Source: a virus. Taken from it: a DNA stretch of 32,222 bases. The DNA is taken from positions 1 to 32,222 of the IMG/VR virus record IMGVR_UViG_3300047552_000519; one strand, written 5' to 3'. Under the pieces are notes generated by a model. The model was not told the origin of the DNA. It searched no databases and was given only the letters and a program-made list of their open reading frames with translations. A program made the translations under genes and the position numbers. Positions 1 to 32,222 of this stretch are shown piece after piece; positions within the stretch are counted from its first letter, which is position 1, and the number at the start of each line of letters is the position of its first letter.

Positions 1-603
1 CGTTGTCCACCCGGAAATTGTTGGAGTGGCAGGCATACTTACCCCAAGGGCGGATAGGGCTGCAAACACGATTCCCCACGCACCGGTGTGGGCCGGAGTA
101 ATTGCTGCCGGATTCACGCGGTTGGAATCTGTAATGGTCGCCTGAGTTGGCGTCTGGCTCGACCACGTACTATGAGCGCCGCGCAGGACAACGCACCCCA
201 TCGCCCGCCCGCGTCCGGTATTTGCAGATAGCGTCCGTGCCGTCAGGGTCGCATCCGGTGTAGACCCTTGGAACTTGGCGAATACCGCTATGTTGGTGTC
301 TTCTGAATCGTTTTCGTAAAGTTCCTGGACCTCTGTGTAGTCGGTATAGGTGCCGTCGCCCGTCAGCTCCAATGCAAGATCGGCAAGGGCGCCACCGGCA
401 ACAACAGCCAATACAAGATCGCCAGCGGAAGGACTTGTTGCGATCCCACCCGTAAGCTGCCCAGTCAGCGACAGGTTCATGGTCGTTGTCGCGCTATTGA
501 CCTCTCCGGCAGCTACGGCACCGACAAGCACCAGACCGGCTTGTGTGGTGCTAAAAGGCAGCCATTGCTGCAAAATAGGTATTTTTCTGAATGGGTAGTA
601 CAT
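1..603 (-). CDS. Tail-appendage-like structural protein, C-terminus cut by window edge
   Basis: An open minus-strand frame of 201 codons starts at ATG 603, one base after the stop of the gene at 605, and runs off the window. The protein begins MYYPFRKIP and has no signal peptide. It then becomes a Gly/Ala/Thr-rich, beta-type sequence with the pattern SAGDLVLAVV, an alternating TATLTART stretch, GCVVLRGAHS and AHTGAWGIVF. The same order (a GD/GN-LVLA strand, variable loops, then an R-x-S/G-A strand) occurs in the product at 4552-5265 and in the N-terminal part of the 1107-residue protein at 8710-12033. A role as a virion appendage or receptor-contact protein is inferred from that likeness and from its place at the end of the structural operon. 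No enzyme motif is visible. The true C-terminus is not in the window. Confidence 0.75.
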   Translation of the reverse strand, partial: MYYPFRKIPILQQWLPFSTTQAGLVLVGAVAAGEVNSATTTMNLSLTGQLTGGIATSPSAGDLVLAVVAGGALADLALELTGDGTYTDYTEVQELYENDSEDTNIAVFAKFQGSTPDATLTARTLSANTGRGRAMGCVVLRGAHSTWSSQTPTQATITDSNRVNPAAITPAHTGAWGIVFAALSALGVSMPATPTISGWTT

Positions 604-604
604 C

Positions 605-1507
605 TCAATAACGACTAAAAATGTACTGGCATTGAGGAACGGATTTTACGCTCGATGCATTATCCGTGCACACGACACAATAGCGATGAGAACGTCCCGG
701 GAACGTCGAGACAGTAGAGGTGTGGGTCAGGTTGTCCGAGGTTGCCATCGCTACGCCGTCAGTATCGAGCGCAGCCGAATTGGGGCCGACCTTGCATGCT
801 GCGGCCCGACTTGAAACGATCGACATATCGTAGGTTTTTGTCAGTCGCGAAACATAGATCAGATCTCCCGTGATACCGGTCACCGTCAGTACGCCCCCTT
901 GCGTACTGGCATTTCCCGTTACCGCAAACCCGGAAACGGACGCCCAATCCTCGCCACCGGTATCCTCGATTCCGTTACCTGGCTGGATATAGGAGAGTGT
1001 CAGAACGTCCGTCTGAAGGATCGTCCTCGAAGGTGTCCAAGACCGACTAGCACCGGAACCAATCGGGCTTCCGAGTGTGATCGTGTTGCCACCCGCATCC
1101 AGTAGCGACGGAGCGCCCGAATTCACTACAACCGACTCGGACCAAGTAGTCGTGACGGAGGTCCCTGCCGCGTTGACAGCGACACTCAAAAGCACAGGTG
1201 CAGTCGACACTGTTCCAGTATACAGAGAGCTAGACCAAGCACCCTCTGATCCAGTAACACCAGCCCACATTGGGCGCACATAGAAGTATGCTGCATCCTC
1301 AATAGAGGCGGGAAGATTAGTCTGTCCAGCTTCACCTACCAGAATAGAAGTCTTGGCACCACCTTCTGTAGATGAGTAGGCTAGCTCAAACGCAGTCATT
1401 GGTAGTGCTTCAGCGCTGGCTGGTATCACTTGGATCATATATTGCGCAGCCTGCGCGCTGGTCCAGAATGCAACTACAATGAGAATAAATGCTATGCGCT
1501 TGGTCAT
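605..1507 (-). CDS. Secreted Ig/SwmB-like protein with C-terminal four-cysteine module
   Basis: This 300-residue protein starts MTKRIAFILIVVAFWTSAQA, a classic Sec signal peptide (basic N-region, hydrophobic core, A-x-A cleavage near residue 20). Residues about 22-100 look like a fibronectin-type beta domain. Residues about 102-200 carry the LSVAVNAAGTSVTTTWSE pattern of bacterial Ig-like SwmB domains. Residues 220-300 form a module with Cys238, 277, 280 and 293, spaced C-x38-C-x2-C-x12-C. The same spacing recurs at the end of the protein at 2387-4555. The gene overlaps its upstream neighbour by four bases (ATGA). A Sec signal is odd for a tail-operon product. It may be exported to the cell surface, or the signal may have come with a host-derived gene. 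An adhesin or receptor-masking role is inference. Confidence 0.8.
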   Translation of the reverse strand: MTKRIAFILIVVAFWTSAQAAQYMIQVIPASAEALPMTAFELAYSSTEGGAKTSILVGEAGQTNLPASIEDAAYFYVRPMWAGVTGSEGAWSSSLYTGTVSTAPVLLSVAVNAAGTSVTTTWSESVVVNSGAPSLLDAGGNTITLGSPIGSGASRSWTPSRTILQTDVLTLSYIQPGNGIEDTGGEDWASVSGFAVTGNASTQGGVLTVTGITGDLIYVSRLTKTYDMSIVSSRAAACKVGPNSAALDTDGVAMATSDNLTHTSTVSTFPGRSHRYCVVCTDNASSVKSVPQCQYIFSRY

Positions 1508-2382
1508 GCTTTCAGCGTCCCGGACAGGGTAAACGTGTTTGCCGCCGCCGCCGCTTTGAGCACGGCGATGGTATAGCGCGGGATCACGCGCTTACCGTCC
1601 AGACTGTTGATCGTGACGCCCGTCCCGGCAATCGTCACATCCCCGCCGTCAGCTTCGATCCGGGTCGCGGCATGGGGTATCCATGTGGTGGCAGTCGTCG
1701 CAGTGAGTGTCATGGCCGCAGTGCAGAATAAATGGCGCTGTTCGTCCGTCACCAATAGATCGCGGTCCGAGCCTACCGTAATTGTGTCAACCGACTCGGG
1801 GCGCACGTCGATAAATCCGAGCGCCGACACCATCGCGTCGAACGACAGGATATGAATGAACGTCGGGACCTCGTCCTGGTTAATCAGGTACTCGCCACGG
1901 AACGCAACCGTTGTCCCTGCCCATGCCGTTATTGGGATATTAAAAGGTCCGCCCGATCCGTGCGTTATCAGGATAGAAAGGCTGCATTTGTCGGTACTTG
2001 GTGGATTAGTAATGGAAACAGTCGAGATGTTCTCAGTCAGCACAAGTCGAGCATAAACATCGCGCCGACTGTCCATGTCGATAGTAATAGCCCCACCAGT
2101 AGATGACACGTCAATAGTGTATGTGACATCTAGCATTGTCGCAAAAGGGTTATTTTCACCTGGAGCGTTTGCTAAGGACAAAGCTATTGACTGGCTTTCG
2201 CTCAACAATGCTGACTCACCCTCTCCAACAACTAACGCATTCTCGATTGCTGTGATCTCGTTATAAGCAACCAAGAGCTGCGCCTTAATTGCTGCGAGGT
2301 CCGATCCAAGCTGTGCACCACTATTAACACCAGGAGGTGCTACAATAGTCGCGATAATTCCACTCGTATCTATAGCACTCAT
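1504..2382 (-). CDS. Phage tail-fibre-type structural protein
   Basis: This 292-residue protein has no signal peptide or membrane segment. Residues 25-80 are helical and Ala-rich. Residues 98-180 form a beta domain (IDMDSR, HGSGGPFNIP, ITAW, NQDEVPTFIHIL) that lines up with residues 116-198 of the product at 6170-7390 ([32 protein letters not shown]), so the two share a module. The C-terminal third (about 185-292) is a separate beta-rich part with the ADGGDVTIAGTGVTI pattern. Base composition changes along the gene: the part for the N-terminal half is AT-richer and the C-terminal part is GC-rich, which suggests mosaic assembly. The ATG at 2382 follows the upstream stop at 2387 by four bases. 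A structural or appendage role is inferred from context and the shared module. Confidence 0.75.
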   Translation of the reverse strand: MSAIDTSGIIATIVAPPGVNSGAQLGSDLAAIKAQLLVAYNEITAIENALVVGEGESALLSESQSIALSLANAPGENNPFATMLDVTYTIDVSSTGGAITIDMDSRRDVYARLVLTENISTVSITNPPSTDKCSLSILITHGSGGPFNIPITAWAGTTVAFRGEYLINQDEVPTFIHILSFDAMVSALGFIDVRPESVDTITVGSDRDLLVTDEQRHLFCTAAMTLTATTATTWIPHAATRIEADGGDVTIAGTGVTINSLDGKRVIPRYTIAVLKAAAAANTFTLSGTLKA

Positions 2383-2386
2383 CTAA

Positions 2387-4555
2387 TTACCACCACGGGT
2401 TACGCTTGGGTTTTTCAAGCACGCTCCAGAACGTGCAAGACGGGCTAGTATATTGCTGCGCCGCCGTATCGAGACAGGTTGTACAAATTTGGTATCGGTC
2501 CCCAGCAAGCACCGACAACGGCTCGGAGTGAGATGTGCTGCCGGTCGTGTCGTAGGCGTTGAGAGAAGCCCACGAGACTTCCGGAGTCGCACCCCAGCGA
2601 CAGGATGCTACCTTGTTAGTCGTGGCTTGCAATGTCGTGCTAGTGGTTGTTTTGGCGAGCTTCGCACCCGTCGCGGGTGACAATCCGGAAATAACGACGA
2701 TGGCCTGCCCCGAGCCGTTGGAAACGGCCTGCCCGATGAAGCTCCCGAGCGGATTGCCCGTGGTGTCCAGGATGCCGCCAGATCCGCTATAGGTCGCCAT
2801 CACGGTCTCGGCCCCGAGCACTTGCCGCGAGGTTGTGCAGTCGATGATGTCGGTTGCCGTGGTGCATCCGGAAAGCGTTACCGCTCCGCCGGATGCGGAA
2901 AGTGTCAGGCCGGCCGCCCCGGAAACCGCTTGCACCGTCTCGTTGAGGTCGAGGCGGAAGGTGGTCCCAGTGCTCAGGATCGAACGCGCCTGCACAGTAG
3001 GCGCGGTAGTGTCAGCCGGTGCCTGAGTCGTTGCTTGCGCAATCGTCGAATAACTGGAGTAGTTCGGTACGGCATCCTTTGCCCGCACGTCGTACCGGTA
3101 CAGCGTGCTTGAAGAGAGTCCGGTATTGCTCCAGGTCGTTCCCGTTCCTGTCGTGCTGTGAACGATGGCAGATGGGACGCACCCCGAACCAGAACAGCGG
3201 CGGATGTCATATCCTGCAACTCCAACATCATCCGTCGAGGCTGTCCAGCTTAAATTGATCTGGGATGAGTCGACGGCTGTAGCAGAGAGATTTGTAGGAG
3301 TAGTTGGCGACGCTGTATCAGGATCAGTAGCTGGCGCGGCAAGCTGAAAAACCTGAATCGTTGGCTGATCGCCATAATCATATGAAATATATATCCGCCG
3401 AGTGGACGGATCATACGTCATGCCATACATCCAGTTATGACAGGACGATGAACCGAACGTCGCTGGAAACACATTCGTAAACCGCGCATACGGTTTTGGC
3501 TCGTAATATTGTTTCGTGCCGTTCTTTACTGCCAGCAAATCGTTGGCGTCGTAGGCTAACAGTTGCCATTTTTGAATGGTTGACTTAGGACCAACGCCGC
3601 CTTCGTTGCAAACACTTCCTCCTAATACCCCTTGACAATACGTTGTCGTTCCGTAGCAGTAAGTGTTGTCTAAACCTTGGTTTGTCGCATACAGTACCGT
3701 CCGGTAGCCATTCGGAAATACCATTCCCGCTTGCGTAGTTGTCAGGTTCCAATATACGTCTGGGCAGTCTCCAAGCGGGCAAGACTGGTCGAACGAGTCG
3801 CTCCCTACCCCATACTCCAACAGCCGAGTACCGGGATGCGATGTTGATCCATTGTAGATATCGTCAGGGTTAAACACATACGCCGATGGGCCGGCAGACG
3901 TTTCTCCGATAATACTAATCGACCCGTTTCCTGATATCGCTCCACCTCCGAGCAATGATTGCCACTCGGCCGGAACTGAGGCAAGGAATCCAGATACAGC
4001 CCGCTTTTTGTAACTTGGCGCAACCGTCTTCCAACCGATGAAATCGTTATTCACAGACAAATTGAAACCGGACGCACCATGCGTTCCAGTTTGATCTGTA
4101 TTATATGCGTACCAGCACGTCCCACTCCAGATCATCCGGTTGTTATAAGGCAACCCACCATACATGAACCATCCATTTCCTCCGCAATTCCCGAGTGAAT
4201 TGCCATCTGTCGCATCGTAAAAATTCTGGACTACGGTTGCTTGCGGAAGGCTACTCCAAGTCGCGCTCGTACTAAGCGTCGCGGGAATTTTGACTTGCGC
4301 CATAACCCCACCAGCCTTAGACGAATCGCGCTCCATATAAAGCGAGGCACCATGTACGGGATCTTGATAAAACGTCAACCCGTGACCACCATAACCAAAC
4401 CAGTCCGAGGCTCCTCCATGTGCTAGCGTGTCAATCGAAAACGCACCCAACCAGGTAATGTCGCTAGACTGGATCAATGGCAAATCCTGCGGAGCAGCGC
4501 GCACGATAAAGCTGCACAGGAGTAAATTGGTCGCCAAAAAAACCCGGGCATTCAT
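2387..4555 (-). CDS. Large secreted surface protein with propeller-like, FN3, Ig-like and Cys domains
   Basis: This 722-residue protein starts [20 protein letters not shown], a Sec signal peptide. Residues about 25-400 form one large, Gly/Tyr/Trp-rich beta domain with repeated short strands (GYGGHGLTFYQD, MYGMTYDPSTRRIYISYDYG) that looks like a beta-propeller; I cannot assign a family. Residues about 415-505 are a fibronectin type III domain (TPTNLSATAVDSSQINLSW, then LYRYDVRAKD). Residues about 515-620 look like an SwmB/Ig domain. The last 80 residues hold the C-x38-C-x2-C-x12-C module also seen in the product at 605-1507, here with THS..L.G..Y.C..C.D wording typical of secreted bacterial proteins. 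It overlaps the next gene by four bases. Likely exported; whether it reaches virions is unknown. Confidence 0.8.
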   Translation of the reverse strand: MNARVFLATNLLLCSFIVRAAPQDLPLIQSSDITWLGAFSIDTLAHGGASDWFGYGGHGLTFYQDPVHGASLYMERDSSKAGGVMAQVKIPATLSTSATWSSLPQATVVQNFYDATDGNSLGNCGGNGWFMYGGLPYNNRMIWSGTCWYAYNTDQTGTHGASGFNLSVNNDFIGWKTVAPSYKKRAVSGFLASVPAEWQSLLGGGAISGNGSISIIGETSAGPSAYVFNPDDIYNGSTSHPGTRLLEYGVGSDSFDQSCPLGDCPDVYWNLTTTQAGMVFPNGYRTVLYATNQGLDNTYCYGTTTYCQGVLGGSVCNEGGVGPKSTIQKWQLLAYDANDLLAVKNGTKQYYEPKPYARFTNVFPATFGSSSCHNWMYGMTYDPSTRRIYISYDYGDQPTIQVFQLAAPATDPDTASPTTPTNLSATAVDSSQINLSWTASTDDVGVAGYDIRRCSGSGCVPSAIVHSTTGTGTTWSNTGLSSSTLYRYDVRAKDAVPNYSSYSTIAQATTQAPADTTAPTVQARSILSTGTTFRLDLNETVQAVSGAAGLTLSASGGAVTLSGCTTATDIIDCTTSRQVLGAETVMATYSGSGGILDTTGNPLGSFIGQAVSNGSGQAIVVISGLSPATGAKLAKTTTSTTLQATTNKVASCRWGATPEVSWASLNAYDTTGSTSHSEPLSVLAGDRYQICTTCLDTAAQQYTSPSCTFWSVLEKPKRNPWW

Positions 4556-5265
4556 ACGAAAACCAACATGGCGCCAAGATATTGGTCGGAGACTCCAGTA
4601 GTCGCAAAATTGGTTTCTGCGCCGAAGTTACCGGAAGCTGCAACGCGATCGTGAAGGAATTGAATGCTCGTCAGCGGAGTCCCTGACCCATCGACGCGTT
4701 TCGTCCACCCGCTCGCCGGGGTATGTGTCCGAAAGTCGTTCCAATCGCACCCGGTCGCAATAATTAACGATTGCTCAGTAACCGTAACATCTGGCGTCAC
4801 ATATCGTGCAGTTCCAGATGCATACATACCGACGCACGAGCTATGGTGGCAGACTGATACTACGGGAGTGGCACTGGCTACTCCGCTGTACCGAGCAGAA
4901 AGAATCGTCCCCCATGCTTCAGAGCTACTGGAATTGTAGCTCGCTGTGACGCTGGCAGAACTGTTCGCTGAGGATGCCAGCACGCCCCACACATCGAAGG
5001 CAAACCCGGCAGCAGTTTCCTCTACCCTTTTTAGCAAGCTCATTGATTGCCCTGCCACGGTTACGCCGGTACATTCCGATTGCGCATTACGTTGTACGAG
5101 GGCTAAAACCAAATTCCCTGAACCGACATTCGATAGCGTACTGGTTTGCGATGTGATACCAGTAGAGCCAGAAGTGCTAATCGTACCCAACGCACCGAAC
5201 GCAGGGGTTCCGCCGCCTCCACCAGACCACGGAATCCCAATCCTCGGATGTCGCCCGCCGCTCAT
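4552..5265 (-). CDS. Tail-appendage-like beta protein
   Basis: This 237-residue protein begins [13 protein letters not shown]. The frame is open to an ATG at 5280, but the sequence GGAGGGTGG that would serve as ribosome binding site lies inside that extension, seven bases before ATG 5265. ATG 5265 also forms an ATGA overlap with the stop of the upstream gene, so I choose 5265. After a Gly-rich linker (GGGGG) the sequence is beta-type: [55 protein letters not shown] and a final YLGAMLVFV strand. It resembles the appendage domain of the partial gene at 1-603 and of residues 130-375 of the 1107-residue protein. The role is inferred to be virion-associated. Confidence 0.75.
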
Positions 5266-6164
5266 CGTGCCACCCTCCAATTAAGCGTCAACGCCCCGGG
5301 AGTGATTGACCCGGCCGTCGGATTGCTCACCAGGAAGTTAACATTACCTGCGGTCGGATAGGCCGTAATAACCAGGCACCCGGACGTGCTGGCAGCGTTG
5401 TACCCGGTAACCCCGTTTGGCGTTCCGTTGAACCCCCATTGAATAACATCCGTCGTCGCGACCCCTGTCGCGGCAACAGTGACAACGGTTGCAGACGCCC
5501 CGGATGTGATGGCAGAAGTTCCCATTGCTGCGGTGCCAGAGGCGATGACACGCCCAAGAGCAACCCCTTCCACGGCAACCACCCCGGCTGAGCTTCGCGA
5601 AAGCGTAGTATCCGAGGCGTGACCCAGCTCGACCGACCCAACCCCGAGAGCGGTCGAAATGGAAGCGGCGACACCCGAGACCGGGAGCCCTGTGCAGTTC
5701 GTCAAAGTCCCGCTGTCTGGCGTGCCGAGCGCCGGGGTCGTAAGCGTTGGGGAGGTTAGGGTCTTGTTGGTGAGCGTCTGGGTGGCCGTGGTCGTCACGA
5801 TCGGCACACCCTCGATATTCACAACACCAGCACTAGCCCGAGACAAAGTTGTATCACTAGCGTGACCTAACTCAATCAATGCACCTACGTAAAGAGAGTC
5901 TGTCGCTGTGTCGAACGTGAGCGCTGCGTCTCCCTCAATAGTTCCATCTCCAGTCCAGACACCAACTTGATTATTGGCTGGAGTACCAACTTTAGTAACA
6001 TCGCCAGCCCCTCCAGCAGATGCCCCGATAAGAACTCCTCCCTGGGTGGAGCCATCCCCACGATAAAACTTCTTGGTATCGGAGGTCCAGACGTACTCTC
6101 CGTCCGCAGGAGTTCCAGCAGCTCGAGTAGCGTCTGCAACCGTTGTAAACTTGATGTTAGCCAT
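5262..6164 (-). CDS. Tail fibre-like protein with duplicated [12 protein letters not shown] segment
   Basis: This 300-residue protein starts [17 protein letters not shown], with a [20 protein letters not shown] segment common near the start of phage fibre proteins. It contains [19 protein letters not shown], a well-known low-complexity fibre stretch, at about 130-150. The segment [12 protein letters not shown](A/S)SAGVV occurs twice, near residues 98-115 and 179-195. The C-terminal 90 residues form a conserved-looking beta domain ([41 protein letters not shown]). The two ELGHAS copies use quite different codons, and the gene switches from AT-richer (start) to GC-rich (end), pointing to a recombination joint. 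It is virion-associated by family resemblance. Confidence 0.8.
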
Positions 6165-6169
6165 GAGAT

Positions 6170-7390
6170 TTATCCTAGCGAAGAGGCTTCAACGAAATAA
6201 CAAGACATGGCCCCACCTATGGTAGTAGCCTCAGTAATCACTAACCCACTCTCAGCACCAGCACCACCACCACCAGCAGGAGCTGCCCAAGTACCATCAG
6301 CACGAAGGTAATTGGTCGTCCCACCACCAAGCTTTGGCAGCAATCCATGCCGTGCTGTTGTAGCATTTAGATCAGTATTGTCGTCTGGAGTACCAAGATC
6401 ATCTAGCTTTGTAGCAGCTGCGAGATATGCTGTTGCCGCCGTATAAGCAGCAGTATCCAGACCTAAAGCACTCTTCAGAGTCGCCTCAGCAGTCGCATCA
6501 GCATCAATAGCAGTTGCAATAGCTTGAGCTGTTTGATCTCCAGTATTGGTCCCACTGATAGAAGCGTTGCCAGTCAGCGTGAGCGTGCGGCTCGCATCCC
6601 CAGTCGTAATCGTCAGAGTACGATCAGCCGTAAGGTCCGACCCGGGAACCAGAATCAAATCATGACTCGCATTTGTATCTAGCAGATGCAAGCCAGTATT
6701 AGGGAACGTAAGTCCAGTAGTTAGAGTATCACCATCAGCCATATCTCCTAAAGGCCCATTACCACTAGCAGTCCAGGCAACAGAGTCTGAGGTTCTCCAG
6801 AAGCGAACTACAGTCGGAGTATCATCCTGATAAACATAGTAGTCGTCGAAGTTAATATTCCCACTTAGTCCAGTTCCAGACCACGCATTCTCAGGAACAG
6901 AGAACGGTCCGCCAGACTGGCGGAATACAACAACAACTTCTACAAACCCAGCAGACGGAACATTGGCTAAGGAGATACCACCAGCACCAATATTCGCATT
7001 CAACGTAACTTCATGAACTGTATTGACACGACTATCCAGATCAATAACAAGCTCATTTGAGACAATAGCTGGAGTGAAAACAGCAGGATGTACAGCAGCA
7101 GAAGGAGTACAGTAGACTGTATGAGTGCCTGATGGCAAACTGAGACGAGAACCAGTAGATGATGCAATTAACGTCCCACGAGAAAGTGTGTTAGGACTGC
7201 CAGATGTTACTGTCCCGTAACAAACTTCATAGTCTCCAGCACTGGTTTTGATTCCATAGATAGTAGAATTTCCATTTCCTACAGTGGAAATAAACGACAA
7301 TGCCCCCGACGTTGCACCTCCAAGGCTCAGCGTCCCGGTACCAGTTGTGGTAGTAGTCTCTCTAACTAAATCGTGCAGAACAAATGCCAT
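6170..7390 (-). CDS. Tail fibre-like protein, N-terminal attachment domain type
   Basis: This 406-residue protein begins [20 protein letters not shown]. The first 100 residues match a domain seen at the N-terminus of many phage fibre proteins: [11 protein letters not shown], a [10 protein letters not shown] strand, [19 protein letters not shown], then VYCTPSAA. Residues 116-198 repeat the module found in the product at 1504-2382. Residues 275-345 are an Ala/Thr/Asp-rich helical stretch ([20 protein letters not shown]) typical of trimeric fibre shafts, and [15 protein letters not shown] follows. The start is ATG 7390 with AGAGAG seven bases upstream. The domain order suggests a particle-proximal adaptor followed by a fibre shaft. 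Confidence 0.8.
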
Positions 7391-7401
7391 GATAAGCTCT
7401 C

Positions 7402-7743
7402 TTAAATATTTCGGATAGAGAATCGAACTGTTCTGTCGTCGATTTCGCCAAGACCAGCATCGCCGCTAACAGCGGTTGTAAACCTGAAAGTAATCGAGCC
7501 AGAAGTAGCTCCAGGTTCTGCTTGAACTTTAACACCCCACACATTTGGATAGGATGTGGTGTTGATAACAATAGTCCCGAATGGAGTAGGAGCCATGACT
7601 TCATCAACTCCAGACAAAATACATTCTACATTAGTAATAGTAGTATTGTCTGGAAGCTCAAATGAGTGATAAAACCACCGTTTCGCATCCCCGTCTAAAG
7701 GATAGGAGAGCACTACTGGTTGTTTACCAGAATGAGTTTTCAT
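7402..7743 (-). CDS. Small beta-type structural protein, function unknown
   Basis: This 113-residue protein starts MKTHSGKQPVVLSYPLDGDAKRW. The frame also has a GTG at 7749, but ATG 7743 makes an ATGA overlap with the upstream stop (7740) and keeps a better spacing to a GAG element, so I use it. The sequence is alternating hydrophobic/polar (TTITNVECILSGV, SGSITFRFTTAV, DRTVRFSIRNI), with no Cys-rich or catalytic motif. Position between fibre genes and other small structural genes suggests a virion accessory protein. I do not recognise the family. Confidence 0.65.
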   Translation of the reverse strand: MKTHSGKQPVVLSYPLDGDAKRWFYHSFELPDNTTITNVECILSGVDEVMAPTPFGTIVINTTSYPNVWGVKVQAEPGATSGSITFRFTTAVSGDAGLGEIDDRTVRFSIRNI

Positions 7744-8180
7744 AGCCACAACTCGAAATCAGGTGGGGTGACTAGCAATCCACCTGTGGTTGACCGTATC
7801 CAATAGCGAGCAGAATCTGTCTCTATACAGTGAACAGACTCATCTCGTTTCTGCTCGACTGGAGGAGATACTTCGGGCTCTACAGGCTTTAACCCAGCTT
7901 CGTCCCTAGCTTTTCTAGCTTCTCGACGAGCGTCAGTCATATTCCGTTCAATCTCAGCAAAATACTTTGCCTTATCAAACCCACCAACTACAGACCGCTT
8001 AAAATTACGAATGAATCTCGACTTAAACGAAAGTCCGACAAAATCGTGACGAGGCAGCACAAGTCCTTCTTTTGGAATCAAAGAAACTCGTACTGCTCCA
8101 TCAAGCCGTCCACCAGACGAGATTATGGTCTCGTCTGGCATCTCGGCTTCCCAGCTGTAGAACTCAGCTAGCTGATACAT
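7740..8180 (-). CDS. Hypothetical protein of the structural operon
   Basis: This 146-residue protein starts MYQLAEFYSWEAEMPDETI. It has a beta N-terminus, then a strongly charged helical part at residues 70-100 (KAKYFAEIERNMTDARREARKARDEAG) that could form a coiled coil, a Pro/Glu-rich linker (KPVEPEVSPPVEQ), and a beta C-terminus ending DFELWL. The gene shares one base with the stop of the upstream gene (TAATG) and overlaps the downstream gene by four. A helical rod between two beta domains would suit an adaptor in a tail or fibre, but that is inference only. Confidence 0.65.
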   Translation of the reverse strand: MYQLAEFYSWEAEMPDETIISSGGRLDGAVRVSLIPKEGLVLPRHDFVGLSFKSRFIRNFKRSVVGGFDKAKYFAEIERNMTDARREARKARDEAGLKPVEPEVSPPVEQKRDESVHCIETDSARYWIRSTTGGLLVTPPDFELWL

Positions 8181-8698
8181 TAGATCTCGTCGTAGGCGAG
8201 AGTGAGAGTTTCAGCAGAAAGGGCACCAGAGGTAGCCGTACTAGCAACAGATAACTGCAACTCTAGAATGTCGCCAATGTACGTATTATCGTCAGCTGGT
8301 ACAAAAGGACCAGTATCAGTAGTTACTGCTCCCAAAGCGGATGCAGATGTATAGTTAAAAACACTAGCACCACCAGTCATGGCAGTATTATAGCTAGTTG
8401 CCCAAGTAGTACCAATATTCTTAGCAGAACAGGCGACACCGGTACCAAACCCATTTCCGCCATCGGTATACCACCGCAAGTTAGAAACCTGCGTGTTGGG
8501 TGGAGCTTCCATATACGCTCGAAGTCTTTTCACATGGGAATAAGTAGTCCCCGACGTAGGGATAACAATTGGATCACTAGCATCTACAGCAGTGCTAGCC
8601 GTAGAAGCAACAGCCTTAAACCGAACAGTTCCAGCTGTCTTATTAACACCCGTATCGGCGTTAGTAGTCAGCTCATGAATTTGAATAGTAGCAGCCAT
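8180..8698 (-). CDS. Conserved-type phage structural protein
   Basis: This 172-residue protein starts MAATIQIHELTTNADTGVNKTAGTVRFK. A TTG at 8704 is in frame, but ATG 8698 has GAGG nine bases upstream and is preferred. The pattern IQIHELT...GTVRFK...DPIVIPTSGTTYSHVKRLRAYM, then PPNTQVSNLRWYTDGGNGFGTGV, is one I associate with a small structural protein found among appendage genes of many environmental phages. The C-terminal strand LSAETLTLAYDEI suggests an all-beta fold. It follows the repeat-protein gene and probably contributes to the neck or the tail baseplate. Confidence 0.7.
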   Translation of the reverse strand: MAATIQIHELTTNADTGVNKTAGTVRFKAVASTASTAVDASDPIVIPTSGTTYSHVKRLRAYMEAPPNTQVSNLRWYTDGGNGFGTGVACSAKNIGTTWATSYNTAMTGGASVFNYTSASALGAVTTDTGPFVPADDNTYIGDILELQLSVASTATSGALSAETLTLAYDEI

Positions 8699-8709
8699 TT
8701 TCAATTACC

Positions 8710-11700
8710 TCATTTGATGGTGAGAGACAGGTTTCTCCACCTGTCAACTGGGGATAAAGTTAGGTTTGAATACCGATCTACTACGCTCTGTACAAAGAAC
8801 GAGAAATCAATATCCGCCAGAATCTGCCCAACAACAGCATCCAACCGCGTGCTTGTAGTCTTGCTGAGAGCAAATAAGTAAGCATCAAGATTACTAACAG
8901 CCAACCCAAGATATACTAAGATAGCATCAGTGTCTAACGAGCTGGTACCAGATGTTTGGAACAAAGAGTCAAGATTAACAACATGAGCAAAGCTCGTCTT
9001 TAGAAGACCATCAATAGATACTTGTTTAGTATTAGCATTAGCAGTCAAGATGCTATCTATTGATACAGTTGTCACTCCATAGGACGTAAATAGAGCATCA
9101 AGCGAAATGCTAACGCCCTGTCTCTTCAGAAGCACCGAATCCAAACTAACTAATGTAGTAATAAGTTTACTAATTAGAGCATCAAAGTTCGCATTAGTGG
9201 TACTACCAGTTACCAAATACGCATCAAGTAATCCAGTCGTAGCAGTAGCAATTTGTAAATATGCGTCTGCTGTAAACTGACTGATTGCGGTGCTTTGCAG
9301 GTAAGAGTCTATGCTAACATCATCTTGATAATTACCAAGAAGATAAGCATCTAACTCAGTGCTTATAGTCATCTCTTCTTGGAGCATAGAATCAATCGAA
9401 GTATCAGAGGTAATTCCATCAACAATCTGCAACAGAGCATCTAGCTCAACAAGAGCCTCTGTAGCTCCTAGAGCAACAAGGATTGCATTAAGAGAAATCA
9501 CACCAGTTTGTGCTAACTGGAGAAGCGCATCAATCTCAGCTGAAGGAGTCTGAGTCTTTTGTAAATGCCCGTCAACAGAAGCCATTACAGATTTGTCTGT
9601 CTGTAGCAGTCCATCAACATACACTGCACTTGTAATCTCTGATTGCAACCAGGCCTCAATGCTTGTAGAAACTGAACTTACACCCTGTAGGAATGCATCG
9701 AAGGATGCCTCAGATGCTTGTGCAATCTGAATTAAAGAGTCAAGACTTACGAGAGATTCTACAGTTCCTTTTATAATCGCATCAACAGAAACGTTATTAC
9801 TACCGATAAAATAAAGTATAGCATCCAAGTCAGTATTATAATTCTTGGTATCTCGCAGAATAGCATCTATACTTGTACTTTGAGTAACCGAATCCCCAGC
9901 GATAATTGCATCAAGAATCGTTTGGGCTAGCTGTGCTCCAGCCGTTTGCAATAGAGCATCTAAAGTGATATTGCGAGTTGTAACAGACTTAAGGTTAGCA
10001 TCCAGACTTACAATCTTAGTAAAGGCGGTTTGGAGAAGAGCGTTTAAAGAAATATATCCTTCTTTGTAGCCTCTAAGAAGAGCATCGGTACTAATACCTG
10101 CTGTTATCACTTTTTGCAGATAAGAGTCAGCACTAACACTTGAGGTGACACCAGTCTTCTTTATAATGACATCTAAAGAAACTTCTCTTGTACCAAAGAA
10201 TCCCTCATCGGACATTCCATAAGGGAGCATTCCAAAAGCAATACCACCCATTAAGGGAGACTCAAGGAATCCTTCTCTAATCAAATACGCATCGAGGGAT
10301 AGACCAGCGCTAGTAGATGCTGACTCCAAAATCGCGTCAAGACTAGAACTTGCACTACTCGTTGAACGCAGTATAGCATCCAGTTGTGTAGCAGATAACG
10401 TCTCAAGCACACCCAGAATCGCGTCAATAGATAAGTTATGATAGCTGGGTATTACATTTGCATCCGAGAGTCCTAATGCAGACATTCCATAAGAAGTAGC
10501 TCCAAACATAGGAACTGCTTCGTCAAGAAGTCGTACTAGAACAGCATCCATCAAGAGCTGCTTAAGGGGAGCAGCAGCTCTAAGAATTGAGTCCACTCCA
10601 AGAGTAGCAGCATTAACTTTTGCAATAAGCGAATCTAGATTAACTTGAGTAGTATAACCCAGCTTCTTTACAATACCATCTATCTGCGTAGAGACATTTG
10701 CAAATAGTACATCTGTACCCCATGACACATCCCACAGTACATCCCAATTCGCAGCAGGATGAACTATGAGTGCATCCATAGATCCGGATGCGCTACCCTC
10801 AGTACTCAGTGCAGCATCAACACTAACCGAGGATGTTAAACCAGATGACTGAACTAGCCCATCAATCGAAAGAGTTGAAGTTCCGCCACTAGGATCTGGA
10901 ATCTCAAACTGGACCCAAGATACTCGACCAAACTCAGTTGGTGGTACAGCTCGAAGCCTTAAGAATCCAGTAACACCACTAGCAGCGGCAGAAGCCGTAT
11001 AAGAATAAGTAGGAGCACTAGAACCAGAGCCACTTGTAATCGGTACCGAATCTAAAATAGATCTGTGGTCATTACCAGAAGTAACAGCAGTAGACCACCG
11101 ATTAGTTCTAGTACCAAATGTTACACCAGAAGCGCTAATTGCTTGAGCAGATTGAGTTGCTGAGTCTATACTCTGCGCTGTAGCAATCAGAAGTAAATCA
11201 TTAGCAGCCCAAGATAATGCAGTAGACCCTGTTACACTATAAGCTGTTCCACTGGTTGTATCTGCTCCAGCGCTATGAGCTACGTCAAGACTATATCCTG
11301 CTGGAACCTCAATCCGAAGGATCGTAGCCCGCATCGTGTTAGCGGTGCTACCAGCCAGGGATACCGTGACTGTACCAGTCTCAGTACCTGTAACAGTGTC
11401 TTTCTTAAACCAATGTTCGCGTCGAGTTCCAGCATCAACTCCCCAAGTACCAGTACCTCCCTCAAGAGATCCAACAGAGGTCCACCCTGCTGGCATCGTT
11501 GGAGCAGTGTTGGCGATGTTACTTCTGCCAGTAACTACACAAAATAAGTGACTTGTAGCAGCCGAAATCCCGGATGGATATGCAGGAGTAGCACTCAGAG
11601 TACCATTAGCGGCAGTACCAATAGCACCCCAAGTTACAGCAGTAGTCGGAGGGCTTGTGGCATCAGCAGTCTCTAACTCTAACCGCAGATTAGAATAGTC

Positions 11701-12033
11701 AGAGATAGTAGCTGAAACAGCTCTAGCTACAGTCGTCAGTGTTGACGGGGCAGGATCATCCGTCCATGTCTCAAGGGTAGTAGATCCTTCAACTAACCTA
11801 GCAATAATTCTTTTAGCTGGACTACCAGAAATCCTATAGCTTAATGTTCTTGTTCCAGCTACAGGATACCTCAGGACATCCAGTCCAATCTGCATCGTAG
11901 AATTACTACCTACGGATGCATAATCTCCGTCATCTGCTACTGACTCGTCTAGTACGCCAAAAAGCGTACTACCAGTGCTCGGAACCCAAGCACCAGCTAT
12001 AAGATCAGAAACAGGTACAGCTAGTTGAGCCAC
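8710..12033 (-). CDS. Giant repeat-bearing structural protein, about 43 tandem 14-residue repeats
   Basis: This 1107-residue protein starts at a GTG (12033) that overlaps the upstream TAG by one base; no earlier ATG is available. Residues 1-125 form a beta domain (LDESVADDGDYASVGS, RTLSYRISG, LRLELETAD). Residues 130-375 form a second beta domain (SHLFCVVTGRSN, MPAGWTSVG, ATILRIEVPAGY, NDLLLIATAQS) like those in the products at 1-603 and 4552-5265. From about residue 385 to 1065 there are roughly 43 units of S-(I/L/V)-D-(A/S/G)-(I/L/Y)-L-Q-x6-8, mostly 14 residues long, with two longer inserts. A 40-residue tail ends SPVDRWRNLSLTIK. No enzyme motif is seen. A long fibre, tape-like or surface-lattice role is possible. 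Confidence 0.85.
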   Translation of the reverse strand: MAQLAVPVSDLIAGAWVPSTGSTLFGVLDESVADDGDYASVGSNSTMQIGLDVLRYPVAGTRTLSYRISGSPAKRIIARLVEGSTTLETWTDDPAPSTLTTVARAVSATISDYSNLRLELETADATSPPTTAVTWGAIGTAANGTLSATPAYPSGISAATSHLFCVVTGRSNIANTAPTMPAGWTSVGSLEGGTGTWGVDAGTRREHWFKKDTVTGTETGTVTVSLAGSTANTMRATILRIEVPAGYSLDVAHSAGADTTSGTAYSVTGSTALSWAANDLLLIATAQSIDSATQSAQAISASGVTFGTRTNRWSTAVTSGNDHRSILDSVPITSGSGSSAPTYSYTASAAASGVTGFLRLRAVPPTEFGRVSWVQFEIPDPSGGTSTLSIDGLVQSSGLTSSVSVDAALSTEGSASGSMDALIVHPAANWDVLWDVSWGTDVLFANVSTQIDGIVKKLGYTTQVNLDSLIAKVNAATLGVDSILRAAAPLKQLLMDAVLVRLLDEAVPMFGATSYGMSALGLSDANVIPSYHNLSIDAILGVLETLSATQLDAILRSTSSASSSLDAILESASTSAGLSLDAYLIREGFLESPLMGGIAFGMLPYGMSDEGFFGTREVSLDVIIKKTGVTSSVSADSYLQKVITAGISTDALLRGYKEGYISLNALLQTAFTKIVSLDANLKSVTTRNITLDALLQTAGAQLAQTILDAIIAGDSVTQSTSIDAILRDTKNYNTDLDAILYFIGSNNVSVDAIIKGTVESLVSLDSLIQIAQASEASFDAFLQGVSSVSTSIEAWLQSEITSAVYVDGLLQTDKSVMASVDGHLQKTQTPSAEIDALLQLAQTGVISLNAILVALGATEALVELDALLQIVDGITSDTSIDSMLQEEMTISTELDAYLLGNYQDDVSIDSYLQSTAISQFTADAYLQIATATTGLLDAYLVTGSTTNANFDALISKLITTLVSLDSVLLKRQGVSISLDALFTSYGVTTVSIDSILTANANTKQVSIDGLLKTSFAHVVNLDSLFQTSGTSSLDTDAILVYLGLAVSNLDAYLFALSKTTSTRLDAVVGQILADIDFSFFVQSVVDRYSNLTLSPVDRWRNLSLTIK
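8836..10881 (-). repeat. Protein-level tandem repeat array (14-residue SLDALLQ-type units)
   Basis: The array codes for units such as VSLDALLQ, ISLNALLQ, TSIDAILR, VSIDGLLK and TELDAYLL, each followed by six to eight variable residues. The Asp (rarely Asn or Glu) and the hydrophobic residues on both sides are nearly invariant, while codons vary a lot between units, so this is an old, selected protein repeat and not a recent DNA duplication. Two units are extended by inserts of about 25 residues (DNA near 10190-10260 and 10450-10520). Both encode a Gly-Met/Ser-Asp-rich motif and share the 13-base string GACATTCCATAAG on the plus strand. Boundaries are approximate. Confidence 0.85.
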
Positions 12034-12731
12034 TAGAGCAGTGCTCTACCACCACGAAACTCAGGAAGGTACTTAGTAAGAAAGGCAGGCCACATTGAAT
12101 TAAAAGCTCGTTGAGCAGCACTAACACTCAGAGCACTCGTCAAATCCTCTTGTACTCTCTCACGCGCCTCCAGCAGCATCACACCACGCCAGACAACCAA
12201 CTCATGAAAAGCCTCATCCCAAACTGGCTCATCACCAGCATCTTCCAATCTCGTCTTTTTCAGCTGTGCAGCACCATTCATCACCCAATTCTGATCTGGG
12301 GTAGGCCACACAATCCAGTAATTATTTGGAGCGGAGACAAGATAGAAGGGATAACCAGGACTAGGAATCTCGCTCCGCTCCTGAATCTGCCAAGTATCAT
12401 ACTCCATTTTGTACACTGGCCATCTGGCGGTGGAACCAGACTGAGTGATATACAGAGAATCCCACTCAACTGACTCAATATCTGATAATTCGTATTCCCT
12501 CACACCTGAAGAAATATTAAATAGAACTCCCCGCTGATTAAAGAACTCCCAGTGCTTAGAGAAGTTATTTATCCAATCATAAGCCTGTTGTGCAGCTCGC
12601 ACAGCCTGCCGCTGAACTGGATCAACAATTACAAACTCCCCACCAGATTTTCCAAGATTCACAGAAGAAAAGCTTAACGGCGAACCGTTAAGCTCTTCTG
12701 CTATCCTCTCTGCAATCTCCAGGTACGTCAT
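12033..12731 (-). CDS. Putative head-tail adaptor/connector protein
   Basis: This 232-residue protein starts MTYLEIAERIAEELNGSPL and overlaps its upstream neighbour by four bases. The organisation fits phage adaptor proteins placed after the capsid gene: an N-terminal helix pair with a Trp-rich stretch (AAQQAYDWINNFSKHWEFF), a beta core (FNISSGVREYELS, DIESVEWDSLYIT, WPVYKMEYDTW), a segment reading out a value with PGYPFYLVSAPNNYWIVWPTP, and a C-terminal helical region (FHELVVWRGVMLLEARE). Adaptors of this kind stack below the portal and join head to tail. The assignment rests on gene order and fold-like pattern, not on a conserved catalytic site. Confidence 0.6.
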   Translation of the reverse strand: MTYLEIAERIAEELNGSPLSFSSVNLGKSGGEFVIVDPVQRQAVRAAQQAYDWINNFSKHWEFFNQRGVLFNISSGVREYELSDIESVEWDSLYITQSGSTARWPVYKMEYDTWQIQERSEIPSPGYPFYLVSAPNNYWIVWPTPDQNWVMNGAAQLKKTRLEDAGDEPVWDEAFHELVVWRGVMLLEARERVQEDLTSALSVSAAQRAFNSMWPAFLTKYLPEFRGGRALL

Positions 12732-13186
12732 CTGCGTGTATACTGGCGCCGAAGCTCACGAAGCCAAGCGATCCCTCGAGGCGTGTCCTCAATCACATCA
12801 AAGTTATACCGAGACGTGCTCTGCTTGAAGAACCGATTGTGGTTCTGCTCGGACTGGCTCACATCACCACCTTGGTGGCTGACATAATCAGGCCGCGCCT
12901 TAAGAAGCTGCGCTACATGATATCTCTTAACGCGAGTTGGTGTGCCGGGGATGAGGTATGCTCGATCCCCATTTACACCAACTGGCACAGCTGGTTCTGC
13001 TTCTTGTTGACCAAGAGCATGAAGAACAATGACAACCGGCTCCGACATAAAAGCCTGATTGGCAACTAGCTCCTTGTAATCGACTCCAGCAGGAACCTCG
13101 TCGATCAACTTATCAGGAGCCACATCAATAACCGGTCCGGGAGTGTCATCGGCCTCAGCGGACCGAGACTTGATTATAGTAGTCAT
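12728..13186 (-). CDS. Conserved-type small virion or neck protein
   Basis: This 152-residue protein begins MTTIIKSRSAEADDTPG and has an acidic, Pro-rich N-terminus. From residue 45 the wording FMSEPVVIVLHALGQQEAEPAVPVGVNGDRAYLIPGTPTRVKRYHVAQLLKA resembles a small phage family found near the major capsid gene, in which a beta strand pair precedes a helix. The C-terminus is basic (RELRRQYTRR). It overlaps the downstream adaptor gene by four bases (ATGA). The function is unknown; a head-completion or capsid-binding role is inferred from location only. Confidence 0.65.
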   Translation of the reverse strand: MTTIIKSRSAEADDTPGPVIDVAPDKLIDEVPAGVDYKELVANQAFMSEPVVIVLHALGQQEAEPAVPVGVNGDRAYLIPGTPTRVKRYHVAQLLKARPDYVSHQGGDVSQSEQNHNRFFKQSTSRYNFDVIEDTPRGIAWLRELRRQYTRR

Positions 13187-13581
13187 GCGTAAAGCCTCAA
13201 TTCGAGAATGAGGTGGTAAATGTCACCATTAGTTGGGCCGGCAGTAGTAATTACAAGGTCTCCAGTTCCCCCTGCCGACTGCGGATCGTGCAGTCCACCA
13301 AGATCCCGGAAATCCAAATCAAAAGCGCCACTGGGAAGAACAAGAGCCCTGTCGTCAGTCGTGTGGTCCCAACTCAGAGTAATGGAAGTAAAACCAGAAT
13401 TGAATCCACGAACGCGCTCAATCGCCATGTGCCCAACGGCAACATCATTAATGGCTAGAGCGGATTTATCTGCAACGATGGCAGCGGATTCACCCGTGCC
13501 ATCGGAGGTGCAGAGGCGACTGAGGGCATACTGCGCACCCCCAGTCGCCGGTAGTACAGTCGAAGTGACTGCATCAGCCAC
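13183..13581 (-). CDS. Small beta structural protein after the capsid gene
   Basis: This 132-residue protein starts at GTG 13581 (VADAVTST), with GAG seven bases before it; its first eight bases overlap the end of the upstream gene. The patterns LSRLCTSDGTGESAAIVADKS, FTSITLSWDHTTDDRALVLPSG, FRDLGGLHDPQSAGGTGDLVIT and HLILELRLYA are typical of a small all-beta phage protein commonly found in the capsid-to-neck interval. The repeated Gly/Asp turns and lack of charged helices suggest a decoration or neck protein. Its biochemical role is not known to me. Confidence 0.7.
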   Translation of the reverse strand: MADAVTSTVLPATGGAQYALSRLCTSDGTGESAAIVADKSALAINDVAVGHMAIERVRGFNSGFTSITLSWDHTTDDRALVLPSGAFDLDFRDLGGLHDPQSAGGTGDLVITTAGPTNGDIYHLILELRLYA

Positions 13582-14002
13582 GGTACAACTCGATGATGCA
13601 CTCGTCGTTGCTCGTGATCGGGCAACAAGCGCTCACATCAAACTGGAGTTTACCCCCGTCAATACTCACACCAGCAGAGCCTTTGGCAACCATCGTCTTG
13701 TCACCGGCAGCCACTTGAGTGTAGCCAGAATTGGCAAGGTTAGTCGTATCATCCATATACCAAACTCCCATAGTCCCTTGAGTGGTATTCATAATAACCA
13801 CCTTCCCAGGGATAAAGACAATACCAGGAGTGGTATATGCTCCAGTGGAAGTGTTACGCTCACCACCAAGCTTCAGATAGAAATCTTCAGCGGTGTATGT
13901 GCCATAAACAAGAAGCCGAACGCAATCAGCATTAGGGGTACCCCCCTGGCTGAGCACCTGAACAGACATGCCAGAAACGGCAGAGGCGGCAGCATAGGCC
14001 AT
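13574..14002 (-). CDS. Hypothetical structural protein
   Basis: This 142-residue protein begins MAYAAASAVSGMSVQVLSQGG. It is beta-rich with VRLLVYGTYTAEDFYLKLGGE, GIVFIPGKVVIMNTT, MGVWYMDDTTN and a final FDVSACCPITSNDECIIELYRG containing three cysteines (CC and C). It sits between the gene at 14007 and the gene at 13183, in the run of small proteins following the major capsid gene, and is probably a capsid-associated protein. I see no recognisable domain. Confidence 0.65.
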   Translation of the reverse strand: MAYAAASAVSGMSVQVLSQGGTPNADCVRLLVYGTYTAEDFYLKLGGERNTSTGAYTTPGIVFIPGKVVIMNTTQGTMGVWYMDDTTNLANSGYTQVAAGDKTMVAKGSAGVSIDGGKLQFDVSACCPITSNDECIIELYRG

Positions 14003-14006
14003 TGAA

Positions 14007-14576
14007 TTACTCCGTAAAAGTCAAAGTAGGAATGGTGGAAGCTACGCTGGTAAATGCAGCGGTTTGACAATCAGATCCGGGCGTCAGGTCATCAGTACCA
14101 GCTCGCCAAGCAGTGCTCGCTTTCGATCCAATTACACTGTAGCCAAAGAAGACATTACCAGCCGTCGGAGTAAGACCTTGAGCATACGCAAGAGCAGCCG
14201 CAGCCGTTGCATGAACTTGGTCCCCAGAAGCTGGCAGAGCACTAATAGTACCAGCAGCGTTAATCTGCCATGCCCATCCACCAAACACCAACGGGGCTGC
14301 AGCACCAGTGTTAACAGTACCACCAGTGAAAGCGGTACCCGCAGCTACTGCAGCTTTATACAACTGTAGTCCGTCAATCACATAGCCAAACCCAGTGTTT
14401 GCTACGTTCTCAGGAGTAGAACCTTTGGACAAAGTAGAAGCAATAACAATTCCATCGCTGCTAAGGTGGGTTTGAATTGCATTAAGGTCTGTGCGAACAG
14501 CACCCAAGAGGGCGATAAGCGCCCTCTGGGTAGCCGGATCGCTGACCTGCTGGATGTGATCAGTAAAGTCAGCCAT
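14007..14576 (-). CDS. Hypothetical capsid-neighbour structural protein
   Basis: This 189-residue protein begins MADFTDHIQQVSDPATQRALIALLGAVRTDLNAIQTHL. A GTG one codon earlier (14579) is in frame, but the strong GAGG lies six bases before ATG 14576, so I use the ATG. The first 40 residues are helical. The rest is Gly/Ala/Thr-rich and beta-type (TGFGYVIDGLQLYKA, PLVFGGWAWQINAAG, ISALPASGDQVHATAAAALAYAQG). It is the first gene after the major capsid protein. A small helix-then-beta protein in that place could be a decoration or cement protein, but the family is not recognised. Confidence 0.65.
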   Translation of the reverse strand: MADFTDHIQQVSDPATQRALIALLGAVRTDLNAIQTHLSSDGIVIASTLSKGSTPENVANTGFGYVIDGLQLYKAAVAAGTAFTGGTVNTGAAAPLVFGGWAWQINAAGTISALPASGDQVHATAAAALAYAQGLTPTAGNVFFGYSVIGSKASTAWRAGTDDLTPGSDCQTAAFTSVASTIPTLTFTE

Positions 14577-14584
14577 CACTCACC

Positions 14585-15646
14585 TCACAGGCTCGTCGCG
14601 CCAACTTCAATAACTGCCATCCAATCTTGGTTGGTGATCTCAGCAGCATGCCACGTACCAGCCCACACATATCCACGCTGACCACCCGGATCAGACTTGG
14701 ACTTGACATTGTGTGGGATGTGGTTCGCCTCAATGGAATCCATACCACGAAGAGCAACCTGCTTGAAGGAATCCTGACCCAACACGATCATCGGATACAC
14801 GTCGATGTTCGTGGAATTGTCAGCCTTGAGACCAGGACCAGAAGCAACAACCACACCACCTGCCGGATAGTAGGTCAGCTCGGGGCTCAGCATGAAGCGG
14901 AACCCGTAGGCGGCGCCAATCTCCATAGGAGAAATAGGCTGAGCCGAACCATACTCCTCAACACCCTTGAAATCCGGCAGGTTGCGGATGTCATACTCCA
15001 TGTCGGGATGACAATAGACCGGATACGAGGCTTGAATCGGGTAAACAGCATAATCAGGACCAGACTTCAGCGCCTTGTGCTGAGGCTTGCAGTAGTACCG
15101 CTTCAGATCACGCTTCACCTTCTCCAGAAGAGTCTTGGTGATAGTACCATTGACCGTGCCAGTAGTGGTTCCAGTACCACCATAGAACGCATTGGTGGCG
15201 GCTTTCAGCTTACCATAGTTGTACAGTTCTCTCACCAGGCGAATCCGCTGGCCAGCAAACTCAACTTCCTGAGCCGGAATGTCATCCTCGTACAGCTCAG
15301 CAGTCTCATTGCTGTAGGTATACAGCACATCAAACTGATAAGGCGTCGCGGTAATGATCGTGGAGCTGATAGACTCAGCACCCCTGGTCACACCTTCCGA
15401 CGTGCGATGAAAATCAACGATCTCATCATCCTTACCAGCGGCAACCCACTGGTTGTCAACACCAGCAGCACCATAACCAGACGGAAGAGTAAACCGCTTC
15501 CACTTTAGAACCTTACCAGAGTTCTTTGGCATCTGCACGGTTTCACCGGCAGAGCTCAAGCACTCCTCAAACATTGCAGTTTTGAGAATCCCACCCTTTA
15601 CAGCCCCAATACGGGCAGTGTCAGTCGCGAAACGATGGCCAGCCAT
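14585..15646 (-). CDS. Major capsid protein, N4-gp56 type
   Basis: This 353-residue protein starts MAGHRFATDTARIGAVKGG. Several hallmarks of the N4-gp56 major capsid family are visible: VLKWKRFTLPSG near residue 50, an E-loop-like ATPYQFDVLYTYSNETAELYED region around 100-125, YPVYCHPDMEYDIRNLPDFKGVEEYGS near 207-233, RFMLSPELTYYPAGG near 252, DVYPMIVLGQDSFKQVALRG near 283-302 and GQRGYVWAGTWHAAEITNQDWMAVIEV near the end. The fold is the HK97 type and the length fits this family. It follows a scaffold-like gene and precedes small structural genes, the usual order. AGAGG lies nine bases before the ATG. Confidence 0.88.
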   Translation of the reverse strand: MAGHRFATDTARIGAVKGGILKTAMFEECLSSAGETVQMPKNSGKVLKWKRFTLPSGYGAAGVDNQWVAAGKDDEIVDFHRTSEGVTRGAESISSTIITATPYQFDVLYTYSNETAELYEDDIPAQEVEFAGQRIRLVRELYNYGKLKAATNAFYGGTGTTTGTVNGTITKTLLEKVKRDLKRYYCKPQHKALKSGPDYAVYPIQASYPVYCHPDMEYDIRNLPDFKGVEEYGSAQPISPMEIGAAYGFRFMLSPELTYYPAGGVVVASGPGLKADNSTNIDVYPMIVLGQDSFKQVALRGMDSIEANHIPHNVKSKSDPGGQRGYVWAGTWHAAEITNQDWMAVIEVGATSL

Positions 15647-15659
15647 TGATATTTACCTC

Positions 15660-16463
15660 TTAGCTTGCCTGTTTGAACACACTAGCAAACCCATCCGCTT
15701 CAGTGCGGAGTTGGCTGCCAGAAGAACTGGAACGCCCAGTGGATCGCACTGGAGTCGCTCCGGCAAGCCGAGCGGCTGAGGCGCCGGCCGACTCATTTGC
15801 AGACGCAGTCTGCTTCCTGTAAAAACTATCAAACGACTTAAATGCCTGACCATAGGCATATGGGTCAGCTACACGACCATCCTGGCGACGTGCAGTTAGA
15901 ACAGAACGAGTTGCTTGGTCAGCTCTATCCCACCACTTGAGAAACAACTTGTGGGTCTCAGTGCGGGGTTTCTCGTGCCACCCCTCTTCATCAAAGTCTG
16001 CCATATCAAAGGCAAAGGAGGGAGTGACGGTATCGAGCCAGCGCTCAGCGTGCTTATAATCACGCTCAGACAGAATCGGATCAAGAAGAGGCTGAAGTGC
16101 CTCAGGAGACAAATCACGTTGCTTGACAGAAGAAGTCAGCAGCTCCTTAAGAAGAGCACCAACTCCCTCAAACTTAGGATCATATCCAGCAAAGAGCGCA
16201 TCAAACTTGGCAACGAGGTCATCAGGAACTTCAACAGCCGTTTGCTTGCCAAGTGCTGACTGAATACCCTGAAGCTGCTGCTGGAGGGGACTCAGCCGTT
16301 CGCCAAACCTTCCCTCCATAGCAGACATCGACTCGCGCAGCTCACCAAGAGAAGGTTCCCAAGGCTGAGGCTCGATAACTTCATTAGAATCTCCATGACC
16401 GATTCCGAGGTCAGCACCTTCCTCGAACTCATCAAGAAACTTATGTGGGAGATTGAATCGCAT
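15660..16463 (-). CDS. Putative scaffolding protein
   Basis: This 267-residue protein starts MRFNLPHKFLDEFEEGADLG. It has a helical, Gln/Leu-rich coiled-coil-like stretch at residues 40-75 (LRESMSAMEGRFGERLSPLQQQLQGIQSAL) and further amphipathic helices in the middle. It ends in a flexible Ser/Ala-rich, basic segment (SAGASAARLAGATPVRSTGRSSSSGSQ). Acidic helical proteins with a flexible basic tail located between portal and major capsid genes are usually scaffolds that direct shell assembly. No protease motif is visible. The ATG at 16463 overlaps the gene before it by 23 bases and has AGG nine bases upstream. Confidence 0.65.
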   Translation of the reverse strand: MRFNLPHKFLDEFEEGADLGIGHGDSNEVIEPQPWEPSLGELRESMSAMEGRFGERLSPLQQQLQGIQSALGKQTAVEVPDDLVAKFDALFAGYDPKFEGVGALLKELLTSSVKQRDLSPEALQPLLDPILSERDYKHAERWLDTVTPSFAFDMADFDEEGWHEKPRTETHKLFLKWWDRADQATRSVLTARRQDGRVADPYAYGQAFKSFDSFYRKQTASANESAGASAARLAGATPVRSTGRSSSSGSQLRTEADGFASVFKQAS

Positions 16464-16650
16464 CTGTTATTACCTGTTGCTCGAAGGATTGCCCTCTGAG
16501 ATATTCTGTATCTGCGAGGGGAGTTCCTCGGCGGCGCAGCTCCTCAACAGTGAGTCTAGCACGCGCCCCCAAGAAATCAAGGAGACTGTCTCTATCAAGA
16601 TACACTTTACCACCCAACGAGACAGTCTGTACTTTATAATCCAAGCTCAT
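16441..16650 (-). CDS. Small protein between portal and scaffold
   Basis: This 69-residue protein begins MSLDYKVQTVSLGGKVYLDRDSLLDFLGA. The wording KVYLDRDSLLDFL, then RARLTVEELRRRGTPLADTEYLRGQSF, suggests a short strand pair and two helices. It overlaps the portal gene's end by 17 bases and the scaffold-like gene's start by 23 bases, consistent with translational coupling. I do not recognise a family. Such small proteins in this place can be head-assembly factors. Confidence 0.6.
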   Translation of the reverse strand: MSLDYKVQTVSLGGKVYLDRDSLLDFLGARARLTVEELRRRGTPLADTEYLRGQSFEQQVITDAIQSPT

Positions 16651-18799
16651 CTAATGCCTCATCAATAGAAGGCTCAGGAGACACCAAGGGATTCTCTGGA
16701 TCAAGAGCAGCCTCTTGGTACTTCAGTTCCTTGGAGCCTTCCTGGCGAAGCGACTCTTGAGCGATGTTGGCAAGACCTTGGGTCTGGACAGCCTCTCGAG
16801 CCTGCTCGATACTAGCACCCTGGATCTGAGCATCCAGCATCGCCTTGAACTCATCCATGCGAGACTTAAGCTCTTGGATCTGAAGATCAGTCTGAGCTCT
16901 GATGTTAGCAACTTCCACAGCCGGATCAGGTTGATCAGCCGCTGCCTGCAACTGAGCAAGCTCCTCTTCAGTCGCCTTCAAGTCATCATAGTTCAGTCCA
17001 AAGCCTTCAATCTGACGCTGAGCCAACTTCTTAGGAGACAACCCATAAACTGGCTGAATAGCTCGATCTAGAAGCTGAAGCATCGCCTGCTGTTGCAACT
17101 CCTTCTCGACAAGGATCGAAGACCCAAGGGCTTGAGCAACAACATCCGTCTGAGCTTCTTCAGGACCATATAACTGCACCCAGTTGTAACACTCAGTCAC
17201 AATCGGCTTACAGATGTCATCGTCCCAATGCTTGACAAACAACCGAAGATTGGTGGTCGAAGACCCCATGAGAGCATTGGTAACACCTACGGAGTCAGTC
17301 GCCTTTTGACCTTGAAGCAGAAGAGGAAGCCCTGTCGTCTGCTCTGCCATCTGCAGCCAGTAGTTAATCCAAGGAAGAATCTTGTCTAAGTAGTTTGGAA
17401 ACTCAAGAGTCTGAATTGCATCCTTAGGATTTACTTCCTTTCCCGCGAGGGCCATGAGCTGATCTCGCAAAGCACGATAGACCTTATAAGGACGATACTG
17501 GTTGTCGTCTCCATCTAGAGCCTCGATAACACCCTCGAGGTATACCAAACCAAATCCAACAGAGTATCCCAAGTTGTCTTGCGCAGCCCTTACTGCAGCA
17601 TTCAACCCTCTTTGAGGAGTCTCGAGCTGCTCCGGAATCCCAATACCAAACGGAGCATCGGTTCTCTCTTCCCACAACAAGAACCGATAAGGCAGCTTCG
17701 CAGAGTCCGTAGGAAGCGCATTGATCTTGACAAGCTTGTTGTTGATAAACTCTAGTTGAAGGTTCTCAAACCTATCAGTTGCTTCTTCAGAATTAAAACT
17801 CTTCCCAAGCTGAGTCATGATAGACGCAACTTGACTTTCAAATCCAGCAAGCTTCGTGATGTTTACTTCGCCTGTGCGACGCCAGATTTCAAACGACTTC
17901 TTCTTAGAAGAGCCCGTTTCCTTTACTGACTCTGGTTCCTGAGTAAGCAACCAGTCAATCTCCTCAGGGAAATATCCAGGAGTATCTTGTAGCTTGCGAA
18001 GCTGACTCTTGGTAATATCCGGTACAACCTGCCAGATGTGATCCCCATTGTGTAGATTGTTGCCACACTTCTTGTCTGGGTAGCAGTTCTCTACTGGAAT
18101 CTGGTCTAGGGCAGGACGACGAAGCACCTTCATTTCAAGTTCGAACCGCAAAGCAGGTTGGAACTCAGGAGGTGCAGACGCAACCAGCAAATCAACAGCA
18201 GACTTGACATCCTGAGTGAGCTTACGCTCCTCAGGAAAAGGACCATACAACACACCCGTTCCTACAAGTCCTGCTTCTTTGATCTGCTTGCGAGTCTTGG
18301 ATGCGAAATCAGCTTCAGTCAAGTAGTCCTTGATGATCTCTCTGCACTTGGCAATAGCGAACTTGCGAACCTCAGGTGGCTGTTGAAGGCGAATTGCAAG
18401 GCGAGGAGGGAGGCCATCAAGCAATTCTGGCCTGGCCTCGAAATAAGGTCTTAGTGCCTCAACATCCGAAATTGGCGTCTCTTTTAGATCCCAGTTGTCT
18501 CTCTCACCAGCAGGTAACAACAGATCTGCGGTACGAGCGGTTCCAGCATTCGTATATGGTCTGGTAATATTAACAGAGACTGTGGACCGCCCATCCCCAT
18601 CAGGTTCAGAGTATCCTTTGGAAATCGGCCCATCAAGATCCCTTCCTTTTTCAAAGCCAGATGCTCCTTTCTCAGCGTCACCATGAGCATACTGAGCCCT
18701 GGCTCTTCGCCAAATCTCTTCAACTCCAGAGTTCTTACGGTGAGTGATGTCCTCACCACGCTCCTTCAACAATTCATCCAAGTACGACTCAGTATTCAT
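16634..18799 (-). CDS. Portal protein
   Basis: This 721-residue protein begins MNTESYLDELLKERGEDITHRKNSGVEEIWRRAR. Portal features include the N-terminal helical RAxxQYxxGD-type segment, RPYTNAGTARTADLLLP, a central LWEERTDAPFGIGIPEQLETPQRGLNAAVRAAQDNL (the usual region where the portal wing meets the stem), and WLQMAEQTTGLPLLLQGQKATDSVGVTNALM. A long C-terminal helical, Gln/Ala-rich barrel follows (ATEEELAQLQAAADQPDP, LQIQELKSRMDEFKAML). Size and place, after terL and before the scaffold and capsid genes, agree. It forms the dodecameric DNA channel at one capsid vertex. A three-tier hairpin lies 25 bases before the ATG. Confidence 0.85.
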   Translation of the reverse strand: MNTESYLDELLKERGEDITHRKNSGVEEIWRRARAQYAHGDAEKGASGFEKGRDLDGPISKGYSEPDGDGRSTVSVNITRPYTNAGTARTADLLLPAGERDNWDLKETPISDVEALRPYFEARPELLDGLPPRLAIRLQQPPEVRKFAIAKCREIIKDYLTEADFASKTRKQIKEAGLVGTGVLYGPFPEERKLTQDVKSAVDLLVASAPPEFQPALRFELEMKVLRRPALDQIPVENCYPDKKCGNNLHNGDHIWQVVPDITKSQLRKLQDTPGYFPEEIDWLLTQEPESVKETGSSKKKSFEIWRRTGEVNITKLAGFESQVASIMTQLGKSFNSEEATDRFENLQLEFINNKLVKINALPTDSAKLPYRFLLWEERTDAPFGIGIPEQLETPQRGLNAAVRAAQDNLGYSVGFGLVYLEGVIEALDGDDNQYRPYKVYRALRDQLMALAGKEVNPKDAIQTLEFPNYLDKILPWINYWLQMAEQTTGLPLLLQGQKATDSVGVTNALMGSSTTNLRLFVKHWDDDICKPIVTECYNWVQLYGPEEAQTDVVAQALGSSILVEKELQQQAMLQLLDRAIQPVYGLSPKKLAQRQIEGFGLNYDDLKATEEELAQLQAAADQPDPAVEVANIRAQTDLQIQELKSRMDEFKAMLDAQIQGASIEQAREAVQTQGLANIAQESLRQEGSKELKYQEAALDPENPLVSPEPSIDEALDELGL

Positions 18800-18823
18800 A
18801 ATTACGTCTCGTTAAATTAACCT

Positions 18824-18879
18824 TGAGTCATATGGGCTGCCGAGTTATCCGGTACTCTGGTGCAGCCCCCGGGGACTCA
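18824..18879 (-). promoter_or_regulatory. Three-tier hairpin in the portal leader
   Basis: Nested inverted repeats are visible. TGAGTC (18824-18829) pairs with GACTCA (18874-18879), GGGCTGC (18834-18840) with GCAGCCC (18862-18868), and GAGT (18842-18845) with ACTC (18854-18857), with an 8-base loop TATCCGGT. The tiers are separated by small internal loops. The structure ends 25 bases upstream of the portal ATG. There is no T-run, so it is not a typical terminator. It may control translation, stability or processing of the portal message. Confidence 0.6.
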
Positions 18880-19066
18880 TATCAATGGCTTGCTCATCTT
18901 AGCACTGCTAACATTGGCTTAGCTGCACCAAATTCCATGCCTGACGATTCCTTCCATTCATCCTTGCAAGTGAGTAATCCATCTCGCCGCCAGCCCTCAT
19001 AGATATAGCACTATCGTTGGCATACCCGCCTGCTCCCACCAATCCCGGTGGCGTTCTTAATGGGGA

Positions 19067-19094
19067 GGGGTGGTATCAATTAGCAAACCACCCC
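19067..19094 (-). promoter_or_regulatory. Hairpin just after terL
   Basis: GGGGTGGT (19067-19074) is complementary to ACCACCCC (19087-19094), with a 12-base loop. On the minus strand the stem begins eight bases after the terL stop. It is not followed by a T-run, so it is at best a weak or Rho-dependent terminator. It may instead protect or process the terL message. Confidence 0.5.
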
Positions 19095-19101
19095 ACAAAG
19101 C

Positions 19102-20739
19102 CTACAACGCATACGCATTCTTTCCATGAAACTTCACAGCATTCTTAAACCTAGGCACCAAACTCTCAAGTGGCTTGCCGACTGGTGGTGCAAAGCTCAA
19201 CACAAAGCTGTCCCACTCATCAGGCGACCTAGAAGCGAGCTTCTCAGCCCGGCTCCTGCCAGCCGCAAACCGTGCACGATACTCGTCCTTGGATTCGATC
19301 AACAACAGCCCAGCCTTGTAGGAATAGTGAATCGCTGTCGCCTGCGTCAAGAACGTCTTTGAATAAGGAATGACCGGTTGTTCCTTCTCTAAATAGTCCT
19401 TCGCTTGCTGGTGCAGCCATGCCCGCAAGTTGTAATTGTGTCCATCTCCTACCTTCGCGCCAGTGTGTACAGCGGCGACGATAGATGCGAGCGGCGTATA
19501 TTTTAGCTGGTCAGCGGCGGAACCACCAGGGCCATCCCGTTCAATACAAATCAGCTCAACAGGGGCCTCTAAAAGAAGTTTTGCAACCACATCCTGAATC
19601 ACTCTTGCTAGCTGAATACCATCAAGCTGTTGCAGCGTAATCACTGGCTTGTTAATCCGCCCCCTTCTGCACCAGATTTTGATCTTATCATTGCCTTGTC
19701 CGGCTGCATCAATCCCAACTCGCCAGGGCAGCTTAGGATGAATGATTACTTCACTTGGCCGGCGCTGTGCCGCATCAATAATACACTGAGAGCCGACAAA
19801 CTGCACTGCAGAACTCGCATCATCCTGCATCAGGTACTGAGTTTTGAAGACAGCCTCAGAAGTAGTCTCCTTCTTCTTCTTGTACCATGGCTCCTGCTCT
19901 TGATCCAGATCCGGATTCTGGCGCTTTCTTGTATCTTGCCACCATTCAAAGACGAAGACACGCTCCTCAGGATGCTGATTTTCTAATTGCCAAAAGTGGC
20001 TCCCTTTCCATCCCGAGGTCGGAATCGTACCCCCATAAATACAGCAATCAGTATTCGCCACGAGAGAAGATTCAACCAGCTGAGGATGCTGCAGCTCACC
20101 AAACTCATCCGGAAACGCAATCGTGGAACGGCCACCACGACCGATGCTATCACCAATCTCGCCAAGAAGCACAGACCGATTAGCCGGATTTACCACCTGA
20201 AACGTCTTAGAGACCTTCTCCCATCCTTCAGGCTGAAATGGCCTTGGCAACATCCGAATAAACGTCCGGATCTTCCAGAAGAGCGAATCCGGATTGCCCG
20301 GTCCAGCATCAACCTTCTCTTCTTTTTGGGAACCGTAGGTGATAACACTATTGGGCCGAGCGAGCCAGATCAACGATCCGATTGCGGCGTGAAGCCAGCT
20401 CATTCCAGCATCGCGGTGCTTGCGACAGACGCCAGTCTCTTGGCGAATAAATCGCTGGTAGACCCAATCGACGTATTCTATCTGGCGAGGGGAGAGAATA
20501 AACGGCCTGTATTGGAGAGCAAGCTCCTGCTCCCTGGGGTCGTAGGTCATCCCCCATTCACAGATGAACTCAGCCCAGTGCCCATCAAGATAATACAACA
20601 AGAGGGCATCCAGCGCACCCGGCTTTTCCGCAAGTCGCGCCAGATTCCGGGTTCGCGCCGCGAGCAGCTTCTCGTAGGCGGGAAGGGGATTGCGCCAATC
20701 AACCTGCTCAGAGAACTTGATGGCGCGAGAGGCGGACAT
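19102..20739 (-). CDS. terL: Terminase large subunit
   Basis: This 545-residue DNA-packaging motor has the two expected halves. In the ATPase half, the P-loop-like segment CRKHRDAGMSW (105-115) is a non-classical Walker A of the kind seen in phage terminases. Walker B is TIAFPDE with Asp211 and Glu212, and the coupling motif region is YGGTIPTSGW near 235-244. In the nuclease half (RNase H-like), the acidic residues are Asp344 in VGIDAAGQG, Glu400/Asp402 in ICIERDGPGG and Asp510 in SPDEWDSFVLSF. It would translocate DNA through the portal encoded downstream and cut concatemers. The ATG at 20739 overlaps the preceding stop (ATGA). Confidence 0.93.
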   Translation of the reverse strand: MSASRAIKFSEQVDWRNPLPAYEKLLAARTRNLARLAEKPGALDALLLYYLDGHWAEFICEWGMTYDPREQELALQYRPFILSPRQIEYVDWVYQRFIRQETGVCRKHRDAGMSWLHAAIGSLIWLARPNSVITYGSQKEEKVDAGPGNPDSLFWKIRTFIRMLPRPFQPEGWEKVSKTFQVVNPANRSVLLGEIGDSIGRGGRSTIAFPDEFGELQHPQLVESSLVANTDCCIYGGTIPTSGWKGSHFWQLENQHPEERVFVFEWWQDTRKRQNPDLDQEQEPWYKKKKETTSEAVFKTQYLMQDDASSAVQFVGSQCIIDAAQRRPSEVIIHPKLPWRVGIDAAGQGNDKIKIWCRRGRINKPVITLQQLDGIQLARVIQDVVAKLLLEAPVELICIERDGPGGSAADQLKYTPLASIVAAVHTGAKVGDGHNYNLRAWLHQQAKDYLEKEQPVIPYSKTFLTQATAIHYSYKAGLLLIESKDEYRARFAAGRSRAEKLASRSPDEWDSFVLSFAPPVGKPLESLVPRFKNAVKFHGKNAYAL

Positions 20740-20891
20740 CAGGAGGCGCTCGACTCAGCAGGCTTCTCGAACCGAGGTCTCATCCGAGGTGGAGTCCGAT
20801 TCAGAATAACCCGATCAATTTCCTTAGGAAGCTCCTTCAACAACTTCTTAGTGATCTCCGCTGAGAGATCAATCTTCTTATTCCTTGCCAC
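20739..20891 (-). CDS. Small basic protein before terL
   Basis: This is a 50-residue protein starting at GTG 20891 (VARNKKIDLSAEITKKLL). The start was chosen because AAGGAG lies exactly seven bases before it; an upstream TTG at 20930 has no such site. The sequence is a Lys-rich amphipathic helix (SAEITKKLLKELPKEIDRVIL) followed by a Pro/Arg tail (RTPPRMRPRFEKP). It ends on the first bases of terL. A helper of the terminase or a DNA-binding peptide is possible; the family is unknown. Confidence 0.6.
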   Translation of the reverse strand: MARNKKIDLSAEITKKLLKELPKEIDRVILNRTPPRMRPRFEKPAESSAS

Positions 20892-21030
20892 TTCTTTGCT
20901 CCTTAAAATACTTCCGCTCCCTGTGCTCAACCTTCTTTCCTGGGTTGAAACAGGAGACCGGACGATGATAACCCATTACTCGAGTCCAGACTTCGCAACG
21001 AGTTCTTTCGGAGTCTTTAAGTTCTTCCAT
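20878..21030 (-). CDS. NrdD C-terminal-like mini-protein (glycyl-radical-type motif)
   Basis: A 50-residue frame, ATG 21030 to TAA 20878, reads MEELKDSERTRCEVWTRVMG and continues YHRPVSCFNPGKKVEHRERK. The CEVWTRVMGYHRP...FNPGKK wording resembles the C-terminal glycyl-radical segment of anaerobic (class III) ribonucleotide reductase NrdD (R-V-x-G-Y, then N-x-GK), which also occurs as a stand-alone short protein in phages. In the parent family the Gly of RVxGY carries the radical. No NrdD catalytic body is in the window. It overlaps its neighbours by 14 bases on each side, and the ribosome binding site of the next gene lies inside it. Confidence 0.65.
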   Translation of the reverse strand: MEELKDSERTRCEVWTRVMGYHRPVSCFNPGKKVEHRERKYFKEQRSGKE

Positions 21031-21217
21031 CTTCAGTATGCCTCGGGTCTAGGTTGTGAAGTTGATCTAGTGGGCTTTCTGGCCTGGAGCGATGACAACC
21101 AGTACAACGAGAATCAGTAAGCCTCTCATCATATCCGCAAGCAACATCAACAATGCCTGAAAGCCAGGGATGTGGCTGAGGGTGGGTGGTGTGACAGCCC
21201 CAGGGGTTGTTAGCCAC
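21017..21217 (-). CDS. Cys/His-rich small protein
   Basis: This 66-residue protein starts at GTG 21217 (VANNPWGCHTTHPQPHPW). Cys8, Cys27, Cys38 and Cys41 plus several His residues (CGYDERLTDSRCTGCHRSRP) suggest a zinc-binding knuckle with a CxxC. Ribosome binding signals are weak, but the gene overlaps the end of the Lar-like gene by eight bases, so translational coupling is likely. Function unknown; the Cys pattern and position suggest a small nucleic-acid or protein-binding zinc protein. Confidence 0.55.
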   Translation of the reverse strand: MANNPWGCHTTHPQPHPWLSGIVDVACGYDERLTDSRCTGCHRSRPESPLDQLHNLDPRHTEDGRT

Positions 21218-21395
21218 TTACTAGCTGATTCCAGTGTCTGGCAGCTTCTTCAGCAGTACGATGAATCTCCGTGCGAGCTGTGCAAACAGAACAGTCTACA
21301 CCGTAGGACCAATTTCGCTTGTAATCGTTGCTGGAGATGTTGAAAGGGACTGCAATGCTGCCACAAAATGGGCAGGGATTGAGATTAGTAGTCAT
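21210..21395 (-). CDS. Lar-like restriction-alleviation-type zinc protein
   Basis: This 61-residue protein starts MTTNLNPCPFCGS. A longer frame begins upstream, but ATG 21395 has GGAG seven bases before it and an ATGA overlap with the preceding stop. CPFCG, then VDCSVCTARTEIHRTAEEAARHWNQL, is the layout of the Lar family: two CxxC knuckles and a C-terminal helix with A-x-x-x-W-N. Members of this family in phages and prophages ease restriction by host type I systems, although many are named only by sequence. Its place among early-type small genes fits a protein acting on entry. Confidence 0.75.
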   Translation of the reverse strand: MTTNLNPCPFCGSIAVPFNISSNDYKRNWSYGVDCSVCTARTEIHRTAEEAARHWNQLVSG

Positions 21396-21601
21396 ACAGT
21401 CTCTCCACAATTTATAGTAGTTTGTGGTTGTGCATTCCAAGTTACACTTGGCTGCCACCATGGATACTGGGGAGTATAAGGAACAACTACAGAGCTCACT
21501 GGTTGATTAAACAACTTAGTAATTGCTTCTATCTTAGCCTCAGCAGAAAGCTCAGATTCAAGAATCAACTTACTTAATTCAAGCTGCTCAAGAGTGGTCA
21601 T
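21392..21601 (-). CDS. Small hypothetical protein
   Basis: This 69-residue protein begins MTTLEQLELSKLILESELSAEAKIEAITKLF, a helical stretch of about 30 residues, then a Pro/Trp/Thr-rich tail (PYTPQYPWWQPSVTWNAQPQ). It has ATGA overlaps at both ends, so it is embedded in the translated operon. The architecture (helix pair plus Pro/Trp tail) recalls small phage proteins of unknown role. I cannot assign a family. Confidence 0.6.
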   Translation of the reverse strand: MTTLEQLELSKLILESELSAEAKIEAITKLFNQPVSSVVVPYTPQYPWWQPSVTWNAQPQTTINCGETV

Positions 21602-22365
21602 ACAATCCCCTCAATATTCGGCAAGCTAAACACCCCATCCTCATTCTCTTCCAACTTAATCGCGTTGGAGATATCCTCAAACGTGGGTTCAGCGATGATT
21701 TGATTGTAGGCGTCAAGCGGACTGAGATTCTTGCCTCTGTCAGACTTGTTCTCCATACCACTCAGATGCATTATATGCTCCTGTGGTGCCGCTGCGAACG
21801 CCCGAGTAGCCACTTGTTCCGCCGCTTCCAGATCATCAAACTGCGGAATCCTCTCCAGGATTGCAAGCGCAACGCGACTTCCTTCTGCAGCTGCTCTTTC
21901 ATAGTACGCAGTGATCGCCAGCAACGCCCTCGTCACAATCCGCATCCGAGCAGCGCCTTTCCTTCTAGCATCATTACACATCTGAATGATAGAAGAATAC
22001 CCACAAGCACCAACAACCTCAGACAACGCCGGAACGATCCCATTATCAAAGGCGTCTTCAAAGATGAAGTTGAGTCGGGTGGACAATTCAACATCATCTT
22101 GTTCCACTGCAGGAGAATAATCACAAGGACGCCGTAACCAACTGGGTCTTGGCTTACTGTCCTCACTAACCCTTACAAATACGCCAGCATCACTCCGCCA
22201 TGATGGAAGCTTAGAAACTGATCCATCGTGGAGGGACTTGTCAACCGGCGGCAGATCTGGACGCAGGCGAGGTGCGAGGAAACCGGCGAGAGCGCCCGCT
22301 GGTATTTCTGAAACTGCCTCGTGCAGTCCACTTGCGTTAGCTTCACTTCGATGAGGAGTAGGCAC
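21598..22365 (-). CDS. Putative terminase small subunit or DNA-binding protein, start uncertain
   Basis: This frame of up to 255 residues starts at GTG 22365 (VPTPHRSEANASG), but the first 193 bases overlap the nuclease gene in another frame and the ribosome site is weak. An internal GTG at 22107 is a possible alternative start. The core, LNFIFEDAFDNGIVPALSEVVGACGYSSIIQMCNDARRKGAARMRIVTRALLAITAYYERAAAEGSRVALAILERIPQFD, is an all-helical region with a Gly-Tyr turn followed by a helix, like the helix-turn-helix and helical core of small terminase subunits. The C-terminus is acidic. It is the nearest helical candidate upstream of terL. The assignment is moderate at best. Confidence 0.5.
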   Translation of the reverse strand: MPTPHRSEANASGLHEAVSEIPAGALAGFLAPRLRPDLPPVDKSLHDGSVSKLPSWRSDAGVFVRVSEDSKPRPSWLRRPCDYSPAVEQDDVELSTRLNFIFEDAFDNGIVPALSEVVGACGYSSIIQMCNDARRKGAARMRIVTRALLAITAYYERAAAEGSRVALAILERIPQFDDLEAAEQVATRAFAAAPQEHIMHLSGMENKSDRGKNLSPLDAYNQIIAEPTFEDISNAIKLEENEDGVFSLPNIEGIV

Positions 22366-22583
22366 GAGGAGGAACTCTCAATCAGAATATCGGGGGAACA
22401 GGGTCCCAGTACTGGATCGTGGAACCACAGACCAGACCACATACGAAGACCGAGGGAGTCTACTTGAGGGCGGAGCCACTTCTCGACTCGAGCCTGATAC
22501 CGTAGCCCAGCTCGTTGTGCTGTGGTGAGTGACTGTTGTGGCGCCGGAAAGCTGGGAGGTGGAATAGTAATATCTAGTATCAT
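22173..22583 (-). CDS. PD-(D/E)XK nuclease-like protein
   Basis: This 136-residue protein starts MILDITIPPPSF. A nuclease core is visible: CSPDILIES with Asp65, then LLLIEVKLT with Glu79 and Lys81, giving PD...ExK, followed by a helix (RQFQKYQRALSPV) and a strand (HLACVQICRRL). This is the order of small PD-(D/E)XK proteins that phages carry in the early or packaging region. Its substrate is unknown; a role in host DNA degradation, recombination or packaging is possible. The C-terminal half is read in another frame by the next gene (see the finding on that overlap). Confidence 0.7.
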   Translation of the reverse strand: MILDITIPPPSFPAPQQSLTTAQRAGLRYQARVEKWLRPQVDSLGLRMWSGLWFHDPVLGPCSPDILIESSSSCLLLIEVKLTQVDCTRQFQKYQRALSPVSSHLACVQICRRLTSPSTMDQFLSFHHGGVMLAYL

Positions 22584-22586
22584 TCA

Positions 22587-22769
22587 TCACAAGTCCTCAA
22601 GCATCTTCTTTCGCTTCTTGAGCTGCTTCATCGTCCCGACAATCCCTTCTCCATCTTCTACCGTTGGCGGCTTGACATCCTCTGGTTGTGCTTTGCTTCC
22701 AGAGAGCAGCTTCTCGGTCTCTTCTCGCTGCTTTCTGAGCAGCTCCATCGCTTCTTGGATTGTTGGCAT
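22587..22769 (-). CDS. Small coiled-coil-like protein
   Basis: This 60-residue protein begins MPTIQEAMELLRKQREETEKLLSG. Charged heptads in residues 5-22 and in the final KQLKKRKKMLEDL suggest two helices joined by a Pro/Asp linker (QPEDVKPPTVEDGE). It lies between ATG 22769 and the TGA at 22587, four bases before the nuclease start. No family recognised. Confidence 0.6.
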   Translation of the reverse strand: MPTIQEAMELLRKQREETEKLLSGSKAQPEDVKPPTVEDGEGIVGTMKQLKKRKKMLEDL

Positions 22770-22949
22770 TTAATCCACCAGTTGCTCAAGAATACCCAGA
22801 AGCGACGGCTCTGGAGATTGAGACCTGTTATGCCTAGGGGCTTCGCTCCCAGGTTCTTGCAATTCCCGAGAAGGAGTTCCCCTCAGCCCATGATGGTTCT
22901 GGGCTTCAGCCCACCGGCGTTTCACTTCTTCGAGGCTTGTGTAGCGCAT
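22770..22949 (-). CDS. Small hypothetical protein
   Basis: A 59-residue frame starts at ATG 22949 with GGAAAAG upstream and reads MRYTSLEEVKRRWAEAQNHH and on to LLGILEQLVD. Residues 1-20 form a charged helix, a Gly/Pro/Arg-rich linker follows, then a short hydrophobic end. The gene contains two hairpins with TTC-type loops (22833-22853 and 22900-22913). It directly abuts the gene at 22587 and overlaps the membrane-peptide gene by 28 bases. Function unknown. Confidence 0.55.
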   Translation of the reverse strand: MRYTSLEEVKRRWAEAQNHHGLRGTPSRELQEPGSEAPRHNRSQSPEPSLLGILEQLVD

Positions 22950-23047
22950 TTTCTTTTCCAGTCAAACCAACACAGGAGCAGCACACCACCAGTAGTGCCA
23001 AATAATCCAATCATCAGGATCTGAATCGCAATCTCAATCTGGGTCAT
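22922..23047 (-). CDS. 41-residue single-pass membrane peptide
   Basis: ATG 23047 to TGA 22922 encodes MTQIEIAIQILMIGLFGTTG and continues VLLLCWFDWKRKCATQ. Residues 4-28 form one hydrophobic segment, followed by the basic tail WKRKC, which would face the cytoplasm with the N-terminus outside. It overlaps the preceding gene's end by 14 bases and the next gene's start by 28 bases. Holin, spanin-like or host-membrane modulators of this size are common in phages, but none of their specific motifs is seen. Confidence 0.55.
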   Translation of the reverse strand: MTQIEIAIQILMIGLFGTTGGVLLLCWFDWKRKCATQASKK

Positions 23048-23291
23048 AGCTTATTGTCTCCGACGAGCTATTTGCATGCAAATTCGTATACACAATAGCT
23101 ACAACGTCATAATAATTCGGGGGGTCTACAATTATTCCCAGTTGCCGCTCGCATACATAATCTTCATGCACCATTCTCGCTATACACATAGCGACGTAGG
23201 CGAAAGCCGACTCCCTATCAGGAAATGTCGTTGGATTATCAGTCAAAACTGAATCAAGATACTTCTCAATCTTTTGCTCAATCTGAGTCAT
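23034..23291 (-). CDS. Small hypothetical protein
   Basis: This 85-residue protein starts MTQIEQKIEKYLDSVLTDNP and has no membrane segment. It has a mixed alpha/beta pattern (SAFAYVAMCIARMVHEDYVCERQLGIIVDPP, then YDVVAIVYTNLHA). ATG 23291 makes an ATGA overlap with the preceding peptide gene. It shares only the first five residues (MTQIE) with the 41-residue peptide, probably by chance. Function unknown. Confidence 0.6.
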   Translation of the reverse strand: MTQIEQKIEKYLDSVLTDNPTTFPDRESAFAYVAMCIARMVHEDYVCERQLGIIVDPPNYYDVVAIVYTNLHANSSSETISYDPD

Positions 23292-23383
23292 CTCACTATC
23301 GCATCCACAGCAAAGATCGCCCCGATAATAATCCCCGTCTGCAGCAGCAGAATCCCCACTTCCGTCAGAATCACCTTATTCAT
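23288..23383 (-). CDS. 31-residue membrane peptide, first gene of the leftward operon
   Basis: ATG 23383 to TGA 23288 encodes MNKVILTEVGILLLQTGIII and GAIFAVDAIVR. Residues 4-27 form a single hydrophobic helix. A GAGACTAAG leader stands directly before the ATG, and the TGA overlaps the next ATG. As the promoter-proximal gene of the leftward operon it would be the first protein made from it. A membrane-directed early role is inferred only from its hydrophobicity. Confidence 0.5.
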   Translation of the reverse strand: MNKVILTEVGILLLQTGIIIGAIFAVDAIVR

Positions 23384-23427
23384 CTTAGTCTCTTTGGGTT
23401 ATTCAACAGTCTACTGTCCTTCCCTCG

Positions 23428-23455
23428 AGTCTAGCAGGATTGTTGAAAAAGTCAA
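23428..23455 (-). promoter_or_regulatory. Leftward sigma70-like promoter with adjacent dyad
   Basis: On the minus strand TTGACT (23455-23450), a 16-base spacer and TAGACT (23433-23428) resemble -35 and -10 boxes; the start would fall near 23421, 38 bases before the first ATG at 23383. Just downstream is the dyad ACAGT-CT-ACTGT (23406-23417), a possible operator or 5' hairpin. No other gene lies between, so this is the best candidate for driving the leftward structural operon. Confidence 0.55.
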
Positions 23456-23947
23456 TGGTGCTATGTGGGGAGGTGCCTGAAGGTTGAGGGTGTAGGGCCA
23501 GTTTCGGCCCTTTGATAGCGCGTAGCACCACGGTTGTCGGTGGTGTAGTGGGTGGTGGCGCCGCCTAGGTAGTCGGGTAGCGGGTGCGAAGCACCCGGCT
23601 TGTAGGCCCGTAGGATTGTTTTGGTGCGAAGCACTACCCATATAGCATGGGTACAAAATGTGTATGATTCTTGCAACCTTATAATAGTTTGTGAGTATGG
23701 ACCGAATATATACAGCTCGCACCATTTGAAAGTACCCCCAGGCTCGAACCACGAAACGCGAGATAGCCCCCGGGGGTGCAGCATGGTGGGCCGTGGAGTG
23801 GGATGACTAGCCTAGTGGTATGTTTGGTGGCGCGCCGTGGCATGGTCCGTGCTATTCGCGCGATCCTTAGATAGGGGCGCACGGCGCTTCGCGCCCCACC
23901 TAGCATCCATAGGCGGCGCCCATCATTGCGCGTGTTAATGGTAAGGA
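23456..23947. other. Hairpin-dense intergenic region between divergent operons
   Basis: About 490 bases contain no convincing gene but many inverted repeats: AGGGCC/GGCCCT (23494-23511), CACCAC/GTGGTG (23526-23545), CGGGTGC/GCACCCG (23581-23597), TGGTGC/GCACTA (23622-23636), TACCCAT/ATGGGTA (23635-23653), the palindrome CCCCCGGGGG (23767-23776), GGGGCGC/GCGCCCC (23874-23897) and GGCGCC (23914-23919). Several have a GAA or TTC loop. A TATAAT-like string lies at 23680 without a clear -35 box. The frames that stay open here are GC-skewed and lack ribosome sites. It may hold control sites or a small RNA. Confidence 0.55.
23581..23636. repeat. Two hairpins sharing the core GGTGCGAAGCAC
   Basis: CGGGTGC-GAA-GCACCCG (23581-23597) and TGGTGC-GAA-GCACTA (23622-23636) share the 12-base core GGTGCGAAGCAC. 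The first is a perfect 7-bp stem with a triloop; the second is 6 bp with one G-T pair. A relative, GGCGC-TTC-GCGCC, is at 23883-23895. They look like a small repeat family of the REP kind. Confidence 0.6.
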
Positions 23948-23976
23948 TTGAGAAGAAATCTCTGTGGGGATATAGA
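23948..23976 (+). promoter_or_regulatory. Rightward sigma70-like promoter
   Basis: TTGAGA (23948-23953), a 17-base spacer and TATAGA (23971-23976) lie about 70 bases before ATG 24048. The dyad GTGGGG...CCCCAC (23965-23984) spans the -10 box and could be an operator or the 5' hairpin of the transcript. It would drive the first rightward unit. Confidence 0.6.
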
Positions 23977-24047
23977 CGCCCCACGAAGAATGAACTAGTA
24001 TTTAGTTGTCGATTTGATGAAGGCGAACCAACCAGAGGCACACAACG

Positions 24048-24245
24048 ATGATCAAGTTTAGATGGTCCAGATATCACAAGCGGCTAGTTGCCTATGGAAT
24101 AGGGGGAATGGTCCAAGTTACCACTAGCGCGTATGGGTGGCCGATGACAGTTGTCACCTGGGAGATTCAAGTGATTCCTGATAATACCCTGCGGGGTATT
24201 ATCCGGGCCACACTTGGACCCGAACAAACAGGACACCAGACATGA
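24048..24245 (+). CDS. Small hypothetical protein, first rightward gene
   Basis: This 65-residue frame starts MIKFRWSRYHKRLVAYGIGGM with GAGG nine bases before the ATG. The protein is basic and aromatic-rich at its start, followed by a beta-type stretch (VQVTTSAYGWPMTVVTWEIQV). The last 20 codons run through a strong hairpin (24177-24206), and the stop overlaps the next ATG (ATGA). If it is not translated, this stretch would instead be a leader for the gene at 24242. Family unknown. Confidence 0.5.
   Translation: MIKFRWSRYHKRLVAYGIGGMVQVTTSAYGWPMTVVTWEIQVIPDNTLRGIIRATLGPEQTGHQT
24177..24206 (+). promoter_or_regulatory. Hairpin upstream of the gene at 24242
   Basis: GATAATACCC (24180-24189) and GGGTATTATC (24194-24203) form a perfect 10-bp stem with loop TGCG, extended by CC/GG after one mismatch. 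It is 36 bases before ATG 24242, which follows the leader AGGACACCAGAC. It lies inside the 24048 gene. Confidence 0.65.
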
Positions 24246-24889
24246 CCGAGTTACAAATCGCCATTGCGACAGCAATGCAAAAACACGTCGATTCACAGTC
24301 GATCATTTTTGCCCTTGGTAAAAAGAATCAAAGCGATTACTTTGCCCAAGCGAAGAAGATCGAAGAATTGACAGACAAGCAATTGCTTGCCCTGTTTATC
24401 TACGGCAAGCGGATTGTTAACGATAAGTACAACGCCTATGCATATCAATGCAAAAACCCGGTACCAACAAAAGGCGAGCCTAAGCCGTTCCCGAAAACCC
24501 CCATGTCAAAAGAGACATGGTTTAAGAATAACTTCGATCAGCTCGGCGTTACTTGGGGGTTAAAAGAGGATCAGGAAGAGACCATATCCAGTCCGGAATC
24601 CGATGGCTGGATCGCCTACTTCAAAAAGGCGCAACACAAAGAAAACGGCAAGCCTGTCGATCTTAAAACCCTGATTCGCGCGCAAAAGACCTATGCGCGA
24701 CAGGCGCTAATTTCCGGCGGGGTTACGGATAACCTAGAGGATATGGTCGAAAAGTACTTCGACCAGATCATCGCACAAGCCGAAGCGGATACCGATGCTG
24801 GTTCGCCAGGGTTTTTTGTGGAACTAGCCCGGAAAAGCAAAGAAACACAAGTCAAAGGGTTCAATCCCAAAGGGTTTACCCCTGTGTAG
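24242..24889 (+). CDS. Hypothetical soluble protein in its own transcription unit
   Basis: This 215-residue protein begins MTELQIAIATAMQKHVDSQSI. It is mostly alpha-helical and Lys/Gln/Asp-rich (KIEELTDKQLLALFIYGKRIVNDKY, GWIAYFKKAQHKENGKP, DLKTLIRAQKTYARQALI), with a Pro-rich middle (NPVPTKGEPKPFPKTPMSKE). There is no signal peptide, membrane segment or Cys cluster. A hairpin and the leader ACACCAGA lie upstream, and a strong terminator follows 10 bases after the stop. With a promoter at 23948 this is an independent unit, like a moron, but I cannot name a function. Confidence 0.75.
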   Translation: MTELQIAIATAMQKHVDSQSIIFALGKKNQSDYFAQAKKIEELTDKQLLALFIYGKRIVNDKYNAYAYQCKNPVPTKGEPKPFPKTPMSKETWFKNNFDQLGVTWGLKEDQEETISSPESDGWIAYFKKAQHKENGKPVDLKTLIRAQKTYARQALISGGVTDNLEDMVEKYFDQIIAQAEADTDAGSPGFFVELARKSKETQVKGFNPKGFTPV

Positions 24890-24898
24890 TCAAAACAA

Positions 24899-24926
24899 AG
24901 CGCATCTTCGGGTGCGCTTGATTTTG
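24899..24926 (+). terminator. Rho-independent terminator with UUCG tetraloop
   Basis: AGCGCATC (24899-24906), loop TTCG (24907-24910) and GGTGCGCT (24911-24918) make an 8-bp stem with one G-T pair, followed by TGATTTTG. It starts 10 bases after the stop codon of the gene at 24242. A related stem (GCATCC-TTT-GGGTGT) is found at 25788-25802. Confidence 0.75.
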
Positions 24927-25341
24927 GGTACACGCAAGACCCTACAAAAAAGGGCCGGGTAGAGTTACCCCCAATAGCAGTTTCCTACTTCCAAGGATTC
25001 AAGGTTAATACCCTGACTAGAATGGTGAGTTATACCTGCTCGGTGGGGTGTACACGCAACACTCGTAACCACACTTTTTAAGGGGGCCATGTACTGTACC
25101 TATATAATATATATATAATTTTTTTATATATAGAGGGCCCTAATCCGCCACTCACATATAGACACTAGGCGACCCACTACATGGCCCCCCTCGAACATGG
25201 TGGTTTTTAAGGGGGCGATTTTTGGCCCCACCTAATCAATCACTTGCCAAATAGGACTGCTTCGCATTAACACCCCATAACCCTGTGCAACCGCCCAACC
25301 GCCCCACAAGCCGTTCGTCCCTTATTATTTACAATCCTTTG

Positions 25342-25369
25342 TTGCACCCCAAAAATAATTTGGTACACT
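25342..25369 (+). promoter_or_regulatory. Rightward sigma70-like promoter
   Basis: TTGCAC (25342-25347), a 16-base spacer and TACACT (25364-25369) are placed to start transcription near 25376, 54 bases before ATG 25430. A small inverted repeat CCAAA...TTTGG lies within the spacer. The leader then holds the hairpin GTGGC-TAC-GCCAC (25396-25408). Confidence 0.55.
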
Positions 25370-25395
25370 TACCACACGACGCACCCACAAAGTCC

Positions 25396-25408
25396 GTGGC
25401 TACGCCAC
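25396..25408 (+). promoter_or_regulatory. Small leader hairpin before the gene at 25430
   Basis: GTGGC (25396-25400), TAC loop and GCCAC (25404-25408). It is a short stem about 20 bases after the predicted start site and 22 bases before the ATG, which has CGGAG upstream. Confidence 0.45.
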
Positions 25409-25429
25409 CAACCAACCGGAGCCCCTACA

Positions 25430-25660
25430 ATGCCCTACTATGTCGATTCACCTATAACGTACAACCGCGACGATGACTTTGTTAAGGCTAATGCCATCGC
25501 GTATGTGGCCTTTTGCGAACCGGGATACAACGGGCGCCGTTGCCTTATTGGTCCGTATTGGTATTGCCTTGCAGTGTGCATAGCTTGGAATGCGGCACGG
25601 GGCTATAACCAAAGCGAGGCGGCTTGGGCCAATCTTAGCGCATTGGTGACGTTCAAATGA
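25430..25660 (+). CDS. Small hypothetical protein
   Basis: This 76-residue protein begins MPYYVDSPITYNRDDDFVKANAIAY, and CGGAG lies eight bases before the ATG. A central stretch (GPYWYCLAVCIAWNAARGYNQSEAAWANLSALV) is rich in Trp/Tyr/Ala and has two Cys, but it is short of a full membrane helix. Its end overlaps the next ATG (ATGA). I do not recognise a family. Confidence 0.6.
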   Translation: MPYYVDSPITYNRDDDFVKANAIAYVAFCEPGYNGRRCLIGPYWYCLAVCIAWNAARGYNQSEAAWANLSALVTFK

Positions 25661-25788
25661 CCCTAACATTCCCCACCATTGCGGAAACGGTCGCCACATT
25701 GTACGAATCCGGCGCCGCAAAGGGTATTAGCACCGCCGCGAAGCGATACCCGCATGACAAAGAAACAAAGTTGACCACCCTGACATAG
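25657..25788 (+). CDS. Mini-protein overlapping the gene before it
   Basis: A 43-residue frame begins MTLTFPTIAETVATLYESGA at the ATGA overlap. It looks like a short helix bundle with a basic centre (KGISTAAKRYPHDKETK). The stop codon lies inside the left arm of the hairpin 25782-25808. Too short for confident assignment, but supported by the coupling overlap. Confidence 0.5.
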   Translation: MTLTFPTIAETVATLYESGAAKGISTAAKRYPHDKETKLTTLT

Positions 25789-25808
25789 CATCCTTTGGGT
25801 GTTATGTC
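25782..25808 (+). promoter_or_regulatory. 12-bp leader hairpin with triloop
   Basis: GACATAGCATCC (25782-25793), loop TTT, GGGTGTTATGTC (25797-25808): twelve pairs including two G-T. It contains the preceding stop codon and stands 30 bases before ATG 25838. A second small stem GGGC/GCCC (25810-25823) follows, then the ribosome site in ATAGGAGACACCAG. No T-run follows, so it is not a simple terminator. Confidence 0.7.
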
Positions 25809-25837
25809 CGGGCGATCCTGCCCATAGGAGACACCAG

Positions 25838-26068
25838 ATGATTGACAAAAGCTATGCTTTACACGTGCGTTGGGCAATGCGGTATATCGCCATTGTGCGT
25901 GATACGCAAAAGCAATTTGTTGGAAATTTGCCAGCAATGGAGATCGGAGACGCGATGAATGACGCCCTTGAAAGATTGGCAGAAACAAATACAGCTTATG
26001 CCACTGCACTAGAAATAGAAGCGGAGCTAAATAGGCATGGCTTCAAATTGACTAAAATGGACAAATAG
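25838..26068 (+). CDS. Small helical hypothetical protein
   Basis: This 76-residue protein starts MIDKSYALHVRWAMRYIAIVRD. The ATG at 25838 is chosen because AGGAG lies seven bases upstream. Residues 35-65 are helical and acidic (EIGDAMNDALERLAETNTAYATALEIEAELNRHG), and the end is basic. It is preceded by a hairpin and the leader ACACCAGA shared with the gene at 26142. Function unknown. Confidence 0.6.
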   Translation: MIDKSYALHVRWAMRYIAIVRDTQKQFVGNLPAMEIGDAMNDALERLAETNTAYATALEIEAELNRHGFKLTKMDK

Positions 26069-26098
26069 GCATCCCGCCGCACGGACGCGGCTCCTAGA

Positions 26099-26125
26099 AC
26101 AAGCGCCCGATCCCCGGACGCTTGT
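26099..26125 (+). promoter_or_regulatory. Leader hairpin before the gene at 26142
   Basis: ACAAGCG (26099-26105) pairs with CGCTTGT (26119-26125), and an inner CCG/CGG stem (26107-26109, 26115-26117) is separated by a C/A mismatch. It is directly followed by ATAGGAGACACCAGA and the ATG at 26142. Confidence 0.65.
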
Positions 26126-26141
26126 CATAGGAGACACCAGA

Positions 26142-26318
26142 ATGACCCGCCCATACTTCGCAGAAAACACATCCCAGCTTGATCAAATCATCAAGCAAGC
26201 CGACTGGCTGTGCCAAGAATCAGGATTCCCAACCGTGGATGATCTCTATTGGGAAGATCCTGAACTGTTCGTCACCCTCAACATAGAGTGGCGCCAGAAT
26301 CGGGAGAGCAACCAATGA
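26142..26318 (+). CDS. Small acidic protein
   Basis: A 58-residue protein starting MTRPYFAENTSQLDQIIKQA, helical with several Trp and acidic clusters (DWLCQESGFPTVDDLYWEDPELF). The ATG at 26142 has AGGAG upstream within the leader AGGAGACACCAGA. The stop overlaps the next ATG (ATGA). A small acidic early protein may bind a host factor, which is inference. Confidence 0.6.
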   Translation: MTRPYFAENTSQLDQIIKQADWLCQESGFPTVDDLYWEDPELFVTLNIEWRQNRESNQ

Positions 26319-26521
26319 GAATCCTATACAATGTTACGAAAGACAAGTTCTTTGCTGGTCTTTCCCCAAGTGGGAGACCGAAATGGCAAGATCCAAACGA
26401 AACAGGGGAAGTTGTATTATTCTGTACAGATGAAGAAATAGAAGAGGTTATTGCCTACCTGAAAATAGAAGATGACCTCTACAGTCGAAGTGTAACAATC
26501 TCAAGAGTTATCCCACAGTAG
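26315..26521 (+). CDS. Small hypothetical protein
   Basis: A 68-residue protein starting MRILYNVTKDKFFAGLSPSGR at the ATGA overlap with the preceding gene. A mixed beta then helical pattern (GEVVLFCTDEEIEEVIAYLKIEDDLY) ends with a strand (RSVTISRVIP). It forms a coupled pair with the gene before it. No known family recognised. Confidence 0.6.
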   Translation: MRILYNVTKDKFFAGLSPSGRPKWQDPNETGEVVLFCTDEEIEEVIAYLKIEDDLYSRSVTISRVIPQ

Positions 26522-26529
26522 AGTCCAGC

Positions 26530-26569
26530 GACCAGCGTAACCATCCGCTGGTCCCTGCACTTTCGCAGG
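26530..26569 (+). promoter_or_regulatory. Double leader hairpin before the gene at 26580
   Basis: GACCAGCG (26530-26537) pairs with CGCTGGTC (26546-26553) around an 8-base loop, an 8-bp perfect stem. Next, CCTGC (26554-26558) pairs with GCAGG (26565-26569) around a 6-base loop; the second stem's 3' arm leads straight into AGGAG, so it may hide or expose the ribosome binding site. Confidence 0.65.
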
Positions 26570-26579
26570 AGGAGATCAC

Positions 26580-26759
26580 ATGAGCACAGAACAATCTGAT
26601 GCAAGATTCTACATGGTCATTCATCTGAATGAAAACCCATATGCCTCTTGCACAGAACTAGCAGAAATTGCCGCCATATTGTGTGACCATCCAGAATGGC
26701 TGGATGATCCAGATAGTTTCATCTGGGATCTGGCCTTTGAAGTCTGGGAGCAATCATGA
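26580..26759 (+). CDS. Small acidic protein
   Basis: A 59-residue protein beginning MSTEQSDARFYMVIHLNENP, with helical, acidic C-terminal half (AAILCDHPEWLDDPDSFIWDLAFEVWEQ). The ATG at 26580 has AGGAG and a 5-base spacer. It resembles the product at 26142 in having a single Cys, several Trp and DDPD/EDPE clusters, so the two may be related. Stop overlaps the next ATG. Confidence 0.6.
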   Translation: MSTEQSDARFYMVIHLNENPYASCTELAEIAAILCDHPEWLDDPDSFIWDLAFEVWEQS

Positions 26760-26881
26760 AACCACAATCCTACCGCTTCCGCCTTTCCCGGTTTGTCTCC
26801 GGGCGAACCTTGTTTAACCGCTACCCAAAGAAACCTATTGACACCACCCGCCCCCGTGGTGTACAATCATCCCCACAATAA
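26756..26881 (+). CDS. Basic mini-protein spanning a promoter
   Basis: A 41-residue frame starts MKPQSYRFRLSRFVSGRTLF at an ATGA overlap. It is strongly basic (about ten Arg/Lys). Its 3' part overlaps the promoter-like TTGACA...TACAAT (26838-26867), so the coding call is uncertain. It might be a short RNA- or DNA-binding peptide or just an open frame. Confidence 0.4.
   Translation: MKPQSYRFRLSRFVSGRTLFNRYPKKPIDTTRPRGVQSSPQ
26838..26867 (+). promoter_or_regulatory. Strong sigma70-like promoter with dyad in the spacer
   Basis: TTGACA (26838-26843) and TACAAT (26862-26867) with an 18-base spacer. A 7-bp dyad ACACCAC (26841-26847) / GTGGTGT (26856-26862) starts within the -35 box and ends at the -10 box, well placed for a repressor operator. 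Start would fall near 26874, 27 bases before ATG 26901. Confidence 0.6.
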
Positions 26882-26900
26882 CCCACAACCCGGAGCACCC

Positions 26901-27143
26901 ATGTCATCCCCTGACTTCTCCTCCCTCTCTCCAGGTTGCACCAAGTCAGAGGCAGCAGTGCGCCTCTACCCTGGACTCGTCTTCGATTGCACGTTGCCTC
27001 AAAGCTGGGTAGACACCTGCTTGAAAGAGAGCGACTTCGATGTGCGCCCACATTTCGTCTGGGGCTATCCTAATGGGCTATTCTTTGGCAACCCGTATCC
27101 AGTATCCCAAACTGGCGCCAATTTCCTTAAAAATTTCGACTAG
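26901..27143 (+). CDS. Small hypothetical protein
   Basis: An 80-residue protein with start MSSPDFSSLSPGCTKSEAAVRLY; the ATG at 26901 has GGAG five bases upstream and follows the promoter at 26838. It has Cys/Trp-rich beta-type stretches (PGLVFDCTLPQSWVDTCLKE, HFVWGYPNGLFFGNP). Earlier frame starts are upstream of the promoter and are not needed. Function unknown. Confidence 0.55.
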   Translation: MSSPDFSSLSPGCTKSEAAVRLYPGLVFDCTLPQSWVDTCLKESDFDVRPHFVWGYPNGLFFGNPYPVSQTGANFLKNFD

Positions 27144-27145
27144 CT

Positions 27146-27337
27146 ATGACGCCAGCAACCCTGAAGGAGCTACGCCCAGGTGACACCATCATCCACCTCC
27201 CAACCAACAAAAGAGGAATCATAGTCCAACCAGTGCAATACAGCACGCATTCTGGCTATCACGTCAAAGCCAAATGTGCAGGTTGTATCTCACTAATAAA
27301 CTCGTTCAACGCTCAAGATTGGGCAAAACTTGACTAA
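27146..27337 (+). CDS. Small SH3-like hypothetical protein
   Basis: A 63-residue protein, MTPATLKELRPGDTIIHLPTNKRGIIVQPVQYS..., with the strand-turn pattern LRPGDTIIHL...KRGIIVQPV of small SH3-like or KOW-like barrels. There is no strong ribosome site: the gene follows the preceding stop by two bases and is probably coupled. Two Cys (CAGC) near the end could bind metal. The role is unknown. Confidence 0.55.
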   Translation: MTPATLKELRPGDTIIHLPTNKRGIIVQPVQYSTHSGYHVKAKCAGCISLINSFNAQDWAKLD

Positions 27338-27344
27338 CCTTTGT

Positions 27345-27377
27345 GGGGAGGGTTGGCACCACCAACCACCTCTTCCC
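27345..27377 (+). promoter_or_regulatory. Leader hairpin before the gene at 27392
   Basis: GGTTGG (27351-27356), loop CACCA, CCAACC (27362-27367), extended through bulges by GAG/CTC and GGG/CCC up to 27377. It ends 14 bases before ATG 27392, which has CGGAG upstream. It follows the same pattern as the other rightward leaders. Confidence 0.6.
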
Positions 27378-27391
27378 ATACGGAGCCACAA

Positions 27392-27655
27392 ATGACAATA
27401 AAAGATTGTGCTAACGCATTCTCAGCCGGAGAACCATACAAAGGCCCATATTACCACACCGATGGTAAAAGCTACTGGCTCTATGATAGTCAAATTGCCA
27501 CAGTGTGCAATGGAAAACTGGAACTATCATACTGCGGTTGGTTCACTCCTCCTACCCATAACCATCTAAAACAAATCGCAGCTGCTTTTGGAAAGAAGCT
27601 ACCCTATAGCTATGGGAAAAACAATCAACCACCAACTGACACTTTCATTCTCTAG
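27392..27655 (+). CDS. Small hypothetical protein
   Basis: An 87-residue protein starting MTIKDCANAFSAGEPYKGPYY, Tyr/Pro-rich and beta-like (YHTDGKSYWLYDSQIATVCNGKLELSYCGWFTPP), with a later helix (HNHLKQIAAAFGKKL). ATG 27392 has CGGAG six bases upstream. No recognised family. Confidence 0.55.
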   Translation: MTIKDCANAFSAGEPYKGPYYHTDGKSYWLYDSQIATVCNGKLELSYCGWFTPPTHNHLKQIAAAFGKKLPYSYGKNNQPPTDTFIL

Positions 27656-27664
27656 GAGCCTCCC

Positions 27665-27745
27665 ATGTTCATCCTCGGCCTCTTTATCGGTGCTAACATC
27701 GGCTTCTTCGTCGCTGCCCTCATGTGTGCCGCAAAGGAGAAGTAG
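27665..27745 (+). CDS. 26-residue glycine-rich membrane peptide (DUF3789-like)
   Basis: MFILGLFIGANIGFFVAALM followed by CAAKEK, encoded from ATG 27665 with AGGAG six bases upstream. One hydrophobic helix with a G-x-x-x-G/N pattern and a short charged end. The wording resembles the short DUF3789 membrane peptides found in phages and some bacteria (F-L-G-L-F-I-G-A-x-x-G). Such peptides have no known function. Its end contains the ribosome binding site of the next gene. Confidence 0.6.
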   Translation: MFILGLFIGANIGFFVAALMCAAKEK

Positions 27746-27746
27746 C

Positions 27747-27923
27747 ATGGATCATAATTTCTGGCCCTTTTACCTGTATATAGAAGGTGGAGTAAAGAGA
27801 TACTTCCACATGATTTATTGGAAATCCCCCACATATCTCATCCACCCCTCTGATCGCATTGTGGATCTTCGCATCTCTGCAATGCTTTCCGCTTCTGGCT
27901 GCCTTGACGCACCGCTGGAGTGA
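27747..27923 (+). CDS. Small hypothetical protein
   Basis: A 58-residue protein starting MDHNFWPFYLYIEGGVKRYFH. The ATG at 27747 sits one base after the preceding stop with AAGGAG seven bases upstream. The N-terminal part is aromatic-rich and strand-like (FYLYIEGGVKRYFHMIYW). No recognised domain. Confidence 0.55.
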   Translation: MDHNFWPFYLYIEGGVKRYFHMIYWKSPTYLIHPSDRIVDLRISAMLSASGCLDAPLE

Positions 27924-27927
27924 GACA

Positions 27928-28149
27928 ATGTACATGACTGCCTTTGATAAGAAGTCAATAGAGATAGCCACTACACACGGAGAGGAGGGCTCCTGGACCC
28001 GTTTCGACTTCCACGGTGCAGAGTACGACACCCTAACCATCTTCCACACTGGCCCTCTCTTCATCCCCAGCAACGACCACCTGATGTGGCTCACCATGTT
28101 GGATCTGGATCTGGGCCATCGCATCGAGGCACTCTCATGCAATTCATAG
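27928..28149 (+). CDS. Small hypothetical protein
   Basis: A 73-residue protein with start MYMTAFDKKSIEIATTHGEEG at ATG 27928 (GGAG seven bases upstream), beta-rich (FDFHGAEYDTLTIFHTGPLFIP, HLMWLTMLDLD). Its final 13 bases overlap the start of the gene at 28137. Function unknown. Confidence 0.55.
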   Translation: MYMTAFDKKSIEIATTHGEEGSWTRFDFHGAEYDTLTIFHTGPLFIPSNDHLMWLTMLDLDLGHRIEALSCNS

Positions 28150-28439
28150 ACATCATTCCTGTCATTCTTGACGGAGAAGACTATCACGCCGGAATCCTAT
28201 CCTACTATCCTGGCGATCCCGGTCGCCTTTCTGGCCCACCTGAGCACTGCTATCCACCAGAACCTGAGGAAGTTGAGTGGGAGCTGTGCGATGAAGAGGG
28301 TAATATTCTAGTCGTATTACCACTAACAGAGAAGCAATACCAAGACATCGAGAGCCAGATTCTAGACTTCATCCACAACGCTCAGAATGAGGACTTCGAC
28401 GAGCCAGACAATGAGCTTTGGGGCGATATTCCTTTTTAA
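28137..28439 (+). CDS. Conserved-type early phage protein of unknown function
   Basis: A 100-residue acidic protein starting MQFIDIIPVILDGEDYHAGIL with GAGG seven bases upstream. The segment YYPGDPGRLSGPPEHCYPPEPEEVEWELCDEEGN followed by a helix (LTEKQYQDIESQILDFIHNAQ) is a pattern I associate with a small protein family found in many phages. It has a short beta hairpin, a Pro-rich loop and a terminal helix with an acidic tail. The biochemical role is not known. Confidence 0.65.
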   Translation: MQFIDIIPVILDGEDYHAGILSYYPGDPGRLSGPPEHCYPPEPEEVEWELCDEEGNILVVLPLTEKQYQDIESQILDFIHNAQNEDFDEPDNELWGDIPF

Positions 28440-28451
28440 CCACTCACCGAA

Positions 28452-28485
28452 ACCCAGCCTCCGCTGGGTCGCCCACGGATCGGGC
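28452..28485 (+). promoter_or_regulatory. Leader hairpins before the gene at 28530
   Basis: ACCCAGC (28452-28458), CTCC loop, GCTGGGT (28463-28469): a perfect 7-bp stem. GCCC (28471-28474) pairs with GGGC (28482-28485). AGGAGG and then AGGAG (28513-28522 region) follow before ATG 28530, so two ribosome sites are present; a GTG at 28511 could begin a short frame of 32 residues after the first. Confidence 0.6.
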
Positions 28486-28529
28486 CTGACGAGCCACCAG
28501 GAGGTGAAAAGTGAACCAGGAGCCAACAA

Positions 28530-28760
28530 ATGTCAGTAACTCTACTTCCCTACAGCGTATCCTTAAAAGCTTGGGCATACTACACTTGCAACCAGTGCGG
28601 TCTTGTTGAAAAAGGAGGAGTATTCAGAGCAGACCTTGAGGAAGTTCCTAATCTGAGAAACTTGGAGAAAACAGTATCAAATTCCCACCTTCCCATTGGT
28701 TGGGCTGGGTACGGGATTGGAGTTGCATACTGCCAGAATTGTAAAAGAAATAGAGAATAA
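28530..28760 (+). CDS. Small zinc-ribbon-like protein
   Basis: A 76-residue protein starting MSVTLLPYSVSLKAWAYYTCN. Two knuckles are seen: CNQCG at residues 20-24 and CQNCKRNRE near 68-71, with about 45 residues between them. This is a zinc-ribbon-type layout as in many small phage nucleic-acid-binding proteins. ATG 28530 has AGGAG seven bases upstream. Target unknown. Confidence 0.6.
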   Translation: MSVTLLPYSVSLKAWAYYTCNQCGLVEKGGVFRADLEEVPNLRNLEKTVSNSHLPIGWAGYGIGVAYCQNCKRNRE

Positions 28761-28765
28761 TCCTA

Positions 28766-28993
28766 ATGAACACTACAGAATACCTCCTTCCCAGCCATTG
28801 GGCCTCTTACCTAATAAACGGAGACGCCTCCGGACTTGAAGATGAAGAGATCAAAGAAATCGACTCCTGGTATGAGTCAGAAGGAGTCAGATCTTGTGTG
28901 GGAGTAGAAGAAGATGGATTCCACTGGGGCAACGATGCCTCGAGTCTTGGTGGAGATTGCAGCGTCTACACGTTCATGGAGCTACCATGCTAA
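28766..28993 (+). CDS. Small acidic protein, DUF6926-like
   Basis: A 75-residue protein beginning MNTTEYLLPSHWASYLINGDA. The pattern LPSHWASYLINGDASGLEDEEIKEIDSWYE, then CVGVEEDGFHWGNDASSLGGDCSVYTFME, matches a small family common in plasmids and phages that I recall as DUF6926; I am not certain of the name. It is acidic with one long helix and a beta C-terminus. Its end overlaps the next ATG by seven bases. Confidence 0.65.
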   Translation: MNTTEYLLPSHWASYLINGDASGLEDEEIKEIDSWYESEGVRSCVGVEEDGFHWGNDASSLGGDCSVYTFMELPC

Positions 28994-29166
28994 GTTTCAC
29001 CCCAGACCCTCACACTGTCTCTTTCATCATAAAAGAACTCAGACATAGACATGACTTAGCTGTTGATGTTTATGGGACAACTGAAGAGCGACAACGCGCT
29101 AAGATTGTCTTTGAGAGATCAGTAGTCGCTCTACTAGAATACCTCTACAAAAACACCAGAGAATAA
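28987..29166 (+). CDS. Small helical protein
   Basis: A 59-residue protein starting MLSFTPDPHTVSFIIKELRHR with GGAG five bases upstream of ATG 28987. Two helices are suggested (SFIIKELRHRHDLAVDVYGT and ERQRAKIVFERSVVALLEYLYKN). No known family. It ends four bases before the glycosylase-like gene and is probably cotranslated with it. Confidence 0.55.
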   Translation: MLSFTPDPHTVSFIIKELRHRHDLAVDVYGTTEERQRAKIVFERSVVALLEYLYKNTRE

Positions 29167-29170
29167 CCTC

Positions 29171-29587
29171 ATGCAAGTCTTCCTCCCCTATCCTGATCTC
29201 CGATCCTCAGTCTGTTCCCTTGACAACCGTCGCCTCGGCAACCAGATCTACCGCGAAGCAAAAACCCTAATCTCTGGAGGTTGGCCCAATCATCCAGCCG
29301 CCAAAATCTGGCGAGACCATAAACACGCTCTTGCCGAATACTGTCTCTATGGTCTAGAAGAGCTAAATGATCGTGGTCGATCCTATCCTCATTGGTTCAA
29401 GTTCTTTATCGACATCCATGAGACAGAACCAGATACCGGCTTGCCTCCCATCATCGGCAACGAGCGATTCCATTCTGGGCATCGCGCTGCGCTTCTCGCA
29501 AAAGACCCAGAATGGTATTCCCAATTCAACTGGACCGAGACACCTGAACCCGATACCAAGAAAGCCTATATTTGGAGCTTTCCATGA
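29171..29587 (+). CDS. Pyrimidine-dimer DNA glycosylase-like (MSMEG_6728-type) protein
   Basis: A 138-residue protein starting MQVFLPYPDLRSSVCSLDNRR. The sequence MQVFLPYPD..S...LDNRRLGNQ..REAKTLI..GWPNHPAAKIWRDHKHALAEYCL and the ending FHSGHRAALLAKDPEWYSQF...YIW match the family often annotated as pyrimidine dimer DNA glycosylase/endonuclease V in phages and bacteria (also as MSMEG_6728). Members are proposed to remove UV damage. The Arg/His-rich segment RLGNQ and the HRAALLAKDPE helix are the strongest signals. The T4 DenV catalytic arrangement is not visible, so repair function is inferred from annotation of related proteins. Confidence 0.7.
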   Translation: MQVFLPYPDLRSSVCSLDNRRLGNQIYREAKTLISGGWPNHPAAKIWRDHKHALAEYCLYGLEELNDRGRSYPHWFKFFIDIHETEPDTGLPPIIGNERFHSGHRAALLAKDPEWYSQFNWTETPEPDTKKAYIWSFP

Positions 29588-29769
29588 ATACCTGTGAAAC
29601 CTGCAAACATAGAGATAATAAACCATCGTACTCTCATCCAAAGTTCTTCTTATGCACCAGGCTGTATGACGATGAGGATTTTGCAATTCCAGTAGATGAT
29701 TACCCAGATAACCCCCGCATTGTAATAAGTCCAAACTTTGGCTGCATACTTTGGGAGCCCAAGCCATGA
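29584..29769 (+). CDS. Small Cys-rich protein
   Basis: A 61-residue protein with start MNTCETCKHRDNKPSYSHPKF at the ATGA overlap with the gene before it. CETCKH, LCTRL and PNFGCILWEPK give a CxxC followed by two more Cys, the arrangement of short phage zinc-binding proteins. The start is set by the ATGA overlap. Ends in an ATGA overlap with the helix-turn-helix gene. Confidence 0.6.
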   Translation: MNTCETCKHRDNKPSYSHPKFFLCTRLYDDEDFAIPVDDYPDNPRIVISPNFGCILWEPKP

Positions 29770-30050
29770 CCCCAATAGAAATCTCTCTTGCAATCTCCCT
29801 CTACAATTCAGGCAAGACCCTAGAAGAAGTTGGAGACATTTTAGACTACAATCATACCACCATATGGTACAACATCAAGACCAAAGTCATAATGCGACCG
29901 AAAGGCTGCCCCAAAGGTAGTAGAAATATAAAGAGATACTTAACCATTAAAACCCTTCGAGACTCTGGCCTGACCTTAAGAGAAATAGGAGAGAAGCTAC
30001 ACCTATCAAAACAGCGAGTTTATCAAATCCTAACTCAGGAGCAACAATGA
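29766..30050 (+). CDS. Tandem helix-turn-helix DNA-binding protein
   Basis: A 94-residue protein starting MTPIEISLAISLYNSGKTLE. Two successive HTH units are visible: residues about 5-40 (ISLAISLYNSGKTLEEVGDILDYNHTTIWYNIK) and 58-92 (YLTIKTLRDSGLTLREIGEKLHLSKQRVYQILT). Both have the GxTLxEIG.xL..S...V/IxxxI pattern of Hin- or sigma-4-like HTHs. A basic linker with KGCPKGSR joins them. Two domains in 94 residues suggest a compact regulator recognising a bipartite site. It is a plausible regulator of the phage operons. Confidence 0.75.
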   Translation: MTPIEISLAISLYNSGKTLEEVGDILDYNHTTIWYNIKTKVIMRPKGCPKGSRNIKRYLTIKTLRDSGLTLREIGEKLHLSKQRVYQILTQEQQ

Positions 30051-30244
30051 CCCGTCGCATCTTCCTCCAACCAGAAGAACTTCTTGAAGTGATGTCCTCC
30101 GATGGCACCTCCTGCCTCAAACTTGAACTTCAAGAGATCACCAACCTTCATGGAATCACTACCTCTGTCGTCGTCCTCTGGCCCCAACCCAGAACCAAAA
30201 TAACTGTAGGCGACATCAATTCTCAATTCGACACGGAGCTATAA
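30047..30244 (+). CDS. Small beta-rich hypothetical protein
   Basis: A 65-residue protein starting MTRRIFLQPEELLEVMSSDGT at the ATGA overlap with the double-HTH gene. Sequence alternates hydrophobic and polar (SCLKLELQEITNLHGITTSVVVLWPQPRTKITVGD). It is coupled to the regulator gene before it, so it could be its partner. No family recognised. Confidence 0.55.
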   Translation: MTRRIFLQPEELLEVMSSDGTSCLKLELQEITNLHGITTSVVVLWPQPRTKITVGDINSQFDTEL

Positions 30245-30301
30245 AGCATTTCAGGACTGCTAATCCAGGAAACCCCCCTAACAATCAAATTGGAAACTAT
30301 C

Positions 30302-30997
30302 ATGACTCGTCAGACCTCCCTGTTTCTCGCTATCGCTTGTCTTTCTGGCTCTGCTTTCGCCACCAACTATGGCAACTTCGATCCAGACTCGTCCAGTAGT
30401 CGGGCTGATTCTAGCTCCAGCAGCCGCTCTAATGCCAACTCCAGCAGTCGTTCCAAGGCTGTGGGGGTCGGCATTGGTCTGGGAGTTGGTATCTCCACAT
30501 CCAAGGGTGGCTCCGCTCGCAACAACACCACTGTCAATACTGGAGACGTTGCCAATGCAGCCAGCGCAACCGGAGGCGTAGCCTCTGCACAAGGGGGCTC
30601 CTCAACTTCCCAGGGCGGCACCGCTTCCGCCTCCAACGGAAACCAGTCCACCAGCGTAACCTTCACCAGCCCAGCAAGTACTACTAGCACGGTATATCAG
30701 GCCGGCAAAACTCGGGCATACATCCAGAACACTCCCGACGTGTCTCTGTTCACCGCGCAGCCGACCGCTCCCTGTATTGTCACAGGTGGGGCAGCCGGCT
30801 CTGGTCCTGGATTATCTCTTGCAATCAACGGCGGATTGAAGGATGATACCTGTTCCGTATTAGAAATCCGTCGTCTCGCTGGCGACAACCCAGCCATTCT
30901 TCAAAAGACTGACTCCATCCTAATGGCTGAACTAAACAAGATCGCCTCTAAGTCTCAGCCCGTCAAGCGAGACACTTCTGGCGGTTTCGGCTACTAA
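30302..30997 (+). CDS. Secreted Ser/Gly-rich protein
   Basis: A 231-residue protein starting MTRQTSLFLAIACLSGSAFA, a Sec signal peptide with AxA cleavage near residue 20. Residues 25-60 are a Ser/Asn/Arg-rich low-complexity run (SSSSRADSSSSSRSNANSSS), then Gly-rich (GVGIGLGVGISTSKGG) and Ala/Gly/Ser-rich stretches. The C-terminal 80 residues are ordered with two Cys (APCIVTGG and DDTCSVLEIRRLAG). Phages often carry such periplasmic low-complexity proteins near lysis or cell-surface genes. ATG 30302 is chosen over an upstream TTG because the signal peptide begins there. Confidence 0.75.
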   Translation: MTRQTSLFLAIACLSGSAFATNYGNFDPDSSSSRADSSSSSRSNANSSSRSKAVGVGIGLGVGISTSKGGSARNNTTVNTGDVANAASATGGVASAQGGSSTSQGGTASASNGNQSTSVTFTSPASTTSTVYQAGKTRAYIQNTPDVSLFTAQPTAPCIVTGGAAGSGPGLSLAINGGLKDDTCSVLEIRRLAGDNPAILQKTDSILMAELNKIASKSQPVKRDTSGGFGY

Positions 30998-31005
30998 CCT
31001 TTCTT

Positions 31006-31021
31006 GTGCCATGGATGGCAC
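31006..31021 (+). promoter_or_regulatory. Leader hairpin before the gene at 31037
   Basis: GTGCCA (31006-31011), loop TGGA, TGGCAC (31016-31021): a 6-bp stem. It lies eight bases after the preceding stop and 15 bases before ATG 31037, which has AGGAG five bases upstream. Confidence 0.55.
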
Positions 31022-31036
31022 TTCTTAGGAGCAATC

Positions 31037-31237
31037 ATGTACCAACTATTCTACGTAGACCTCGCCGGAAACGAGCGCATCCTCGAAGAAAATGAAACCT
31101 ATGAGAAAACTTGCGGGAGCTTTGTAAAGATGCGTAAAGCATATCCCAATGCAGTCTTTTTCATAACCAACATGGAAAATGTTGACGTTGACTGCGAAGA
31201 TGGCCTCACCGACGAAGAGCGAGAACTTCACCCATGA
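31037..31237 (+). CDS. Small acidic hypothetical protein
   Basis: A 66-residue acidic protein starting MYQLFYVDLAGNERILEENET with AGGAG upstream of ATG 31037. Two strands with a helix between (SFVKMRKAYPNAVFFITNMENVDVD) suggest a small alpha/beta fold. ATGA overlap with the next gene. Family unknown. Confidence 0.55.
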   Translation: MYQLFYVDLAGNERILEENETYEKTCGSFVKMRKAYPNAVFFITNMENVDVDCEDGLTDEERELHP

Positions 31238-31488
31238 AACTGACCCTCTCCCCAGAAGCCATTTTACGCGCTCGCCAGAAACCTGAAAAGCACAAACTTA
31301 AAGGCGAGCCCCGTCCATTCACTCCACTCAACATTAGAAACCTAACTCCTGCCCAGCACTTCGATAACGGTGCAGTTGTTTCAACCCGAAAGCAAGAGGT
31401 AACAAAAACTGACCCACTTCTGCTTCGCATCAGAGAACTCGAAGCTGAGGTCACTCGCCTGAAAGGCATCCTCGAGGAACTCCTATGA
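31234..31488 (+). CDS. Small protein with C-terminal coiled coil
   Basis: An 84-residue protein beginning MKLTLSPEAILRARQKPEKHK. The N-terminal part is basic and Pro/Asn-rich (LKGEPRPFTPLNIRNLTPAQHF). Residues 62-84 form a strong amphipathic helix (LLLRIRELEAEVTRLKGILEELL) with leucine heptads, probably a dimer-forming coiled coil. ATGA overlaps at both ends. Possible regulator or adaptor. Confidence 0.6.
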   Translation: MKLTLSPEAILRARQKPEKHKLKGEPRPFTPLNIRNLTPAQHFDNGAVVSTRKQEVTKTDPLLLRIRELEAEVTRLKGILEELL

Positions 31489-31697
31489 GCTTTTATGTCT
31501 CCTTCAGTAGAGTAAAATCTATTTCCTATGGCAAATCTATGATCTCAAAAGATCAAGTATCAAGAGAACTCATCATCGAACATGAGGACTTTCAAGGCAA
31601 CGTCCATAAAACTTTTATCCCCCTCTTCACTGAAAACAACCTCTCAGCGTTTGCCAACCTAACAATCAAGGATGAGGAGACAAGCAATGTTGATTGA
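31485..31697 (+). CDS. Small hypothetical protein
   Basis: A 70-residue protein, MSFYVSFSRVKSISYGKSMI..., starting at ATGA 31485. Beta-type sequence with a helix near the start; FANLTIKDEETSNVD is its C-terminus. Overlaps the next gene by 11 bases. Unknown family. Confidence 0.5.
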   Translation: MSFYVSFSRVKSISYGKSMISKDQVSRELIIEHEDFQGNVHKTFIPLFTENNLSAFANLTIKDEETSNVD

Positions 31698-31908
31698 AAG
31701 CAAAATGACAACTACAGAAACTGTTACAGTAACAATTACTCATAAGGATATTGTAGAATGTGTTTTATCAAATTTTAAAGTGGGTAAAGATAGAAGTAAT
31801 CTAATCTCTTGCACAATATCCTGGACAGAGAACGGCTGGCCTAATCAAAACATGGATCTTGATGAAGATCCACTCAAAGTAGAGCTTGTCTATAGGACAG
31901 AAAAATGA
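31687..31908 (+). CDS. Small hypothetical protein
   Basis: A 73-residue protein starting MLIESKMTTTETVTVTITHKD. ATG 31687 is chosen because GAGGAG lies seven bases before it, while an earlier ATG at 31672 has no such site. Sequence is beta-type with alternating Thr/Val (TETVTVTITHKDIVECVLSNF). The stop overlaps the ATG of the helicase gene. Unknown family. Confidence 0.55.
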   Translation: MLIESKMTTTETVTVTITHKDIVECVLSNFKVGKDRSNLISCTISWTENGWPNQNMDLDEDPLKVELVYRTEK

Positions 31909-32222
31909 CTCCCACCTCCCAACAGCTCGCCTACTATGCCTCTGGCACCGATCCACTTTCGGGTTCCATCGCCCTCTGTGCTAGAGCAGGAACCGGAAAG
32001 ACCTTCACCCAGCGGGAGCTTGCATCTCGCCTCCCAGGAACCGGCCTCGCCACCAGCGTGCTTCGCTCCACAGTTTCTGACCTAAAAGCCTCATTCCCAC
32101 CAAATTGGTCAGTCCAAGGACTTCACTCTCTTGGCTATGCCGGAATCCGAAAGAAGCTAGATGTAATGGTAAAGGTGGACAAGAATGGAAATGCCCTCTA
32201 TGAGTTCTGCAAAGAGACCCTA
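31905..32222 (+). CDS. UvrD/Rep-type (SF1) DNA helicase, N-terminal part
   Basis: The first 106 codons of a gene cut by the window edge, starting MTPTSQQLAYYASGTDPLSGS. The Walker A motif is ARAGTGKTF (residues 26-34), followed by TSVLRSTVSDLKASFPPNWSVQGLHSLGYAGIRK, which fits motif Ia and the THSLG-type element of superfamily 1 UvrD/Rep helicases as found in phages. Such a helicase would unwind DNA in replication or recombination. The rest of the gene, with motifs II-VI, is not in the window. ATGA overlap with the gene before it. Confidence 0.75.
   Translation, partial: MTPTSQQLAYYASGTDPLSGSIALCARAGTGKTFTQRELASRLPGTGLATSVLRSTVSDLKASFPPNWSVQGLHSLGYAGIRKKLDVMVKVDKNGNALYEFCKETL

Follow-up and report, generated by a model that had tools for sequence, protein, structure and literature searches.

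A predicted type II hammerhead ribozyme among mixed gene-gap structures in a phage operon

Introduction

Hairpins recur between the rightward genes of this viral DNA, which raises the question of whether they form one element with one function. A sequence-only reading of the window (the whole stretch of 32,222 nt analysed here) had listed nine plus-strand stems and proposed that they were a shared leader, placed before the ribosome sites of genes outside ATGA-coupled runs and acting in RNA stabilisation, processing or translation gating. All nine stems are present at the coordinates given. They are, however, a mixed set and not a single leader element or a shared scheme, comprising a predicted ribozyme, a promoter, a hairpin within an open reading frame (ORF), stop-anchored hairpins and sites at chance level (Table 1).

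Folding of the gene gaps

Between 24000 and 32222, hairpins of -10 kcal/mol or below numbered six in 1,246 nt of non-coding sequence and only two in 6,977 nt of coding sequence. Gaps of 30-220 nt, defined by mechanical gene calls, were compared with shuffles, giving a Stouffer z of -6.7 for the window and of -6.8, -6.0, -4.9 and -4.5 for the relatives G009, G001, G008 and G002, respectively. The gaps of a further relative, G003, gave -0.65, and structured gaps are thus found in five of six phages (four of five relatives). For single leaders the outcome was divided. Over the 80 nt before the start, genes 24242, 25838, 26142, 26580 and 26901 folded more stably than shuffles, whilst 25430, 27392, 28530 and 31037 did no better.

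Two listed sites lie outside the set of structures that could punctuate the operon. The dyad 26841-26862, taken for a leader hairpin, forms the spacer in a sigma-70 promoter close to consensus; it lies inside ORF 26756-26881 and is possibly an operator. The hairpin at 24177-24206 is internal to an ORF; if that ORF is real, the statement that ATGA-coupled genes lack hairpins fails there. No hairpin was found in the gap 30245-30301.

Table 1. Positions of the gap structures, the promoter and the ribozyme parts. Fold z refers to the 80 nt before the start of the gene in brackets, against shuffles.
Feature	Position	Strand	Fold z	Remarks
Strong hairpin	24177-24206	+	-4.0 (24242)	inside ORF 24048-24245, ATGA-coupled to gene 24242
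Terminator-like hairpin	24898-24919	+		after gene 24242-24889
Short hairpin	25396-25408	+	-1.2 (25430)	leader of first gene past AT-rich island; not beyond chance
12-bp hairpin	25782-25808	+	-3.6 (25838)	straddles stop codon (25786-25788) of ORF 25657-25788
Hairpin GCCGC-ACGGAC-GCGGC	26076-26091	+		7 nt after stop 26068; not among the nine listed stems
Hairpin, outer bases CTCCTA...TAGGAG	26099-26125	+	-5.0 (26142)	can also pair Shine-Dalgarno of gene 26142
Two adjacent hairpins	26530-26569	+	-4.3 (26580)	first 8 nt after stop 26521; gap p 0.01
Sigma-70-type promoter TTGACA-18-TACAAT	26838-26867	+	-2.3 (26901)	11/12 consensus matches; spacer is dyad 26841-26862
Hairpin, marginal	27345-27377	+	-1.4 (27392)	after stop 27337; gap p 0.04
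Gap holding ribozyme	28440-28529	+		between genes 28137-28439 and 28530-28760
Type II hammerhead ribozyme (predicted)	28445-28502	+	-0.3 (28530)	Rfam match, three further copies, covariation, no control matches
C11.1	28448	+		hammerhead part
GAA core	28449-28451	+		hammerhead part
Stem III, 7 bp	28452-28458/28463-28469	+		A15.1-U16.1 is A28452/T28469
C17	28470	+		predicted cleavage 28470/28471
Stem I, 4 bp, loop ACGGATC	28471-28474/28482-28485	+		hammerhead part
Core CTGACGA	28486-28492	+		hammerhead part
G10.1	28493	+		pairs C28448
Tail GGA	28500-28502	+		hammerhead part
Hairpin GTGCCATGGATGGCAC	31006-31021	+	-0.9 (31037)	8 nt after stop 30997; GCCANGGATGGC family, also 4 copies in G002, 1 in G003

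A predicted hammerhead ribozyme upstream of gene 28530

The gap before gene 28530 matched the Rfam family RF02276 (Hammerhead_II) at 30.2 bits (E 0.0057). The hammerhead core (CUGANGA, GAA, the A15.1-U16.1 pair and H17) is complete in this copy and in three others found in relatives. The permuted order is also present: loops close stems I and III, and stem II is open and carries the ends. Stem II, for which at least one or two pairs from 10.1-11.1 are expected, is formed by G28493-C28448 and numbers 1, 3, 1 and 2 pairs across the four copies; a one-pair stem II was active in a published hammerhead case. Judged by its sequence, 28445-28502 is a type II hammerhead ribozyme, with self-cleavage predicted. 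The kind is already known from phages; the two relatives had no such annotation. Folding energy is ordinary over the 80 nt before 28530, and the shuffle-stability test, which the sequence-only reading had named as able to refute it, would alone have discarded the ribozyme, the strongest element of the set, because its z is -0.3. The sequence-only reading had overlooked the catalytic core around 28452-28485.

Of the further copies, one is in G002 and two are in G008. When 2.9 million viral contigs were scanned for the motif, two matched: G002, already known as a relative, and G008, which was recovered through the ribozyme motif alone and only afterwards shown to be a relative (terminase ~49% identical). 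Neither the 24242 protein nor a DNA-identity search of phage records yielded any relatives. The G008 copies matched the Rfam model independently, at 32.7 bits (E 0.0049) and 28.3 bits (E 0.072), and a model built from three copies found the fourth, on which it had not been trained, at 41.9 bits. Of the pair cells in the four copies, 95.8% were kept, with both-side changes at 7 of 12 pairs, and none of 500 shuffles did as well; compensatory changes occurred in all three stems. Covariation in related phages, which the sequence-only reading had proposed as a check on its stems, was obtained for the ribozyme. The strict motif matched four times in 162 kb of DNA from the phage group and not at all in 6.5 Mb of shuffled DNA or 1.24 Mb of other, control DNA.

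The alternative is that 28445-28502 is a chance or dead look-alike assembled from two ordinary hairpins. In keeping with this, no copy reaches the Rfam gathering score of 37 bits, a curation threshold and not a structural feature; the three scoring copies fall at 28-33 bits, and the Rfam model did not detect the G002 copy. Stem II is a single base pair here, and a pseudoknot is missing. A look-alike is nevertheless very unlikely, as it leaves unexplained the complete core in four copies, the compensatory changes in every stem, the recovery of a relative by motif alone and the absence of control matches.

No recognisable copy was found in G003, G009 or G001 (a 13-kb fragment). Allowing at most one core mismatch, the other gaps held no hammerhead remnants; one weak minus-strand match lay in a tail gene. 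One other motif match was set aside as chance, being within a coding region and lacking stems.

Compared with described type II hammerheads (Perreault et al. 2011, PMC3088659), the copies show the same order (stem II, GAAA, stem III, UC-cleavage, stem I, CUGANGA), have every strictly conserved core base, and combine closed stems I and III with an open, very short stem II. They likewise lie in gaps between phage genes, and the two G008 copies flank one single gene, an arrangement described for prophage hammerheads (PMC3088659). Besides their low scores, they differ in the link between loop I and tail. Most type II hammerheads have a pseudoknot of at least four pairs there, a feature that is frequent, not universal, and hence not defining; at most three pairs could be formed in any of our four copies. 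Each has instead two fixed GGA words, one in loop I and the other downstream of G10.1, separated from it by exactly six bases. Cleavage may be slow because stem II is 1-3 bp and this pseudoknot is missing.

Position of the plain hairpins

Across five phages the plain hairpins lie 3-13 nt past the upstream stop, and none of 5,000 random placements was as good; in the window alone (n=6) the anchoring was not significant. Distance to the start codon ranges from 15 to 76 nt. The hairpins are thus anchored to the upstream stop, and not at a constant distance ahead of the ribosome site. This spacing makes improbable a single shared leader element with a role in gating translation or in stabilising the mRNA downstream, even though most uncoupled starts do have a preceding hairpin and nearly every gap in G009 combines a hairpin with a GGAGAC-type ribosome site. 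The stems, moreover, have no common sequence: only CATAGGAGACACCAGA, present twice in the window, and the GCCANGGATGGC family recur, the latter in six copies, each shortly past a TAA stop codon. A leader element would also have to accommodate the ribozyme, the promoter and the ORF-internal hairpin. Translation gating through Shine-Dalgarno sequestration was rejected, with pairing within the control range at all nine genes. The nearest exception was gene 26142, whose Shine-Dalgarno pairs with CTCCTA (paired fraction 0.86, where controls gave 0.58 and 6% of them were as high), followed by 28530 (11%) and 25838 (13%).

The sequence-only reading was correct that the stems lack T-runs: the next 8 nt hold 1.6 T on average, and at least five T follow only 1 of 19 gap hairpins. 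This bears on another reading, in which each plain hairpin would be a weak intrinsic terminator or attenuator acting on host RNA polymerase, with expression graded along the operon. Like terminators, they are G+C-rich and directly follow stop codons; TTCTT follows both the 31006 copy and the G003 copy, and the place homologous to 24898-24919 is a clear terminator with a long T-run in G003. That place in G002 has a T-less GTGCCAAGGATGGCAC hairpin. Since nearly all the hairpins lack a T-run, though T-rich terminators exist elsewhere in the same phages (G003, G008), we regard weak termination or attenuation as a lesser possibility, not a far-fetched one.

Bacteria and phages have intercistronic mRNA hairpins close to stop codons, such as REP elements and the RNase III sites of T7. 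The plain hairpins resemble these in their intergenic place on a polycistronic RNA, their nearness to the preceding stop and their lack of a T-run. They differ in sharing no sequence with them and in varying from gap to gap.

GGA words and the host regulator CsrA

The consensus of the host translational regulator CsrA/RsmA fits CANGGANG loops, which suggests that the hairpins carrying them (26076, 31006 and the copies in G002 and G003) could be binding sites. Such loops are over-represented: the window region has 2 where 0.1 would be expected, and G002 has 4 where 0.07 would be. They occur at 26076, 31006 and several G002 sites, but the majority of the nine hairpins lack them. In the ribozyme copy of G002, however, the CANGGANG word is hammerhead loop I; the GCCANGGATGGC family also conserves its stem, a feature not required by CsrA; the GGA at 31006 does not overlap a ribosome site; and these phages have no CsrA gene. 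We thus consider predicted CsrA binding quite improbable as an explanation of these hairpins. A CsrA decoy as the main account was rejected, since the GGA-loop enrichment is real but partly ribozyme loop I and the phages lack a CsrA gene.

More speculatively, the ribozymes might form a distinct phage sub-class in which a paired GGA/GGA contact takes the place of the pseudoknot, or a GGA-recognising host protein such as CsrA/RsmA does so by binding both words, and self-cleavage of the phage operon would be tied to the regulatory state of the host; we think this unlikely.

Two further candidates were dropped. The AYGGAY loops had suggested a TwoAYGGAY-type RNA, for which there was no Rfam match. 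The 16-nt hairpin GTGCCAWGGATGGCAC was considered as a host marker; no host was inferred from it because the genome-scan matches listed span many unrelated taxa.

Discussion

We consider it likely that the rightward operon carries inter-gene punctuation of a polycistronic RNA made of mixed parts, with ribozyme cleavage predicted at 28470 and 3'-end hairpins elsewhere. Processing, one of the roles first suggested for all nine stems, does not stand as a common scheme; it is the best reading at 28445-28502, because that element belongs to a self-cleaving ribozyme family. The transcript would cut itself between C28470 and G28471, splitting the mRNAs of genes 28137-28439 and 28530-28760. This would leave the stem III hairpin and a 2',3'-cyclic phosphate at the end of the upstream mRNA, and a 5'-hydroxyl and the stem I hairpin at the start of the downstream one. 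Neither end would be readily attacked by the enzymes that usually degrade RNA in bacteria. Judged from their position, the plain T-less hairpins of most other gaps would most likely cap or protect the upstream mRNA at its 3' end, or mark a processing point.

Ribozymes in the gene gaps of this phage group were missed by the standard annotation threshold, as in the window no Rfam family attains its cut-off, and an exact predicted cleavage position is now available. Within one phage group, ribozymes and plain stop-anchored hairpins would share a gene-separating role on one transcript. With zero, one or two ribozyme copies at comparable places, the group makes the purpose of phage hammerheads addressable by comparison.

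Structured gene gaps and their hairpins

The window is a complete IMG/VR virus record (32,222 bases) that lacks end repeats, and is probably a fragment. It gave no DNA match against 50,697 phage records, and its terminase has at best distant similarity to known terminases. Relatives in IMG/VR were picked out by terminase: the phages G001 (sequence L002), G002 (L003/L011/L016), G003 (L004/L013) and G009 (our own label for the contig of L205) are 67-75% identical, and further relatives 45-57% identical.

All nine stems that the sequence-only reading had placed before uncoupled rightward genes are present. At five of these genes, but not at the others, the 80 nt preceding the start were unusually stable relative to dinucleotide shuffles. 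With mechanical gene calls, the combined z of the gaps was -6.7 for the window; four of the five relatives gave values of -4.5 to -6.8, G003 being the exception. Structured gaps are thus genuine in most members of this phage group.

Across five phages, the best gap hairpin begins 3-13 nt past the stop codon much more frequently than expected from random in-gap placement (0/5,000), and how far it lies from the next start varies widely; within the window alone (six gaps) the anchoring was not significant. A T-run follows the hairpin in one case only. Shine-Dalgarno pairing did not exceed that of controls in which the upstream sequence was shuffled, which argues against sequestration. The hairpins thus appear to belong to the 3' end of the gene before them and not to be leaders of the gene that follows.

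The nine stems are real but mixed, and a single unified interpretation is unsupported. Stem 26841-26862 is the spacer of TTGACA-18-TACAAT instead of a leader hairpin; the stem at 24177 sits within an ORF (24048-24245) that is ATGA-coupled to 24242; and gap 30245-30301 has no stem. A second recurring hairpin, GCCANGGATGGC with extra paired flanks, has one copy in the window (31006), four in G002 and one in G003, each shortly past a TAA stop codon. TAACCT before and TTCTT after it are common to the window and G003 copies. Its 16-base form is present in many bacterial genomes among the matches listed, so this unnamed 3'-end element is not phage-specific.

Features of the window and related phages
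Feature	Location	Remarks
Leftward late genes	up to about 23,300	portal-like, terminase
Small rightward genes	from 24,048 onward	
AT-rich island (TATATAATATATATATAATTTTTTTATATATA)	window 25082-25189	after gene 24242-24889
Sigma-70-like promoters	window 26838-26867, 25341-25370	dyad over -35 box or spacer
Sigma-70-like promoters	L003 minus near 4982, 6330; L205 minus near 3900, 6280, 6660	dyad over -35 box or spacer
Pyrimidine dimer glycosylase family protein	window 29171-29587	PF03013, E 9e-11
Helix-turn-helix protein	window 29766-30050	PF04545/PF13384
Ser-rich (SSSSRSNSSS) protein	window 30302-30997; L192 18048-18611; L003 minus 3423-2843	signal peptide, variable C-terminus
GCCANGGATGGC hairpin	window 31008-31019; L011 4038, 6669, 17133; L016 9659 (minus); L013 5224 (minus)	
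G008 ribozyme copies	L192 17885-17932, 18619-18667	either side of gene 18048-18611

A 15-nt inverted repeat (GGGGGCCATGTACTG/CACTACATGGCCCCC) borders the AT-rich island on both sides. Similar islands occupy the equivalent position in G001, G002, G003, G008 and G009, and the element is a possible replication origin. The promoter dyads, in relatives of GGGTTGACAACCC types, suggest a putative phage repressor operator common to the group.

Small GGCTTCGCC-type palindromes, such as GGGGCTTCGCCCC and GGTGGCTTCGCCACC, are scattered in number over L002 1-3400 of G001; compare GGTGCGAAGCACC near 23581-23634 in the window. A G003 gene (L013 minus 15900-16820) contains an extended stretch of TWNSGTWHNG-like repeats.

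A conserved type II hammerhead ribozyme

An Rfam search in E-value mode matched 28445-28502 to Hammerhead_II (30.2 bits, E 0.0057), short of the curated cut-off of 37 bits. Read by eye, the copy is C-GAA-[ACCCAGC CUCC GCUGGGU]-C^-[GCCC ACGGAUC GGGC]-CUGACGA-G, with all conserved hammerhead bases in type II order; the supposed leader hairpin at 28452-28485 is exactly stem III, the cleavage site and stem I.

Scanning the relatives for the same order revealed a copy in G002 (L003 minus 3492-3540). The motif built on both, scanned over 2.9 million viral contigs, hit two, G002 and the new G008, afterwards shown to be a relative (terminase about 49% identical, with a helicase and other genes of the operon). 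G008 holds a second copy, and Rfam itself detects both (32.7 and 28.3 bits). Beyond known copies, a wider scan gave only stemless chance matches; a final scan requiring the tail GGA hit the G002 copy, the two G008 copies and a single chance match. When a covariance model was built from three copies, it scored the unseen fourth at 41.9 bits (E 5e-11).

Standard pairs fill 95.8% of pair cells in the four-copy alignment, a count that leans towards the named structure because the alignment was fitted to it. Both sides changed in 7 of 12 pairs; pair conservation was unmatched by any shuffle and lost on a one-base slide of the partner. The strict motif occurs four times in 162 kb of the phage group; 6.5 Mb of shuffled sequence and 1.24 Mb of other DNA gave no hit. 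We firmly identify 28445-28502 as a conserved type II hammerhead ribozyme, predicted to self-cleave. This ribozyme is the valuable part of the finding, and the stability test alone (z -0.3 before gene 28530) would have overlooked it.

Stem II has 1-3 pairs across copies, and a four-pair loop I-tail pseudoknot was found in none of the four. In all four, loop I starts A[C/A]GGA and a second GGA follows G10.1 with exactly six bases in between; these words may form a protein site or take part in a tertiary contact.

On cleavage, both new RNA ends would carry a stem. Hammerheads leave a cyclic phosphate on the upstream product and a 5'-hydroxyl on the downstream one, as would be expected here.

The gene between the G008 copies encodes the Ser-rich, secreted-looking protein, and the single G002 copy directly precedes its counterpart. 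The ribozyme of the window is found two kilobases before that position, ahead of a small protein that has two CxxC pairs. Perreault and colleagues described prophage hammerheads on both sides of single genes, as in G008, and suggested that long phage transcripts are processed into smaller mRNAs (PMC3088659). By analogy, such processing may apply to these phages too.
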